A stretch of 43,040 nucleotides of DNA from a virus: positions 1 through 43,040 of IMG/VR virus record IMGVR_UViG_3300008217_000015. The stretch is one strand, 5' to 3'. Positions within the stretch are counted from its first letter, which is position 1. Each line of letters opens with the position of its first letter. The notes under the pieces were generated by a model. That model did not search any database. It worked only from the letters and a program-made list of their open reading frames with translations, and was not told the DNA's origin. Of the stretch, positions 1-43,040 are shown piece after piece. A program made the position numbers and the translations under genes.

Positions 1-16
1 AGGAGCAAGTTAGATA

Positions 17-2995
17 ATGCATATTGAATATATAACTCCATACGCAGCCCCTCAAATTTGGGGTGCTAAAGGCGGTTGTTTTCCTGCAGATACTTCAGTA
101 TTAACACCTTCTGGCAGTACACCTATCCAAGACTGTCAGATAGGAGACAAAGTTTTATGTTACACTCCGGATGGAGAGGTGATGTCTCGTCCCATTACTG
201 AGGTAGAAACACATGCGAAGCAAGATTTAATAGAGTTTGTTTTTGGAACAGCTAACTTAGTATTAACTCCGAATCATTGGGTATTAAAAGCATCAGGACA
301 GTACGATTATGCCTTTAACTTTGAGGTTGGGGATTACTTAGTTGATTTAAAAGGCGAATCTCAAAAGATTTTGTATATTAACTCTATTCCTAAACAAGTT
401 GTTTATATAATAACTGTTCAGGATTATCATACATTTTTTGCCGATGGTTTTCGAGTTCATAATAAAGGAGCAGGTAAATCAGGGGGTTCACCTGCGCCTG
501 CTCCTACTGAAGAGCCAAATAATTTATTTTCGACGGATATTGTTTTTGCTACTATCGCTCTAGGAGAAGGACCCATTTATAGAGTTAATCCTTTAGGGCC
601 TCAAGATATTGAAATTAACGAGGGAACTATTGATGATTTAATTAATTTGGATGGAGATGGGAAGGAAAATACGGATGTTTTTAAAACTATTACTCGTACT
701 GGAACTTTAACTCAGGTAGAAATGCCAGTTTTTGGGCAAAGAACCGTAATTCCACAACAATTGGCAAGTAGGGTTTTTTTAAGAAAGGGTAATGTAGAGG
801 GAGTTCCTAAATCGGAAGTTATACTTCAGAATACTAGTATTGATGATTACTCAGAATTAATTTTTACTTTTGGGATTCAGGCTCTTACCAGAGTAGATGA
901 GCAAGGAAATATTTTTAACAAAGATTTGAATATACAGATTGAAGTTTTTGATCGCACGGGAACTACTGTATTGGGAGAGAAAGTAGTACGTGAGTTTCAT
1001 AATAAAACAAATGTTCCTTTTCAGTTTCAAATTCAGTATCCTATTCCTAAAGCAAATCGTAGTAAGGCTGGTTATAAATTTACTATTAAAAAAATATCTA
1101 ACGATTCAGACTCTTCTCGTGTTCAAGATTCCATTAGTTTCCAGACATGGTTAGAAGTTAAGGATGAGGTTTCTGCTTATCCTCGAACGGCGCTAATCGG
1201 GTATTCTTTATTAGCTTTTAATGAGCACGTAGGAGGGGTACCGACTTTTACCAGTGTGGTAAAAGGTTTGTTAGTAAAAGTTCCTAGTAATTATAACCAA
1301 CCAATATTGTCTACTGGAGAGGTTGATTGGAGAGAGTTGGAGTTACCCGAGACAGGAGTTAATGGTTACACTACAAACGGGTATCGACTTCAAAGTTCAG
1401 GAACAGGTACTTTAAAAACTGATCTTAATCCTCAAATTTACAAAGGAGTGTGGGATGGTAGCTTCACTTTTTCTTGGACGCAAAATCCTGCTTGGATAAT
1501 TTACGACATCTTAACTAACAGTACTTATGGTCTAGGAATACCGGATGGTAATATTGACATATTTCAGTTTTATAAGGTAGCCCAATACTGTGACGGAGTT
1601 GATGCAGCAACAGGAAAATGGGCTGGGGTAGCTGGAATCTCTGATGGCACTTTTCGGCATAAACCTCAAGGTAAGTTTGGGACAGTTCGAGAAACTTTAA
1701 TAGGAATAAATGAAGGTATTAATATAAAAGAAAGACGTTTTATTTTAGACTTGTTATTAGCTGACCAGCAACAAGCTTTTGATTTAATAAATCAGATTTG
1801 TGGTACTATTCGAGCTATCATTATATATAGCGGAGGAAAATTATCTTTACAGATTGATATGCCTGATGAAATACCTATTATGATTTTTAATGAAAGCAAT
1901 ATGAAACCTGATTCAGTACAGATTAGTGGTATTAGTGAAAGTGAGATTATTACAGGATGCGATGTTAATTACATTAATGTAGCTAACCACTATAAAAGAG
2001 AAACGATTAGGGTTGATGATCCCACCTCGGTGGATACTCTTAACCAGATTGAAAATATTAAAAATTTGGATTTACCTGGAGTAACACGACGTAGTCAAGC
2101 AGTAAGATACGCTCAATATATGATTGCCGCGAGTAAGTTTGTAAGACGAAAGATTGGGTTTGAAACTGATACGTCAGCTTTATCTTTAGTACCAGGAGAC
2201 TTGATTGCAGTTCAGCAACGGTTGGCAGGAACTGCTTGGGGTTTTGGAGGGCGAGTAAGGGCAAATTCAGCTTTAAGAGGGTCGAGTAATACTCATACTG
2301 TTCAAACTTCCAATGTATTTTTAGAGCATTTTACTGCTCCGGCTATTACTTCCGCCGTATTTACGGCTAATACTTTTCCAGTAGGAATGCGGATTTTTAA
2401 TAATCGTAATGATGATATGAGATTATATATTGTTAGTAATAATCATTACGATATAACGAGTACTGGTACTAAAGCAGACGGAACGTCTAACGTAAGTGGG
2501 GGTTCAGATTCAGTTACGGTTAAGGCTTTGGAATATTATGATTTAAAGACTCGAACTTGGAATGTCAATTTTGCATGGACAGCTAATACCGTACCTGCTC
2601 GTGGAGATATGTGGAATTTAGGAGAGGTTAATCCTGACAATTTTTACCGTGACACTACAGATAAGTTGTTTAAAATTAGCGACGTTCAACGAGACGAGGA
2701 TGAGAAAGTTACAGTTACGGCAGCTGAGTATATTGCTAATGTTTATATTGACTCAGATACTGCTATTAATTATACCCCAGTTCGTTATGTAGATACTTAT
2801 AGTCCTCTGGTTGCGCCACCAGCTCCGCAATTTATATTAACACCTAATCCTCGACAGCTTCCAGACGGAGGAGTGGTAACTGATATTGATATTTTTGATA
2901 GTACGGATGTTACTAACTATCCTATTGCAATTAAGACTATTTACGAATATGCTGTACCAAGTGCAGTCTCTGACATTTTAACGGTGAATCCATAA
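17..2995 (+). CDS. Tail tip / host-specificity protein J homologue carrying an intein-like Hint domain
   Basis: 992 residues. The body resembles lambda protein J, the central tail-tip hub and host-recognition protein: an early ALGEGPIYRV segment and the J-like stretch around residues 475-530 (WDGSFTF, NPAWIIYDILTNSTYGLG, AQYCDG). A Hint domain occupies residues 21-149 and splits the Gly/Lys-rich N-terminal linker (GAKGG before, KGAGKSGGSPAPAP after); it is listed separately. AGGAG at 1-5 sits 11 bases before the ATG. The stop overlaps the next start as TAATG, so translation is probably coupled. Function is inferred from family resemblance. The protein should sit at the tail tip with the next three products. 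Confidence 0.85.
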   Translation: MHIEYITPYAAPQIWGAKGGCFPADTSVLTPSGSTPIQDCQIGDKVLCYTPDGEVMSRPITEVETHAKQDLIEFVFGTANLVLTPNHWVLKASGQYDYAFNFEVGDYLVDLKGESQKILYINSIPKQVVYIITVQDYHTFFADGFRVHNKGAGKSGGSPAPAPTEEPNNLFSTDIVFATIALGEGPIYRVNPLGPQDIEINEGTIDDLINLDGDGKENTDVFKTITRTGTLTQVEMPVFGQRTVIPQQLASRVFLRKGNVEGVPKSEVILQNTSIDDYSELIFTFGIQALTRVDEQGNIFNKDLNIQIEVFDRTGTTVLGEKVVREFHNKTNVPFQFQIQYPIPKANRSKAGYKFTIKKISNDSDSSRVQDSISFQTWLEVKDEVSAYPRTALIGYSLLAFNEHVGGVPTFTSVVKGLLVKVPSNYNQPILSTGEVDWRELELPETGVNGYTTNGYRLQSSGTGTLKTDLNPQIYKGVWDGSFTFSWTQNPAWIIYDILTNSTYGLGIPDGNIDIFQFYKVAQYCDGVDAATGKWAGVAGISDGTFRHKPQGKFGTVRETLIGINEGINIKERRFILDLLLADQQQAFDLINQICGTIRAIIIYSGGKLSLQIDMPDEIPIMIFNESNMKPDSVQISGISESEIITGCDVNYINVANHYKRETIRVDDPTSVDTLNQIENIKNLDLPGVTRRSQAVRYAQYMIAASKFVRRKIGFETDTSALSLVPGDLIAVQQRLAGTAWGFGGRVRANSALRGSSNTHTVQTSNVFLEHFTAPAITSAVFTANTFPVGMRIFNNRNDDMRLYIVSNNHYDITSTGTKADGTSNVSGGSDSVTVKALEYYDLKTRTWNVNFAWTANTVPARGDMWNLGEVNPDNFYRDTTDKLFKISDVQRDEDEKVTVTAAEYIANVYIDSDTAINYTPVRYVDTYSPLVAPPAPQFILTPNPRQLPDGGVVTDIDIFDSTDVTNYPIAIKTIYEYAVPSAVSDILTVNP
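77..463 (+). other. Hint (intein / bacterial intein-like) domain inside the tail tip gene
   Basis: Encodes residues 21-149 of the tail tip protein. Block A starts at Cys21 (CFPADTSVLTPSG) with IGD at 42-44. Block B has T84-P-N-H87. Block F is VYIITVQDYHTFFADG. Block G ends His148-Asn149. There is no homing endonuclease insert (129 residues). The residue after Asn149 is Lys150, not Cys, Ser or Thr, so canonical splicing lacks its second nucleophile. This matches bacterial intein-like (BIL) domains, some of which are reported to cleave or splice without a +1 nucleophile. Removal would join GAKGG to KGAGKSGG, restoring a continuous Gly/Lys linker. Confidence 0.85.
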
Positions 2996-4704
2996 TGGCG
3001 ACTTTAAATTTTAAAGCATCTAATACTAGTCAGTTTTCTAATAACCAAGTTGCAGTGTTATTGGGAAAGAATAATTTTCAAACTATTTTTGGTTCCATTC
3101 CCCTTTTAGCTAATGCTGTTAGCGTAGTGGATGAAGACCCGGTTAAGAGGCCAAATGGTAATATTAAATTTACTTTGGTAGGATTTAACCAGTTACATGA
3201 TTACAATTTTGATAAACACGTTTTAGCGGTTAACGACAAGACTTTTAAAGCTGCTAGCGGAACTATAAAAGGTGATGATTACGTTACTGTTCCAGTAATT
3301 GATAAAACTACTGATATTACTCAGCCAGATTTTCCTGGATCAGTTGGAGGTACTGTTACAGAACTAACTTATAACATTGTAGGATCTGATATTATTACAA
3401 ATACCGTAAAAATTGTTAACGATCATTCTGGGGCAAAAACTTTATTTTTAAAATTAAAAGATCCTCCATTTTATGTTACTTTTCAACAATTGATTGATAA
3501 AGATCATTTAAAGGGGGCTACCACGTCAACTACCTCTGGTTGGAGACCTAACACTCCAAAAGCTGGTAATGTTTATATAGCAGGCTCAACAAAGACGTTA
3601 ATTTTAGAGAACAATGTTTCTGGATTTACAGGAGCTAAAACTTTACCTTTAGGAGTAGATGTTAAATCTAAAAATTTTATTAAATTTTTTGTGGATGGGA
3701 TTCAACAAGAAGATGATTCTTATACGTTTACTTTGGATAGTGATACTATAACTTTTGATTTTGGATCGGTTGCTGGGGCACAACGAAAAACAAGAACTGA
3801 GGCTACTTACTATACTGTTCCTGCAGTTGAAAAAGGCGATAATATAACTCTTTTTACAGGTAATACATATGCTGTCTCGAATGTAAGTTACGATCCGGCT
3901 TTTGCTACTGATTATAACGCTAGGATAACTGCTAACACTATTTATCGAATCACTTTAGGAGAGTCTTTAAAAGCTAATGTGGGAGGACGCACTATTCTTA
4001 ACGTTACTCCTAATCCTTCAGGTTTTATTGGTAATGTTATTCAACCAGCAAATACATTTAGTTTTGATTATAATGCTTCTACTTTTCCTGGGAACTGGAA
4101 TCTAGCTAATAACCAAATATACTCGTTAGCGAGTCAGTTAGAGTTTGAACAAATTTTTCTTGGAGAAACAACAAGAAAAACCATTCCTAATGTTCCTTTC
4201 GGTTTAAATGCTGTACGTGCTCGTAATAAAAATTCTGCAGGTCGATTGAGTAAGTTTACTAGTCGGTCTCTTTTTGTTAGACAAATTCCAATTAGAAGAG
4301 TGAGAAATTTAGAGATTACTGAAAGTTTCTTTATAGATACGATTAGGGGATTATCTACTCGTGCTACTATTTCTTTTGATGATATTACTGATCAAAATGT
4401 AACTGATTATGAAATTTCATATAAAATTTCAGGAACGCAGCTTATAGGGGGTGTTAATCAGTTTACTCCGATAGCATCTTTTAATACGGTTAAAGTAGAC
4501 AGGCTCGGAGTTGGAAGTGATGGAAGAATTAGATATACAATTCAAAACGTAACCCGTCTTTCTGGAACTAACGTAACTTTACTTGTAAGAGTTACGCCTT
4601 TAAATAGACAATTACGCGGAATCCCTGCGGAAGTTTCACAGATTATAATTGGAAAAACAGAGCCTCCGAGTAATGTTAGCGGCTTTATTGTAGGTACAAA
4701 CTAA
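2995..4704 (+). CDS. Tail protein with C-terminal fibronectin-III-like region
   Basis: 569 residues, rich in Thr, Asn and Val, typical of beta-rich phage tail proteins. The last ~150 residues (from about RRVRNLEITESFF to the end) look like a fibronectin type III-like module followed by a short linker. FN3 modules are common in phage tail and baseplate proteins and may help adhesion. No enzymatic motif was seen. The gene starts within the stop of the tail tip gene (TAATG), so it is probably translationally coupled and its product probably attaches to the tail tip. Exact role not recognised. Confidence 0.65.
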   Translation: MATLNFKASNTSQFSNNQVAVLLGKNNFQTIFGSIPLLANAVSVVDEDPVKRPNGNIKFTLVGFNQLHDYNFDKHVLAVNDKTFKAASGTIKGDDYVTVPVIDKTTDITQPDFPGSVGGTVTELTYNIVGSDIITNTVKIVNDHSGAKTLFLKLKDPPFYVTFQQLIDKDHLKGATTSTTSGWRPNTPKAGNVYIAGSTKTLILENNVSGFTGAKTLPLGVDVKSKNFIKFFVDGIQQEDDSYTFTLDSDTITFDFGSVAGAQRKTRTEATYYTVPAVEKGDNITLFTGNTYAVSNVSYDPAFATDYNARITANTIYRITLGESLKANVGGRTILNVTPNPSGFIGNVIQPANTFSFDYNASTFPGNWNLANNQIYSLASQLEFEQIFLGETTRKTIPNVPFGLNAVRARNKNSAGRLSKFTSRSLFVRQIPIRRVRNLEITESFFIDTIRGLSTRATISFDDITDQNVTDYEISYKISGTQLIGGVNQFTPIASFNTVKVDRLGVGSDGRIRYTIQNVTRLSGTNVTLLVRVTPLNRQLRGIPAEVSQIIIGKTEPPSNVSGFIVGTN

Positions 4705-4725
4705 TGAAAAAGGAAAATGATAGTA

Positions 4726-6471
4726 ATGGCTAACTTAGTTTTTAACTGGACTCTTCCTACTAAACCAGATGGAACTTTAATAGATCCAGATTTAGAAAAT
4801 ATTGAAATCAGGTTTACTGCGGGAGCTATTGATTTAGCAGATCAAAGTGCTTTGGCTGCGGCTTTTAATCGCTCTCCTCAAATTGCATTAGTTTCTGCGC
4901 CAGGCACAAGCGCTGTAACACCTATTCCTGATTTTAATCTAAATACCTATATTGTTTCTACTATTGATACTAGCGGTAATAGAAGTTCTCAGTTTATAGG
5001 TTTTCAGTTTCAGGCTACAAGACCTGCTGATCTTGATGTATTCAAGGCGTATAGTGAGGGAGATCCTAAAACTCCATTTGCTACAAGTGCTGTTGGAGAA
5101 GATATTACTAATGATAACTCTGGTGATTATCATTGGGCTAGTTTTGCTAATACTGTAACTGAAGGATTGGTTTATGGGAGTCGATTGGTAAGCGTTCCTG
5201 GACGAAGTACTCCTGTTGATAATGCTAATGCTTCTTCTTCTGGTTGGAGTTCTACTACTGATCCTGATGACTTAGTTGCAACTTCTGATGCCGATTATGT
5301 AACACAAGTAAGAGATATAGGTTCTAATGTTACGGGAAAGGTTATTGTAAGTGTCGCAGGTAGCGTTGATACTACCGATACGTGGTCCAGTGCTACGAGA
5401 TTTGGTGGAAAGGTTGGGTCGGGTACAAGTGATGTTCAAAAAGGTAGACCTGGGGTTCCGGGGGCAAATGTTTTAATAGATAAGGCTATTGTTTTAGGAG
5501 CAGGAGGCAATCCTGTTGGAATCGGGGCGTACCTGTTTAATAACGTTATTACTTCTGCAGAAACCATTGCTTTTGATAATTTTGTTACTAAAAGTTTGAC
5601 TTCTAATGCTACTGATCTTAGTGGCGGTGTTAGCACGTTACCTGAAGCTAAGATATTTTCTGGAAATGTTTATGCGATTTGGAACGAGGGTCAATTTGCC
5701 GGAGACACTGCTAACGCTAATTCTTTTGCTTTAATTGCTAATGTAATTAACTCAGTAGCAATTGAATTAGGAAATACATACGTAGCTACAAATCGTGGAC
5801 CCCCGCTTGATAACGTTTTTAGTCGGTATCATATTACTGCTAATGCTATGCCTAACGTTACTCAAAATGCTGCTACTTATACTATTGTTAATTTAACTCA
5901 GTACGTAGATATAACTGATAAAACTTTTCAAGGCGATCCTTCAGCGATATCTCAGAATGTAGATTTTCGTTTTTCTAAGTCGAACGTCTTTTTATCTAAG
6001 GATTTATTTTCGGATGTCACATCTCACGGAAATGTTAATGTTGAAAAGTTTGTTAATTTCAATGTAGCAAGTGGCTTTATGCAAGCTCTTTCTACAGACC
6101 AAGAATTTAGATATTTTCAGGTTAGATTAAAAGTAAAGAATAATAACCCTGTCGAAAATGATTATCTTTTAGATAAGCTTAACTATACTGTTGATTTGTT
6201 GGATAAGACGTTTAGAAAAAAACAGTTAATTCAAGCTACTAATGTATCTTATGATTATAGTTCAAAAGATTTTAAAAGAGAACCAAGCATATCAGTAACG
6301 GTGAGTAATACGGATACCGCGGTATTAGCTATTGTAAGTAGTGTTGGCACAAGTACTTCTGTGGTTAATTGTTATTTCGCTGCTAATGGTGTTGCAGTTA
6401 CGAGTAAAAATTACCCTGGAAAAGTAAGCGGGAAGATACCTGTTGTTACTTTAGATGCGGTAGGAATTTAG
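4726..6471 (+). CDS. Putative tail / baseplate structural protein
   Basis: 581 residues from the ATG at 4726. An in-frame ATG at 4717 lies only 2 bases after the AGGA at 4711-4714, whereas 4726 is 11 bases away, so I prefer 4726 (MANLVFNWTLPTKPDG). The first ~95 residues look like a fibronectin-III-type beta domain (FNWTLPTKPDG near the start, YIVSTIDTSGNRS near its end). The rest is a long Ser/Thr/Asn-rich beta region with no recognised motif. Position between tail tip and fibre genes implies a tail role. Exact function unknown. Confidence 0.6.
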   Translation: MANLVFNWTLPTKPDGTLIDPDLENIEIRFTAGAIDLADQSALAAAFNRSPQIALVSAPGTSAVTPIPDFNLNTYIVSTIDTSGNRSSQFIGFQFQATRPADLDVFKAYSEGDPKTPFATSAVGEDITNDNSGDYHWASFANTVTEGLVYGSRLVSVPGRSTPVDNANASSSGWSSTTDPDDLVATSDADYVTQVRDIGSNVTGKVIVSVAGSVDTTDTWSSATRFGGKVGSGTSDVQKGRPGVPGANVLIDKAIVLGAGGNPVGIGAYLFNNVITSAETIAFDNFVTKSLTSNATDLSGGVSTLPEAKIFSGNVYAIWNEGQFAGDTANANSFALIANVINSVAIELGNTYVATNRGPPLDNVFSRYHITANAMPNVTQNAATYTIVNLTQYVDITDKTFQGDPSAISQNVDFRFSKSNVFLSKDLFSDVTSHGNVNVEKFVNFNVASGFMQALSTDQEFRYFQVRLKVKNNNPVENDYLLDKLNYTVDLLDKTFRKKQLIQATNVSYDYSSKDFKREPSISVTVSNTDTAVLAIVSSVGTSTSVVNCYFAANGVAVTSKNYPGKVSGKIPVVTLDAVGI

Positions 6472-6487
6472 AAGGAGAATATAAAAA

Positions 6488-7738
6488 ATGTCAACTTTTG
6501 ACTTTATTTTACCCCCAGCTTCACAAACCTTAGCTGTTTCACGAAGCAACTATAACAGTAGTTTAACAGCGCTTATACAAAGTTACTATGGAACTTCTTT
6601 ACCTGTGGCGGCAGACGTTAACCGAGAAGGAACCACCGGGTTGGTTAATGGAATGTGGTATCGCGACTCTGCTAATGGAGTAGTTTTTATTAGAGATTCT
6701 AATGCTTTTAAAGGGCAAAGCGGGCATGTAACTGGAAATTTTACTCGGGTGGGGATAGGAACCAGAATAGTTTCTACTCTAGCTGTAGCTGCTACTCTTG
6801 CGGGTACTGGTCATGCTAAGTTTTCTGCTATTGAAGTTGGTGAGTTAATTTGTACTGTGGGTAATTCTGCCGGATCAGCGAATAATCGTTTGTATTTAAG
6901 AACAGCTAATGCTGTTAATGGAATTGCTGATGTTAGTATTCCTCCTGACGCTTCTATTGGAGTAGCAAAATTAAATTGGGATGACCCAGTTCCAATTTAT
7001 CAAAATACTACTATGGCAAATATTTTTGTTAAAGGAAATCTTGTTCAAAATATAGGTAACGTTGCAAACCAAATAAATGATGTATATATAGGTGGAGCAT
7101 TTGTACAACCTATACGGGCGCACGTAGGAACGGCTGCTAAGCCAAGCTACACTTTTGATAACGATCCTAACACTGGGTTATTTAGTAATGCTGCTGATTC
7201 TATAGGAATTGCTACAGCAGGAGTTCAGAGGGCTTTAGCTAATACAAGCGGTATTTATCCCACTTCTAATAATGCTCAAGATCTGGGTGGGTTGGTTCAT
7301 AAGTGGCGTGGTATACATGCGGTTAATTTTTATGGAACTGCTACTAGCGCTCTTTACGCTGACTTGGCAGAACGTTTTGAAGCCGATTCATTATTAGAAG
7401 CAGGAGATGTAGTAATGTTAGGAGGAGAAAAAGAAATTACTAAAACCGATAAAGAAAGTACTCCAGAAGTATTTGGAGTAATTTCTGCGAGTCCAGCGTA
7501 TGGAATGAATTCCTTGGGGGGTACTGATGAAACACATCCTTATGTAGCTTTGGCTGGAAAAGTTCCTGTAAAGGTAGTAGGAAAGGTAATAAAGGGCCAA
7601 AGATTAGTAGCGAGTTCTCAGCCAGGAATTGCTATTGCTGCAGAAACTAAGAATATTTTCGCTGTTGTTGGTAGAGCTTTGGAATCTTCAGATGAATTAG
7701 GAATTAAAAAAATTAATTCAGTGGTTGGGAAGTTATAA
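6488..7738 (+). CDS. Tail fibre protein
   Basis: 416 residues. AGGAG lies about 10 bases before the ATG. The N-terminus probably anchors to the tail. The centre has a repeat-like fibre segment (YTFDNDPNTGLFS...IGIATAGVQRA), a pattern common in phage fibres. The last ~130 residues (from YADLAERFEADSLLEAGDVV) form a compact domain also seen at the C-terminus of marine phage fibre proteins, perhaps a receptor-binding or self-assembly module. This is the last gene of the tail block and is followed by a new promoter. Family resemblance is from memory; receptor unknown. Confidence 0.7.
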   Translation: MSTFDFILPPASQTLAVSRSNYNSSLTALIQSYYGTSLPVAADVNREGTTGLVNGMWYRDSANGVVFIRDSNAFKGQSGHVTGNFTRVGIGTRIVSTLAVAATLAGTGHAKFSAIEVGELICTVGNSAGSANNRLYLRTANAVNGIADVSIPPDASIGVAKLNWDDPVPIYQNTTMANIFVKGNLVQNIGNVANQINDVYIGGAFVQPIRAHVGTAAKPSYTFDNDPNTGLFSNAADSIGIATAGVQRALANTSGIYPTSNNAQDLGGLVHKWRGIHAVNFYGTATSALYADLAERFEADSLLEAGDVVMLGGEKEITKTDKESTPEVFGVISASPAYGMNSLGGTDETHPYVALAGKVPVKVVGKVIKGQRLVASSQPGIAIAAETKNIFAVVGRALESSDELGIKKINSVVGKL

Positions 7739-7753
7739 TTTAAAAATTTAAGA

Positions 7754-7782
7754 TTGCCTATTGTAAAAAAATAGAGTATAAT
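7754..7782 (+). promoter_or_regulatory. Sigma-70-type promoter for the small-gene block
   Basis: TTGCCT at 7754-7759, a 17-base spacer, then TATAAT at 7777-7782. It lies between the fibre stop and the metallothionein-like gene and should start transcription near 7789, giving a leader of about 20 bases that carries AGGAGG. It implies that the small-gene block is transcribed independently of the tail genes. Confidence 0.75.
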
Positions 7783-7806
7783 TTAATAAGAATAGGAGGT
7801 GTTTTG

Positions 7807-7920
7807 ATGTCTGGAAATTCTATGACTTGTTCTACTCCTGAGTGTTCTTGTGATCCGTGTGAATGCACTTCGTGCATACCAGATAGTGGTTGCTGCGAGT
7901 GTACAGTAAGAAAGGATTAG
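7807..7920 (+). CDS. Small cysteine-rich metallothionein-like protein
   Basis: 37 residues, 9 of them Cys (positions 8, 13, 15, 18, 20, 23, 29, 30, 32). The core C13-S-C-D-P-C-E-C20 is a CxCxxCxC motif, the arrangement near the N-terminus of bacterial metallothioneins such as Synechococcus SmtA. There are no aromatic residues and no His. A perfect AGGAGG is 7 bases before the ATG and a consensus promoter lies just upstream, so strong expression is likely. Metal binding (Zn, Cu or Cd) is inferred. It is shorter than SmtA, so it may hold fewer metals or be a Cys-rich structural peptide. Confidence 0.75.
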   Translation: MSGNSMTCSTPECSCDPCECTSCIPDSGCCECTVRKD

Positions 7921-7924
7921 GGGG

Positions 7925-8083
7925 ATGCCCCTTAAAAAAGGAAAGAATAAAAAAGTAATATCTGGTAATATTAAAAAATTAAAAGAAGAGGGTTATTCAC
8001 AGCGGCAAGCTATTGCGATTGCTCTTGATACCGCGTGGAGAGCGAAAAAGCCTAAAAAAAGAAAGAAAAAAAGGAAAGTATAA
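7925..8083 (+). CDS. Small basic phage protein, tandem copy 1
   Basis: 52 residues, with 16 Lys and 4 Arg. It opens MPLKKGKNKK and has a central helix-like segment NIKKLKEEGYSQRQAIAIAL, followed by a Lys/Arg tail. Very similar short proteins occur in many marine phages; their role is unknown. The next gene is a paralogue with the same plan. GGGG just before the ATG is a weak ribosome site, and the gene lies 4 bases after the metallothionein-like gene. Binding to DNA or RNA is only a guess from charge. Confidence 0.7.
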   Translation: MPLKKGKNKKVISGNIKKLKEEGYSQRQAIAIALDTAWRAKKPKKRKKKRKV

Positions 8084-8233
8084 ATGCCGCTTAAAAAGGG
8101 AAAAGGTCAAGCTGTTATTTATAGTAATATTAAAAAGTTACGGAAAGAAGGGTATACTATAAAACAGGCTACTGCTATTGCTTTAGACATGGCGGGTAAG
8201 AAGAAAAAACCTGGGCCTAAGAAAAAGAAGTAA
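8084..8233 (+). CDS. Small basic phage protein, tandem copy 2
   Basis: 49 residues. It shares MPLKKGK, a NIKKLRKEGYTIKQATAIAL segment and a Lys-rich tail with the preceding gene, so the two arose by tandem duplication. The ATG directly follows the stop of copy 1 and its own stop overlaps the next ATG (TAATG). AGGAAAG at the end of copy 1 could serve as its ribosome site. Function unknown. Confidence 0.7.
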   Translation: MPLKKGKGQAVIYSNIKKLRKEGYTIKQATAIALDMAGKKKKPGPKKKK

Positions 8234-8502
8234 TGTCTATAACGTATCGAGGAGAAAAATTTTCTGGATATAACAAACCTAAAAGAACTCCTAGTGCTAA
8301 AAAATCTCATGCGGTACTGGCTAAGGAAGGAAGTAGTGTAAAACTTATTCGTTTTGGTCAACAGGGTGTAAGAGGTGCGGGCAAAAATCCACAGACTCCT
8401 AAAGAAAAAGCAAGAAGAAGATCTTTTAAGGCACGACATGCTCAAAACATTAAAAAAGGCAAAATGTCAGCAGCTTATTGGGCTGATAAGGTAAAATGGT
8501 AA
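8233..8502 (+). CDS. Conserved small basic phage protein (YRGEKF...SAAYWADKVKW type)
   Basis: 89 residues, strongly basic. I recognise the overall pattern (TYRGEKFSGYNKPKRTP, IRFGQQGVRGAGK, RRRSFKARHAQNIKKGK, SAAYWADKVKW) as a conserved hypothetical protein found in many marine and cyanobacterial phages. The closing SAAYWADKVKW is the most distinctive part. No function is established that I know of. It overlaps the previous stop by one base. Proximity to tail genes and a high positive charge could mean a virion-associated nucleic-acid-binding protein, but this is speculation. Confidence 0.75.
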   Translation: MSITYRGEKFSGYNKPKRTPSAKKSHAVLAKEGSSVKLIRFGQQGVRGAGKNPQTPKEKARRRSFKARHAQNIKKGKMSAAYWADKVKW

Positions 8503-8517
8503 TAAAAAGGAGTAATT

Positions 8518-9018
8518 ATGGCTAGAGGAATAGTTGGAAAGAAACCATCTGTAAAAAGACCTGTAAAACAGCCAGCAGTAAAACAGCCAGCAGTAAAACG
8601 GGTTGTAAAACCAAAAGTTGTAAAGAAAGTGGTTGATTTGGGGCCGAAAGTAGAAATTTTTACGGGAGAAGTGGCAACAGGAGAAATAACAAAAGATACG
8701 GTGGATACTCCTTTTGAACTAAGTAATGATGTAGATATGGTTTGGGAGAGGATTTGGCAATCACCTTATACTGCGGGCTACACTTATAAGTGTACGTTTA
8801 AGATAGGAGATGCTTTAGAAGACTCAACCTGGAAAATTAGAGTCCAAACCGATTGGGATAATCATGATATAACTAAAGAAGTTAAAACTAATCAAACTGT
8901 TCCTTGGACTATTTTTACGAACAGTGAAGGTCCTACTACTGTAACTATTCATATTTATGGTACAGATACTGCTACTCAACAGGGTGCTAAAGGCCAGTTA
9001 TCTGTTGAATATTCATAA
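8518..9018 (+). CDS. Hypothetical protein with Lys/Pro repeat tail and beta domain
   Basis: 166 residues. Residues 1-40 are a basic, Pro/Val-rich arm with short repeats (VKQPAVKQPAVKR, then VKPKVVKKVV). Residues 45-166 look like a single beta-sandwich, rich in Thr, Val and aromatic residues, ending QLSVEYS. Such an arm-plus-sandwich layout is common in phage decoration or head-binding proteins, but I do not recognise the family. AAGGAG is 7 bases before the ATG. Confidence 0.6.
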   Translation: MARGIVGKKPSVKRPVKQPAVKQPAVKRVVKPKVVKKVVDLGPKVEIFTGEVATGEITKDTVDTPFELSNDVDMVWERIWQSPYTAGYTYKCTFKIGDALEDSTWKIRVQTDWDNHDITKEVKTNQTVPWTIFTNSEGPTTVTIHIYGTDTATQQGAKGQLSVEYS

Positions 9019-9029
9019 AGGAGAAAATA

Positions 9030-9227
9030 ATGGCGCATAATACAAAGTCAGCAGATTATAAGGCTGGTTGGAAACAAGGTTATAATGATCGTAAAGACGA
9101 GCAGCTTGCTGCAAAACGTGGTAAGGAATCCGGTAAGAAAATAAGCCTTAAGGGTCGTCGTGATATTGCAAAAGGAACTCGTAAACCTAAAGGTTCATAT
9201 GGGTTTAAGAAGAAAAAGGGTAAGTAA
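9030..9227 (+). CDS. Small highly basic hypothetical protein
   Basis: 65 residues, dominated by Lys, Arg and Gly, with SADYKAGWKQGYNDRKD near the start and a GFKKKKGK end. Predicted to be disordered except for a short N-terminal helix. AAAGGAG is well placed before the ATG. It sits in the block of basic proteins and abuts the next gene. Family not recognised; nucleic-acid binding is possible from charge alone. Confidence 0.6.
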   Translation: MAHNTKSADYKAGWKQGYNDRKDEQLAAKRGKESGKKISLKGRRDIAKGTRKPKGSYGFKKKKGK

Positions 9228-9497
9228 ATGCCAGAAAAGCAAAAAACGATATCCACTAAGAGTAGAAAAGCGACTGCTACGATTGTTCAAAAGATAAAAG
9301 GACCTCGTGGAGGAAGAACTCGTTATCGTTTTCCAATGCCTGATAAGGCCCATGCTCGCAATGCTTTAGCGCGATTGCCGCAAGCAAAAGATCTTTCGGC
9401 TGCAGATCGCAAGAAAATTAAAGATCGAGCTTATAAAATGCTTTATGGGACTACTGATTTAAAACGAATTGCAGAAATAAAACGAAAGAGGCGTTAA
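9228..9497 (+). CDS. Small basic protein with MPDKAHARNALARL motif (DUF6582-like)
   Basis: 89 residues. The segment RYRFPMPDKAHARNALARLPQ resembles the core of a small family (DUF6582, from memory) found in phages and adjoining prohead protease and portal genes; its role is unclear. The ends are Lys/Arg-rich (IAEIKRKRR). It starts directly after the stop of the previous gene. It is the last gene before a new promoter. Motif recognition is moderate; function unknown. Confidence 0.6.
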   Translation: MPEKQKTISTKSRKATATIVQKIKGPRGGRTRYRFPMPDKAHARNALARLPQAKDLSAADRKKIKDRAYKMLYGTTDLKRIAEIKRKRR

Positions 9498-9521
9498 TTC
9501 GCAAGATGAAAAATTTAAATT

Positions 9522-9550
9522 TTGACAACTCATTAAAATCACTGTAATAT
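9522..9550 (+). promoter_or_regulatory. Strong sigma-70-type promoter
   Basis: Perfect TTGACA at 9522-9527, 17-base spacer, TAATAT at 9545-9550. It lies in a 101-base gap before the gene at 9599. A small hairpin in the leader (GAGGT at 9563-9567, ACCTC at 9577-9581) precedes the AAAGGAG ribosome site and might affect transcript stability or translation. Confidence 0.8.
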
Positions 9551-9598
9551 TAATGTATTAATGAGGTTATTTTTATACCTCTTTAAAGGAGAAAGTAA

Positions 9599-9907
9599 AT
9601 GGCGAAAAAAGGAGTAGATGCACCTTCACGGCGTATTCTTACAGTTCCTGGAAAGGGAACAGACCTAATGGGTGAGTATGATCAGACTCCCGCAGGAGGA
9701 ACTTCAAAAGGACCTCGTGGTGGGACTCATCCGATTAATTCTAATAAGTTGCTAAAACCAGCACCTGGTCTTATTAATGATGGCCCGAAAGTTTGGGGGC
9801 CGGCATTGCAACCAATTGACGGTGTTTCCAAGGGACCAACGAAAGCGAAGAAACTTTCTGGTTCACATCCTTGGGCTGGTACTACAGCTAAGGGGTCAAT
9901 GAGTTAA
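9599..9907 (+). CDS. Gly/Pro-rich hypothetical protein
   Basis: 102 residues, low complexity and rich in Gly, Pro, Lys and Thr, with short KGP motifs (SKGPRGG, SKGPTKAKK). Probably mostly disordered. It directly follows a TTGACA/TAATAT promoter with AAAGGAG before the ATG, suggesting high expression. The stop overlaps the next ATG. I do not recognise it; high expression next to tail genes would fit a minor structural protein. Confidence 0.6.
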   Translation: MAKKGVDAPSRRILTVPGKGTDLMGEYDQTPAGGTSKGPRGGTHPINSNKLLKPAPGLINDGPKVWGPALQPIDGVSKGPTKAKKLSGSHPWAGTTAKGSMS

Positions 9908-10263
9908 TGGCTGGTTGGATTTTTCAACATCAACGCTTTACTCCTCACCGCTATGCAGGGCCAGCTCATCTAACTGATAAGCAACGAGCGGCTCAGCTAA
10001 AGAAAGCGCGTGGGGACGGCGTTATTATGAAAATTGGTTCTATTGCTCAAGGCTTTGTAGAAGATGCTTTGACGACTTTTAGTGATTCTCGCAAGATGGC
10101 TCGTTTTCAGTACGAAGAGTTGTCACGTGAAGCAAACAGGGCGCAAGTTAATGAACAAGCTGATCCTGTTGCTCATTTTACATCCGCCAGCGGAAAAGCT
10201 GTAAGTTCCCCTTCAGGAAAATTAGGTCCACGTAAGAGTAAATCCACCGGAACTACCTACTAA
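9907..10263 (+). CDS. Hypothetical protein, paralogue of the next gene
   Basis: 118 residues. The centre (GVIMKIGSIAQGFVEDALT...KMARFQYEELSRE) aligns with the next gene (NVVRIGGEVQGFTENSLS...QLTRQYEKQS). Both therefore appear to be diverged copies of one domain: a short beta segment followed by a helix. The N-terminus is aromatic (GWIFQHQRFTPHRYAGP); the C-terminus is Ser/Gly/Lys-rich and probably disordered. TAATG overlap with the upstream gene. Function unknown. Confidence 0.6.
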   Translation: MAGWIFQHQRFTPHRYAGPAHLTDKQRAAQLKKARGDGVIMKIGSIAQGFVEDALTTFSDSRKMARFQYEELSREANRAQVNEQADPVAHFTSASGKAVSSPSGKLGPRKSKSTGTTY

Positions 10264-10264
10264 A

Positions 10265-10540
10265 ATGGTTGATCGCACTACAAAATCTCGTCCTCCTCTA
10301 TGGCAGAGATTAGATCAACAAGAAAAAATGAGGGGAGGCAACGTTGTTCGTATTGGCGGTGAAGTTCAAGGTTTTACTGAAAATTCTTTATCTTTAAGCC
10401 AAAAGCAGCAGCTAACTAGGCAATACGAAAAACAGAGTTGCTACTATGAAACACTTAAAAAAGGGGATTATAAAGGATCTCCTCATGTAAAGGATTTAGT
10501 AAAACTAAATCGAAATAAACAATCTAACAAGTTATTGTAA
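10265..10540 (+). CDS. Hypothetical protein, paralogue of the previous gene
   Basis: 91 residues. It shares the RIGG.VQGF...L...QL.RQYE core with its upstream neighbour (residues ~25-57). It is basic, with an Asn/Lys-rich tail. It begins one base after the previous stop and its own stop overlaps the next ATG. No ribosome site is obvious, so coupling is likely. Function unknown. Confidence 0.6.
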   Translation: MVDRTTKSRPPLWQRLDQQEKMRGGNVVRIGGEVQGFTENSLSLSQKQQLTRQYEKQSCYYETLKKGDYKGSPHVKDLVKLNRNKQSNKLL

Positions 10541-10701
10541 TGAGTATTGTTTCTGAATTTTTTCAGAGAAGTCAAAAACCAAGTAAATTAAAAAAATTAC
10601 GTAAACAAAATACGATTTCAGCGGGGTGGAGCTTTGGAGTTGCTAATGCTCCAAAACCAAGAAAAAAAAGAAAAAGAAATTATATCCGTAAGAAGAAATA
10701 A
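10540..10701 (+). CDS. Very small basic protein
   Basis: 53 residues: an N-terminal SIVSEFFQRSQKPSKLKKLR segment, then AGWSFGVANAPKP, then a run of Lys/Arg ending YIRKKK. It overlaps the previous stop (TAATG) and ends 18 bases before a strong terminator, making it the last gene of the small basic block. Family not recognised. The overlap, ordered composition and position support it as a real gene. Confidence 0.55.
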   Translation: MSIVSEFFQRSQKPSKLKKLRKQNTISAGWSFGVANAPKPRKKRKRNYIRKKK

Positions 10702-10719
10702 TTTGTTATATTTACCTAC

Positions 10720-10754
10720 ATAAGCTCCTTAAAAGTTATAGGAGCTTATTTTTT
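10720..10754 (+). terminator. Rho-independent terminator closing the small-gene block
   Basis: A perfect 10-bp stem (ATAAGCTCCT at 10720-10729, AGGAGCTTAT at 10740-10749) with a 10-base loop is followed by a T-run (10749-10754). Its position after the last small basic gene and before the lipase gene implies separate control of the two blocks, though some read-through is needed unless the lipase block has a promoter I missed. Confidence 0.85.
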
Positions 10755-10770
10755 GTAAAGGATAAATAGA

Positions 10771-11541
10771 ATGGGAATATCATCGAATCATTTTGCGTAT
10801 TTGTCTATGTTAGCTTACAAAGACGAAGATGAAATTAAAAAATACGTTGAAGAATCTGAATATACTTATACAGATTGGAAAGGTGATAATGCGGTAATTA
10901 AATACACTGATTATCAGGTATTTAACAATGACGGTGCTCAGGCATATGCTTTTTGGAATAAACAGGTGTATGTGATAGCTTTTAGAGGAACTGAGCCGAC
11001 ACAATTAAGTGATGTTTTTGCGGATATGAAAGTATGGAAAACTGAGTCTCAGGTTGATGGTAGAGTACATTATGGGTTTAAGAAAGAGTTAGATAAGATT
11101 TGGTCTGATATAAAAGAGTGTTGGCCTATTTTTAAAGATAGAAGACTGTATGTAACTGGGCACAGTCTTGGTGCCGCAATGGCTACTCTTGCAGCTTCTC
11201 GACTTAATAAAGGAACCCGTGTTCCAACGGTTTACACTTTTGGATGTCCCAGGGTAGGTAATAAAAAGTTTACAGAAAGTTGTACTTTTGAACATCATAG
11301 ATTTGTTAATAATAACGATGCTGTTACAAAGGTTCCTTTTTGGTTTTTAGGATTTCGTCATTCTGGAGATTTAAATTATATTAATTATTATGGTAATATT
11401 AGACCTTTAACTCCTTGGCAAAAGATTAAAGACCAGTTTAGAGGCAGAGTAAGAGCGTTAAGTAAGTTTCAGTTATTTGACGGTATTTTTGACCATAGCG
11501 TTACGCTTTATTATCAAAAGTTAGAAAGGATTTCTAAATAA
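10771..11541 (+). CDS. Class 3 lipase-like alpha/beta hydrolase
   Basis: 256 residues. G130-H-S132-L-G is the nucleophile elbow of lipase class 3. Asp183 (NNNDAVTKVP) and His242 (FDHSVTLY) complete a plausible Ser-Asp-His triad in the right order. The segment VYVIAFRGTEP is the oxyanion/beta-strand region typical of the family, and PRVGN follows the nucleophile as usual. No signal peptide is seen. AAGGA precedes the ATG. It heads a block with membrane proteins, nuclease and holin, so it could help break host lipid at lysis, or act on host lipids earlier. Substrate unknown. Confidence 0.85.
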   Translation: MGISSNHFAYLSMLAYKDEDEIKKYVEESEYTYTDWKGDNAVIKYTDYQVFNNDGAQAYAFWNKQVYVIAFRGTEPTQLSDVFADMKVWKTESQVDGRVHYGFKKELDKIWSDIKECWPIFKDRRLYVTGHSLGAAMATLAASRLNKGTRVPTVYTFGCPRVGNKKFTESCTFEHHRFVNNNDAVTKVPFWFLGFRHSGDLNYINYYGNIRPLTPWQKIKDQFRGRVRALSKFQLFDGIFDHSVTLYYQKLERISK

Positions 11542-11861
11542 TGTGGTTTTGGCTACTTTCTGCCATCGCAGGTTCTATTATAGGAGGAGCTACTGATTCA
11601 TGGTTTAGAGAAACAAAGTTAGGAATTTGGTTTTATAAAAAAATGGATCAATTCTATACCTGGGCTAATCACCGATATGGGTTAAAGATGTTGACGGACG
11701 AAGAAAAAAGACTTAAAAAGTTTCCTCATCTAAAAAAGAGGTTAACAGAATCAGAAGCAAAATTGGATGAATTAGACAAGTTAGTAAGAAAAGAACGTGA
11801 AAAAAGAATAACAGAATTGGAAATAAAACTTGATGAGTTAGATAAACGGGTGAAAGAATGA
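11541..11861 (+). CDS. Membrane-anchored coiled-coil protein
   Basis: 106 residues. An N-terminal hydrophobic segment (FWLLSAIAGSIIGGA) is followed by an aromatic basic stretch and a long charged coiled coil over the last ~50 residues, in which LDELDK occurs twice. This layout resembles inner-membrane spanins, and two lipoproteins on the opposite strand could be outer-membrane partners, but neither has a recognisable spanin signature. It overlaps the lipase stop and the next gene (ATGA). Role uncertain. Confidence 0.6.
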   Translation: MWFWLLSAIAGSIIGGATDSWFRETKLGIWFYKKMDQFYTWANHRYGLKMLTDEEKRLKKFPHLKKRLTESEAKLDELDKLVRKEREKRITELEIKLDELDKRVKE

Positions 11862-12292
11862 ATGAGTTGTTAACTAGTGAAAGCATAAAATTAACAAATT
11901 TATTAATGCCGTGGTTAACGATTTTAATTTCTTTAATTGGTGCTCTATGGTTGAAAGATTTTGCAACTAAATTTATGCAAGGATTAAAATTTAGGATTAA
12001 TCCTGCTTTTCAAGAAGGTGATGACGTCTATCTTGATGGGGAGTTTGCCAATATTGTTAAGATTGGGACTGCTACAACTGTTTTTGGTATCATGAACAGT
12101 AGAGGATATGTTTGGCGTTATGTTCCTAACGAAAGAATACCGTATTTGAAGCTAGAAAAAATTATTAATTCTGATTTGCATATAGATTCGGAAAGTGAAA
12201 AAGCTAAAAAGCTTCAAGATTTAATTGATAAAGGTCAAACTAAATGGATTAACGAAAACAAGAAACGCATAGATAAAATGGAAAACAAATAA
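11858..12292 (+). CDS. Mini mechanosensitive-channel-like protein (MscS beta domain)
   Basis: 144 residues. One hydrophobic helix (LLMPWLTILISLIGALWL) is followed by FQEGDDVYLDGEFANIVKIG, then TTVFG and YVPNERI. This matches the layout of the MscS pore-side beta domain (F..GD.V...G..G.V..I..RTT...... .PN..I). Only one membrane helix is present instead of three, and the C-terminal domain is replaced by a charged helix. It overlaps both neighbours. It may form a small pore or sensor near the lysis genes; this is inference from the fold pattern. Confidence 0.6.
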   Translation: MNELLTSESIKLTNLLMPWLTILISLIGALWLKDFATKFMQGLKFRINPAFQEGDDVYLDGEFANIVKIGTATTVFGIMNSRGYVWRYVPNERIPYLKLEKIINSDLHIDSESEKAKKLQDLIDKGQTKWINENKKRIDKMENK

Positions 12293-12720
12293 TGTATAGA
12301 TATAAGTTTAACTTGGTTAAAGTAATAGATGGTGACACTGTTGACGTTGACATTGATTTAGGTTTTGGTGTTTGGTTAAAAAAAGAAAGAATTCGTTTAG
12401 CGGGTATTGATACGCCCGAATCTCGTACTCGCGATTTAGAAGAAAAAAAGTTTGGATTAATAGCAAAAGCGAAAGTAAAGGAACTTTTAAACTATGATTC
12501 GTGTATTTTAGTTACTTTTAAAGATGAAAAAGGAAAATTTGGACGAATATTGGGCGACTTTGAAATGATTTATAAAGGTACTAAAGCATCTTTTAGTTTA
12601 GTAGAACATTTAATTACCGAACATTATGGAGTACGATATTTTGGACAAAATAAAGATTTAATTAAGACAGAACATCTTGCTAATAGAGAGTGGTTACTTA
12701 AGCGAGGAAAGGTAAAGTAA
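12292..12720 (+). CDS. Staphylococcal nuclease-like (thermonuclease) endonuclease
   Basis: 142 residues, with the SNase OB-fold motifs: VIDGDTVDVDIDLG (D15), RIRLAGIDTPESR (R35, D40, E43) and GKFGRILGDF (R85). These match the Ca2+ ligands and the two catalytic arginines and glutamate of staphylococcal nuclease in order and nearly in number. There is no signal peptide, so it probably acts in the cytoplasm, for instance on host DNA or RNA. GGAA precedes the start, which overlaps the upstream stop. It sits between the MscS-like protein and the holin. Confidence 0.85.
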   Translation: MYRYKFNLVKVIDGDTVDVDIDLGFGVWLKKERIRLAGIDTPESRTRDLEEKKFGLIAKAKVKELLNYDSCILVTFKDEKGKFGRILGDFEMIYKGTKASFSLVEHLITEHYGVRYFGQNKDLIKTEHLANREWLLKRGKVK

Positions 12721-13121
12721 TGGCTGAAGAGGTTACAACTAGCTATCAGCTCCAAGTAAGTCCTGTTAATGGTAATCATGACGCTCAAGGGCCTGTGGCT
12801 AAATGGGTTCGTTCTATGTGGCGACCGTGTGCTGCAATTATATATCTTTTTATATGTTTATTTGATTTTGTTATTGCGCCTTGGTTTATTCAGGTCGAGA
12901 TGACAAGTTTATCTGAAATCTTTACTTATATTTTACAAATGCCTTCGGATCAACAAGCTCAAGCTTTAAATACTTTAACTACTCCGCGCTCTTGGGAGAG
13001 TTTAACTTTGCAAGGGGGCGGTTTATTTCATATTGCTTATGGAGGGATTTTAGGGGCTAGCGCATGGACTCGGGGAATGGAAAAACGAGAAAGAGCAGCA
13101 GTTGAGAAAGTAGCAAAATAA
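12720..13121 (+). CDS. Holin
   Basis: 133 residues. Segment VRSMWRPCAAIIYLFICLF followed by DFVIAPWFIQ is typical of the phage holin family with an RP motif before the first membrane helix. A second hydrophobic stretch lies near residues 100-112 (LFHIAYGGILGASAW), and a charged C-terminus (REKRERAAVEKVAK-like) follows. It would form inner-membrane lesions that release the lysozyme encoded at 16319-16762 on the other strand. AGGAAAGG precedes the ATG, which overlaps the nuclease stop. Confidence 0.75.
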   Translation: MAEEVTTSYQLQVSPVNGNHDAQGPVAKWVRSMWRPCAAIIYLFICLFDFVIAPWFIQVEMTSLSEIFTYILQMPSDQQAQALNTLTTPRSWESLTLQGGGLFHIAYGGILGASAWTRGMEKRERAAVEKVAK

Positions 13122-13156
13122 TGCAAAAGCAAACTTTAAATTTGGAAGGAAAGATT

Positions 13157-13999
13157 ATGACACAACTAATTAACCCCGAACGTTTTACGTTAATTAATGG
13201 CCTATTGAGGTCATTTTTTTTGGACAAAGGTTTTCACGAAGTCCATACCCAGAATAGATTAAGTATATTGGCGGCTTGTGAAGACCCTTCTACCGTCAGC
13301 ACTTATAATTATGCAGGCAATATTTGGCCTCTTCCGCAAACTGGCCAGATGTGGTTAGAATATGAATTACTTACCCGCCCCTCTTCGAAGGGGTTTTTTT
13401 GTATCTCTACGTCATACAGACAAGAACCAAATCCAGTAGAAGGAAGACATGAACTTATATTTCCTATGTTTGAATTTGAGTTTCCCGGTACGTTTGTAGA
13501 ACTTGAAATTATGGAAAAAGAGTTAGTAGATTATTTAAATTTTAGTACTCAAAATGAAATAATTTCTAAAGATTATGAAGATTGGACAGATGAATTTGGT
13601 GTAAAAGAACTTACTAATGCTGAGGAAGAATCGATGCATGATAAGTGGAAAGGTAAAGTATGTATGATAAAAAACTTTCCTAATTATACTAGTCCTTTTT
13701 GGAATATGAAACAAAACGGTAATGGAACTGCTGCTAAGATAGACGTGATTATAGCTGGACAAGAAACAATAGGGTCAGCAGAGCGTAGTAGTGATACTGA
13801 AGAAATGCGTCATATGTTTCACACAATAAGTGATGGAAAATACGCAGAATTATTGTTTAACCAATTCAGCAAAGAACGTGTAGAGAAAGAATTGAACGAG
13901 TTCTTGAATCATGATTTCATTCCTAGAGTGGGAGGAGGAATTGGAATAACACGGTTATTGAGGGCATACGAATTTTATAACGGTGCAACTGTTCACTAA
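13157..13999 (+). CDS. Class IIb aminoacyl-tRNA synthetase-like protein, closest to AsnRS/AspRS core
   Basis: 280 residues from the ATG at 13157, which has AAGGA 6 bases upstream. An in-frame ATG at 13121 overlaps the holin stop and would add 12 residues. Class II motifs are visible: a motif 1-like segment (LLRSFFLDKGFHEVHTQ), motif 2 (STSYRQEPNP...RHELIFPMFEFEF) and motif 3 (RVGGGIGITRLLRA). AAKIDVIIAGQETIGSAER resembles the AsnRS/AspRS core. It lacks the N-terminal anticodon-binding OB domain and ends soon after motif 3, so it may not read an anticodon. A tRNA with GTT anticodon follows 10 bases later. Alternatives are a ligase-like paralogue acting on a small molecule. Confidence 0.75.
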   Translation: MTQLINPERFTLINGLLRSFFLDKGFHEVHTQNRLSILAACEDPSTVSTYNYAGNIWPLPQTGQMWLEYELLTRPSSKGFFCISTSYRQEPNPVEGRHELIFPMFEFEFPGTFVELEIMEKELVDYLNFSTQNEIISKDYEDWTDEFGVKELTNAEEESMHDKWKGKVCMIKNFPNYTSPFWNMKQNGNGTAAKIDVIIAGQETIGSAERSSDTEEMRHMFHTISDGKYAELLFNQFSKERVEKELNEFLNHDFIPRVGGGIGITRLLRAYEFYNGATVH

Positions 14000-14009
14000 T
14001 ACTGATTGA

Positions 14010-14096
14010 TCCGGGGTGATGGAAATGGGAGACATGCTAGCCTGTTTAGCTAGTGCTTGAAAGAGCATGCTGGTTCGAATCCAGCCCTCGGAGCCA
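14010..14096 (+). tRNA. tRNA with GTT (Asn) anticodon but long variable arm
   Basis: 87 bases including encoded CCA. Acceptor 14010-14016 pairs with 14086-14092 (one G-T). D arm is ATG/CAT with a Leu-like loop. Anticodon stem CTAGC/GCTAG (14037-14041, 14049-14053) closes loop CTGTTTA, giving anticodon GTT at 14044-14046. Variable arm 14054-14068 has a TGCT/AGCA stem. T stem GCTGG/CCAGC closes loop TTCGAAT. Discriminator is G (14093). A long variable arm is normal for Leu, Ser and bacterial Tyr tRNAs, not Asn. G73 and GTT are Asn identity elements. Position 37 is T, which is unusual. Confidence 0.9.
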
Positions 14097-14107
14097 GTAT
14101 TTTGTAT

Positions 14108-14135
14108 AAAAAAAGCCCCTTTATGGGGCTTTTTT
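14108..14135. terminator. Bidirectional rho-independent terminator between the two arms
   Basis: GCCCC (14115-14119) and GGGGC (14125-14129) flank a 5-base loop, with seven A before and six T after, so the stem extends through A-T pairs and gives a U-tract in both directions. It ends the rightward block after the tRNA and overlaps the stop codon of the last leftward gene (14134-14136), so it serves both converging transcripts. Confidence 0.9.
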
Positions 14136-14616
14136 ACAGTATACCAGAAAATCTTGTTTCTGCTTTTTTATCCCACCATTCGTGGTCTAAAAGAATATAA
14201 CCTCTTCCTATTAAACATTTTGCGGTATAAAAATTTATTTTAAAATTACTTGTCCACGAAGACCACATAAATCCACCTATTGCTCCTGCTGCGGCTCCAC
14301 TTATTACAGTGGTGGACATAGCTAACGTAGGATCAGGGAATATGGAATTTATTGCGTAGTTAGTAGTTCCGCTTTGAATTATTCCTTTTCCGGTATCGGT
14401 AGCAATATTAGCGTGTCCTTGTACGTGAGCACTTGACCATGAATAACACTCTGCATAATCTCTTTGGTACTGAGAAGGATCAGAAACAGTTGCTAAATCT
14501 ACTTCTGCTTTTTTTGTGTGCCACCATCTGAAATCTTCAAAGTCACTGGTTGTACAACCGAGTAATATCGTACTAAGAATTAATTGAGAACAGAGTGTCC
14601 GCGTCCGTGTAAGCAT
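14134..14616 (-). CDS. Lipoprotein with glycine-zipper segment
   Basis: 160 residues. A signal with lipobox STILLGC places the lipidated Cys at residue 21. A Gly/Ala-rich hydrophobic segment (ISGAAAGAIGGFMW) resembles a glycine zipper. A CYSW...CLIGRGY pair of Cys-containing motifs is shared with the lipoprotein gene just upstream, so they look like paralogues, this one carrying the zipper insert. It overlaps the upstream gene by 37 bases and ends in the shared terminator. It could act in the outer membrane at lysis or in superinfection exclusion; neither is shown. Confidence 0.65.
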   Translation of the reverse strand: MLTRTRTLCSQLILSTILLGCTTSDFEDFRWWHTKKAEVDLATVSDPSQYQRDYAECYSWSSAHVQGHANIATDTGKGIIQSGTTNYAINSIFPDPTLAMSTTVISGAAAGAIGGFMWSSWTSNFKINFYTAKCLIGRGYILLDHEWWDKKAETRFSGIL

Positions 14617-14807
14617 TGTCTTATCATCTCGTTTTCGTCAATAAACCAACCTTGAACATAACGATTTATTAACCATTCACATTCCATGTGATCTTCTTGT
14701 GCGTGTTTAGCTTTGTCATCTTCGCTTGCTTTAAGGTCGATTAAGGGTTCATAAGTTTCGCAACCTATAAGAAATATAGGTAGCATGAGTAAAATTAGGT
14801 GTTTCAT
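14580..14807 (-). CDS. Small lipoprotein, paralogue of its downstream neighbour
   Basis: 75 residues. Signal MKHLILLMLPIFLIGC has lipobox LIGC with Cys16. The mature part has MECEWLIN and CLHGRGHSV, matching the C..W...CL.GRG pattern of the 160-residue lipoprotein. It starts inside the dUTPase stop. Short outer-membrane lipoproteins next to lysis genes are sometimes o-spanins, but the Pro-rich character typical of o-spanins is missing. Function unknown. Confidence 0.65.
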   Translation of the reverse strand: MKHLILLMLPIFLIGCETYEPLIDLKASEDDKAKHAQEDHMECEWLINRYVQGWFIDENEMIRQCLHGRGHSVLN

Positions 14808-15349
14808 TATTGTGCGCCTGTACTTCCAAAGCCACCTCTTTTTTGAAGAAGTTTGTTTTTCATTTCTTCAGCTAAGGAGACAGCTTTTTTTTGTTGCTGT
14901 TTAACGTTAATAACTTGAGAAATTTGATCTACATAGGTAAATTTAATTTCAGGTATTTCTCTAAAACAAGCTTGTGCAATACGATCGCCCGGACTAATGA
15001 GAAAGTCGTTATACACATCACAATTATATAAAATTATTTTTACTTCTTTTCTATATCCAAAATCGACAGTTCCAGGACTATTAAGAACAGTAATTCCATA
15101 CTTGGCTGCTAGGCCACTTCGTGGGCGAATTTGAATTTCCCAATTAGGATTACCTAGTTCAAAATGAAGTCCGGTAGGAACTGTTGTATGCCCAGTTGGT
15201 AGAAGTCTAAGAGGACTAGGTATGCACGCACGCAGATCAAATCCTGCGTCATAGGGAAATTGCTGTATTAAGTCCCATTTAATATTTAGTCTTTTTTCTA
15301 AATCCTTGGCTTCTAACGTTTTTTGTATATTAACTTCTAAGTTAGACAT
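14807..15349 (-). CDS. dut: dUTPase (dUTP diphosphatase)
   Basis: 180 residues from the ATG at 15349, chosen because AAAGGA lies about 10 bases upstream and the overlap with the FEN gene is then only 8 bases; a longer frame from 15397 has no ribosome site. All five trimeric dUTPase motifs are present: YDAGFDLRA, RPRSGLAAKYG, GTVDFGYRKEV, SPGDRIAQ and RGGFGSTG. It hydrolyses dUTP to dUMP, keeping uracil out of phage DNA and feeding dTTP synthesis. It is cotranscribed with the FEN exonuclease. Confidence 0.93.
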   Translation of the reverse strand: MSNLEVNIQKTLEAKDLEKRLNIKWDLIQQFPYDAGFDLRACIPSPLRLLPTGHTTVPTGLHFELGNPNWEIQIRPRSGLAAKYGITVLNSPGTVDFGYRKEVKIILYNCDVYNDFLISPGDRIAQACFREIPEIKFTYVDQISQVINVKQQQKKAVSLAEEMKNKLLQKRGGFGSTGAQ

Positions 15350-16190
15350 ACTGGTTAAGTCCTTTCCAAACTTCGTTGCCTTCTTTGCCTGCTTCAATTG
15401 CTTGACGATTGTACTTTGTTAAATTAATCATTCTTTCATTTCGTAAAAGTAATTCTTTACTTTGATTTAGGTTTTTAATATATTGGCTTCGCCCTTTTAA
15501 AGGTAATGCCTTTAATAAAGGCTCTAGTTCATGGTATTTAAGAGCAAGTGTTTGTGCTCTTTTTGGCCCGATTCCCGGTACTCCATCAATAGCATCACTT
15601 TTATCTCCTTCAAGATAGCGAGAAAGTAAATACTCGGAAGGAGTAGTTCCAAAATTTTCTAATAAGTAATCAGTGTTAACTTCTCTTCGAGAAAAAATAT
15701 TAAATATGCTTACATTATCTTTTAATAATTGGTATAAGTCTCGGTCACTTGAGATAATCCACGTATGCTCATAATTGTCTGCCAATTTTATAGTAAAAAA
15801 AGTCATTAAATCATCTGCTTCTACTCCTCGATACTTGTGTTTATCATAAGGTAAATCTTCATAAATAGCATTTAAACAATCAAAAAATTCTTGGTATTTC
15901 TTTAACTCATCTTCATCTTTTGGTTTTTTACGAGTGCTTTTATAATCGTCTGCTAACTCTATTCGGTAATAACTTTTTCCAAAATCAAAACAAATAATAA
16001 TTTTATCTGCTTTATAGCTTTTGCCTAAACTTTCGATGGTTCGGTGGTAGTCTTCTTCAAAATGATTGTAATTTTTTCTTTGTATCCAGCGATACGCTAA
16101 ATTATTACCATCAATAATAAGAAGATTATTTTTTTCTCCTAGTTGATCTTGCACAGCGGCAAGATCATTCCATCCTTTTATATCAGTCAT
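15342..16190 (-). CDS. FEN-family 5'-3' exonuclease
   Basis: 282 residues with the 5'-nuclease acidic set: IIDGNNLAYR (D27), ICFDFG (D69), RGVEADDLMT (E124, D126, D127), SSDRDLYQLL (D149, D151) and EGDKSDAIDGVPGIGPKRA (D196, D199 plus helix-hairpin-helix). This matches phage T5/T7 exonucleases and the Pol I N-terminal nuclease. It removes RNA primers and flaps. The family A polymerase in this window lacks such a domain, so this gene supplies it. It has its own promoter, and AAAGG precedes the ATG. Confidence 0.9.
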   Translation of the reverse strand: MTDIKGWNDLAAVQDQLGEKNNLLIIDGNNLAYRWIQRKNYNHFEEDYHRTIESLGKSYKADKIIICFDFGKSYYRIELADDYKSTRKKPKDEDELKKYQEFFDCLNAIYEDLPYDKHKYRGVEADDLMTFFTIKLADNYEHTWIISSDRDLYQLLKDNVSIFNIFSRREVNTDYLLENFGTTPSEYLLSRYLEGDKSDAIDGVPGIGPKRAQTLALKYHELEPLLKALPLKGRSQYIKNLNQSKELLLRNERMINLTKYNRQAIEAGKEGNEVWKGLNQYV

Positions 16191-16215
16191 TATGTTGATA
16201 ACCTTTCATTTTTGT

Positions 16216-16244
16216 ATTATAGCATTTTTTAAAGGTTTTATCAA
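16216..16244 (-). promoter_or_regulatory. Leftward sigma-70-type promoter for exonuclease-dUTPase-lipoproteins
   Basis: On the minus strand: TTGATA (16244-16239), 17-base spacer, TATAAT (16221-16216). It lies in the 128-base gap between the lysozyme stop and the exonuclease ATG and would start transcription near 16209. The rest of this gap is AT-rich and I see nothing else in it. Confidence 0.8.
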
Positions 16245-16318
16245 GATTCATTTAACGAATTAATCTTATAAGGTATTTAGTTTTTTCATTTTTTTTGCAA
16301 TAGTTTCCATTAAAAAAT

Positions 16319-16762
16319 TTATACTAAAGCTTTGATTCTTTCTACAAGTCTATTGGCTCTGTTTGTGACTTGGCGGTACCAACGAGAATCTATCATCTCA
16401 TCAGCAGCTTTGTTCCAATCTCTTGAGTCTACACCTGACTTCATACCTTTAAACTTACTAAATCTAGTATAACCAAGATTAAACATCATATTAGCAATAA
16501 CTAATTGTGCTTCTTCGGGTAAGTCATAAAAGTCATCATAAAGCTTAACGCAGTCTTTTAAAACTATCTCAATATCTGTCTCAAAAACTGCACGACTTCT
16601 CCATTCGGGAACAAGAGTACCTACTTCTTGACCATATTCCCTATCATTTTTAGTTATCAAATGACCAATGCCAAAAGTTGGATATCCCAGGTGATCTTTA
16701 TATATCGAATTGATCACGCCTTCATCGTATTCTAAATCTCTTCTTAATTTCTCTATGTTCAT
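16319..16762 (-). CDS. Endolysin, T4-type lysozyme (GH24 muramidase)
   Basis: 147 residues. The T4 lysozyme catalytic triad is in place: E14 in YDEG, D23 in YKDHLGYP and T29 in PTFGIGHL, spaced exactly as E11-D20-T26 of T4. The later MFNLGYTRFSKFKG and SRWYRQVTNRANRLV segments match the T4 C-terminal lobe. No signal sequence, so it depends on a holin, which is encoded in the rightward block. GAGGTGG lies just before the ATG. It cleaves the peptidoglycan glycan backbone. Confidence 0.93.
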   Translation of the reverse strand: MNIEKLRRDLEYDEGVINSIYKDHLGYPTFGIGHLITKNDREYGQEVGTLVPEWRSRAVFETDIEIVLKDCVKLYDDFYDLPEEAQLVIANMMFNLGYTRFSKFKGMKSGVDSRDWNKAADEMIDSRWYRQVTNRANRLVERIKALV

Positions 16763-16785
16763 TTTTCCACCTCTATGTTTGAGTT

Positions 16786-17412
16786 TTAATAATCAAATAT
16801 TTCCATACTAATTCCTTTGCCTATAGTGTCACTTCCCATAGTATTGTCAAGACTATGGTTGTCGTAGGCGGTACAATAAACTATCTCATCCCCAATAGGA
16901 CACTCTGTAACCATGAACTCTAGTTTATTAAAATCAAATTTTTCATTGTCTGGTAACTCAAGAATAGTGTGAAAGAAAAGACCTTTTTCTATGCTCATAC
17001 CCTGAAAAATATAGTTATGTCCGTCATAAGTGGCATAGTCATCTAAATCAATTGACTTTGTAGTACATAAGTTTTGACCTTCTTTGAGTAATGGTTGTAA
17101 CTCTGTGTTTTCAACAACATCTTTTAAATGCGCGTTTGATTTGTTTACTTCGTTAATTTCAATATAAGCACTACCGAGGTCAGCCCCATTTTCGTGTATA
17201 ATATCATCTAGATCATGCCAATAACCTAAGAAGCGAGGGTCTTTATCATCGTGTATTAAATTTTCTTTTGTTTCGTCGTAGGGATCATAAAAAACGTGAT
17301 GAGAAAGTGTTTCTTCGTTTTGTTCAACCCAAAACTCGTATTGTTCTTTAGTTACTTTTCCGTTAACTAACTCTCCGCCGTAGCCGTTAATTATTATTTC
17401 GTAGTATTTCAT
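16786..17412 (-). CDS. Hypothetical acidic protein
   Basis: 208 residues from the ATG at 17412, which overlaps the upstream stop as ATGA; an upstream in-frame ATG at 17442 would overlap much more and lacks a ribosome site. It opens MKYYEIIINGYGGELVNGKV and is rich in Asp, Glu, Asn and Tyr. No catalytic motif was recognised. Similar opening sequences occur in phage hypothetical proteins. It lies between lysozyme and resolvase-like genes in one operon. Function unknown. Confidence 0.65.
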   Translation of the reverse strand: MKYYEIIINGYGGELVNGKVTKEQYEFWVEQNEETLSHHVFYDPYDETKENLIHDDKDPRFLGYWHDLDDIIHENGADLGSAYIEINEVNKSNAHLKDVVENTELQPLLKEGQNLCTTKSIDLDDYATYDGHNYIFQGMSIEKGLFFHTILELPDNEKFDFNKLEFMVTECPIGDEIVYCTAYDNHSLDNTMGSDTIGKGISMEIFDY

Positions 17413-17852
17413 GCCAGGGTCTCTCTGTATTTGGTAATCCAATCGGTTAAAATTCCCATGTAAAAATGGTGGTCAAAACAGTTAACTTCTATTTGATGTT
17501 TTAATTTTATATCATCATTCCAGCATATATAGTCTTTAGATCTGTTCCACCGATAGATTAGTAGTGGCTTTTTTTTCATTACTTTTGCTTCTCGTTGGGT
17601 TTGATTCCAAAACTTATATAAATCAGAAGATTTTGCAGTTAATAAATTATTCCAGTTTACTTCTTTGTAGTGTTTGCACTCAATACAATAAGGCCACCCA
17701 GCAGTATCAAACGGAGTCCAAAGATCGCCTTTTAGATACTCCAATGATCCACTGAGTGGCATCCTTTTAAATTCAATTTTTAGTTCGTTTGTTAATAAAT
17801 CTCGTATTTTTGCTTCGTAAGCAGAACCTTTAATTTTACTTGGGTTCCCCAT
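17409..17852 (-). CDS. PD-(D/E)XK nuclease, Holliday-junction-resolvase-like
   Basis: 147 residues. E13 (GSAYEAK), D43 (YLKGDLW) and E58-C-K60 (YCIECKHYKE) form the E...D...ExK core of PD-(D/E)XK nucleases, with the N-terminal helix Glu typical of Hjc/VRR-type resolvases. KFWNQTQREAK and KPLLIYRW follow, as in phage and archaeal resolvases. It would cut branched DNA before packaging or during recombination with the Mre11/Rad50-type proteins of the same operon. It overlaps glutaredoxin by 17 bases. Confidence 0.75.
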   Translation of the reverse strand: MGNPSKIKGSAYEAKIRDLLTNELKIEFKRMPLSGSLEYLKGDLWTPFDTAGWPYCIECKHYKEVNWNNLLTAKSSDLYKFWNQTQREAKVMKKKPLLIYRWNRSKDYICWNDDIKLKHQIEVNCFDHHFYMGILTDWITKYRETLA

Positions 17853-18090
17853 TGTTTTGCTCTTTTTTCTTAAAATATTCTACAAGAGCATTATACCCTG
17901 GAATATGGGTTCCGTCAAGAACTATTTGGGGTACACTTTTAAAGGAAGTTCCAATCTCACCAAAAGCTTTTTGTAAAGAAATATCTACATCAATGATTAA
18001 TTCTTCGTATGAAACTCCTTTTTTTTGAAGGAGTTTCTTTGCCATCTCACAATAGGGACAGAGAATTTTACTATAAACTATAGCTTTCAT
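17836..18090 (-). CDS. Glutaredoxin
   Basis: 84 residues, the usual single-domain size. The redox motif C11-P-Y-C14 is at the end of the first strand (IVYSKILCPYCEMAKKLL), and the cis-Pro SVPQIVLDG and IPGYNALVEYF segments follow. Glutaredoxin-type proteins reduce the active-site disulphide of ribonucleotide reductase; the class II reductase gene lies two genes upstream in the same operon, so it is a likely electron donor for it. Confidence 0.9.
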   Translation of the reverse strand: MKAIVYSKILCPYCEMAKKLLQKKGVSYEELIIDVDISLQKAFGEIGTSFKSVPQIVLDGTHIPGYNALVEYFKKKEQNNGEPK

Positions 18091-18091
18091 T

Positions 18092-18439
18092 TTAATGTGT
18101 CCTTTTACCTTCGAAAACGCAAATAAATTCTAAAGATCCTTTTTCGGTATTATAGACTTTATGAAAATCATTATCTTCAATTAATACTACGCTTCCAGCA
18201 TGAATTTTTTCAGTACTTGTTTTTCCGTTTTGTTCAATTTCCATTTTTCCTGATCCTAAAATAAAAATATAAACTTCTTCTTGTCCTCTATGTCTATGCC
18301 CAGTAGTGTTTTGATGACCTTGAAGAACCGTAGTGCTTACTACTAAGTGGTCTAATTGTGTATTATCAAGTACTTTATATCGCTCATCTTCCTTAATTAC
18401 TTCTCCTATTGAGTCCCAACTGTCATAAAAATGCGCCAT
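18092..18439 (-). CDS. Cupin-domain protein
   Basis: 115 residues from the ATG at 18439, which has GAGGT a few bases upstream and starts just after the reductase stop; an upstream frame to 18487 overlaps the reductase. Cupin motif 1 is GHRHRGQEEVYIFILGSG (HxH, Glu) and motif 2 is AGSVVLIEDNDFHKVYN (His, Asn). A single-domain metal-binding beta barrel. It could be an isomerase, dioxygenase or sensor; the substrate cannot be read from sequence. It lies between reductase and glutaredoxin. Confidence 0.8.
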   Translation of the reverse strand: MAHFYDSWDSIGEVIKEDERYKVLDNTQLDHLVVSTTVLQGHQNTTGHRHRGQEEVYIFILGSGKMEIEQNGKTSTEKIHAGSVVLIEDNDFHKVYNTEKGSLEFICVFEGKRTH

Positions 18440-18440
18440 T

Positions 18441-20564
18441 TTAAACCTCACATCCATCAGAATCACAGAATTTATTAGCATCAGCATCTTCTCCTTCGGT
18501 ATTAAGAGAAGAAAAATCTAATGGTTGTAGTTGGTTCTCGTATTCTTCTATTTCTTTTCTGGGTGCACTAATGTAAGGAGCTTGAGCGTAACCGTGTTCT
18601 GCTAACGGTAGTAGCGAAACTCCTTTTAGTCGAGAGTCGAAACAGCTTAAAGCTCTAGCAATTTGGTCAGCTTCTGAAGGTTTAAAAGTAATTGTAATAG
18701 AGACCTGGTTATCAGCCCAATAATATTGTAAATCAGTTGCGTTAGTGAATTGTTCCCAAATTGAAATATCATGTTTAGAAATGGTTTGTGGATGGTGAAG
18801 AACTGGAAAGTACACTACTCTTGTTCTAATTGGGTCAGAAGCTGCTGGCTCTATTTTATACCTAGCTTGTTCTAAAATTTTAATTAACGGTGAGATGGTA
18901 GCCAATCTTACTGTTCGATAGTACGCATCAGATTCAGCATAATGAATTCCTGGTAACGCGCCTGCTACTAAACTTACGGTTCCTGATGGTTTAACTGATG
19001 TTGTTTTTCTGGACAGAGGAATCCCCATCCATTCAGAATATTTTCTATCAATGTATTGAATATAATTATATGCTTGGTCACAGAATTTGTCTAGATATTG
19101 ACGGCGACCAAATTTTTGGATTGCTTCTTGAATCCCACTTTGAGAACACCCAATTCTTCTATTGCGCTTAATAACATCATTAGTTTCGTTCCAATGAGTT
19201 GCCATTAACGTTACCGCTTTAGCATATAGGTAAGCAAACTTTAAAGTTCGTTGAAAGTCCCAGTAATCTTCGTGTTTAGCTGGAAAAGTTTCTACTAAAC
19301 AACACAGTTCGTAAGTTTCTAAAGATTGTTCTAAGCACGGATTTCCACCTTTTACTCTTCTATCTTTCCAGTTAGCAGGGTCTTTCATTCGGCTATATTT
19401 TTGCATATTTTCTAGCCAAGCAAATCCTGGTTCTCCTGCTGTTGCTATGGACTTTTCTAATTCGGTGTAGTCTTGCCCGACACGCGCAAAAATGGAGTTA
19501 TTAGAGGCCCAACGCCATCCCCCAAATTTATATGCCCATTCTCGGTTTCCATATTTTTTAGCAATTTTTGGCCGCTCATCTCCTGATGAAGTATACGTTT
19601 CGTAATCATGTAAGGATTCTTCTTTTAGTTCTGTGGGTGCTATTGACCCTGTTTCTACGCCTGCAGTTTCCCAATTTTTCATTTTTTGGAATTCTTTATC
19701 ACCTGGATCAGCAAACGCAATTTCAGCAGTTCTTCTAACATTACCAGCAATTACGATTTTACCAATAATATTAGCAATATCAACGATGTCAACAGAAGTT
19801 AAAAGTGAATTTTCGTGTTGAGCACGTTTCCGAAGAATATCTTTAATACCGTTAAACCCTTGTACTAAAGGTTCAGGGCCTGAAGCAACGCCACCAAATC
19901 CTAGTATCGGTGTCCCATAGGGTCGGACTAGTGAAATATCAAGAGTAACTGGTAAGGAATCTTCATCTAAGTAAGAATCAATAATACAAGAAATAGCTTC
20001 GACCCAACCTTCTCTGCTATCTTCTACTGTAACAAGTTCCGGCTCTCCTTGTGGTTCTGTAACCAAAATTTTACCTGCACCTTTAGTATCAAAACCTACT
20101 CCGACTCCTAACATTGACATGTCCATTAAAAAAGCGAAGGGCTTAGATAATTCTGCATCTATATCTTCAGTAGAAACAAAAGCACAATTATTTAAAGACG
20201 CTCCGCCTTTTTCCCAGATAAAAGAAGTTCCCATCATCCACAATCCTCGTCCGGGGGGAAGCCATTTAAAAGCAAACATTCGTTCTGCCGCTTCTTGGGC
20301 TATTCTGTGAGCATGTTTTTCATTCCAAGTAACATGGCTTGATACAGAGTAGGTTTTAAGGATAGAAAAAACGCCTTCGATTACTCGAATGACGCAATCT
20401 GCCCATGATTCTAAGCCGTTATTTGGCTTTTTACGAGCATACGATCTATAATATGTAAATTCTGATAAACCTTTAAACTCCCAATTAACAGGAGTATTTT
20501 GTAATTTTTCTTTAAATTCTCTTCTTAAATGAAATGCAATAGGAAATCTACCTGGTGCTAACAT
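18441..20564 (-). CDS. nrdJ: Class II (B12-dependent) ribonucleotide reductase, monomeric type
   Basis: 707 residues, close to monomeric Lactobacillus-type RTPR (739). Conserved residues: C127 (LNNCAFVST), thiyl-radical C410 with E412 (GGNPCLEQS), C421 (ELCCLVET) and a C-terminal C700/C705 pair (CDSDGCEV) that reduces the active site. SGTVSLVAGALPG is also typical. It converts ribonucleotides to deoxyribonucleotides using adenosylcobalamin and needs no separate radical subunit or oxygen. It must depend on host B12. AGGAG precedes the ATG. Glutaredoxin and dUTPase genes nearby complete a dNTP module. Confidence 0.92.
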   Translation of the reverse strand: MLAPGRFPIAFHLRREFKEKLQNTPVNWEFKGLSEFTYYRSYARKKPNNGLESWADCVIRVIEGVFSILKTYSVSSHVTWNEKHAHRIAQEAAERMFAFKWLPPGRGLWMMGTSFIWEKGGASLNNCAFVSTEDIDAELSKPFAFLMDMSMLGVGVGFDTKGAGKILVTEPQGEPELVTVEDSREGWVEAISCIIDSYLDEDSLPVTLDISLVRPYGTPILGFGGVASGPEPLVQGFNGIKDILRKRAQHENSLLTSVDIVDIANIIGKIVIAGNVRRTAEIAFADPGDKEFQKMKNWETAGVETGSIAPTELKEESLHDYETYTSSGDERPKIAKKYGNREWAYKFGGWRWASNNSIFARVGQDYTELEKSIATAGEPGFAWLENMQKYSRMKDPANWKDRRVKGGNPCLEQSLETYELCCLVETFPAKHEDYWDFQRTLKFAYLYAKAVTLMATHWNETNDVIKRNRRIGCSQSGIQEAIQKFGRRQYLDKFCDQAYNYIQYIDRKYSEWMGIPLSRKTTSVKPSGTVSLVAGALPGIHYAESDAYYRTVRLATISPLIKILEQARYKIEPAASDPIRTRVVYFPVLHHPQTISKHDISIWEQFTNATDLQYYWADNQVSITITFKPSEADQIARALSCFDSRLKGVSLLPLAEHGYAQAPYISAPRKEIEEYENQLQPLDFSSLNTEGEDADANKFCDSDGCEV

Positions 20565-20607
20565 TATCTTTTTTTCTCCTAATCTCGATTAGTTTACTAT
20601 TTTAGAC

Positions 20608-22446
20608 TCATCTTTCAATAGTGCTGATATTGTTTTCTTTATAAATAGAAAGTTTGTCAATTAATGGGTGGGTAAAATCATGTGAAATAAGAAAAATATT
20701 TAAGTTTTCTTCGTTTTGAAGAAGTTCAATTAATTTTTCTTTACCTGCTTCATCTAAAACTCCTGTAATTTCATCTAAAAATAAGAGGTTAATATAATTT
20801 CCTCCAATTTTAGATAAAATATTACGAATTGCTAATAAAATAGCAGTTTGAATTCTGCTAAATTCTCCACCTGACACTGTTTCAATAGGTGATTCTTGTC
20901 CATTATTAATAACAATAATGTTTAGTTTTTCACCAGTTAAACGAAAAACAACTTGAAACTGTCCATCTGATAATTCTGATAAGTAGTTGTTAATGACAGT
21001 TTCGAGTTCTTTGGTTAAGTTTTCGAGTTTATATGCTACTATACCTGTAGTACTAAACGCTTTTCTTAGTATATTAAGATTTTTAATCTTTAATTTAAGA
21101 TTTAGTATATCATTATTTAAGAGTTCTTGTCGAGCTAAAAAATATCGTTTTTGCTCAATTAGAGTATCTGTTTTAGTATTGTGAATTTTAATTTTTTCGT
21201 TGTGTTCGATAGCGTCATTTTTTCTTTTTTCTTGATCCCATAACTCAGTCTTTAAACTTTTGACTTCCTGTTTTAACTCATTAAAATCAGGGTACTGATT
21301 TGGAATTGAAGAGTCGATAAATTGACTTAGTTGTTCAAACTTTTCAATAGTTCTTTGATTGTTAGTCCAGTCTCTAAGTTTATTTTCGTAAATATTAAGT
21401 TTTTCTCTTAGAGAAGTTAACTCTAGATCTTTTTTAGTAATACTATTAACTGTAGTGTGCAGATCTTCTTCTAAATTATCTTGTAAAGTAATAGATTGAG
21501 AGTTATCTATGGCTTGTCCACAGGTATAACAAGTATTTGCTGTGTTAAGGTTGCCTATTGCATTAGTAATATTTCTACGGTTGATATTAAGTTCAGTTAA
21601 TTCTTGTTTTAAGTTAGAGTATTGATCATCGAGTTGAAAGTTCCTGTCGGGTTCTCCCATAGAAATATCAAATTTAAGATTATTTCGTTCTTTAATATAA
21701 AGATTATTTTTATCAATCTTTTTACAAACAGTTTCGTATTCTATTATTTTGTTTTCTGCTTTAGCTAGTTCTTGTCGTTTTGTTTCGTCCACTGATGGAA
21801 CATGGGTTAATTCTTTTTTATCTGCGATAACTGTGGTTACTAAAAAATCTTTAATACTTTTCATTTCTCCATCTAATTTGTAAAGTAGTTTTTCTGACTC
21901 TGATAGTTTTAGTTTTATAACTTCACCAATATTTGGATACTTTTCTAAATTAAAAAGTTTAATTAAGAATTTTTTTCTGTTAGTATCGGTAGCTTTTAAG
22001 AATTCTAAAAGATCAGTACTGCTTTGATAAGTTAGTTGAGAAAATATTTCAAAATCAAGACCCAATATTTCTTGGATTTTTTTATAGGTATCTGGAATTT
22101 TATGTTCTGTTAAGTCGATTACATTAGGACCGACTTGTTGATAGAATTTTACTTTACTTTGGTTTTTGGTTCTTTTAATTTCAACATTAAAAACTTTTTC
22201 GTTCACACTAAATTCGAGTTTTCCTGACCATGTATCTTTTTTAGAATATCGATTAAGAATATCTGCTTTTTTAATGCTTTTAATATTTTTACTGTATAAA
22301 AGTTCTTGTAATATAAGAGCAATGGTTGACTTTCCACTGCCGTTGGGGGCTGTCAGTTGGGTAATTCTGTTAGAGCTTAAATTTAGTTCGTTGGAATTTC
22401 CGTAACTAAACATATTATTAATTGTGAGTTTATTAAGCTTAATCAT
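20608..22446 (-). CDS. Rad50/SbcC-type recombination ATPase (T4 gp46-like)
   Basis: 612 residues. Walker A APNGSGKST at 33-41, long coiled coils on both sides of a zinc hook C306-Y-T-C309, ABC signature ETVSGGEFSR near 522-531 and Walker B LLFLDE at 554-559, then ISHD. This is the layout of T4 gp46 and SbcC. It works with the nuclease encoded immediately upstream (T4 gp47/SbcD type) to resect DNA ends for recombination-dependent replication. Its ATG overlaps the partner stop (TAATG). Confidence 0.93.
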   Translation of the reverse strand: MIKLNKLTINNMFSYGNSNELNLSSNRITQLTAPNGSGKSTIALILQELLYSKNIKSIKKADILNRYSKKDTWSGKLEFSVNEKVFNVEIKRTKNQSKVKFYQQVGPNVIDLTEHKIPDTYKKIQEILGLDFEIFSQLTYQSSTDLLEFLKATDTNRKKFLIKLFNLEKYPNIGEVIKLKLSESEKLLYKLDGEMKSIKDFLVTTVIADKKELTHVPSVDETKRQELAKAENKIIEYETVCKKIDKNNLYIKERNNLKFDISMGEPDRNFQLDDQYSNLKQELTELNINRRNITNAIGNLNTANTCYTCGQAIDNSQSITLQDNLEEDLHTTVNSITKKDLELTSLREKLNIYENKLRDWTNNQRTIEKFEQLSQFIDSSIPNQYPDFNELKQEVKSLKTELWDQEKRKNDAIEHNEKIKIHNTKTDTLIEQKRYFLARQELLNNDILNLKLKIKNLNILRKAFSTTGIVAYKLENLTKELETVINNYLSELSDGQFQVVFRLTGEKLNIIVINNGQESPIETVSGGEFSRIQTAILLAIRNILSKIGGNYINLLFLDEITGVLDEAGKEKLIELLQNEENLNIFLISHDFTHPLIDKLSIYKENNISTIER

Positions 22447-23402
22447 TATATATTAAGCCCTTGAAACTCGTTTATTACACTGTCTGTATCTTCAACTTTT
22501 ATATATTTTAGATAAGCTTTTAATTCTTCAATAAGAGTCATGTCTTTTAGTTGTAATTTGGAAGATTCTTCGGGTTTAAATGCAATTTTCTTATCTAATT
22601 GGTCGTGATTAGAAATTTTTGATAGTTCGTCTATGCTTCCTGTTACTTCATAAACTACATGGTGGTAAGTATCCTTAGTAATAGGATCTCCAGCTTTAAT
22701 CGTTTTTCTGATTAATTTTGGAAGATTTAATGGTTTAAACTGGACGTCATAATCTTCTATATGGTTGAAGTTTACAACATTAATACCGTATTGTCGTGAT
22801 TCATCGCGGTCAAAGGAAACATTTAAAGGACTTCCAGGATAGTATGCAGGATAGTCTAAGTACCGGTGGTTAAAATGTAAATCTCCTAAAAGTATTAATT
22901 TCCAAGGTCGAAGTTTTTCAAAATCATATTCGGGGGTTATGTGAGGAGGTACTTCTCCCCTAATGTGAGTAACTAATATATCATTTTTAATCGGTGTGGG
23001 TAAATTGTTTAGCTGCATTTCTCCGTATGGAAAAAATTGAAATCCTTGATTAAGAATTTCTTTATGCTTATTTTGTGTAATAATCTCTATATGGGGATTC
23101 TTAATGGCTTTATCTTCGTGAAAATGGGTAAAGAATGTACGCCCTTTTTTGGTAGCTTCGTGATTGCCAGGAATAATATAGGTTGGAATAGATACAGAGT
23201 TAATGTATCTTAAAAATAAACAGATTTCGTCTGGTTCTGGTTTTTTATCAAAAATATCTCCTGCAATAATGTGAATATCACATTCTTTTTCAAATAATTC
23301 TAGTTTTTCATAAAACAACCGAAATCTGTTGGCTTGCCATTGATTTGGTATTTTCTTTTTATGAAGAGCAATGTGCCAGTCGGCGGATAATAAGATTTTC
23401 AT
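22446..23402 (-). CDS. Mre11/SbcD-type nuclease (T4 gp47-like)
   Basis: 318 residues from the ATG at 23402; an upstream TTG at 23429 would overlap the previous gene and put extra residues before the usual N-terminal strand. Metallophosphoesterase motifs in order: LLSADWHIA, IIAGDIFD, IPGNHEA, LVTHIRGE and LLGDLHFNH. It forms the nuclease half of the end-resection complex with the Rad50-like ATPase just downstream. No ribosome site is seen, so coupling to the upstream gene is probable. Confidence 0.93.
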   Translation of the reverse strand: MKILLSADWHIALHKKKIPNQWQANRFRLFYEKLELFEKECDIHIIAGDIFDKKPEPDEICLFLRYINSVSIPTYIIPGNHEATKKGRTFFTHFHEDKAIKNPHIEIITQNKHKEILNQGFQFFPYGEMQLNNLPTPIKNDILVTHIRGEVPPHITPEYDFEKLRPWKLILLGDLHFNHRYLDYPAYYPGSPLNVSFDRDESRQYGINVVNFNHIEDYDVQFKPLNLPKLIRKTIKAGDPITKDTYHHVVYEVTGSIDELSKISNHDQLDKKIAFKPEESSKLQLKDMTLIEELKAYLKYIKVEDTDSVINEFQGLNI

Positions 23403-23406
23403 TATT

Positions 23407-24138
23407 TTAAAATAACTTATATTTTTCAAATTCTAATAGAAGCTTAGACGTGTCAAAATTTCCGTGTTCATGGGTAGAGTGATCGTGAACAAATCGATAA
23501 CCTAAAAATTCTGGGTAATCTTTCCAAAGTATTTCTAAGTTATTAGTATTAGGAAAATCAGTGTCGTTAGTCCAATACTTATTATTAATAAAGAAAGCGT
23601 TAACTCCATTACTGTAGATTAATGAATAGTCATAGAAATTAGCTAACTGATGGAACGCTTTAAGGCTTGCGCCGTAGTAAATGTTGTAAGGACCTGCGTC
23701 CCAAAAATATGGGTCATACTCTACAACTTGATCTCTTTTAACTCCTAAACAAGCATTGTACTCACATACAAATGCTCTAAGAGTGTAGGTATCTAGTACT
23801 CGTTGAAGTATATACCAATCAACGCCGTCGATATCAAGAGAAAAGAAATCAAATTCTTGTGGGGTTTTGTATTCCCTAAGAATTTGAATAACATTTTCTT
23901 TCGTTATCATATGCTTTTTGAGGTTAATTAAAGGATTTTCATACTTAGCATCGATTTGTAGTCCTGTCCACCCTAAATTTTCTCTTAAATGGCGAGTATT
24001 ACATTCGCTTCCGTCTTGGGTTCCTATTTCTACAAAGTACTTGTTTTGAGTTTGAATCTTACTAAAAATATATTCTGTGATTCCGTCTTCTCCGAATTGA
24101 GAAAACACCTTTTTTTGATATTCTTCCAAGTTAGCCAT
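23407..24138 (-). CDS. FkbM-like SAM-dependent methyltransferase
   Basis: 243 residues. SQFGEDGI near the N-terminus, KYFVEIGTQDGSECN as the SAM-binding glycine motif, LQIDAKYEN as the acidic strand-2 end and FDFFSLDIDGVDWYIL as motif IV match FkbM-type O-methyltransferases common in marine phages. It begins directly after the glycosyltransferase stop, so the pair may modify a glycan, perhaps on the host surface or on virions. Substrate unknown. It could also be a catalytically weakened relative. Confidence 0.7.
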   Translation of the reverse strand: MANLEEYQKKVFSQFGEDGITEYIFSKIQTQNKYFVEIGTQDGSECNTRHLRENLGWTGLQIDAKYENPLINLKKHMITKENVIQILREYKTPQEFDFFSLDIDGVDWYILQRVLDTYTLRAFVCEYNACLGVKRDQVVEYDPYFWDAGPYNIYYGASLKAFHQLANFYDYSLIYSNGVNAFFINNKYWTNDTDFPNTNNLEILWKDYPEFLGYRFVHDHSTHEHGNFDTSKLLLEFEKYKLF

Positions 24139-25014
24139 TTACTTTGTAGCGTCCCAATTAAATATTTTATTAACATTTCCTTCAAATGTGTAGCTTCCGA
24201 TATGGTTGAGTTTGGTGTTCGGGTCAAGCCAAATTTTTCCTCCAATTTTTTGCCATCTTCGACAAAAAGTATAGTCTTCTGATAGATACCTATTATCATC
24301 AGGATCGTGAATGGTGTCAAAGAAAGAATAACAATATTGGTTAAATTTAGGATCAATACTACTGTCATTAACATAATAAAGTTCAGGATATGCTTTAATC
24401 ATTTTTTCCACTACATTGCGTTTCATTAACCAAAAACCTGTACTAGCATCTAAAACTTCAACAGCCCCTAAATCCACTCTTACTTGTTGTTTTTGTTGGT
24501 CAGCAAATTTTAAGTTAATTGCGTAATCAACAGGAAGAGTTTTCTTAGGGTATGCTCCCGTAATTAAGTCTTTATCCATCGCAATCATTCTAATAACAGC
24601 TTCAGGATCAAATTCAATATCTGCGTCAATAAACATTAAGTGAGTACATTCTTTGGCTTCTAAAAACATTGCGTTTAGAATATTTCTAGCACGCGGTACT
24701 AAACTTTCGTTTCTTAAAGTAGTAATTCTAAAATTAACGTTGTATTTAATTAATTCTTGAGTAAGTCTAAACATACTCAAAAAATACTGGTCTGTAACAA
24801 GACCTCCATAACAAGGGGTAGCAAAGAAAACATTATTTTTTCTTACTACTTCCATATCAATAACTACTTGGTCACCCTCTACTTTTCTGAAGGCTCCTCC
24901 TGGGTGAGCTTGCGTTACTTTGATCGGTGCAACATTAGGGGAGGTTGGCGCCTCCCCTATTTGTTGAGCCTGATCAGTAGTTTTCACTAACTCATTAAGC
25001 TTATATTTTTTCAT
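24139..25014 (-). CDS. Glycosyltransferase, GT-A type
   Basis: 291 residues. After a ~55-residue disordered N-terminus comes FFATPCYGGLVTDQYFLS, then TLRNESLVPRARNILNAMFL, the metal-binding THLMFIDADIEFDPEA (DAD as a DxD motif), GAYPKK and a late SEDYTFCRRWQKIGGKIW. This is a glycosyltransferase fold found in many marine phages. It could glycosylate phage DNA, virion proteins or host surface sugars; the adjoining FkbM-like gene suggests glycan work. It lies next to the SSB gene. Confidence 0.75.
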   Translation of the reverse strand: MKKYKLNELVKTTDQAQQIGEAPTSPNVAPIKVTQAHPGGAFRKVEGDQVVIDMEVVRKNNVFFATPCYGGLVTDQYFLSMFRLTQELIKYNVNFRITTLRNESLVPRARNILNAMFLEAKECTHLMFIDADIEFDPEAVIRMIAMDKDLITGAYPKKTLPVDYAINLKFADQQKQQVRVDLGAVEVLDASTGFWLMKRNVVEKMIKAYPELYYVNDSSIDPKFNQYCYSFFDTIHDPDDNRYLSEDYTFCRRWQKIGGKIWLDPNTKLNHIGSYTFEGNVNKIFNWDATK

Positions 25015-25671
25015 TTAGTCTAAGTCCTCGGCGTTTTCTTGAGGAACAAACTCATCACTAGTAGTTGATGCAAATAGCGCAGTATTTTCTAGCATCCATT
25101 TCTTTTGATCGTCATAGGTTTGTCGTTTAAAAATTCTGTGAAGATCAAAAAGATCTGCTTTCTGTTCTTCTTCAGTTAGCTCCGTGCTTGCTCGAGCTGG
25201 GAGACAGGTATATTTTACGTTTTGAGGAAGCGGTCCTGTTTTTTCCTTTTTAACTGTAATGTCATACCCTGTTTTAGGATCGGCTGGATTTCCGTATTCT
25301 TTGTTTCCGGCAAAATCGACAATTTGTCGATAGATAGTACTTTTAAGGTCAAAAATTTTAATTTGACCGTCACGCCTGTCTATTACATTACAGATATACG
25401 CAAATTGAGGTTTATCACTAAAAACATCAGGTGGTAACTCTTTAAAAGGGTCTTCGTTAGAATCAATGAATTTTTCTTGCTCTCGAACAAAACGTAAACA
25501 CTCTACAGGCATTCGTTTTCCTTCGGTAGTAGTAATCCAGTAGACATATCGGGGCATTACTTCTCCGATTAATCTAATTTTTGTGTCGCCAATTGGAAGG
25601 CTAAGTCGTTGAATCTCACGGCGTTCTCCTCCTCCTTGTTGAGGTACTTTAGCTTTGTCCCAAGCTATCAT
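25015..25671 (-). CDS. Single-stranded DNA-binding protein
   Basis: 218 residues. Central region with aromatic beta strands (RYVYWITTTEG, FAYICNVIDRRDGQIKIFDL, NVKYTCLPARAS) fits phage gp32-type OB-fold SSBs, and the acidic C-terminus ending ENAEDLD matches the partner-binding tail of SSBs. TVKKEKTGPLPQNV is also typical of phage SSB families. It protects ssDNA and recruits polymerase and recombination proteins in the same operon. The family call is from pattern, not alignment. Confidence 0.7.
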   Translation of the reverse strand: MIAWDKAKVPQQGGGERREIQRLSLPIGDTKIRLIGEVMPRYVYWITTTEGKRMPVECLRFVREQEKFIDSNEDPFKELPPDVFSDKPQFAYICNVIDRRDGQIKIFDLKSTIYRQIVDFAGNKEYGNPADPKTGYDITVKKEKTGPLPQNVKYTCLPARASTELTEEEQKADLFDLHRIFKRQTYDDQKKWMLENTALFASTTSDEFVPQENAEDLD

Positions 25672-25681
25672 AGTATTTCTC

Positions 25682-26116
25682 CTATTTTTCTAAAGTGAAT
25701 TCCAATATATCTGGTCGTTCTTTGACGAATGTATTTTTCCAATGTGCGGAAGATACATAGTTCTTTGGAATGTAGTGGTTGTGGTTAGCAATTGAACGTT
25801 TGCTTAGTATGTATAGATATTCCACTTTTAATACTGGATTTACAGTTGAAGTTAAAAAGCTTTTATTTTTAAAATAGCTTTGTATATCTTTACATTTGTA
25901 ATTGTTAATAATCAGATGATTTTTTAACGATTTTAATTGTTTAGTGCGAAAAAGGCGGAAATTAATTTTATTAATATAAAGTTTTTTTATTAAGTGATTT
26001 CCCGACTTTGCAATAATATTATTATATCCCATTGTAAGACCATATGTCAATATTAAGATTGATTCGGGTTCCCCATTACTTTGTGCCCATAGTTCTGTCC
26101 AATTAAAATAGTACAT
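25682..26116 (-). CDS. Hypothetical protein
   Basis: 144 residues, rich in Lys, Asn, Ile and Tyr, with an aromatic N-terminus (YYFNWTELWAQSNGEPES) and no motif I recognise. It is predicted mostly helical with basic surfaces. It lies between purE and the SSB gene with short gaps, so it is expressed with the replication operon. Function unknown. Confidence 0.55.
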   Translation of the reverse strand: MYYFNWTELWAQSNGEPESILILTYGLTMGYNNIIAKSGNHLIKKLYINKINFRLFRTKQLKSLKNHLIINNYKCKDIQSYFKNKSFLTSTVNPVLKVEYLYILSKRSIANHNHYIPKNYVSSAHWKNTFVKERPDILEFTLEK

Positions 26117-26121
26117 TTCTC

Positions 26122-26535
26122 CTAAGGTATTCTATAGCTACCCTTGATTACACGTTCTGCAAATAATGCTGCATTAATTGCGCCGTGTTTTCCTATCGAC
26201 ATACATGCAACAGGTACACCTTTAGGCATTTGTGATATGCTTAATAAACTATCTAATCCTAATAAGTCAGACTTCATTGGAACACCTATTACTGGTAAAG
26301 TCGTATATGCTGCAACTACTCCAGGTAGTGCAGCAGACATGCCGGCGGCTGCGATAATTACTTTCATTCCCTTGCTAATCGCACCAGTAGTCCATTCTCT
26401 TACTTTTTCCGGTGTTCTATGTGCAGACGCAACAATAGTCTCATTTGTAATATTTAATTCATCTAACTTATCTGAACAATGCGTCATCATTTCCAGATCA
26501 GACGCACTACCCATTATTATTCCAACTTCGCTCAT
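26122..26535 (-). CDS. purE: PurE, N5-carboxyaminoimidazole ribonucleotide mutase
   Basis: 137 residues. Class I PurE motifs: [10 protein letters not shown] at the N-terminus, [11 protein letters not shown] with the catalytic His region, [42 protein letters not shown] and a GAINAAL helix. It converts N5-CAIR to CAIR in purine synthesis. AAAGGG precedes the ATG. Slightly shorter than typical bacterial PurE (~160). With PurS and a phosphoribosyltransferase nearby it forms a purine-supply module borrowed from a host. Confidence 0.93.
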
Positions 26536-26565
26536 CGTTTTTACCCTTTCTATTATATAAAATTT

Positions 26566-26676
26566 TTACATCCATGCTCCTTGAATAAGTTCTGGATTTG
26601 ATAACTTAACAAAAAGTAGTATCGCTAATGCAGACCCCAAAAGTGCAATTACCAACCATAGTATATCATCAAACAT
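26566..26676 (-). CDS. Tiny single-helix membrane protein, paralogue of the gene at 42177-42272
   Basis: 36 residues. DDILWLVIALLGSALAILLFV forms one membrane helix with two acidic residues before it and a short polar tail. AGGAG is 9 bases before the ATG. The same DDI.WL...L.GSAL.I pattern occurs in a 31-residue gene 15.6 kb away, which supports both as real and selected genes. Too short for most gene finders. It lies between purE and purS. Possible roles: small holin-like, membrane regulator or excluder; unknown. Confidence 0.7.
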   Translation of the reverse strand: MFDDILWLVIALLGSALAILLFVKLSNPELIQGAWM

Positions 26677-26682
26677 CGATTT

Positions 26683-26907
26683 TTACTCCTCTTCTATAAT
26701 ATAATCTTCCATTACTGGATTTGCTAACAACTTTTTACATAAACCCTCAACGTCTGTATCATCACTACACTCTATAAAATGACATTGACCAGAACGTATC
26801 TCTATAATTTCTCCTAAATCAAAAGTATTACACACATTTCTTATTGCTTCACCTTGATTATCCTTAATAGATTTACGAAGAAATGTTATTACCCTAACTT
26901 TTTTCAT
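26683..26907 (-). CDS. purS: PurS, small subunit of FGAM synthetase
   Basis: 74 residues, the normal PurS size. It has a MKKVRVITFLRKSIKDNQG opening, GEIIEIRSGQ and the signature KKLLANPVMEDYIIEEE (LLANPVIEDY in family members). PurS bridges small-type PurL and PurQ in formylglycinamidine ribonucleotide synthesis. PurL and PurQ are not in the window, so it must work with host subunits, implying a host with the three-part enzyme. It is in one operon with purE. Confidence 0.85.
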   Translation of the reverse strand: MKKVRVITFLRKSIKDNQGEAIRNVCNTFDLGEIIEIRSGQCHFIECSDDTDVEGLCKKLLANPVMEDYIIEEE

Positions 26908-27247
26908 GAAACATCACAGCTCCTAGAGCAGTTGCTGTACAGCAGCCTACTGTTTTACTAAGTTCGTTAAATCTTACAGTTATTTTACCTACTTTTAGAT
27001 TCTCTAACCAGTTCTTAGCACTTTTAAATGAGTCAAAACCCATTACGAAAGTTCCCACTATTCCACACTTTTTTGTTTTTTCAGCGTGAAAGTAGTATTT
27101 ATCTTTAAGATGAACATACCATATTTTATTGTATTTGTAAAGGTGTCCAATAACTACATCGTTTTTTTCATAAATAGGTCTGACTCCTTTTACTAACTCT
27201 TCTTCTGAGTACCAAGAATAATTTGGGAGTTTGAGGTAAAAATTCAT
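26894..27247 (-). CDS. Hypothetical protein
   Basis: 117 residues, with many Tyr, Phe and Lys residues (NFYLKLPNYSWYSEEELVKG, YKYNKIWYVHLKDKYYFH). A small Cys cluster (KTVGCCTATALG) lies near the end. No family recognised. It overlaps the PRTase gene by 4 bases (ATGA type) and purS by 14, so it is translated with nucleotide-synthesis genes. Function unknown. Confidence 0.6.
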   Translation of the reverse strand: MNFYLKLPNYSWYSEEELVKGVRPIYEKNDVVIGHLYKYNKIWYVHLKDKYYFHAEKTKKCGIVGTFVMGFDSFKSAKNWLENLKVGKITVRFNELSKTVGCCTATALGAVMFHEKS

Positions 27248-27633
27248 GATGTTGGCATCTGAAATAAAGGAGTTACCCAGTCAGGACAAGTAAAACGAGC
27301 AAATACCACCCACCCAAAAACGTTAGGAACAAAGCGGAAGCTTTTTTCGTAGGATTTAGTTTTTTCCATAGAAGTTCCTGTTGTTAAAACATCATCTACA
27401 ATAAGTATAGGGTCTTTAGGATTTTGTGTAGCATGATTATTTAAAATGCAGGCTAGTTTTGTTCCTCCTGTTGGAATTCCTACGCACTTAAAGAACGATC
27501 GGTGTTCGTAACTTATTATCATTTTAGCAATGCATTCCCATTCTGGGTCTGATAAAGCATCCATTTCGATTTTCCAAGTTAATGGTAAGCCAGCGTGAGA
27601 TGTAAAGTTTATTGATTGAAATAGGTCTGTCAT
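27244..27633 (-). CDS. Phosphoribosyltransferase (PRTase)
   Basis: 129 residues from the ATG at 27633, which overlaps the helicase stop (ATGA); an upstream ATG at 27660 has no ribosome site. The PRPP-binding motif PILIVDDVLTTGTSM is clear, and GIPTGGTKLACIL is the PPi-loop region. Length and the hood (FTSHAGLPLTWKIE) suggest an orotate-type or purine PRTase, but the base cannot be read. It adds to the purine genes downstream. Confidence 0.85.
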   Translation of the reverse strand: MTDLFQSINFTSHAGLPLTWKIEMDALSDPEWECIAKMIISYEHRSFFKCVGIPTGGTKLACILNNHATQNPKDPILIVDDVLTTGTSMEKTKSYEKSFRFVPNVFGWVVFARFTCPDWVTPLFQMPTS

Positions 27634-28925
27634 ATTGTAAATTCTTTCTCTCGATACCATTTTAATCGGTTCATTTGTTGATTATGGACTATGGCCCCAT
27701 TAAACTGAAAATCTCTAATTACTGGATGTTTTTTTTCGGGATGTTGTCGTAATATTCTCCCGATTCGTTGTTCTAATTTAATGGGATTATTGCTTGGGCA
27801 GGTTAAGTAAAGTGTATCTAAACGATGACAACTAATTCCTTCATCAAAGATTTTAGTTGATAAGATAGCTTTATATTTTGTTCCTGCATTTTGAAGTATA
27901 TCCTTTCTTTGTTCCTCTTTTGTTTCTCCAATTAAAAGCGCGCTTTTATTAATAAGCGTGTGTAATTTTTTCAACATCCCTACCCTATCTGATAAAATTA
28001 GGGGGCACCTTCCGTTGGCGATATCTCGGTTAGCAATTTCGCTAATTAAATTAATATATTCTGTTAGCTCTCCTAATTTAGTTAGTTGTTTACCCCAATC
28101 TTTTTTTGGATCAAATACTGTAAATGGAATGTCTGTTATTACAAACTTTACGCTTGGATTTTCTTTTTTATTAGGATCTTCGGCATAAATTTTAAAAGGA
28201 GTAAAATAGTCAGATAGAACAAGATGTTTGCCGTCTTTTCTTTTAGGAGTTGCTGTGATTGCAATTTTTATTTTACAATTAATGTTATTAAGGGCAGTAG
28301 AAAACATTTCTGCTGGACATAAGTGCGCTTCATCTACTATAACCATACTAAAAGTGTTATTTAAATAAGGTAAGTTATTGTACACGCTTTTATAAATTCC
28401 AACTGTAAGTTCTTGAATATTGAACTCTCCGTCTCCAACAGTTCCTATAGGAGTGTTAGGAATTTGTTTTTTTAACTCTTCTTGCCATTGTTTAAACAAT
28501 AGTTTGGTATGGACTAAAATAAGGGTAGGTAAATGAGCTTTTGCAATAAGATGACACCCTACGTAAGTCTTACCCCATCCACAAGGTGCTTGAAATAAAC
28601 CGCTGGTAATACGGTTTTTACGACTAAAAAATGCATCTGATACTTTTTGTTGTTCTGGTCTTAACTTACCACTAAAATGAAACGGAATTTTCGCCTCTAT
28701 AAATTGTCTGTTATCAGTATACTTATCTATTTCGAGCTTATGGTAAGCGTTACTAGGAATAGTATAAAGCTCAGTTTCAGAATCGTATTGAAACCACTCA
28801 AAAATATCTTTATCTAATATAGTCCGAAATCTCGATTCAAAAACTGCAGAATCATCTATATCTTTTTTATAGATATATATTTTATCCTGTAAAATAGCGT
28901 TTTTAACTTTAATTTTGGGTAGCAT
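27630..28925 (-). CDS. SF2 helicase (UvsW / type III restriction-like)
   Basis: 431 residues. R89-P-E-Q-Q before motif I, Walker A APCGWGKT (113-120), DEAH box VDEAHLC (198-201), TATPKR (224-229) and motif VI EQRIGRILRQ. This is the DEAD/ResIII helicase layout of T4 UvsW-like proteins that unwind branched DNA and R-loops. It probably acts in fork restart with the recombination genes downstream. Its start lies 3 bases after the previous stop. Confidence 0.9.
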   Translation of the reverse strand: MLPKIKVKNAILQDKIYIYKKDIDDSAVFESRFRTILDKDIFEWFQYDSETELYTIPSNAYHKLEIDKYTDNRQFIEAKIPFHFSGKLRPEQQKVSDAFFSRKNRITSGLFQAPCGWGKTYVGCHLIAKAHLPTLILVHTKLLFKQWQEELKKQIPNTPIGTVGDGEFNIQELTVGIYKSVYNNLPYLNNTFSMVIVDEAHLCPAEMFSTALNNINCKIKIAITATPKRKDGKHLVLSDYFTPFKIYAEDPNKKENPSVKFVITDIPFTVFDPKKDWGKQLTKLGELTEYINLISEIANRDIANGRCPLILSDRVGMLKKLHTLINKSALLIGETKEEQRKDILQNAGTKYKAILSTKIFDEGISCHRLDTLYLTCPSNNPIKLEQRIGRILRQHPEKKHPVIRDFQFNGAIVHNQQMNRLKWYREKEFTI

Positions 28926-28928
28926 TGT

Positions 28929-29453
28929 TTATAGGTTAACTTCAGTGATATAATCTTTTTCGTGAGTAAAATCTTTTATATACCAAGTATTGTTTACACT
29001 AACGAGTAGTGCGTATAAATCTTTAGATTTAAAATTTTTAACAGGATGGGGTAATTCAAAAGGATAAGAAACTTTTTCAAGCCATAGTAATTGATCAGTT
29101 TTCTTTTCAACTCTAGCTATTTTGGCTTTAAATTTTTCTTTTTTACTTAAATTAATATGTGATCCTTCTGAGTCTACTCCCCACTTCACTTTATCAATAG
29201 ACTTAATTAACTGCGATAATCTACTAAACGTAAAATCAAAAACAATTCGTGATTGCGGGTGCATTTTATCTAAGTTTAGTAATCTTTCGGGGTAGGTATT
29301 GTCATTTAAGTTAAAACTGTCAAGTACATAAATTTTTCCATTCTTAACTTTAGTTACTTTAATTTGTGAGTTCTTAGTGTCGTAATGAATACGGTAGGGC
29401 TTTGTTTTAAGTCCAAAAAATGGAAATCGAATACAACTAAATTTAGTATTCAT
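28929..29453 (-). CDS. Hypothetical protein
   Basis: 174 residues, Lys-rich with several beta-like segments (SRIVFDFTFSRLSQLI, DLYALLVSVNNTWYIKDF). I see no catalytic or metal motif. It lies exactly between the polymerase and the helicase (no gap at the polymerase stop), so it is expressed with replication proteins and may be an accessory factor. Function unknown. Confidence 0.6.
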   Translation of the reverse strand: MNTKFSCIRFPFFGLKTKPYRIHYDTKNSQIKVTKVKNGKIYVLDSFNLNDNTYPERLLNLDKMHPQSRIVFDFTFSRLSQLIKSIDKVKWGVDSEGSHINLSKKEKFKAKIARVEKKTDQLLWLEKVSYPFELPHPVKNFKSKDLYALLVSVNNTWYIKDFTHEKDYITEVNL

Positions 29454-31697
29454 TTATATGTCATATCTTTCTAATTCTCCCCAACTTGAACCGATTTCAA
29501 AATCTACACCTATTGGACAGTTTGGAATTTCTATTCCTCGTGGAGTTTGCAAAAATTGTTTGACGTTTGTAACCCATTCCTCAACGTAGTTATCTTGAAC
29601 TTCTGCAACAATAGAGTCATGAACAACTGTAAAGGGAAGCATTACTTTTTGATACTTGTTTTTTTCTATCCAGTTAACTGTATCAATTAATCCTAAAACA
29701 TTAATATCGCTGGCAACACTTTGAACTAAAAAGTTTACTCCACTTCTAACCGCATGTTGGGAAACTCCTTTATTGGGACTTCGACTTTCCGGCAGTCTGC
29801 GTTTGCGTCCAAAATAGCTATAAATATATGCATGATTCTCAATAAATAAGTTAGATCGTTCAATCCATATTTTAAGAGCACTTGCTTCTCTAAAATATTT
29901 AGAAATAAACTGTCTTGCTTGCGGAAAGGATATATTAGCTGTTTGAGCTACTTTAGCTGGTCCTGCTTGATACATTATTCCAAAAGTAATTGCTTTTGCA
30001 TATTGTCTTTGGTTAGGAAACTGAGTTTTTACCTTACTAATAGCACAAGGAAGATTAAAAATCTGTTTTGCTACATATGAATGAAAGTCGAGTTTATCAA
30101 TAAAAGCTCGTTGTAGAAAGGTATCGTTACTTAGTGCGGCAGCATAATAAACTTCGGCTGTTTGAAGATCACACTGAATTATTTTACAGTTTTCTTTTGC
30201 TCTAAAAAGCTTTTTAATGTCTTTATTATCTCTTGGTATATTCTGGTAATTTAAAGTACCTGAACTACTTAATCTTCCACTCGTAGTTCCGTGGACATTA
30301 AAAGATGAGCGTAGTCGTTTATCTCTATCTAAGCCTTCTAAAATATTTTTTATGTAGGTATTACTTAATTTGGTTTTTTCTCGCAAATCTAATATCGCTT
30401 CAGCTACAGGGTGTTTTAGTTCTGCTAAAACTTCTTTGTCAGTAGATTCAGCCCCAGTAGCGGTCTTTTTTGTCGATTTAAGCTTTAAGATATGAAAAAA
30501 AACTTCTCTTAGCTGAACTGTACTGTTTGGGTTGAATGTTTTTTCATGTAAACGTTCGAACTCTTGTACACTTTCATCTAGAGAAATTTCATTAATACAT
30601 TCTTCTATGTCAATTTCATAATTATGTTGTAAATTTAATGCGTGATCAACACTAATTGGTCCTCCGTTGTATTCCAGTTTAGCTAACGCTAATGTTGCGG
30701 GTTTGAGAATGGTTTCATAGAGTGTGTTGAATTTTTCATTTTCATTAACTAATGGGTAAAATTTGTTGTAGAGTTGAAATGTGCCATCAGCATCTTTACA
30801 TGCATATGGAGCTAGTATTTCTACAGGTAACATTCCGTAATTAAAATTTTCTAATTTTATTTTCTTTTTTCTGGCAAAAGCTTTTTTGTAGTCGTCTAAC
30901 TCTTTTTCGTAGTCTCCTAGATCTGTAAATCTCATAGCTAATTTTTTTAAACCATGAGTTCCAACAGCTTCTTCTAAACAGTAGTGAAGCAACATAGTGT
31001 CTTCAAAGTGAGGAAACTCAAATCCAAATTCATATTCTAAAAAGCTCATGTCAAACTTGGAGTTATGGAATATACAAATTTTTTCTTTGAAAAGTTTATC
31101 AAGTTCTTCTATAAAGATTTCTGCTACTTCTGCAGTTACGTATAATCCTTCGTGTTCTTGCGTGCTTAAAGCGATTCCTAGTACACTTCCTTTTCTAGGT
31201 GATAAGGAAGTTGTTTCAATGTCAACAACGATTTTTGAACTGTTTTGAAGTATTACTAAATACTTTTTAAAATCTTCAGAGTTATCAATAGTTTTGTAGT
31301 TTTTGTCATGTTGTGTTGAATCTATTTCTCCTGTTATTACTTTTTCAATTTTAGAGAATGCTTTTTTAATTTCATCTTTGTATTGGGGTTTGAAAACTGT
31401 AAGATTAGGATGAATAACAGGAATATAGCGTTTTTCTATAAAATGAGCATTATATTTAGTAATCCCTGTTAACCCTGTAACATATTTTAATGCTTCAGCC
31501 CCTACAGGACAAATAACTTTATAATCAGTAAATACTGAAAAGTCTAGGTCTATATCTTTTTTAAGAATTTTTTCTTTTTCTTTAGAGCATAAAAAATGAA
31601 CGTCATATGCTCCTATCTTTTTATCATATTCGGCTAACGTTCTAGTAGGATTGGTTTCTGATGCTGAAGCAAAAACAAAGGCAATTGAATTATTCAT
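29454..31697 (-). CDS. Family A DNA polymerase with UDG-like N-terminus
   Basis: 747 residues. N-terminal ~120 residues resemble the second half of a uracil-DNA glycosylase fold (CPVGAEALKYVTGLTGITKY, YIPVIHPNLTVFKPQYK). The 3'-5' exonuclease follows: VVDIETTS (D159, E161), HNSKFDMSF, YACKDADG. The polymerase has motif A IIQCDLQTAEVYYAA (D510, E515), motif B R564-K568-F572-Y576 and motif C VVHDSIVAEV (D694, Ser in place of the usual Glu). F572 corresponds to Phe762 of E. coli Pol I. No 5' nuclease domain; the FEN gene supplies it. Own promoter just upstream. Confidence 0.93.
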   Translation of the reverse strand: MNNSIAFVFASASETNPTRTLAEYDKKIGAYDVHFLCSKEKEKILKKDIDLDFSVFTDYKVICPVGAEALKYVTGLTGITKYNAHFIEKRYIPVIHPNLTVFKPQYKDEIKKAFSKIEKVITGEIDSTQHDKNYKTIDNSEDFKKYLVILQNSSKIVVDIETTSLSPRKGSVLGIALSTQEHEGLYVTAEVAEIFIEELDKLFKEKICIFHNSKFDMSFLEYEFGFEFPHFEDTMLLHYCLEEAVGTHGLKKLAMRFTDLGDYEKELDDYKKAFARKKKIKLENFNYGMLPVEILAPYACKDADGTFQLYNKFYPLVNENEKFNTLYETILKPATLALAKLEYNGGPISVDHALNLQHNYEIDIEECINEISLDESVQEFERLHEKTFNPNSTVQLREVFFHILKLKSTKKTATGAESTDKEVLAELKHPVAEAILDLREKTKLSNTYIKNILEGLDRDKRLRSSFNVHGTTSGRLSSSGTLNYQNIPRDNKDIKKLFRAKENCKIIQCDLQTAEVYYAAALSNDTFLQRAFIDKLDFHSYVAKQIFNLPCAISKVKTQFPNQRQYAKAITFGIMYQAGPAKVAQTANISFPQARQFISKYFREASALKIWIERSNLFIENHAYIYSYFGRKRRLPESRSPNKGVSQHAVRSGVNFLVQSVASDINVLGLIDTVNWIEKNKYQKVMLPFTVVHDSIVAEVQDNYVEEWVTNVKQFLQTPRGIEIPNCPIGVDFEIGSSWGELERYDI

Positions 31698-31703
31698 ATT
31701 TTC

Positions 31704-31732
31704 ATTATACTCTTTTAGTTAGAATTTGACAA
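31704..31732 (-). promoter_or_regulatory. Leftward sigma-70-type promoter giving a near-leaderless polymerase mRNA
   Basis: On the minus strand: TTGTCA (31732-31727), 17-base spacer, TATAAT (31709-31704). Only 6 bases separate the TATAAT from the polymerase ATG (31697), so transcription should start at about the A of the ATG. The -35 lies inside the end of the primase gene. Confidence 0.75.
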
Positions 31733-32596
31733 GTAATATTTAATTTCATCTGGGCTTAAATCTCCTGGATCGTGATGTTGAGCAAGTTGAATTATATTAG
31801 TTTGAAAGTCATTTTTTTCCAACAACCTTTTAATTTTTTTAGCAGCTAAAGACCCCGCCGAGTCTCCATCCATCATTATTTGAACTGAGGTTACTCCTAA
31901 CTCGTCTAAAAGACGAACTTTTTTTTCTCCGAAACTCTGAGTTCCAAAAGTGCATAGTGTATTGCGATAGCCGTGTTGCCATAAGTTTAGCATATCAAAT
32001 AATCCTTCTACTATAATAACTTCTGAAGTAGGAGCAAGTTTGTCTAAAGGAAATAATACATTTAATACAGAAGCACCTGCGGGTCTACGTAAGTACTTGG
32101 GTTTACTTTTTCCACCAAATCTATGTCGAGCTTCAATAAATCTTAACTTGTGGAATTGGTAAATAGGAATACAAATGTAGTCGTTTAAACCGTATTCTTC
32201 AGTAAAAAATGTTTTAAACTCTGTTATAGTCTTAGTTGAAATGTTTTTCCACATTCCTTTAGCTGTTTGGTACTTAGTGGGTAACTCTATGGTATTTTTT
32301 TCTAATAACTTTCTTATTTTGCGCTTAATTTTTTGTATCTTATAAGGCTGTTTGTTATCAAATGTTAGTTTAGTTTGAATTCCTATACTTTTAAGAAATT
32401 TTTCTTTTCCTCCACTGAATCCACAACTCCAACAATGGAATATATTATTTTCTAGGTTATAACTTAGACTTGGATTCTCGTCCGTATGTGTGCCATGAGT
32501 GCATTTAATTAAAATTTCTACTGGATTATTGGTTTTTTTGTAAAAAACGTGTTTTTCTTCTAAAATTTCAGTTAAATTAGTCATTTTTATACACAT
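31715..32596 (-). CDS. DnaG-type primase
   Basis: 293 residues. An N-terminal zinc ribbon (C32, H37, C55, C58 in IKCTHGTHTDE and FHCWSCGFSGG) is followed by a TOPRIM domain with E197 (VIIVEGLFDML) and D243-x-D245 (MMDGDSAGSLAAKK). There is no helicase domain, so it acts with the separate DnaB-type helicase upstream. ATGs at 32596 and 32584 (both without a clear ribosome site) are possible starts; 32584 would reduce overlap with the previous gene to 8 bases. Confidence 0.88.
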   Translation of the reverse strand: MCIKMTNLTEILEEKHVFYKKTNNPVEILIKCTHGTHTDENPSLSYNLENNIFHCWSCGFSGGKEKFLKSIGIQTKLTFDNKQPYKIQKIKRKIRKLLEKNTIELPTKYQTAKGMWKNISTKTITEFKTFFTEEYGLNDYICIPIYQFHKLRFIEARHRFGGKSKPKYLRRPAGASVLNVLFPLDKLAPTSEVIIVEGLFDMLNLWQHGYRNTLCTFGTQSFGEKKVRLLDELGVTSVQIMMDGDSAGSLAAKKIKRLLEKNDFQTNIIQLAQHHDPGDLSPDEIKYYLSNSN

Positions 32597-32861
32597 ATCT
32601 TGTATTGCAATATCCGCAATTTACGAAACCTTCATCTCCCATTTCATAATAGACTATTGGATGATCATTATCGCATTTTATATATGGGTTATCTGTTTCA
32701 ATTACCGCATTAGTATAAGAACTAGGGGTAAAATATTCTATTTCATAGTTTTCCATCTTTTTCTCATGTTTTTTCCAACGATATACTTCATACAAAACAT
32801 ACAAGCCTATAACTATAAAAACCCCAAAAAAATCACTAAATGTCACTTTATTTAATCTCAC
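32577..32861 (-). CDS. Membrane-anchored zinc-finger protein (zf-CHCC-like)
   Basis: 94 residues, starting at a GTG (32861; a second GTG at 32846 is possible). An N-terminal membrane helix (FFGVFIVIGLYVLYEVY) is followed by a C-terminal zinc motif KCDNDHPIVYYEMGDEGFV then NCGYCNTRYVY, matching the CHCC arrangement of the NDUFS6-type zinc finger (C...H...C..C). A cytoplasmic or periplasmic small metal site on a membrane stem is unusual in phage. It overlaps both neighbours. Function unknown. Confidence 0.55.
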   Translation of the reverse strand: MRLNKVTFSDFFGVFIVIGLYVLYEVYRWKKHEKKMENYEIEYFTPSSYTNAVIETDNPYIKCDNDHPIVYYEMGDEGFVNCGYCNTRYVYKND

Positions 32862-33378
32862 AGCTATTGTCTTCTGGACAGCTAAGTAGGAGTAGATACA
32901 GAAACGGAAGTACGTCTGGATGTATTCTCCATTTCGTGTTTACACCATACGGTTCAGTATCACGACTTTTCTGTATCCAACCTTCTCCTTCTGTTTTTAG
33001 CTTTGGTTTATAATAAGGTGTCTTAGGAACTCTTTGAGCTCTCATAAGTTCAAACACGGTCATTAAGGATGCAGTTGTGTAAACACCTGGTATAGTGCTC
33101 TTGAAATCTATATAATTTCGTACATCATCTAGTCGTTTCCATTCTCCATCTTTCATCGAACATAGAATATAGAATCTATGTTTTCCTACTTCACCACGAA
33201 CCATTCGTTCCCACCATATTTTTCTTTTTTCGATATTTTTTAAGTGATTCTTTTCAAATAATTTTATAATACCGTCTGCGTTAAAGATAAGGTTTGATTG
33301 ATCTTCCTTTGCATTGATGTTATTAGAAGAAAGAATCAGAATAGTAACTGTAAGTATTTTAGTAATTTTTTTGTTCAT
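32848..33378 (-). CDS. Putative secreted protein
   Basis: 176 residues. An N-terminal signal peptide (MNKKITKILTVTILILSS then NNINA) has a likely cleavage after residue ~23. The mature protein is basic with a Trp-rich first half (KRKIWWERM) and a final hydrophobic stretch (LPFLYLLLLSCPED). Cys residues could form disulphides. Family not recognised. Export suggests action in the host periplasm, such as altering the envelope or blocking other phages. Confidence 0.55.
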   Translation of the reverse strand: MNKKITKILTVTILILSSNNINAKEDQSNLIFNADGIIKLFEKNHLKNIEKRKIWWERMVRGEVGKHRFYILCSMKDGEWKRLDDVRNYIDFKSTIPGVYTTASLMTVFELMRAQRVPKTPYYKPKLKTEGEGWIQKSRDTEPYGVNTKWRIHPDVLPFLYLLLLSCPEDNSCEIK

Positions 33379-33382
33379 TGTT

Positions 33383-34003
33383 TTATCGAGTATTGCTGTA
33401 AAAGTGGGTAATGCAGTACCTTCCTAATCCTGCTTTTTTCTTTTTTAAAGTTATGGGGTCTACTTGATGTTCATAAAAACCTGGAAACATTACCATACGG
33501 TTATATCTACATCTCACTTTTATATTACTGTCGGTGAAAGTGAGATTTCCCCCGCTAAACGCTTTTGGTTTTATGTATAACCATATTAAGGCTGTTACTT
33601 GTGCGCTATCGTAATGAGAATGGTAATGGTGATTGTTCTCATAATAACTAATTATCGTGTTATCTTTGTCGCAGGATTGCCAATTTCTGTACACAGGACT
33701 AGTTTTTTGAAATGCTTGTTTTATTTTATTAGAAAATATTTTTGGTTGCTGAAATCTTAAAATATAGCTTGTGTTTCTGCCTTTTTGGGTATAAACTTCA
33801 TCTGGGTATAGTCTATAACAATCGGCTTTAGAGTTACCTTCTTCGTCTTTTGCTGCCAGTCCTTCTGCTGCATTTGGCATTGTTTCATAATCAGTATAAA
33901 AACTTAATTCTTTCCAAATTTTTTCTAGTTCTTTTTTAGTGTACCAATTGTCTACTAGGAGGAACGGAAATACGGGGTCTTTATTACATATTTTTATTTT
34001 CAT
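33383..34003 (-). CDS. 2OG-Fe(II) oxygenase (prolyl 4-hydroxylase-like)
   Basis: 206 residues. The iron triad is visible as H130-x-D132 (HSHYDSA) and H179 (YEHQV), and R195 (GRYCITHF) is placed to bind 2-oxoglutarate. ALIWLYIKPKAFSGGNLTFTD between them is the usual jelly-roll core. Such oxygenases are frequent in cyanophages and other marine phages and hydroxylate unknown protein or nucleic-acid targets. It overlaps the next gene by 4 bases (ATGA). Confidence 0.85.
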   Translation of the reverse strand: MKIKICNKDPVFPFLLVDNWYTKKELEKIWKELSFYTDYETMPNAAEGLAAKDEEGNSKADCYRLYPDEVYTQKGRNTSYILRFQQPKIFSNKIKQAFQKTSPVYRNWQSCDKDNTIISYYENNHHYHSHYDSAQVTALIWLYIKPKAFSGGNLTFTDSNIKVRCRYNRMVMFPGFYEHQVDPITLKKKKAGLGRYCITHFYSNTR

Positions 34004-34194
34004 ACGTTTAATACTTTTTTAATTATATTAAGTTGTTCTTGGAATATCTGTGCTGTCTTTTCCGCATCATAAGATACAAATGTATGTATTAGTAATCTTC
34101 CATCTCCAGGATTAGGATGTGCATGTTTCATAATATGCTCTATACCTTTTTCCGCAAGTTTTTGTATTTTAATTAAGGTTTCCGTTTCATACAT
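34000..34194 (-). CDS. Small helical protein, tandem paralogue A
   Basis: 64 residues. LIKIQKLAEKGIEHIM and IFQEQLNIIKKVLNV at the two ends match LLKVEKLAEKG and IFNQQLNVIKKVL in the gene immediately upstream, so both descend from a tandem duplication. Mainly helical. ATGA-type overlaps on both sides. Function unknown. Confidence 0.6.
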   Translation of the reverse strand: MYETETLIKIQKLAEKGIEHIMKHAHPNPGDGRLLIHTFVSYDAEKTAQIFQEQLNIIKKVLNV

Positions 34195-34393
34195 CTTTTA
34201 ATACCTTTTTAATAACATTAAGTTGTTGGTTAAAAATATCATTATATCCTCGATCAAAATTGTGATGTACTTCTCCTTGAGAATTAATAAATCCTTTTTC
34301 AGCAAGTTTTTCCACTTTAAGTAGGGTTTTTAAAAATAAGTCTCTTTGACCGTGAGCATATTCCCAAGCATGCATTTTTTTAAATTTTGTCAT
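34187..34393 (-). CDS. Small helical protein, tandem paralogue B
   Basis: 68 residues, the partner of the gene at 34000-34194 (shared L.K..KLAEKG and IF..QLN.IKKVL segments). It has an extra N-terminal aromatic stretch (MHAWEYAHGQRDLFL). It overlaps copy A by 8 bases and starts in the stop of the next gene upstream. Function unknown. Confidence 0.6.
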   Translation of the reverse strand: MTKFKKMHAWEYAHGQRDLFLKTLLKVEKLAEKGFINSQGEVHHNFDRGYNDIFNQQLNVIKKVLKDV

Positions 34394-34647
34394 TAGTACG
34401 TTTCCCAGGGGTTTGGATACTTTTTACGTATATAGTTCCACTCGTTTTCTTCTATACAGAAAAAAAAGTTTTTAGTTTTAAACGGTTTTAGATAAGCTTC
34501 GTTTACGTCAAAGTTTAAATCCCAGTAATTTTCAAGCACGTATCGAGTACAAATACTATGGTTTTCAAATATGGGGCTAGGAAAATGAAACCAGTCATTC
34601 CCGTCTCCTCCAGACCAGATTGCAATAATAAGCCAAATTTCTTTCAT
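34393..34647 (-). CDS. Hypothetical protein
   Basis: 84 residues from the ATG at 34647, which overlaps the HIT gene stop (ATGA); an upstream TTG at 34668 would add 7 residues. Trp- and Phe-rich (IWLIIAIWSGGDGNDWFHF). A weak hydrophobic start could be a signal anchor. No family recognised. Confidence 0.6.
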   Translation of the reverse strand: MKEIWLIIAIWSGGDGNDWFHFPSPIFENHSICTRYVLENYWDLNFDVNEAYLKPFKTKNFFFCIEENEWNYIRKKYPNPWETY

Positions 34648-35078
34648 AGTCCTAGTGCTTTTTTCCAAGAATAGTGTTCTGGGTGATTTTCGTAAGACAT
34701 GGGTATTCTACCGCCTACTCTAGCTAATCGAACGCTTCCAATGTAAGGACCGTCACTATCGTCATAATGTCTGGGAATAAAATGAACATGCGGCCACATA
34801 ATACTTTGCCCTCCTGCCACATACATATTAATACCTAAATGATATCCATCAATTTTTTTATTTTCTACTTGACTTTCTCCTTCTTCAAAAGCTTCTTCAA
34901 AAGCTTTACAGATATAATAATCATATTTTTGTTTAGGAATAAATAAAAGATGATTTTCACATACTGGATATTTATCATAAAGAACTATACAGTATTCAGT
35001 TTTTTTAAAAATTCTGTTTTCTGCACGGGCGAAAGGCGTTTCGTTAAATGTTTTGTGTTGGTTAGTTTTTAAGGTCAT
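34644..35078 (-). CDS. HIT-family hydrolase-like protein
   Basis: 144 residues. It has the strand CIVLYDKYPVCENHLLFIPKQ and the HIT core GQSIMWPHVHFIPRHYD (HxH with a following Arg). The usual third His of HxHxH is replaced by Ile (H-V-H-F-I), so catalysis may be altered. HIT proteins hydrolyse or transfer nucleotides such as Ap4A. ATGA overlap downstream; 17-base overlap with the helicase gene upstream. Confidence 0.7.
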   Translation of the reverse strand: MTLKTNQHKTFNETPFARAENRIFKKTEYCIVLYDKYPVCENHLLFIPKQKYDYYICKAFEEAFEEGESQVENKKIDGYHLGINMYVAGGQSIMWPHVHFIPRHYDDSDGPYIGSVRLARVGGRIPMSYENHPEHYSWKKALGL

Positions 35079-36438
35079 TTTCTGATTCTGAGCCGTATTT
35101 GGCTACTCCTAGTGGTTTTTCATTAATTAACTGGCTATCTGTTGATATTACTTTAGTACATTCCCAATTCATTCCAATATCAAAGTTCATAGCTCGTCCA
35201 TTTCTGATTTTAGTAGTATGAACTACGATACGATTGGCGTCGTCATCTGGATTAGGTGGAAAGAAATTAAATCCCCTATCTGCACTGTCTAATATGCCTT
35301 TTGCAAATCTTGCTTCCCCTCCTGCGTCAATTTGATACGGACTAAACATAGTTATATCATATTTTCTACTCATTAATTTTAATGATTCGGCAATTGCAAT
35401 TTGAGATTTCCAGTCTTTTTGATCTTCGTACTTAACGATATTAATATAATCTACTACTCCCATTGTAAAATTATTGTATTTTGTATGAAACATATTACAA
35501 TAATGGTCAATTCTATTAATAGAAATTGCTGCATCATCTATAATAAAAAACCTACGATCTAACATTTTAGGTTTATTGATTTTAAATGATTCTTCAAAAT
35601 GTTTAAAATTTAAATCGTCTTTTAATTTTTTTAGTTTGTTATCTACAAATTCGCTTTTTTCATAGAAAGTTCTACATTTACTTTCTGCCATTTGAATTTT
35701 TTGTGTTGCTGATAACCTATTTTTATAAATATCTAAAAAAGGTACATCACTAATGATACTTAAAAGTCTATCGTGAACTTCTTTATATCTCATTTCAATT
35801 GTAAAGAACGCAACTGTGTTTCCTTGCATAAATCTTTCAATAGCGCAATTTAGACTAATGATAGATTTTCCCGACCCACGTCTTCCTCCTAGTAAAACAA
35901 GTTCTTGAGTTGCAAATCCGCCATTTACAGCATCGTACTCGGCACTTAAACCAGAGGGAAATAAACGAAAATCTTGAACTCCTGGGAAGAATTCTAAATC
36001 TGCAACATCATAAAGTTCGTCTGATGTTGGAATTGCGTTATTCATACTTAGTAAGTGATCTTGGAATTGATCAACTATTTCTATTTTTTCTAAGTCTTCT
36101 AAGTTATCAATAAACTTATCTAAAAAAGAAATGGTTTCTTCTCTGATAAAATAGTCTTGAAGTTGGCTTACTAAAAAATCATCTTCTATATGAGGAACGT
36201 TATTGTCTTCACTTAGAATTTGAATTTCAAGGTACTCTTGAACTGCTTCATCTTTATTTAGCATTACCATTTCTTGAACAGATGGTAACTTTAAATGAGC
36301 TTTATAAAAATTTTCTATTTTTGAGTATAAAATAATATTAGTTCCACTAAAAAATTGAGGAACTAATTTTGTAAAAAAATCGTGATTTTGCGACTCAAGA
36401 AGTTTTCTTAGAGTAACTTTTTGTAAGTCTAGTGCCAT
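35062..36438 (-). CDS. Replicative DNA helicase, DnaB/gp41-like
   Basis: 458 residues. A helical N-terminal domain is followed by a RecA-type core: FPSGLSAEYDAVNGGFATQE, Walker A GGRRGSGKS (184-192), TVAFFTIEMRYKEV, MGVVDYINIV (Walker B) and FSPYQIDAGGEARF. This is the DnaB-type hexameric fork helicase that works with the separate primase and polymerase encoded downstream. It starts within the stop of the HTH gene. Confidence 0.88.
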   Translation of the reverse strand: MALDLQKVTLRKLLESQNHDFFTKLVPQFFSGTNIILYSKIENFYKAHLKLPSVQEMVMLNKDEAVQEYLEIQILSEDNNVPHIEDDFLVSQLQDYFIREETISFLDKFIDNLEDLEKIEIVDQFQDHLLSMNNAIPTSDELYDVADLEFFPGVQDFRLFPSGLSAEYDAVNGGFATQELVLLGGRRGSGKSIISLNCAIERFMQGNTVAFFTIEMRYKEVHDRLLSIISDVPFLDIYKNRLSATQKIQMAESKCRTFYEKSEFVDNKLKKLKDDLNFKHFEESFKINKPKMLDRRFFIIDDAAISINRIDHYCNMFHTKYNNFTMGVVDYINIVKYEDQKDWKSQIAIAESLKLMSRKYDITMFSPYQIDAGGEARFAKGILDSADRGFNFFPPNPDDDANRIVVHTTKIRNGRAMNFDIGMNWECTKVISTDSQLINEKPLGVAKYGSESENDLKN

Positions 36439-37217
36439 TAATTACTGTTGCCGTTTGCAACTGGAAAAAGTTGGTATCTGGGACGCTCGCTCCAGTGTCC
36501 CTGTTCTCCTAAAACGTATAAGCCATAGGATTCTATTCCGTATTGAATAAGGTTATTTTGTTGTCTTTTAAGTTCTTGTTTTATAGCGTAAGACTTCCAT
36601 GATTCTCCATTATCGTAATCCCAGTAAATATTCCAATGTACATCTTCTATTCCTTCGTAATCTTCGCCATACTTTTTTCTTGCTTTTTTAAGAGGCGGAA
36701 GTGCAACATATCGTGAGTGATAACTTTCACTATGATATTCTATCCATTTTTCATCGTATACATGCTTAATTATCCCAAACTCACTGGTTGGAGCAATAAA
36801 TACTTTATCTTCGATATTAAATTTAATATCTAAATCCTGTTTGATATGACTTACTTTTGCTTTTCCTTTCTTTTTTCTGGCGCGGAAAGGAACTCCGTTT
36901 TTTAATAAAACATTTTTGACTCGATATGAGGTTATATAAAGGGTTGTAGCAAGTGCGTTTAAACTGTTTCCGTTTTGATACTCGGAAATAATATGTTGTT
37001 CCGTATCTTCAGAAATAGGCTTGGCTTGGGCTTCTTTTTTTAGTGTTTGGATTCTTTTTTCTTTTTCTTTAAATTCGGTAATAATGCTTTCTAGTCGTTT
37101 TGTATTATAAGCTATTCCTAAATGTGTACAGATAGCTTTTTTCGTTTTATCTATTTTTAGCATCCAAATAGCTTGTCTAATTTTGGATTCAGGTATATCG
37201 TGTTTAATTTTTGTCAT
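36438..37217 (-). CDS. HTH DNA-binding protein, first gene of the replication operon
   Basis: 259 residues from the ATG at 37217 (a GTG at 37226 adds 3 residues). Two helix-turn-helix-like segments: IRQAIWMLKIDKTKKAICTH and HIISEYQNGNSLNALATTLY followed by ITSYRVKNVLLKNGVPFR. A basic linker (RARKKKGKAKV) leads to a Trp/Tyr-rich C-terminal domain. It directly follows a promoter and precedes the helicase, so it could be an origin-binding or regulatory protein that loads the helicase. Function inferred. Confidence 0.6.
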   Translation of the reverse strand: MTKIKHDIPESKIRQAIWMLKIDKTKKAICTHLGIAYNTKRLESIITEFKEKEKRIQTLKKEAQAKPISEDTEQHIISEYQNGNSLNALATTLYITSYRVKNVLLKNGVPFRARKKKGKAKVSHIKQDLDIKFNIEDKVFIAPTSEFGIIKHVYDEKWIEYHSESYHSRYVALPPLKKARKKYGEDYEGIEDVHWNIYWDYDNGESWKSYAIKQELKRQQNNLIQYGIESYGLYVLGEQGHWSERPRYQLFPVANGNSN

Positions 37218-37234
37218 ATTTTTCACTTATATAT

Positions 37235-37264
37235 ATTATATATTACAAAAGGAGGAGTAGTCAA
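37235..37264 (-). promoter_or_regulatory. Leftward sigma-70-type promoter of the replication operon
   Basis: On the minus strand: TTGACT (37264-37259), 18-base spacer, TATAAT (37240-37235). Start near 37228 leaves a leader of about 11 bases before the ATG at 37217 and no clear ribosome site. Confidence 0.7.
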
Positions 37265-37277
37265 ATTAAATATGGTT

Positions 37278-37469
37278 TTAGCCGCTCTTATTTTTTAATT
37301 CTCGAATCCTATCTTGCATATACTTTTTGGCGCTAAGTAATTGGGCGTCTTCTGCTTCGCGGGTAGGATAGCCTCTATTATTTTTTTTAGTGTTCTGTAG
37401 TCTAAAACTAATTTCATTCATTTCGTGTGTAAATGCTGCCAGTACTAGGTATTCTCTACTTTCTAACAT
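37278..37469 (-). CDS. Small hypothetical protein
   Basis: 63 residues from the ATG at 37469, with AAGGA 7 bases upstream; a longer frame to 37532 runs into the membrane-protein gene. It is helical and charged (THEMNEISFRLQ, EDAQLLSAKKYMQDRIRELK). The ATG overlaps the stop of the tiny membrane protein upstream. Function unknown. Confidence 0.6.
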   Translation of the reverse strand: MLESREYLVLAAFTHEMNEISFRLQNTKKNNRGYPTREAEDAQLLSAKKYMQDRIRELKNKSG

Positions 37470-37642
37470 TATTTTTTCCTTAAAAATAATCTTCTTATGA
37501 GAAAAAATGAAAGCACTATTAATGCTATACATCCTAATTCTAACATATTAACAGAGTGCTCTAATTCTTGTAGTCTTTTTTCTGTTTCATAAACATATGG
37601 GATCAGGTCGTCTACCCATACCATTTCTGCTTTTGCGAACAT
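37469..37642 (-). CDS. Small coiled-coil membrane protein
   Basis: 57 residues, previously hidden by its short length. MFAKAEMVWVDDLIPYVYE starts it, a short heptad-like helix (RLQELEHSVNML) follows, then one membrane helix (LGCIALIVLSFFLIRRLFL) and a basic end. AGGA is 8 bases before the ATG. Its stop overlaps the next ATG. The coiled coil near a single helix resembles small phage membrane regulators. Function unknown. Confidence 0.6.
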   Translation of the reverse strand: MFAKAEMVWVDDLIPYVYETEKRLQELEHSVNMLELGCIALIVLSFFLIRRLFLRKK

Positions 37643-37666
37643 TATTTTTTCCTCTTATTTAATTAT

Positions 37667-37696
37667 AAAAAAAACTGATAATTAAAAATTATCAGT
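37667..37696 (-). terminator. Leftward rho-independent terminator
   Basis: ACTGATAATT (37674-37683) and AATTATCAGT (37687-37696) form a perfect 10-bp stem with a 3-base loop, followed on the minus strand by eight T (37674-37667). It closes the transcript from 37807-38112 and any transcript from the promoter at 37743-37771. Confidence 0.85.
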
Positions 37697-37736
37697 CTAA
37701 CTAAAATAAAAATATAGTCTTTTTACAAATTAGACA
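37667..37736 (-). ncRNA. Candidate small RNA or attenuated leader between promoter and terminator
   Basis: A consensus leftward promoter at 37771-37743 should start a transcript near 37736, and a rho-independent terminator ends at 37667. The product would be about 70 bases, AT-rich, with a strong 10-bp hairpin at its 3' end and a weak GTCT/AGAC pairing near the 5' end. No protein of useful size is encoded in it. Alternatively it is an attenuator leader for the gene at 37469-37642. Confidence 0.4.
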
Positions 37737-37742
37737 TTCTAT

Positions 37743-37771
37743 ATTCTAACGTATAAAAAAGTATTAGTCAA
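37743..37771 (-). promoter_or_regulatory. Leftward sigma-70-type promoter upstream of a terminator
   Basis: On the minus strand: TTGACT (37771-37766), 17-base spacer, TAGAAT (37748-37743). The next strong feature downstream is a terminator at 37696-37667, only 40 bases past the expected start, not a gene. Confidence 0.6.
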
Positions 37772-37806
37772 TATTGAATTTGTTGGAAAAGCTATAAACT
37801 CTTGAT

Positions 37807-38112
37807 TTAATGTGTAATTAAATCGTCATCTGCAAAATAGAGATCAGATATAATATTTCTTAATAATCCAGTTTTTGTATAAACATTTGTAAAACCTTCT
37901 TTAAAAAACTTGTTATTACGGTATAGTTTTTCAACAACAAAACTAGTTTCATAGGCTTTTAAGAGTCTTTCAAAACATAAGGTGTTTTTAGTGATATTTG
38001 GGTAAAACTTATTTATTAGCGAACTGTAATAAGTTAACCGTTCAAGTTCGGGTAGAGATAGTATATAGTCAATGGTTTCCTCATTAACTTCGTGAAGATT
38101 CATCATAAACAT
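37807..38112 (-). CDS. Hypothetical protein
   Basis: 101 residues from the ATG at 38112, with GGGA 8 bases upstream; ATGs at 38106 and 38103 are alternatives. An open frame extends upstream to a TTG at 38274 but crosses the terminator of the previous gene and overlaps its coding end, so I reject that part. Content: NLHEVNEETIDYILSLPELE, then a helical Lys/Tyr-rich stretch. Translation from read-through is implied. Function unknown. Confidence 0.55.
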   Translation of the reverse strand: MFMMNLHEVNEETIDYILSLPELERLTYYSSLINKFYPNITKNTLCFERLLKAYETSFVVEKLYRNNKFFKEGFTNVYTKTGLLRNIISDLYFADDDLITH

Positions 38113-38123
38113 TTTTCCCAAAT

Positions 38124-38153
38124 AAAAAAAAGCGACGGTTGCTACCGCCGCTT
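38124..38153 (-). terminator. Leftward rho-independent terminator of the HTH-repeat gene
   Basis: Stem positions 38130-38139 and 38144-38153 pair as 10 bp with one G-T on the minus strand, a 4-base loop, and the minus-strand T-run at 38131-38124. It lies 24 bases after the stop of the 226-residue protein, making that gene a one-gene transcription unit. Confidence 0.85.
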
Positions 38154-38176
38154 TCTTTACTAAGAGTTCTAAAAGA

Positions 38177-38857
38177 TTACTCAGCCGCTTTTGGAGTGTA
38201 ATCTGCAGCACTAAGACCGCGTCGTGTAAGAACCGTTTTAACTCCTCGTACCGTCTTACCAAAATGCTCGGCAAGTTGGTCTACGGTCTGATCAGTCAGG
38301 TTCTCGATCCCTTCGTAAGGATCGCTCTTAGAAGCCTTCTTGTCACGCTGTGGTGCTTTAAGGCCCATGCTTAGTAGCTTGCCTCGAACAGAAGCTACTG
38401 TCTTGCCAACTGCGTCGGCAATCTCTTCGAGATAAGAACCGCCAGAAACCATTGAGCTAATGGTAGATTCCTCTTCAGGCGTATAGGTCTTCGGAGTGAC
38501 CTTTTTCTCAGCAGGTTTAACGTGCTGAGTCATTTCGAGCGAGAGCGCTTTTCCATTGATCTGGCGGGCGGTAAAGTTACCATCAGCAAAGGTTGTAGCA
38601 ATCTCTTCGGCAGTATACGTGCCGGAGTTATCCGAAAGGAACTGTCGAAGCGCATCCGTTTGTTCGGGAGAAAAAACGGGGGCAGCTCCAGGCTTTTTCG
38701 GAACGTCAAATCCAAGTTTCCGCAACTTAGCGGTAACTGACCGACGTGGGAACTCAAACTCGTCGCAGAGTGTCTGGATAACCTCTTCGGTCACTCCAGA
38801 CGAAGATACTTGCTCCATACGAGCAACCATCTCATCAGTATATTCGAATTTACTCAT
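38177..38857 (-). CDS. Multi-repeat helix-turn-helix DNA-binding protein
   Basis: 226 residues with at least four recognition-helix-like repeats: RRSVTAKLRKLGFDVPKK, ARQINGKALSLEMTQ, KTVASVRGKLLSMGLKAPQ and KTVRGVKTVLTRRGLSAADY, joined by Ala/Lys/Pro linkers. GC is about half by eye, clearly above its neighbours, suggesting optimised or imported codon use. It has a consensus promoter, a leader hairpin and its own terminator, all signs of high-level separate expression. A similar protein occurs in marine phages (from memory). Likely a chromatin-like or regulatory DNA-binding protein; not proven. Confidence 0.75.
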   Translation of the reverse strand: MSKFEYTDEMVARMEQVSSSGVTEEVIQTLCDEFEFPRRSVTAKLRKLGFDVPKKPGAAPVFSPEQTDALRQFLSDNSGTYTAEEIATTFADGNFTARQINGKALSLEMTQHVKPAEKKVTPKTYTPEEESTISSMVSGGSYLEEIADAVGKTVASVRGKLLSMGLKAPQRDKKASKSDPYEGIENLTDQTVDQLAEHFGKTVRGVKTVLTRRGLSAADYTPKAAE

Positions 38858-38920
38858 TTAAGTATATTCCCCTCATGTTTTAGTTTTTGTTCAGTTGGTG
38901 TTTTTTCCAACTCTTCTTTG

Positions 38921-38949
38921 ATTATATATTTATCTTTACAAATAGGCAA
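38921..38949 (-). promoter_or_regulatory. Leftward sigma-70-type promoter with leader hairpin for the HTH-repeat gene
   Basis: On the minus strand: TTGCCT (38949-38944), 17-base spacer, TATAAT (38926-38921). The ~57-base leader contains a hairpin (AGTTGG 38893-38898 with CCAACT 38907-38912) just after the start point and GAGGGG before the ATG. The same TTGCCT/TATAAT pair drives the small-gene block on the other strand. Confidence 0.8.
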
Positions 38950-38977
38950 GAAAAAAGTGAAATTATTTCCTACTTAG

Positions 38978-40726
38978 TTAAAGCTTTCCGTTCAATATGT
39001 TCTGTCGGTTTGCCCAGTAGTCGATAATTTTTATTCCGAATTTTTGGGCTTTCGTCATTTTTGAACTTTTGGTCTGTGTGTCAGCAGAAATCAAAGCGAT
39101 GCAGTCTTTAGTGACTGTGCTAGTAACTTGATAATTGAATTGACTAAGAATTTCAGTCAACTCACCTCGTGTTACGTCTAATTTTCCGGTTACGCACAAT
39201 TTTTTACCGCCGGAGGACTGTAAAACGGCGTCAACGCTCTGATCCTGCTTTAACTGAAGAGGTAGGGTGGTGACCCACTCTTCGTTGACATCTAACCACG
39301 CGAGAATGGAGTCGACAGTCTTAGGTCCAATCCCTGTTATTTGTGCTAATTCAATCTCTCGCAGCCGATTGAATTGTGGGAGGTGAGTCACGATTCGTCT
39401 CGCGGTTCCTCGTCCGACTCCCGGAATCCCTAAAGCAGCTAATACCATATGATATGGTTTAGTTTTAGATCTTTCTATTTCGGCTTGTATTTTTTGACCG
39501 TTTACCCCGAGCGTCTGCCATTCTTGCGACCGATAAAGATCCGTAGGATGGGTTAGCTGTAACTTGGCTATGGATTTAGGCCCCAGACCCTTAATTTCTA
39601 AGATTCTGATAAAATATTCAAGCCCTTTTACCGAGTCGTGCTGCGATGCGTCACTACAGTAAAGTCTTGGGCCGACCCTTCGAAGAGTATATCCAACGGC
39701 CTCTTCGGCATGTCTTTGTTCAATTCTGGTACTGGCATGGAGATGGTTTAGAACTCTGTTGAACTTTGGAATTACCCCGCCAGACCTTTCGATCTCGATA
39801 ATATCACCAAGCCCAAGTTTGTGCTGTTCGATAAATCCAATATTGTGAAGAGTTGCTCTCCCGATGATAGCCCCGTCGATCTCCACAGGATCGATGACTC
39901 CGATGGGGTTAACCATTCCCGTGCGACCAATAACCCAGATCACGTCTTGTAAAGAGGTGGTTGCTGTAAGCGTTCCTCTTTCTTTTAAAGCGATAGCAAA
40001 TCTTGGATGTTTTGAAGTATATCCAAGTTCTTGACATCGTTTCCATTTATCTATTCTATATACTATGCCGTCTTGAGGATACTGTTCACATAGTTTTTGA
40101 TTGAAGACGGATTGAAAACCTAAGTTTTCAATTAAATTCATTCTAATAGTGTAATCTAATTTAGTTCCTAAAGAATCATGCGCGATAAAACTGATATTGC
40201 GAGATTTAAATTCTTCAGGATCTTTTAGTCCGAGCGCACCGCTAACGTAGTTTCTAAAATTTTCTACTTTGTTATCAGTTACACACTCACCTGTTACTAT
40301 TAAAGTGTTATAGTGACTAGGAATAGATTTTGGTACTGCTTTACAGTATTTAACTAAATGTGAGACATTATCTCCATATTCTCCGTTACCTCTGGTTAGC
40401 GCCATTTGAAACTTACCATTTTGATAAATAACAGTTAAATTAGTTCCATCTAATTTTGGCGTTACCACATTAAATTCGTTGTCTATTTCTTTTATATCAT
40501 AGACTTTTTTTAAGGAAAACAACGGAAATGGATGTCTTACTTTTCCAGCGTAATGACCGACTCTAATAGTTGGACTATCAGGATCAGCCCATCCCTGAGC
40601 TGTTTCTACTGCTTCTAACTTATTGTACAAAATATCATACTCTTCATCACTGATTTGAATTTGATGAAGATCATAATAAAAATGACCGTGTTTTAGTACA
40701 GTTTCTTTTAGTTCCTGATAATTCAT
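38978..40726 (-). CDS. ligA: NAD+-dependent DNA ligase with degenerate zinc finger
   Basis: 582 residues against ~670 in bacteria. Domain Ia (YYDLHQIQISDEEYDILY...PDSPTIRVG), adenylation site K91-L-D-G, OB fold (LGDIIEIERSGGVIPKF), HhH repeats (GIPGVGRGTARR, ITGIGPKTVDSIL) and a BRCT end (KKLCVTGKLDVTRGELT). The four-Cys zinc finger is reduced to one Cys (VGPRLYCSDAS). It seals nicks in replication using NAD+. GC is higher in the C-terminal two thirds (38978 to ~40000) than in the N-terminal third, by eye. GAGG precedes the ATG. Confidence 0.92.
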   Translation of the reverse strand: MNYQELKETVLKHGHFYYDLHQIQISDEEYDILYNKLEAVETAQGWADPDSPTIRVGHYAGKVRHPFPLFSLKKVYDIKEIDNEFNVVTPKLDGTNLTVIYQNGKFQMALTRGNGEYGDNVSHLVKYCKAVPKSIPSHYNTLIVTGECVTDNKVENFRNYVSGALGLKDPEEFKSRNISFIAHDSLGTKLDYTIRMNLIENLGFQSVFNQKLCEQYPQDGIVYRIDKWKRCQELGYTSKHPRFAIALKERGTLTATTSLQDVIWVIGRTGMVNPIGVIDPVEIDGAIIGRATLHNIGFIEQHKLGLGDIIEIERSGGVIPKFNRVLNHLHASTRIEQRHAEEAVGYTLRRVGPRLYCSDASQHDSVKGLEYFIRILEIKGLGPKSIAKLQLTHPTDLYRSQEWQTLGVNGQKIQAEIERSKTKPYHMVLAALGIPGVGRGTARRIVTHLPQFNRLREIELAQITGIGPKTVDSILAWLDVNEEWVTTLPLQLKQDQSVDAVLQSSGGKKLCVTGKLDVTRGELTEILSQFNYQVTSTVTKDCIALISADTQTKSSKMTKAQKFGIKIIDYWANRQNILNGKL

Positions 40727-40752
40727 TAACGCCTCGTTTTTTATCTTGTTTA

Positions 40753-40781
40753 ATTATAACTTAAATTTAGGTATATAACAA
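40753..40781 (-). promoter_or_regulatory. Leftward sigma-70-type promoter for the ligase gene
   Basis: On the minus strand: TTGTTA (40781-40776), 17-base spacer, TATAAT (40758-40753). It occupies the gap between the stop of the Myb-like gene (40785) and the ligase ATG (40726). Confidence 0.75.
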
Positions 40782-40784
40782 GAC

Positions 40785-41096
40785 TTATTTTGCAAGGCGT
40801 TCTTTTAAAGCAGTAACTAAATTAATTAAGTTACTCTTTTTATTGAGATTGGTCCCATCAATTTTAATGCTGAGAAGAGCTTCTATATCTCGAAGCATGG
40901 TTTTAACTGTCATAATTTGACGAGTTTCATCATTTCGAGGTTTTTCATAAATTTTTAATTGAACTAATTTAGAGATAACAGAACGATATCCTTTACCGAA
41001 ATGTTCAGCTAATTCATTAACATCTTTCTGATTTTCTTCTTTGTATAGTTTAATTAATTTAGCCTCTTCTTCATCGCTCCAGGCTTTTACGCTCAT
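40785..41096 (-). CDS. Small SANT/HTH-like DNA-binding protein
   Basis: 103 residues. WSDEEEAKLIKLYKEENQKD then VNELAEHFGKGYRSVISKL is a Myb/SANT-like or three-helix HTH unit. LAEHFGK is identical to a stretch of the 226-residue HTH-repeat protein, so the two are related. The second half is a helical, possibly dimerising region. AAGGAAAGTGAG precedes the ATG. It could regulate the ligase or other early genes. Confidence 0.65.
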   Translation of the reverse strand: MSVKAWSDEEEAKLIKLYKEENQKDVNELAEHFGKGYRSVISKLVQLKIYEKPRNDETRQIMTVKTMLRDIEALLSIKIDGTNLNKKSNLINLVTALKERLAK

Positions 41097-41102
41097 TTTT
41101 AC

Positions 41103-41375
41103 TCACTTTCCTTTTTCAAAATCAAACGATATTTGTGGATTTCGTTCGTATTTTTGACTAATTATTTTTTCTGCTGTTTGGAGGAGAGGAATCACAGAGC
41201 TGACTTCGTCAGCTAGTAAAGCGTATCCATTCTTAGTTGGAAACCAGTACCCAGTATCTCCGTCTAGTGAATACTCTCTAATATGAAGATAGACTATGTT
41301 ATTAAACTCATTAAGGGTAACTTTTATTACGTTTCCGTTAGGTTTAGAGTAAGCTTCTCCAAGTTCTAAATTCAT
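41103..41375 (-). CDS. PC4-like ssDNA-binding protein
   Basis: 90 residues. IVYLHIREYSLDGDTGYWFPTKNGYALL (in parts: YLHIREY, GYWFPTKNGYALL) followed by a helix matches the PC4/p15 coactivator domain (strands then GW.PTK.G..L then helix), found in bacteria and phages as a small ssDNA-binding dimer. Possible role in transcription or replication. ATGA overlap with the next gene upstream. Confidence 0.65.
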   Translation of the reverse strand: MNLELGEAYSKPNGNVIKVTLNEFNNIVYLHIREYSLDGDTGYWFPTKNGYALLADEVSSVIPLLQTAEKIISQKYERNPQISFDFEKGK

Positions 41376-41641
41376 TGTGTCTTCTCATTTAGTTGTTCTA
41401 AAGCGGTGTTAAAGATATTAATGTCGTGTTTATTAAAAAATCTAAAGGTAATTCCCTTATGTTTAGCTGGAAAATGTCCTATACTCCAGCTAGAAGTACA
41501 ATTTTCCTTACAAATTTCTTTTAGTTTTTTAATTACAGGATCATGTTGGTCATTATACTCAGTTTCAATTACTGTTCCGTGTGCGTGTCCTATAATAAAT
41601 CCATCTTCTTTTTGACTTTGGTGTGCCTCATACCAAACCAC
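41372..41641 (-). CDS. Hypothetical protein with GTG start
   Basis: 89 residues. The GTG start is supported by AAGGAG 8 bases upstream. Content: FIIGHAHGTVIETEYN, then CKENCTSSWSIGHFPAKHKG and a helical end. No family recognised. Overlaps the PC4-like gene by 4 bases. Confidence 0.6.
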   Translation of the reverse strand: MVWYEAHQSQKEDGFIIGHAHGTVIETEYNDQHDPVIKKLKEICKENCTSSWSIGHFPAKHKGITFRFFNKHDINIFNTALEQLNEKTQ

Positions 41642-41646
41642 GATTT

Positions 41647-41886
41647 TTACTCCTTATCACAAGTTACTTTGTTTACGGTTCCGTCTTTATTAACTTGTTT
41701 AAAATAAATTTTTCCATTAAAAGGAATTGCGTAAGAACCGTCGGACTGTTTTCCACTTTTACAGTCGTGTGGGCCAACATAAACCCACTCTGATCGTCCA
41801 TGTTCCGATCTGTGATAATACCCTTCTTGTTGGGAAAAAACAGCTATACTACTACCAAAAATTAACAAAAATATTAATAAAAACAT
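41647..41886 (-). CDS. Small secreted protein
   Basis: 79 residues. Signal peptide MFLLIFLLIFGSSIAVFS then QQEGYY; mature part ~60 residues with two Cys (HDCKSG, VTCDKE) that could pair. AAAGGAG precedes the ATG. Likely periplasmic; an early-expressed envelope or exclusion factor is possible. Family not recognised. Confidence 0.6.
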   Translation of the reverse strand: MFLLIFLLIFGSSIAVFSQQEGYYHRSEHGRSEWVYVGPHDCKSGKQSDGSYAIPFNGKIYFKQVNKDGTVNKVTCDKE

Positions 41887-41900
41887 AATAACTCCTTTAT

Positions 41901-42170
41901 TTATAAAACTTTACCAATTTTTTTAAGATGAAATTTTCCACCATTACCATTGGGTTTAGTACCATAGATAGTCGGTGTTAAGATGGATTTGTGACACTCT
42001 GCTAATGTATTTTTTGAAGCGATGTATCTTGCTACTTGATCTTCACAAGCACTTTTAGTTTCGTAAGCTTTCCAAGGAAACCATCCAATGGTAGCCTCTA
42101 CTCCTTCATATTCCCAAGGTGTGGGAACAAAAATCCATAATACAAAGTGAACAACTATTAAATTTGTCAT
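41901..42170 (-). CDS. Putative exported or membrane protein
   Basis: 89 residues. Hydrophobic start (LIVVHFVLWIFV) as signal or anchor, then PWEYEGVEATIGWFPWKAYE and two Cys (SACEDQ, AECHKS). No clear ribosome site (GGAAC is weak); the tiny membrane-protein gene ends 7 bases upstream, so coupling is possible. Function unknown. Confidence 0.55.
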   Translation of the reverse strand: MTNLIVVHFVLWIFVPTPWEYEGVEATIGWFPWKAYETKSACEDQVARYIASKNTLAECHKSILTPTIYGTKPNGNGGKFHLKKIGKVL

Positions 42171-42176
42171 AAAAAG

Positions 42177-42272
42177 CTATGTTCCAACATTGATAATGAA
42201 TGAGATAAGTAAGGCTGATCCTATTAAAGTAAATAGTAACCACACTATATCATCTTCTGGATTTTCTTTCAT
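42177..42272 (-). CDS. Tiny single-helix membrane protein, paralogue of the gene at 26566-26676
   Basis: 31 residues: MKENPEDDIVWLLFTLIGSA then LLISFIINVGT. One membrane helix with the same DDI.WL...L.GSAL.I core as the 36-residue protein between purE and purS. AAAGGAG lies 6 bases before the ATG. Conservation of the pattern in two distant sites supports coding. Function unknown. Confidence 0.7.
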   Translation of the reverse strand: MKENPEDDIVWLLFTLIGSALLISFIINVGT

Positions 42273-42286
42273 TTATTGCTCCTTTC

Positions 42287-42676
42287 TTAAAACCAAACAA
42301 TTAATAGTATTCTTCCAACGCGCGCCCACCATGCAGAGTAATGTTTTTCTCCGCAATTTAAACAATTAAAACTTTCTTTTGAAACAGAAACACCCATTCG
42401 TGTTAAGAAAGTATAATATCTTTTATTTTTCCATTCTATTGGGTGGATAATTTTCCATGCCCAAGCAGCAGTTTGTCTTCTATTTTGTTCAACCCAAGGA
42501 ATCTCCATTCCACACTTACCACAAATGCTTTTTACACTAGTTAATTCTGTACTTCGATTTTTAGAAGTTTTAATCTCAGGTGGTACAGGAGCGTTATAAA
42601 TCCATGATTTAAACCGAAGAATTAGTTTTATGATTGGTGAGGATTCTTGTGGAAAGAACTTTTTTAGATTTTTCAT
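42287..42676 (-). CDS. Zinc-ribbon-like hypothetical protein
   Basis: 129 residues. Two CxxC pairs (ICGKCGME and FNCLNCGEK) about 45 residues apart could bind one zinc. The middle is aromatic (TAAWAWKIIHPIEWKNKRYYTF), and the end is hydrophobic (WWARVGRILLIVWF), perhaps membrane-associated. It is the first leftward gene next to the non-coding right end. No clear ribosome site or consensus promoter was found. Confidence 0.55.
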   Translation of the reverse strand: MKNLKKFFPQESSPIIKLILRFKSWIYNAPVPPEIKTSKNRSTELTSVKSICGKCGMEIPWVEQNRRQTAAWAWKIIHPIEWKNKRYYTFLTRMGVSVSKESFNCLNCGEKHYSAWWARVGRILLIVWF

Positions 42677-42855
42677 TTTGCGTTTTGCTAATTTTTATGA
42701 TACTATATATTTGCATAAAAAGCAAGTTATTTTAAACGAAGTTTAACTACTATTAATAAGATTAATTTACTTTGCTTCTAATGCAAACGCGATAGCATAT
42801 AATTTTTTCAGCTTGCATAATGTGGCATAACGTAATAATGAAATTATTACTTGTT
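42677..42855. other. AT-rich non-coding region with inverted repeats
   Basis: No gene seen. An imperfect inverted repeat pairs 42710-42727 (TTTGCATAAAAAGCAAGT) with 42769-42787 (ACTTTGCTTCTAATGCAAA). A perfect one, GTAATAAT-GAA-ATTATTAC, lies at 42832-42850, just before the tandem repeats. A further TTGCAT occurs at 42813-42818. The region lies between the first leftward gene and the repeats; regulatory or origin function is plausible. Confidence 0.6.
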
Positions 42856-43040
42856 GGTGGGGCTATTGTGCCTCCTGTCAGCGGTAGCTGACACGTCGGT
42901 GGGGCTATTGTGTCTGCTGTCAGCGGTAGCTGACACGTCGGTGGGGTTATTGTGCCTCTTGTCAGCGGTAGCTGACACGTCGGTGGGGTTATTGTGCCTC
43001 TTGTCAGCGGTAGCTGACACGTCGGTGGGGTTATTGTGCC
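42856..43040. repeat. 42-bp tandem repeat array, each unit with a perfect hairpin
   Basis: Units at 42856-42897, 42898-42939, 42940-42981, 42982-43023 and a partial one at 43024-43040 cut by the window. Units 3 and 4 are identical; units 1 and 2 differ by a few bases in the first half. Each contains TGTCAGC-GGTA-GCTGACA (7-bp stem, GGTA loop) and a GGTGGGG start. GC is about 62% (26 of 42 in unit 1), far above its surroundings. No open frame of note. Likely an iteron-like origin, protein-binding array or genome-end element. Confidence 0.95.

Follow-up and report, generated by a model that had tools for sequence, protein, structure and literature searches.

The window, that is the whole 43,040-nucleotide stretch of viral DNA analyzed here (IMG/VR record IMGVR_UViG_3300008217_000015), encodes a lambda-J-like tail tip protein whose conserved Gly/Lys-rich N-terminal tail is interrupted by a precisely inserted Hint domain. 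The catalytic residues of this domain are conserved among J relatives, and it is followed by a lysine at the position where classical inteins need cysteine, serine or threonine. On balance it seems probable that the domain, which is of the A-type bacterial intein-like (BIL) or BUBL-like kind, removes itself from J after translation and that its flanks are rejoined.

A Hint domain in the tail tip protein

The window starts 16 nt before J, and the features of the gene are collected in Table 1. In addition to its match to the phrog_31 profile, the open reading frame (ORF) matched lambda_TipJ with an E-value of 1.4e-39, yet far under the full-length cut-off of that profile. Residues 21-149 matched the Pfam profile PT-HINT (PF07591) with an E-value of 2.9e-8 and a score of 34.5 bits (cut-off 27.7), and the NCBIfam profile intein_Cterm with 17.0 bits against a cut-off of 15.6; matches to intein_Nterm, and to the Hint, Hint_2 and Intein_splicing profiles, fell below the respective cut-offs. 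These searches bear out the first-pass annotation, which had proposed a profile search and in which the Hint domain, with its Cys21, TPNH motif, HN end and the Lys150 that follows, had been recognized from the letters of the DNA. In the AlphaFold model of the protein the Hint core has pLDDT values above 90 and the flanking residues 1-17 and 152-159 have values below 50, so that the core is predicted with confidence and the flanks are predicted to be disordered.

Hint blocks A, B, F and G, by which A-type BILs are recognized, are all present within a domain of 129 residues that has no homing endonuclease region. The domain had initially been described as lacking a +1 nucleophile, which holds for cysteine, serine and threonine, but Lys150 too is conserved and may act as an acceptor. 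The presence of this lysine at +1, where Cys, Ser or Thr is needed, rules out a classical (class 1) intein. A toxin-processing or pretoxin setting was likewise rejected, because the J body, not a toxin domain, comes after the Hint.

Table 1. Features of the tail tip protein gene, in nucleotide positions of the window
Feature	Position	Strand	Evidence or remark
Lambda-J-like tail tip protein gene, 992 aa + stop	17..2995	+	Profile matches: phrog_31 ('central tail fiber J') 5e-99; Phage-tail_3 2.1e-16; FNIII-A_GpJ 6.5e-10
N-flank (N-extein), residues 1-20, ending in GAKGG	17..76	+	Carries the P.[IV].G motif (residues 12-16, nt 50-64)
Hint (bacterial-intein-like) domain, residues 21-149	77..463	+	Profile, sequence and fold matches; AlphaFold model
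Cys21 (Hint Cys1), predicted thioester former	77..79	+	Cys in 48/48 Hint-bearing J (best 80 of 386)
Block B, TPNH, residues 84-87	266..277	+	His87 invariant in 60 aligned domains
Block G, His148-Asn149	458..463	+	Asn in 48/48 Hint-bearing J: HN 41, SN 7 (best 80 of 386)
Lys150 (+1 residue), candidate acceptor	464..466	+	Lys at +1 in 48/48 Hint-bearing J (best 80 of 386)
C-flank (C-extein start), Gly/Lys-rich KGAGKSGG tail, then J body	464..511	+	Continues the N-flank in Hint-less homologs

The insertion site in J proteins with and without the Hint domain

Relatives were collected by a scan blind to the Hint, in which viral contigs were searched with an alignment of J cores and the best 80 of 386 relatives were kept; the Hint is present in 48 of these 80 J ORFs and absent from the other 32. 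Because Cys1 and the final Asn are kept in every one of the 48, the Hint domain is not a chance resemblance, and the degeneration of either residue in homologs, which the first-pass annotation had named as grounds for abandoning its reading, was not encountered among these best 80 of 386. Hint-less J proteins show the uninterrupted site, ..IPQISGAKGG-KGGGGG.. (L243) or ..VPRIIGSKGG-KGGGG.. (L279), where a Hint-bearing relative (L105) reads ..VPYIVGAKGG[Hint]KGGGKGGG... The idea that the flanks would form a single linker if the Hint were removed is thus matched by existing alleles, and the comparison with insert-free homologs that had been suggested alongside it reveals the Hint as a precise insert at a single position within the conserved Gly/Lys-rich N-terminal tail of J.

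The P.[IV].G motif of the N-flank is present in 28/29 non-redundant Hint-bearing and 13/13 non-redundant Hint-less J proteins (from the best 80 of 386), and its distance to the FSTD block is 21-30 residues in the former, with the Hint subtracted, versus 19-24 in the latter. Three of the 29 Hint-bearing alignment rows have SN ends; their flanks were read separately and they were excluded from the divergence and selection analysis. The N-flank is kept both with and without the Hint and is therefore a lasting part of J, which favors rejoining over plain cleavage, with the qualification that Hint presence is one change on the J tree (see below), so that the retained N-flank does not represent many independent observations.

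The same evidence bears on cleavage without rejoining, in which one or both ends would be cut, the N-flank would be lost or held non-covalently, mature J would begin at Lys150, and the Hint would serve as a self-removing propeptide that times tip assembly. Cleavage products dominate over splicing in known type A BILs (PMC4031507), and some members of the wider family would need only a C-terminal cut, namely Hints at the extreme N-terminus (L009 and L027, which read MC followed by C) and two Hints in which Cys1 is replaced by Gly and HN followed by Lys is kept (L070, L106). Against this stand the retention of the N-flank motif and the presence of Cys1 in all 48 Hint-bearing J proteins (best 80 of 386), where C-terminal cleavage alone would not need it; nor would cleavage give the lysine signature any role. 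For J we regard it as doubtful. Of the original proposal, the BIL-like domain stands, whereas cleavage alone as a maturation step is less favored than excision with rejoining, since the N-flank is conserved also in the absence of the Hint.

A genome scan for J, of which the best 80 of 523 were kept, led to the reading of 86 J ORFs, including four named phage records. In most prophage lambda-type J proteins of this set the tail at the site is rich in Gly and often contains Lys, for example LIIGAGGGGKGGGG in Limnohabitans, and the Hint was found in one of the 86, from a Chloroflexi metagenome-assembled genome. A short peptide query with the J N-terminal tail gave no match.

Conservation, selection and descent

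The 48 Hint-bearing J proteins contain 34 distinct domains, all followed by Lys, and the Gly tract of Hint-less J lacks Lys in 5 of 11 distinct tracts (best 80 of 386 in both cases); the +1 lysine therefore goes with the domain. In 23 pairs with a J identity of at least 80%, dN/dS was 0.015-0.34 for the Hint compared with 0.03-0.15 for J, and the Hint domain is under purifying selection. A degenerate relic was rejected on these values together with the retention of the catalytic residues. Tail tip proteins often gain accessory domains, and the Hint could in principle remain in the mature tip without activity, in a structural or receptor-facing role, but Cys1, the block B histidine and the final Asn are all kept although a structural role would not need them, and we give this reading almost no credence.

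Divergence of the Hint tracks that of J (r 0.90, 0/5000 permutations, 26 proteins), and the two are co-inherited. In a quickly built tree of 42 J cores, which has no bootstrap and no known root, one change is enough to account for the presence of the Hint (SH-aLRT 92), and gain and loss are not separable on it. This pattern shows no sign of spread within the J clade and makes it very improbable that the Hint is a mini-intein of a selfish or relic kind, with a flexible linker that tolerates it and no use beyond its own removal, despite the precise insertion into a low-complexity linker, the empty alleles, the 129-residue size and the missing homing endonuclease region that such an element would account for. 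The lysine rule described below weighs against it as well, as it extends to other host proteins and architectures, including C-terminal domains that interrupt nothing.

The wider family of phage tail Hints and the lysine signature

The window Hint is one member of a large family of Hints in phage tails, which occur in J, gpI, tape-measure-like and fiber proteins. Among the matches listed, 410 scan loci held 239 full-length Hints in 232 ORFs, in which the domain is N-terminal in 112, C-terminal in 50, internal in 46 and off contig ends in 19, with two or three Hints per protein in the other 5. Hosts other than J include gpI (L136 and L508, with phrog_32 before the Hint and phrog_4554 after it), a protein with weak tape-measure matches (L166) and DUF4815 proteins (L158, L170). 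In gpI the Hint comes after the end of the so-called ubiquitin-like part, reading IDIVPILEGAGGGGGGG[Hint]GGGGKGGGG, and Hint-less gpI reads IDIIPIIEGAGGGGG-FFGAIF at the same place; a structural model of the gpI-Hint protein was poor (mean pLDDT 44), and no ubiquitin-like domain was seen in the window J chain. Upstream of J, a locus 98% identical to the window (L002) carries gpL, two NlpC/P60, JAB and two gpI-like ORFs.

A scan with the pattern VHNKGGG gave at least 120 matches, and those listed were mostly Hint domains in many proteins. The +1 residue was read without bias from three scans by the N-terminal junction only, which are samples among the matches listed; their 311 candidates gave 139 full-length domains once 89 with no match and 83 with a partial domain had been dropped. 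The profile used for this reading derives from domains initially selected with VHNKGGG, and its columns stop at HN; it favors HN-ending domains while being blind to +1. Among the matches listed, +1 in the 139 domains is Lys in 59, Gly in 44, Ala in 8, Phe in 6, Ile and Ser in 4 each, Thr, Val and Met in 3 each, and Cys, Leu, Pro and Arg in one each, with one off the contig. After reduction to 64 non-redundant domains (approximately 75% string similarity), 53 have a Lys within +1..+6 and 11 have none, 12 have an Arg there, and few (5/64) show Cys, Ser or Thr at +1; at 60%, Lys occurs within +1..+6 in 42/51 (all among the matches listed). The same reading applied to helicase inteins from three Vibrio phages gives HN followed by Cys, and the rarity of +1 Cys in phage tail Hints is therefore not a reading artifact.

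Among C-terminal domains, with at most 12 residues past Asn, Lys is present in 20/20 tails of the matches listed, whereas equal-length control tails, drawn from other ORFs of the same contigs where there were any (few per contig, 0 to 19), gave a mean of 6.1 and a maximum of 14 in 20,000 draws; Lys accounts for 27 of the 98 residues of these tails and Arg for 3. Internal domains, a set of 21 that are neither N-terminal nor counted as C-terminal, have Lys within +1..+6 in 17 cases against a control mean of 4.7 and a maximum of 13 in 20,000 draws (matches listed). C-terminal Hints followed by nothing but Lys-bearing tails are in keeping with transfer in trans, in which the Gly20 thioester would pass to a lysine of another tail protein (e.g., J to J or J to gpI), cross-linking the tip, and the Hint would be a ligation device. 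The gpI Hint also sits past a part described as ubiquitin-like, and Tetrahymena BIL2 attaches its ubiquitin-like extein to other proteins (PMC8616854). For J we consider such transfer improbable, as the flanks read as one tail in Hint-less homologs, the +1 Lys lies in cis and no partner protein was identified.

Ruminococcus-phage Hints (L006 and L580, four full-length) have Lys within +6 in only one case of four, and the lysine rule is therefore not universal; in the Hint of the Alcaligenes phage Afa-NA1 tail protein (L577), HN is followed by MDDSGYETKRKY and then a stop, with the first Lys at +9. The members without a near Lys (11/64 of the listed matches, and three of the four Ruminococcus-phage Hints) speak against excision with rejoining as proposed for J, as does the Cys1-to-Gly class, which cannot form a thioester. 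Other Hints lie at the extreme C-terminus, and family members placed very close to either terminus would gain little from rejoining.

In a tblastn search of 50,697 phage records the window Hint had a single weak match, in a Ruminococcus phage, and no close cultured homolog. Four other Hint queries mainly matched Vibrio phage records, which carry the annotations DNA helicase, P-loop NTPase or hypothetical protein, together with Ruminococcus and Mycobacterium phages. One of the queries matched the tail protein of Afa-NA1, the one cultured phage identified in this analysis as having a Hint in a tail protein.

Comparison with known systems

The best fold match was BIL2 of Tetrahymena thermophila, from the BUBL1 locus (PDB 6Y75, 6TMM; Foldseek 1.1e-11), which aligns with the window Hint over 139 residues with a Z score of 20.5, an rmsd of 1.8 and 27% identity. 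Several inteins and BIL4 score only 1-2 Z units from this match, and the fold alone therefore does not single out BIL2. Residue 1 is preceded by Gly-Gly in the solved BIL2 chains, as it is in the window (GAKGG). Splicing of BIL2 is reported to form an isopeptide bond with the epsilon-amine of a lysine and to conjugate ubl4 to other proteins (PMC8616854). In its ciliate protein BIL2 has a ubiquitin-like domain on either side, whereas the window Hint follows a short N-flank in a phage tail tip protein, and the acceptor proposed for BIL2 is a lysine of the next domain (PMC8616854), compared with the +1 candidate in the window. The phage gpI Hint, coming after a part described as ubiquitin-like (PMC1779556), may resemble the BIL2 setting.

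The best solved relative by sequence was the A-type BIL4 of Clostridium thermocellum (PDB 2LWY; 1.1e-29 with the profile, 8.6e-8 with the window alone), which has the Hint blocks, the HN end and a +1 residue other than Cys, Ser or Thr in common with the window Hint. Together, these nearest matches in sequence and fold agree with the BIL-like identity first suggested for the domain. Type A BILs, with His-Asn and no +1 nucleophile, are described as able to splice when the freed amino group attacks the N-terminal thioester (PMC4031507). BILs have been described from variable or hypervariable regions of non-conserved bacterial proteins (PMC7765530); unlike these, the domain in the window interrupts a conserved region, the Gly/Lys tail of J, and is followed by Lys. 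Class 1 mini-inteins (gp41-1, Mtu RecA and DnaB inteins) have a like fold (Z 19-20), Cys1, the HN end and precise insertion with empty alleles, but differ in carrying Cys, Ser or Thr at +1, which is Cys in the Vibrio phage helicase inteins.

The lambda tail assembly set, with the ubiquitin-like part of gpI and the JAB and NlpC/P60 peptidases, forms the same operon as that of L002. In gpI the ubiquitin-like part precedes a Gly-rich linker, and processing at Gly by the JAB peptidase was proposed in 2006 (PMC1779556); the proposal relies on that peptidase, and its excerpted text mentions no Hint domain. Searches of an open-access library, which are weak evidence on this point, brought up no description of a Hint or BIL domain in the tail proteins of phages, and as far as they show the phage tail Hint may be a BIL-type domain in an unreported setting.

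A proposed model of excision with rejoining

In our model, Cys21 would take over the acyl group of Gly20 to form a thioester, the acyl group would then pass to an amine that lies immediately after Asn149, and cyclization of Asn149 would free the Hint domain. Mature J would thereby lose 129 residues, and its tail would read GAKGG-KGAGK without a break. That excision takes place and that the flanks are rejoined is what we infer from the sequence comparisons, and rejoining is favored because of the empty sites in Hint-less J. As the acceptor, the side chain of Lys, giving an isopeptide bond, is favored over a new alpha-amine, giving a peptide bond, because Lys is retained across hosts and positions and by analogy with BIL2; the isopeptide route is put forward as a possible one.

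Extending the model beyond J is more tentative. Phage tails may perhaps contain a large class of Hint domains, not described to date, for which a lysine 1-6 residues past the domain stands in for the +1 Cys, Ser or Thr and takes the thioester, so that J, gpI, tape-measure-like and fiber proteins would be spliced or joined by isopeptide bonds. Such a class would be the viral counterpart of the ubiquitin-dispensing BIL of Tetrahymena, acting at Gly motifs that resemble a ubiquitin tail and beside the JAB peptidase of the phage.

If these proposals are right, the mature tail tip protein of many environmental phages would differ from its encoded form, which matters both for the prediction of receptor binding and for virion proteomics. 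From the lysine rule would follow a form of protein splicing open to experiment, together with compact, ATP-free ligation modules, and phage tail assembly, in which processing involving gpI and JAB was proposed in 2006 (PMC1779556), would be linked to intein chemistry.

Hint domains in gpI and J

A P.x.x.G[AS]-Gly motif marks the end of the N-terminal domain of gpI, the lambda-type tail assembly protein, and was found in 52 of 54 and 20 of 20 gpI-like ORFs (J and genome loci), as opposed to 4-7% of control windows. The motif is similar to the N-terminal peptide of J, the lambda-J-like tail tip protein, and the insertions of the intein-like Hint domain adjoin a motif of this type in both gpI and J. 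Five contigs with a Hint in gpI carry a second Hint at about residue 690 of another ORF (L480, L495, L517, L524 and L539; L-numbers denote loci from the scans for relatives); in the two that were read (L495 and L480) this second domain is preceded by SST or SSR, with no Gly tract before it.

Variation in catalytic residues and domain arrangement

Departures from the usual catalytic residues were seen at both ends of the domain. The class represented by L070 and L106 is without an N-terminal nucleophile because Gly stands at the position of Cys1, with the C-terminal junction being retained (GFTAET...HN/KGGG, the slash marking the junction). Among the J-type Hints, those of L244, L263, L286 and their relatives have the penultimate His replaced by Ser (SN/KGGG), while both the Asn and the +1 Lys are kept.

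More than one Hint, in tandem arrangement, occurs within single proteins of L078, L011, L553, L115, L062, L014 and L084, where the linkers often begin with Lys directly after HN and finish, ahead of the following Cys, in Gly-Gly or Ser. In a further set the Hint forms the end of the protein, the Asn being followed by a stop codon after either one Lys (L227, L430, L445, L170 and L158) or two (L142 and L138); these proteins are otherwise unlike each other.

Other features of the window

Additional features of the window
Feature	Position	Profile match	E-value	Remark
Class 3 lipase-like protein, phage-encoded	10771-11541	PF01764	1.7e-26	
Class II tRNA-synthetase-like phage protein	13121-13999	PF00152	5.1e-15	only 292 aa
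AIR carboxylase, purE-like	26122-26535	PF00731	6.1e-50	
Tandem repeat	42856-43040			42-base unit, 4.4 copies; reaches record end

The terminal tandem repeat may have caused the assembly to stop. With the purE-like gene, the phage carries a gene of host metabolism.

Follow-up and report, generated by a model that had tools for sequence, protein, structure and literature searches.

A conserved nine-cysteine, metallothionein-like gene of an uncultivated phage and its apparent motif family in viral contigs and bacteria

A metallothionein-like gene in a phage record

SmtA carries the core CxCEPCxC, RicR controls the gene mymT of the mycobacterial copper metallothionein, and the Penicillinase_R superfamily of repressors includes CopY. 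Phage morons, in turn, are single genes with their own promoter that lie between morphogenesis genes. Concerning the metals, zinc is the metal of SmtA-type metallothioneins in bacteria (PMC7558416, PMC9337993), Cu(I) is bound by CopY repressors via a CxCxxxCxC motif, and CsoR binds Cu(I) via two cysteines and one histidine (PMC7558416). In a literature search of incomplete coverage, we found no published description of a phage metallothionein of the type reported here.

The gene lies in a 43-kb uncultivated virus (IMG/VR record IMGVR_UViG_3300008217_000015; the window, hereafter, is this whole stretch of 43,040 nucleotides), whose DNA polymerase finds its best isolate matches in T5-like phages. 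It occupies positions 7807-7920 on the + strand, with its ATG at 7807 and its stop codon at 7918-7920, and encodes the 37-residue protein MSGNSMTCSTPECSCDPCECTSCIPDSGCCECTVRKD. The ribosome-binding site AGGAGG (7794-7799, + strand) is found 7 nt upstream of the ATG and its GAGG core is kept in relatives; this start agrees better with the ribosome-binding site and with the relatives than the TTG at 7804, where the ORF list made by a program begins the gene. The cysteines, at residues 8, 13, 15, 18, 20, 23, 29, 30 and 32, form the pattern C-x2-P-x-C-x-C-D-P-C-x-C-x2-C-x5-CC-x-C, which includes C13-x-C15-x-x-C18-x-C20, while phenylalanine, tryptophan, tyrosine, histidine and a signal peptide are all absent. 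Being small and very rich in cysteine, with CxC and CxxC steps and few aromatics, the protein has the features by which a metallothionein is operationally recognized. Its cysteine content is far above that of every other window ORF of at least 25 residues (the next reaches 13.5%), and 60 simulated versions of the whole window, made with an order-3 Markov model, never attained it.

No Pfam, NCBIfam or PHROG model matched the protein. With SmtA/BmtA (PF02069) it shares the small size and the CxCxxCxC core, here CxCDPCxC, but it has neither histidine nor the long C-terminal zinc-finger part, and counts 37 residues against about 55. The PF02069 model (Metallothio_Pro) had no match at E<=10 in the window and none among 28 members of the motif family described below, and SmtA scored 1.9 bits against the profile of that family. 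We therefore rejected membership in the SmtA/PF02069 family for want of a profile match: the CxCxxCxC core of bacterial metallothioneins named by the first-pass annotation is present, without support for membership in that family. MymT is similar as a tiny, cysteine-rich cytosolic protein, and bacterial cousins of the phage protein adjoin a repressor best matched by RicR; however, the cysteine spacing differs, there is no clear sequence relation, and no linked regulator was identified for the phage gene. MymT, as an approximate query, scored 8.3 bits against the new profile, whereas cysteine-preserving shuffles of the window protein reach 19.4.

Conservation of the gene and its promoter in related contigs

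Relatives were collected via the conserved left neighbour, a gene for a tail-fibre-like protein of 416 residues (6488-7738, + strand). PHROG tail fibre matches of this protein fall in its C-terminal part, with E down to 1e-10, and matches of unknown function are better (1e-13). Nine related contigs were obtained. In eight of them the Cys gene occupies the corresponding position; the ninth contig stops short of it. One of the eight is nearly identical to that of the window and the rest represent two further protein sequences. Across the three distinct lineage sequences of the locus, 22 of 37 columns are invariant and all nine cysteines are among them (chance 0.004 if the invariant columns were random). 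Between the window and L003, all nine cysteines are kept, compared with 15 of the 28 other residues; the cysteine codons show three synonymous and no non-synonymous differences, against 7 and 13, respectively, in the other codons.

The predicted sigma-70-like promoter (7754-7782, + strand) consists of a -35 element TTGCCT (7754-7759), a 17-nt spacer and a -10 element TATAAT (7777-7782). As a class, promoter-like sites in the window show no excess over shuffled sequence, and for this reason the promoter by itself carries no weight. It is aligned and conserved in L002, L003, L006 and L007, extended TATAATTTA included, although the proteins encoded by the upstream gene now share about 60% identity; the exact TTGCC-N18-TATAAT occurs once in each lineage contig with the Cys gene and at only two other loci of 230. 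Because the nine cysteines and the promoter are both kept in related phage contigs, 7807-7920 is a real gene under selection. These results agree with the first-pass annotation, whose count of nine cysteines in 37 residues, AGGAGG and TTGCCT-17-TATAAT are all found in the sequence. Its description of a metallothionein-like protein behind a promoter is supported by the conservation of both the cysteine pattern and the promoter, and the loss of the pattern in close relatives, which it had named as evidence against the proposal, is seen in none of them.

On the contrary, the gene located 3' of the Cys gene is not conserved. In the window, a small basic protein of 52 residues (7925-8083, + strand) starts 4 nt after the Cys gene, and a small basic protein matching phrog_7595 is encoded at 8233-8502 (+ strand). 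Relatives encode, directly after the Cys gene and where the window has these small basic genes, a DegP/trypsin-like serine protease of 284 residues with a signal-like N-terminus (L003:6518-7372, L006:1666-2520; TIGR02037, E 1.6e-10). Behind the tail fibre, promoter and Cys gene thus stay paired, whereas the gene that follows them varies, and the Cys gene, with its own conserved promoter and its insertion after a tail-fibre gene, would therefore behave like a moron. It differs from a moron in that no terminator was seen directly 3' of it on the + strand, and it is likely co-transcribed with the next genes.

The CxxPxCxCDPCxC motif in phages and bacteria

A first scan of viral contigs with the pattern CxC[DE]PCxCxxC returned many tiny ORFs in other phages. 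Eleven of the 18 plausible small proteins found in this way also carry, at fixed spacing, an upstream C-x-x-P that the pattern did not request; at the position that admitted D or E, all 18 have D. A second scan, with CxxPxCxCDPCxC in viral contigs and in the genomes of bacteria and archaea, gave more members, leading to an uncatalogued family C-x-x-P-x-C-x-C-D-P-C-x-C of about 60 distinct proteins of 20-90 residues. After removal of frame artefacts, 63 distinct proteins overlap no longer open frame, a set that includes some doubtful members and omits some good ones. In the alignment of 28 members (A1), which includes the window protein, nine columns are invariant: C8, P11, C13, C15, D16, P17, C18, C20 and C29.

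The window protein has the motif at this fixed spacing. Against a profile built from the other members, without its own lineage, it reached 20.5 bits, a value that none of 2000 cysteine-preserving shuffles attained (best 19.4); the test is partly circular, since the P and DP columns belonged to the collecting pattern from which most members came. On these grounds the 37-residue protein seems to belong to the CxxPxCxCDPCxC family, which itself seems common in viral contigs, with the reservation that descent and convergence cannot be fully separated in 20-40 residues. The profile matched no solved structure and found no member in 12 isolate records, except for the motif within a 427-residue protein of P-TIM68. 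A tblastn search of isolated phages gave nothing useful, which is weak evidence as BLAST masks such sequence.

Several candidates were set aside during the collection. ORFs of the MSTTCDNCGCDPCICSRC type, at nine loci of cyanophage-like contigs, were dropped because a larger gene encloses each of them in another frame, and matches from Acetobacter/Gluconobacter were dropped as a shared frame without ATG. Five further loci (L068, L089, L118, L129 and L137) look like chance in other frames and were not counted. Cysteine codons were taken to account for the long open frames that run antisense to some members, PDB matches to pediocin were rejected as a chance spacing of few residues, and a nickel-transporter neighbour suspected in L155 was not confirmed.

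Family members are found in several unrelated tailed-phage contexts, which does not support the rarity in phages put forward by the first-pass annotation. Single members adjoin a podovirus-type portal (L036), a T4-like portal and head protease (L062), a terminase (L070), a major head protein (L188) and a T4-like primase (L198), and two are on contigs that carry nrd genes together with a glutaredoxin-like gene (L018 and L090). The neighbours of the phage members are thus structural, replication or nrd genes and not copper genes. In an otherwise different contig (L160), a phrog_7595 gene lies two genes from a CDPC-motif protein. A CDPC-type cysteine motif is also inserted before the EAL-containing basic domain of basic phage proteins (L171, L174, L071 and L048), and their alignment with the homologue in Pelagibacter phage HTVC008M begins only beyond the motif.

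In cellular genomes the distribution is patchy (SAR202, Elusimicrobiaceae, Acidimicrobiia and others): the motif was present in 3 of 149, 6 of 147 and 1 of 148 genomes of three orders, where each count contains the genome through which the order was reached. In Elusimicrobiaceae, a standalone motif gene directly precedes a PF02583 repressor (L116 and L138; same layout in L222-L224), whose best NCBIfam match is the copper-sensing RicR, with a score below the NCBIfam cut-offs, and which has the C..H-x3-C pattern expected for the CsoR Cu(I) site. In Acidimicrobiia and one Dormibacterota genome, CxxPxCxCDPCxCxxCxC forms the N-terminal tail of Penicillinase_R-type repressors (L105, L113, L121, L126, L130 and L139), possibly a new metal-sensing repressor architecture. 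This recalls the CxCxxxCxC metal hook of CopY-type repressors, except that the phage protein corresponds to the tail alone, without the DNA-binding domain. The L113 fusion, whose repressor score is also below the NCBIfam cut-offs, adjoins a fragment of a heavy-metal/copper P-type ATPase, and a ferredoxin carries the motif as a tail in L136. SAR202 members of 25-26 residues are located about 40 nt before a phosphotriesterase-family gene (L144:5894-6952; also L127, L147 and L225-L227), a family of binuclear zinc enzymes; these and other bacterial members have no copper neighbour. Taken as they are, the neighbours and fusion partners of the bacterial cousins, the only functional clues, favour copper.

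Proposed role and alternative readings

Metal binding of a metallothionein-like kind is very probable for the protein. We consider it fairly probable that the gene encodes a metallothionein-like thiolate-cluster protein that binds Cu(I), or alternatively Zn(II), and that, as a moron-like unit with its own promoter, it buffers metal during infection. In the reducing cytosol of the host, the nine cysteines of this small cytosolic protein, arranged in CxC and CxxC steps, would enclose soft metal ions as a cluster, the bound metal being most likely Cu(I), with Zn(II) as the alternative. Of the two metals that the first-pass annotation named for buffering, Zn and Cu, copper is favoured here solely through the bacterial cousins; among the window genes scanned, a part of the total, no copper-sensing RicR/CsoR-type repressor gene was identified near the Cys gene. 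Placed first behind its sigma-70-like promoter after the tail-fibre gene, the moron unit could be read by host RNA polymerase without depending on the tail operon. The benefit would most likely lie in the sequestration of free copper or zinc within the infected cell, so that the metalloenzymes of phage and host are spared until the cell lyses. We infer metal binding, the choice of metal, the stoichiometry, the timing and the benefit of the phage protein. More tentatively, CxxPxCxCDPCxC may be an unnamed copper-binding module exchanged among bacteria and many phages that are not related to each other, in the form of free microproteins, of tails on copper repressors and on a ferredoxin and of inserts in phage proteins, by which phages would control free copper in the infected cell or in the particle.

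The protein could instead be a zinc metallothionein-like protein that stores Zn(II) or delivers it to zinc proteins of the phage or to the pool of the host, as suggested by the SmtA-type precedent (PMC7558416, PMC9337993) and by the phosphotriesterase-family gene after the SAR202 cousins. We regard this as rather doubtful, considering that there is no SmtA/PF02069 match and no histidine ligand, and that the clearest regulatory neighbours of the cousins are of copper type. It is unlikely that the protein is a structural or assembly microprotein, i.e., a metal-knotted peptide in the virion or aiding its building: several phage members do lie among head and packaging genes (portal, head protease, terminase and major head protein), larger basic proteins of phages contain the motif as an insert (L171, L174 and L048) and the window gene sits after a tail-fibre gene, but the contexts vary among phages (primase, nrd, tail), relatives swap the downstream genes, the gene has its own promoter, and the same standalone protein is present in bacteria.

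Action on the host is frequent among small phage proteins that have a promoter of their own, and this, together with the patchy distribution, would fit a host-takeover peptide with a thiolate cluster that binds a regulator or enzyme of the host or withdraws metal from it; the strong conservation of the cysteines and the weak conservation of other residues argue against a fixed protein partner and make such a role quite improbable. Finally, a chance ORF in an intergenic stretch, conceivable for so short a frame in A+T-rich DNA where promoter-like sites are common, is hardly credible given the conserved cysteines and promoter, the exclusively synonymous changes in cysteine codons and the result of the 60 simulations. 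Returning to the metal-buffering reading, should members prove to bind copper or zinc, phage genes below the size handled by annotation pipelines would have an overlooked and widespread function in metal control, and the family would constitute a new, very short class of bacterial metallothionein, down to 21 residues. The shared motif offers a handle on this, as one purified protein would test the whole family.

As for the rest of the record, it also encodes helicases, a primase, an SbcCD-like pair, an NAD-dependent ligase, a ribonucleotide reductase and a lambda-J-type tail protein. The supply of metal to a Rad50-type hook, a primase ribbon and a CHCC protein, suggested by the first-pass annotation, found no support; these genes lie far from the Cys gene and on the opposite strand. 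We also observed a PHROG esterase/lipase match (E 1e-24) at 10771-11541, an unusual cargo for a structural region. At 14010-14096, a single tRNA-Asn (GTT) gene is located between two oppositely transcribed halves of the genome and is followed by a terminator-like hairpin.

Follow-up and report, generated by a model that had tools for sequence, protein, structure and literature searches.

What does a virus gain from an asparaginyl-tRNA synthetase (AsnRS)-like gene that is followed, almost without a gap, by a tRNA gene carrying Asn marks on a long-armed, Leu-like body? Such a locus was found in the window, i.e., the whole 43,040-base stretch analysed here (positions 1 to 43,040 of virus record IMGVR_UViG_3300008217_000015). 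The reading frame of the enzyme is open from 13121 (13121-13999, plus strand), and since its relatives all begin at the methionine of a conserved MTQLI, 13157 is the likely start, which gives an AsnRS-like class IIb catalytic core of 280 amino acids (13157-13999). A type II tRNA with anticodon GTT lies on the same strand at 14010-14096, 10 nt past the enzyme stop codon (the median in relatives is 7 nt). Behind it, a terminator-like hairpin, GCCCC-TTTAT-GGGGC, was recognised by sequence inspection at 14107-14136; it is flanked by A and T runs and is common to the tRNA side and the convergent minus-strand genes. A first-pass annotation, made from the letters of the window, had offered a self-contained charging pair, a tRNA reading Asn codons with another amino acid, or a decoy against host tRNA-cutting defences. 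The conservation and gene neighbourhoods described below point to a phage pyrimidine-precursor module, in which an AsnRS-derived enzyme would feed dihydroorotate to PyrD, and we give this reading a probability of roughly one half.

The sole Pfam match of the enzyme was tRNA-synt_2, the catalytic domain of the class II D/K/N synthetases (5e-15, residues 25-280), and its AlphaFold2 model was a confident single catalytic core (pLDDT 91.6); the N-terminal OB-fold that serves as anticodon-binding domain is absent, in agreement with the first-pass annotation. Class II motifs 2 (SYRQE..GRH) and 3 (GGGIGITR) are present with their ATP-binding Arg residues, together with the segment ETIGSAER. Residues R88, E90, H98, E203, R210 and R266 were invariant among 45 viral members and in the joint viral and bacterial set, and the catalytic and pocket residues are conserved without exception in bacterial and phage members alike. 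Comparison with AsnRS, AspRS and AsnA placed AsnRS nearest by both profile and structure: Brugia and human AsnRS ranked first in the profile search, and the best PDB match of the model was AsnRS with bound Asn-adenylate (1x54, E 8.8e-18, TM 0.76). The NCBIfam scores were all far below cut-off, with 24.2 bits (cut-off 414) and 22.6 bits (342.6) for the AsnRS models, 21.6 bits (264) for EpmA/PoxA, and values likewise far too low for the AspRS and LysRS models. PHROGs assigned the protein to phrog_29758 (1e-115), a family of 'unknown function'. The segment QTGQMWLE aligned with QSSQLYLE of AsnRS, the AsnRS-type QxxLE, a site at which AspRS carries a lysine (QLFKQ), and this alignment suggests an Asn-type pocket. 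The mean net charge of the enzyme in the phage set was -19, which does not look like tRNA binding, and a list of the phage-specific conserved residues indicated no tRNA-binding patch. The enzyme therefore resembles AsnRS (class IIb, AsnS) in fold, in motifs 2 and 3 and in the QxxLE pocket, while it differs from AsnRS in lacking the N-terminal anticodon domain and in lying, in bacteria, with pyrimidine genes. As part of the module explanation, and at its even odds, we take the enzyme to be an AsnRS paralogue that would have kept ATP and Asn binding and lost the anticodon domain.

The tRNA was called by ARAGORN at 14010-14096 (plus strand, anticodon GTT) and scored 43.3 bits with the Rfam tRNA model (E 4.5e-8 with 401 bases searched), while an Rfam gathering run over the whole window missed it. 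Its acceptor strands TCCGGGG/CCTCGGA give U1-A72 and G73, and CCA is encoded. The D-arm is of the tRNA-Leu type, the variable arm has 15 nt, and the anticodon loop CTGTTTA contains U33, G34 U35 U36, U37 and A38, so that the first pass was right to describe a Leu-like body with a long arm and Asn marks. In bacteria, the Asn identity set consists of the anticodon triplet and G73; U1-A72, in turn, is what the Asp-tRNA(Asn) amidotransferase recognises (PMC9976931).

To follow selection on the tRNA, 48 distinct copies from the loci of the protein-based scan were compared. G34, U35 and G73 occurred in all of them, U1-A72 in 47 (U-G in the remaining one) and U36 in 46 (C36 in two), and thus GTT was retained in 46/48; the full Asn set of the window tRNA (G34 U35 U36, G73, U1-A72) recurs at 46-48 of 48. 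Position 33 was U in 23 copies, A in 18, C in six and G in one, and position 37 was U in 43, G in three and A in two, leaving a purine in 5/48. On the ribosome, both U33 and purine 37 are important. As controls, 60 other ARAGORN tRNAs from the same loci were used, of which three were themselves pair tRNAs and were removed, and both features were present in 57/57. Fisher tests of copies against controls gave p 3e-11 for U33 and p 3e-24 for purine 37, values that overstate independence among related sequences. The first pass was right about the odd T37. The loss of U33 among relatives had escaped that reading because the window copy has U33, and for the window tRNA the argument against decoding accordingly rests on orthology with its relatives.

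The tRNA fold is under selection: 99.1% of the cells in the alignment were paired, and 20 of 24 pairs showed changes on both sides. Because all five anticodon-stem pairs covary, the 7-nt anticodon loop is fixed, which ruled out a mis-set loop (9 nt, or in shifted register). The variable arm measured 13-38 nt in every distinct copy except one (L056, 6 nt), and G18-G19 was retained. The family thus departs from ordinary decoding tRNA-Asn, which has U33 and purine 37 as a rule and a short variable loop, and also from tRNA-Leu, whose mark A73 is replaced by G73 throughout. The suggestion that Asn codons are read with Ser or Leu did not survive, with the decoding marks not conserved, the Asn set kept and A73 never present. 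From these base frequencies, selection appears to keep the chargeability of the tRNA and not its decoding. Two kinds of variant were also seen. One PyrE-linked copy (L246, 6284-6360) is a short GTT tRNA of 77 nt with the loop TTGTTGG, and could mark the origin or the decay of the tRNA. Three copies, accompanied by nearly the same enzyme, are Asp-type versions of the tRNA: they combine a GTC anticodon with U33, G37 and a variable arm of 27 nt.

These patterns bear on two of the readings offered in the first pass. If the locus were a self-contained translation pair, the enzyme would load Asn (or Asp) onto its tRNA, which would then decode AAY in phage mRNA, escaping host control. The AsnRS fold and motifs, the retention of GTT and the strict linkage of the two genes would fit; the release of U33 and purine 37 that every control tRNA keeps, the missing anticodon domain, and bacterial relatives that lie in pyrimidine operons with no such tRNA would not, and we consider this reading unlikely. 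Charging by host AsnRS or AspRS is plausible, and fits at least as well as charging by the phage enzyme, because G34-U35 is invariant and the enzyme is strongly negative and without an anticodon domain. A decoy or resistant tRNA, aimed at host nucleases that cleave anticodons of the GU type, would account for an invariant G34-U35 in an otherwise variable loop, and phage tRNAs that evade tRNA-cutting defences are known (e.g., PMC11555353). It leaves unexplained the exclusive linkage to one metabolic enzyme, the tight conservation of U1-A72 and G73 and the pyrimidine neighbours, and seems to us very improbable.

The linkage of the two genes was examined from both sides. A protein-based scan found relatives of the enzyme in at least 598 viral stretches, and 63 of the 80 nearest loci have the tRNA behind the enzyme, in the same orientation and typically 4-11 nt past the stop codon; two of the 17 loci without it end at a contig edge. 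A second viral scan used the tRNA pattern alone, with protein information left aside, and returned 80 marine loci, three of them cut at a contig end. The enzyme was upstream on the same strand in all 77 evaluable loci (within 300 bases in 76, at 350 in one), which rules out an assembly artefact or chance pairing. On the phage side the pair is obligate, and the worry raised in the first pass, that relatives might not conserve it, falls because they do. The pair also occurs in the Prochlorococcus phages P-SSM2, P-SSM5 and P-SSM7. In P-SSM2 and P-SSM7 the 'tRNA ligase' genes PSSM2_198 and PSSM7_129 belong to the same family (60-61% identity, tRNA just downstream), and their label is annotation only, with no function assigned. 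The P-SSM2 tRNA sequence directly follows PSSM2_198 (~162083-162168); in the record (AY939844.2), tRNA-Asn PSSM2_199 is annotated at 164094-164179, inside another ORF and ~2 kb off, and the record coordinates look shifted.

In a quick tree with modest supports, the bacterial members were deeper and the phage branch was nested among them. Several phage sub-branches have no tRNA near the enzyme, and where the neighbouring tRNA was missing, none of its kind was found elsewhere in the records, which are mostly fragments for viruses. On this tree, the tRNA would have been gained near the base of the phage branch and lost in a few sub-branches. Two giant phages (735 kb and 484 kb) have a deep-branching enzyme without the odd tRNA, and carry a normal tRNA-Asn elsewhere in the record. 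Seven contigs from bins labelled archaea, Flavobacteriaceae, Chloroflexi or Neomarinimicrobiota also carry phage-branch copies, several with the tRNA; these are probably phage contigs in metagenome-assembled genomes (MAGs).

The close spacing raises another explanation, that the tRNA acts in cis on the enzyme mRNA, in 3' processing or stability or as a feedback element bound by the enzyme, much as ThrRS binds a tRNA-like operator. Nearly all copies are spaced at 4-11 nt, which speaks for it, as do three loci (including L056) in which the tRNA starts within the end of the enzyme gene and overlaps its stop codon by 5 nt (ATGTAGGG), an arrangement in which processing of the mRNA and of the tRNA must compete. 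A full tRNA anatomy with Asn marks and the covariation described above exceed what a cis signal needs, and a few copies lie 43-350 nt from the enzyme, so that we regard a cis element as distinctly unlikely.

Outside the viruses, a scan of genome contigs found 125 relatives of the enzyme in Patescibacteria, Bacteroidota, Midichloriaceae, Pasteurella atlantica and others. Clustering of the neighbours at 73 bacterial loci gave PyrE/PyrF-type genes at 21 and PyrD at 18, identities that NCBIfam confirmed. Among the gene orders, P. atlantica has PyrD-enzyme-PyrF-PyrE and Midichloriaceae enzyme-PyrF-PyrE-PyrD. In patescibacterial loci, with eight noted as examples, the neighbours are often a Dus-like flavin enzyme, DnaX and tRNA-Gln instead of pyr genes. 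This link to pyrimidine biosynthesis cannot be seen in the window alone and was missed in the first pass.

The genes for the early pyrimidine steps are largely absent from the same bacteria. Among 20 enzyme-bearing bacterial genomes, matches above cut-off were found for PyrB in one, CarB in three, multi-type PyrC in one, dimer-type PyrC in none and DHODH in 17, compared with PyrB and CarB in 14/14 control genomes. Several of the 20 are MAGs, in any single one of which an absence is weak evidence, and the sole PyrB match was partial, in a MAG that also has CarB and PyrC matches. Weak PyrB and PyrC matches below cut-off turned out to be ornithine carbamoyltransferases and an allantoinase. In the complete chromosome of P. 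atlantica, carB, pyrB and pyrC are absent. Within the order of Aureispira (150 genomes), PyrB (aspartate carbamoyltransferase) was present in 0/7 genomes with the enzyme versus 122/143 without it (p 4e-6). The enzyme and PyrB are thus mutually exclusive, and the enzyme is present where PyrB is absent and PyrD present, the pattern proposed for a bypass. AsnRS was absent from nine of the 20 genomes and coexists with the enzyme in 11. A tRNA of the pair type was absent from the bacterial genomes checked, where the best model matches were normal Leu, Ser and Tyr tRNAs. Because these genomes and several phage sub-branches have none, the enzyme can work without the tRNA.

The same data bear on whether the enzyme is an AsnA-like asparagine synthetase that supplies Asn, with an indirect link to pyrimidines. 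Archaeal AsnA (3p8t) is likewise an AsnRS paralogue without anticodon domain that was recruited to amino acid metabolism, and NCBIfam gave weak AsnA matches. These reached only 27.1 bits against a cut-off of 389 and 22.6 against 322, the profile search gave archaeal AsnA an E of 0.044 and AsnRS as best relative, and, unlike archaeal AsnA, the enzyme is tied to a tRNA and to the pyrD/E/F genes. An asparagine supply would also leave the absence of PyrB, PyrC and CarB unexplained, and we judge it improbable.

Pyrimidine genes accompany the pair in some phages as well. In six loci PyrD precedes the enzyme by 33 bases and the tRNA follows it; in two, PyrE precedes enzyme and tRNA; and in one, PyrD, enzyme, tRNA and PyrE stand together. 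Among the 80 loci of the tRNA-pattern scan, a PyrE-like gene was in the flank of 11 and PyrD in that of two, and most of the nearest phages have no pyr gene within 5 kb of the pair. Three PyrE/PyrD phages without the enzyme have no such tRNA, and the tRNA was therefore rejected as a general part of pyr cassettes. In the window, a PyrE-like small phosphoribosyltransferase (orotate phosphoribosyltransferase; 27244-27660, minus strand, motif ILIVDDVLTTGTS) does not adjoin the pair and lies 13 kb from it. By BLAST it falls into one cluster with the genes that follow PyrF in five pyr operons; its Pfam match to Pribosyltran (6.8e-4) is below cut-off, and it has no NCBIfam match. Nucleotide metabolism is further represented by a PurE-like AIR carboxylase (26122-26535, minus strand, Pfam AIRC 6e-50), a dUTPase and ribonucleotide reductase. 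At the contig end, 42762-43040, a minus-strand open frame is built from a repeated GTITPPTCQLPLTR-like unit.

In the pyrimidine-precursor module, dihydroorotate from the enzyme would pass to PyrD in bacteria and phages, bypassing CarAB, PyrB and PyrC. The enzyme would use Asn, CO2 and ATP, first forming Asn-AMP. The activated Asn could then capture CO2 on its alpha-amine, as an N-carboxyanhydride or carbamate, and its side-chain amide nitrogen would attack and close the ring, releasing the presumed product L-dihydroorotate with AMP. The balance is satisfied, as dihydroorotate equals Asn plus CO2 minus H2O, and aminoacyl adenylates are known to give N-carboxyanhydrides when CO2 is present (PMC6462974). 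Such a one-step replacement would explain why PyrD, PyrE and PyrF alone are kept. The classical route, CarAB-PyrB-PyrC, uses unrelated protein families and leads to dihydroorotate, the product proposed here for the enzyme; it likewise stands next to PyrD/E/F, and its genes are lacking where the enzyme occurs.

In the phage branch, the dedicated tRNA would accompany the enzyme as a non-ribosomal partner. Loaded with Asn, either by the phage enzyme or by a host synthetase, and diverted from translation, it might be a substrate, a carrier or an activating ligand of the enzyme. Three readings can be drawn. Asn-tRNA may be the true substrate, in which case bacteria would draw on their own tRNA-Asn and phages would supply one that is safe from use in translation; the tRNA may activate the enzyme as a ligand; or it may be charged in the phage branch for some other use. 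A tRNA-dependent synthesis, in which a single enzyme derived from AsnRS takes the place of carbamoyl phosphate synthetase, aspartate carbamoyltransferase and dihydroorotase, carboxylating Asn on a dedicated, non-decoding tRNA (or with the tRNA as cofactor) and cyclising it to dihydroorotate, is a tentative proposal to which we give clearly less weight than to the module itself.

Parts of this arrangement have parallels. The non-proteinogenic Gly-tRNAs of the Staphylococcus cell wall are charged yet tuned away from the ribosome (PMC4052509); they alter EF-Tu contacts and G18-G19, whereas the pair tRNAs keep G18-G19, release positions 33 and 37, and have an AsnRS-like enzyme as partner. In valanimycin synthesis, VlmL (a SerRS homologue) and VlmA (a Ser-tRNA-using enzyme) likewise bring a synthetase paralogue and an aminoacyl-tRNA into metabolism (PMC4052509), but in an antibiotic pathway, and a dedicated tRNA gene is not reported for that system. 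In the open-access literature we found no AsnRS-like gene of this kind, no phage long-arm tRNA-Asn and no alternative dihydroorotate route, which does not prove that none has been described.

The six-step route to UMP is among the best-conserved pathways. If its first three steps are indeed replaced by one enzyme derived from an aminoacyl-tRNA synthetase, this would be new central metabolism, ranging over free-living bacteria, symbionts and abundant marine phages. The tRNA lineage, which keeps its charging marks and releases U33 and purine 37, would offer a natural experiment that separates charging from decoding.

Follow-up and report, generated by a model that had tools for sequence, protein, structure and literature searches.

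A tandem 42-bp hairpin repeat at the broken end of a marine T5-like phage contig is a local amplification of a module that is single-copy in a sister phage and adjoins a candidate structured RNA

The linear virus record analysed here, 43,040 bases in its full length (the window), ends in a tandem array of 42-bp units. This array is not a genome end but the local amplification of a hairpin module of which sister phages have one copy. The contig represents part of a marine T5-like phage genome and breaks within the array, in which at least four units lie head to tail; the position of the array as the last feature of the contig is as expected, because assemblers break at tandem repeats. The DNA to the left of the array appears to encode a candidate non-coding RNA of about 165 nt that is absent from Rfam. 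One explanation, which we favor with somewhat less than even confidence, is that the array is an amplified transcript 3'-end hairpin module, situated where this predicted small RNA and a protein gene would converge. The features of the locus are listed in Table 1.

Table 1 Position of the array, its hairpins and the surrounding features in the window
Feature	Position	Strand	Remarks
T5-type replication cluster (dUTPase-like + flap nuclease, SbcC/D, helicases, polymerase, primase, D5, NAD ligase)	14807..42676	-	Context
Nearest complete ORF, 129 aa	42287..42676	-	Without a Pfam match; closes the block of minus-strand genes
Promoter-like TTGCGT-17-TACTAT with extended -10 (TGATACTAT)	42678..42706	+	Inferred; reads toward the array; exact motif in L017
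Candidate structured non-coding RNA, about 160-165 nt	42711..42871	+	Homologous to L017 9147-9314 (-)
Last helix of the candidate RNA	42815..42871	+	Pairing of 42815-42832 with 42852-42871; array unit 1 contains most of the 3' strand
Open frame through the array, ...DVSATADKRHNNPT repeats ending NK-stop	42847..43038	-	Sister glycosyltransferase ends ETSATADKAA-stop in the same frame
42-bp tandem array	42856..43040	+	4.4 units; truncated by the contig end
Hairpin 1, TGTCAGC-GGTA-GCTGACA	42876..42893	+	Orthologous by position to the only hairpin of sister phages
Hairpin 2	42918..42935	+	Exact TGTCAGC-GGTA-GCTGACA
Hairpin 3	42960..42977	+	Exact TGTCAGC-GGTA-GCTGACA
Hairpin 4	43002..43019	+	Exact TGTCAGC-GGTA-GCTGACA

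The array is real. TRF recovered it with a period of 42, 4.4 copies up to the contig edge, 95% matches and a score of 328, the best score across 20 dinucleotide shuffles of the whole window being 72, and the at least 4.4 units described in an earlier note made from the letters of this DNA thus hold. So does its statement that the hairpin is unchanged in all full units: the 7-4-7 form is exact in four of four. The unit reads GGTGGGG[C/T]TATTGTG[C/T]CT[C/G][C/T]TGTCAGCGGTAGCTGACACGTC and varies in 4 of its 42 columns (8, 16, 19 and 20), none of them in the hairpin. Units 3, 4 and the partial unit 5 are identical to one another, while units 1 and 2 differ from the rest. Since these differences exist and the seed is present in independent contigs, an assembly artefact is unlikely; the copy number could still be wrong. 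The GC content of the array is 59%, slightly below the 62% or so given earlier, against 34% in the rest of the window, where every other 185-bp stretch stays at or below 53%. A folding program that does not model pseudoknots predicts two plain hairpins per unit. No T-run follows the array hairpins on either strand, so that they fail the usual description of an intrinsic terminator (a GC-rich hairpin, then a T-run).

Four IMG/VR contigs carry a ligase 78-79% identical to that of the window, and three of them (L005, L007 and L017) extend to the array locus. These three are practically one virus and count as one distinct sequence. They align with positions 42678-42892 of the window at 77% identity over 228 bp and contain a single hairpin, TGTCAGCGGTAGCTGACG, 17/18 identical to that of the window; with up to 3 mismatches allowed, no further copy occurs in the sister or in the 43,040 bases of the window outside the array. 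The sister hairpin is located about 32.5 kb within a 59.8-kb contig. The presence of a single hairpin so deep inside a contig is what identifies the array as a local amplification, and it contradicts the suggestion that the array could be part of a terminal repeat. The comparison also bears on selection, which the same note had deduced from the hairpin remaining unchanged while other positions vary. This argument does not hold from the array alone, as four variable columns would all spare the hairpin by chance with p = 0.095, but constraint finds better evidence between species, where the hairpin is conserved at 17/18 and its surroundings at 77%. Downstream of the hairpin in L017, CGTC-TCGGGGTAACG (the stretch CGTCTCGGGGTAACG) resembles by eye a degenerate start of the next unit, CGTCGGTGGGGTTATTG. 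It is plausible that such a decayed start provided the seed for slippage.

The conservation of the region to the left of the array is structural. A consensus fold of the window and L017 contains 55 pairs, including the hairpin, and none of them is broken in either phage in spite of the 77% identity. Identical columns make up 104/110 of the paired positions versus 49/97 of the unpaired ones. Shuffling of the alignment columns gave z = -5.5 for the plus strand, with 0/200 shuffles as good; when the array hairpin was left out, the values were -5.3 for the plus strand versus -3.4 for the minus strand. Sliding the partners by 1-3 columns reduces pairing to 33-45%. A fully compensatory change, from U-A to C-G, occurs at one pair (42836-42846). 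Each of the four one-sided changes retains a G-U pair on the plus strand, whereas the same pairs read as minus strand amount to 8 mismatches. That G-U pairs are retained solely on the plus strand favors a plus-strand RNA. The structural argument is drawn from two distinct sequences, the window and the sister virus, with that single fully compensatory pair, and a control that deals letters among sequences is uninformative with so few.

Transcription from the promoter-like sequence would start at about 42713, which coincides with the beginning of the first helix. The motif TGATACTATA is also found sense-wise 22-67 nt upstream of ATGs in three other loci of this phage group (L077, L130 and L168), and a stricter consensus scan missed the sequence at 42678-42706, which scored below its threshold. 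The L017 counterpart of the last helix has an intrinsic terminator at its end, GGCGCGTATTGTGCC-TTTTTT, whose T-run is missing from the window together with 12 surrounding bases. The L017 hairpin is just downstream of the U-run and may be outside the RNA proper. No conserved ORF was found within the candidate RNA, a small one reading MQSLWHKAIQLAQCCTT in L017 and MQTR in the window having been rejected by eye as not conserved. Taken together, the conserved structure, the likely promoter, the lack of a conserved ORF and the intrinsic terminator of the sister support a candidate non-coding RNA. Rfam provided no credible match to this RNA or to the array (even at E 5 the only matches were implausible microRNAs), and a covariance model detected no third member in 89 + 47 loci (over 130 related loci) or in 18 records.

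The relation between this RNA and the array follows from the content of unit 1, in which the hairpin (42876-42893) is preceded by the larger part of the last helix's 3' strand (42852-42871): the repeat duplicates the 3' module of the RNA. If folded, a transcript through the array is predicted to give one hairpin after another, and the helix strand at 42815 would have alternative partners. Among the functions proposed in the earlier note (iterons, protein-binding sites, structured RNA or terminal repeat), a structured RNA array is the best supported, as it would continue the 3' end of a conserved structured element that follows a promoter-like sequence on the same strand. Several steps may be proposed on this basis. 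In the 42-bp module, the 7-bp hairpin would follow the 3' strand of the predicted plus-strand RNA's last helix, and the module would be located where the RNA transcript meets the 3' end of an opposite-strand glycosyltransferase gene, which in the window phage would start beyond the contig edge. Short direct repeats on both sides of the hairpin (CGTC..GGGG) could have allowed replication slippage or recombination to add whole 42-bp units. If transcribed, the units would fold as a string of independent hairpins and make up the 3'-end structure of the converging transcripts, where they might limit read-through or 3' decay. The string would probably replace the T-run terminator that is present in the sister and missing in the window phage. 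The sequence lends no support to termination by the array hairpins themselves: no T-run follows any of them, whereas the same phage has an ordinary terminator at 14109-14135. Should the flanking element prove to be expressed, the replication genes of marine T5-like phages have as a neighbor a small RNA that has not been described, with a 3' end that changes through the duplication of whole units; the evolution of an RNA hairpin in copy number would then have a natural example.

The main alternative is that the array may be no more than a local duplication, that is, a neutral minisatellite recently expanded by slippage, without function and tolerated between genes. The identity of units 3, 4 and 5 points to very recent copies, and with only 4 variable columns and a single-copy sister, slippage without function fits the array as well as the reading we favor. 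Nevertheless, the seed hairpin and the flanking structure are kept between species, so that the module is probably constrained even if its copy number is not, and we consider neutrality rather unlikely as a full account. Were it correct, the locus would serve as a warning not to ascribe a function to a repeat at which a contig happens to break.

A coding explanation is suggested by the glycosyltransferase of the sister, whose last codons, on the opposite strand, contain the hairpin and which ends in ETSATADKAA-stop. The array would then encode 14-residue repeats (DVSATADKRHNNPT) that form the C-terminal tail of a protein read from the minus strand; this protein, whose start would lie past the contig edge, is probably a glycosyltransferase. 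The period is divisible by 3, and the frame used by the sister is open across the whole array and ends in two stops. Yet on the minus strand two frames out of three are open, which may occur by chance, the upstream gene is outside the window, and the other glycosyltransferase homologues stop before the tail: a SATADK-like tail is absent outside the sister among 80 glycosyltransferase loci. Translation of the array is therefore improbable. Because the tail is missing from those loci, the hairpin is probably an add-on to the end of the gene rather than an ancestral part of it, as far as these sequences indicate. In more distant cousins (61-63% ligase identity), the glycosyltransferase stop at this junction is directly followed by another hairpin, ATRCAC-TCC-GTGYAT, whose stem varies by compensatory changes, which indicates that a hairpin recurs there without sequence conservation. 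In L140 to L143, at about 6100-6190 (L141: 3547-3627), the ACTCCGT core of these glycosyltransferase-end hairpins is kept and the stems are fully changed, the variants being ATCAAC-TCC-GTTGAT, ATGCAC-TCC-GTGCAT and ATACAC-TCC-GTGTAT. A conserved RNA at the junction of the cousins was considered and rejected, as the alignment fold gave a non-significant z of -0.5 for the plus strand and a weak -2.4 for the minus strand.

A protein-binding array, either operator or replication iterons, seems less probable still. An 18-bp palindrome recurs every 42 bp, about four helical turns, beside an AT-rich flank with nested dyads, and 17 of its 18 positions are conserved between phages. Lambda-type replication origins have iterons of comparable aspect, several short palindromic repeats beside AT-rich DNA, but these lie inside the initiator gene, unlike the array. 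In addition, the sister has one copy, neither record holds more copies elsewhere, and the GC skew keeps its sign across the locus in the sister; we found no positive evidence for the iterons that had been proposed.

Phages also provide an example of adaptive repeat expansion. In PhiTE escape phages, pseudo-ToxI repeats expanded from 1.5 to 4.5-5.5 copies under selection by a defence system (PMC3475682), so such expansions can be adaptive. By analogy, the locus could encode a new non-coding RNA of phages, the 3' hairpin domain of which was tandemly expanded to titrate a host factor, such as a defence nuclease, as an unrelated analogue of pseudo-ToxI, a scenario that we regard as highly unlikely. 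A decoy or antitoxin-like array whose tandem hairpins titrate a host defence protein is the least probable reading of all. The parallel lies in tandem RNA-scale repeats in a phage non-coding region that pass from about one copy to 4-5 in PhiTE (PMC3475682), and from few units in the relative to at least 4.4 here. Type III antitoxin RNAs are transcribed tandem repeats of about 34-45 nt; the array repeat measures 42 nt, and its transcription is predicted. A complete system of this type has its cognate toxin gene downstream, a side that for the array falls past the contig edge. In contrast, the PhiTE repeat is a 36-nt pseudoknot similar to ToxI, whereas the array forms simple hairpins, two in the predicted fold, with no similarity found. 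Neither an Rfam antitoxin match, even at E 5, nor a pseudoknot fold was obtained for the array (with a program that omits pseudoknots), and no ToxN-like gene was found in these records, where the search controls were silent too. Judged by its sequence, nothing at the locus would link the array to a toxin.

The array hairpin may also be compared with bacterial palindromic repeats. Like the REP elements of the CGTC/GTAG-tagged superfamilies (Di Nocera 2013, PMC3733652), it is a short GC-rich hairpin on the 20-40 bp scale, found at a gene 3' end (that of the sister's glycosyltransferase, which it overlaps) and partly coding, with clustered and probably transcribed copies. Unlike REPs, which are interspersed and of high copy number, it occupies one locus only in the window and the sister at up to 3 mismatches. 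REPs carry an unpaired CGTC or GTAG end on an 8-9 bp stem, with AT pairs first in the CGTC type, whereas the array stem is 7 bp, CGTC comes after the hairpin and GTAG lies within the loop and stem. No transposase association was seen for the array hairpin. Rickettsia palindromic elements (PMC2229807) similarly combine a palindrome with a peptide encoded at a gene end, but are 105-146 bp long and interspersed.

A host-derived repeat was rejected, as the array is absent from the plasmids and phages searched and a search of 84,980 genomes gave only three single 18-mer matches, below the 7 or so that our own estimate predicts under equal base composition. The hairpin was absent from 369 genomes of one sampled class, and 385 of another yielded only an already-known match (host membership is not established for these classes). 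In other viral contigs, hairpins that occur in pairs and share these half-sites look like acidic coding repeats and are not considered relatives. One match (L041) is an in-frame part of hisH in a Hyphomicrobiales MAG; it encodes VSATADK and is an insertion missing in two relatives. It was treated as chance and not as a mobile palindrome, matches in its family being no commoner than those of the reversed control.

The window belongs among T5-like phages by its gene content, which adds a tail J protein to the replication genes of Table 1. Its ligase and D5 share about 34-40% protein identity with those of cultured T5-like phages. It keeps the order of T5 (Demerecviridae, AY543070), namely ligase, D5, helicase, primase, polymerase and D10-D15, but no array or RNA is annotated upstream of the T5 ligase (AY543070). 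The D5 and ligase genes (38000-40000) have 43-45% GC, whereas elsewhere in the replication cluster the value is about 33%; the sister has the same rise. Amid the replication genes there is a metabolic one, a PurE-type AIR carboxylase (26122-26535, minus strand; PF00731, E 6e-50). On the plus strand, a class II aminoacyl-tRNA synthetase-like protein (13121-13999; PF00152, E 5e-15; phrog_29758, function unassigned) stands directly upstream of a tRNA-Asn gene (14010-14096), itself followed by the strong bidirectional terminator mentioned above; a synthetase-like phage protein next to a tRNA of matching class would be unusual. A Hint domain (intein/hedgehog-type; PT-HINT E 2e-7) is located close to the N terminus of the tail J protein (17-2995, plus strand), and a tiny cysteine-rich ORF, MSGNSMTCSTPECSCDPCECTSCIPDSGCCECTVRKD, was noticed by eye from 7807 to about 7920 on the plus strand.

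A palindrome, CAGTTGCCCACNAGCAACNGGGG, was observed in the Hyphomicrobiales MAG and members of its family (L210, L211, L212, L213, L217; G022, G775, G776, G778, G781). It has roughly 35-64 near copies per genome versus none for the reversed control, some of them in tandem at 37-44 bp spacing and one in frame in hisH. Beside this hisH copy, a second palindrome, GTCAGCTAMCGCTGAC, behaves as a presence/absence insertion.
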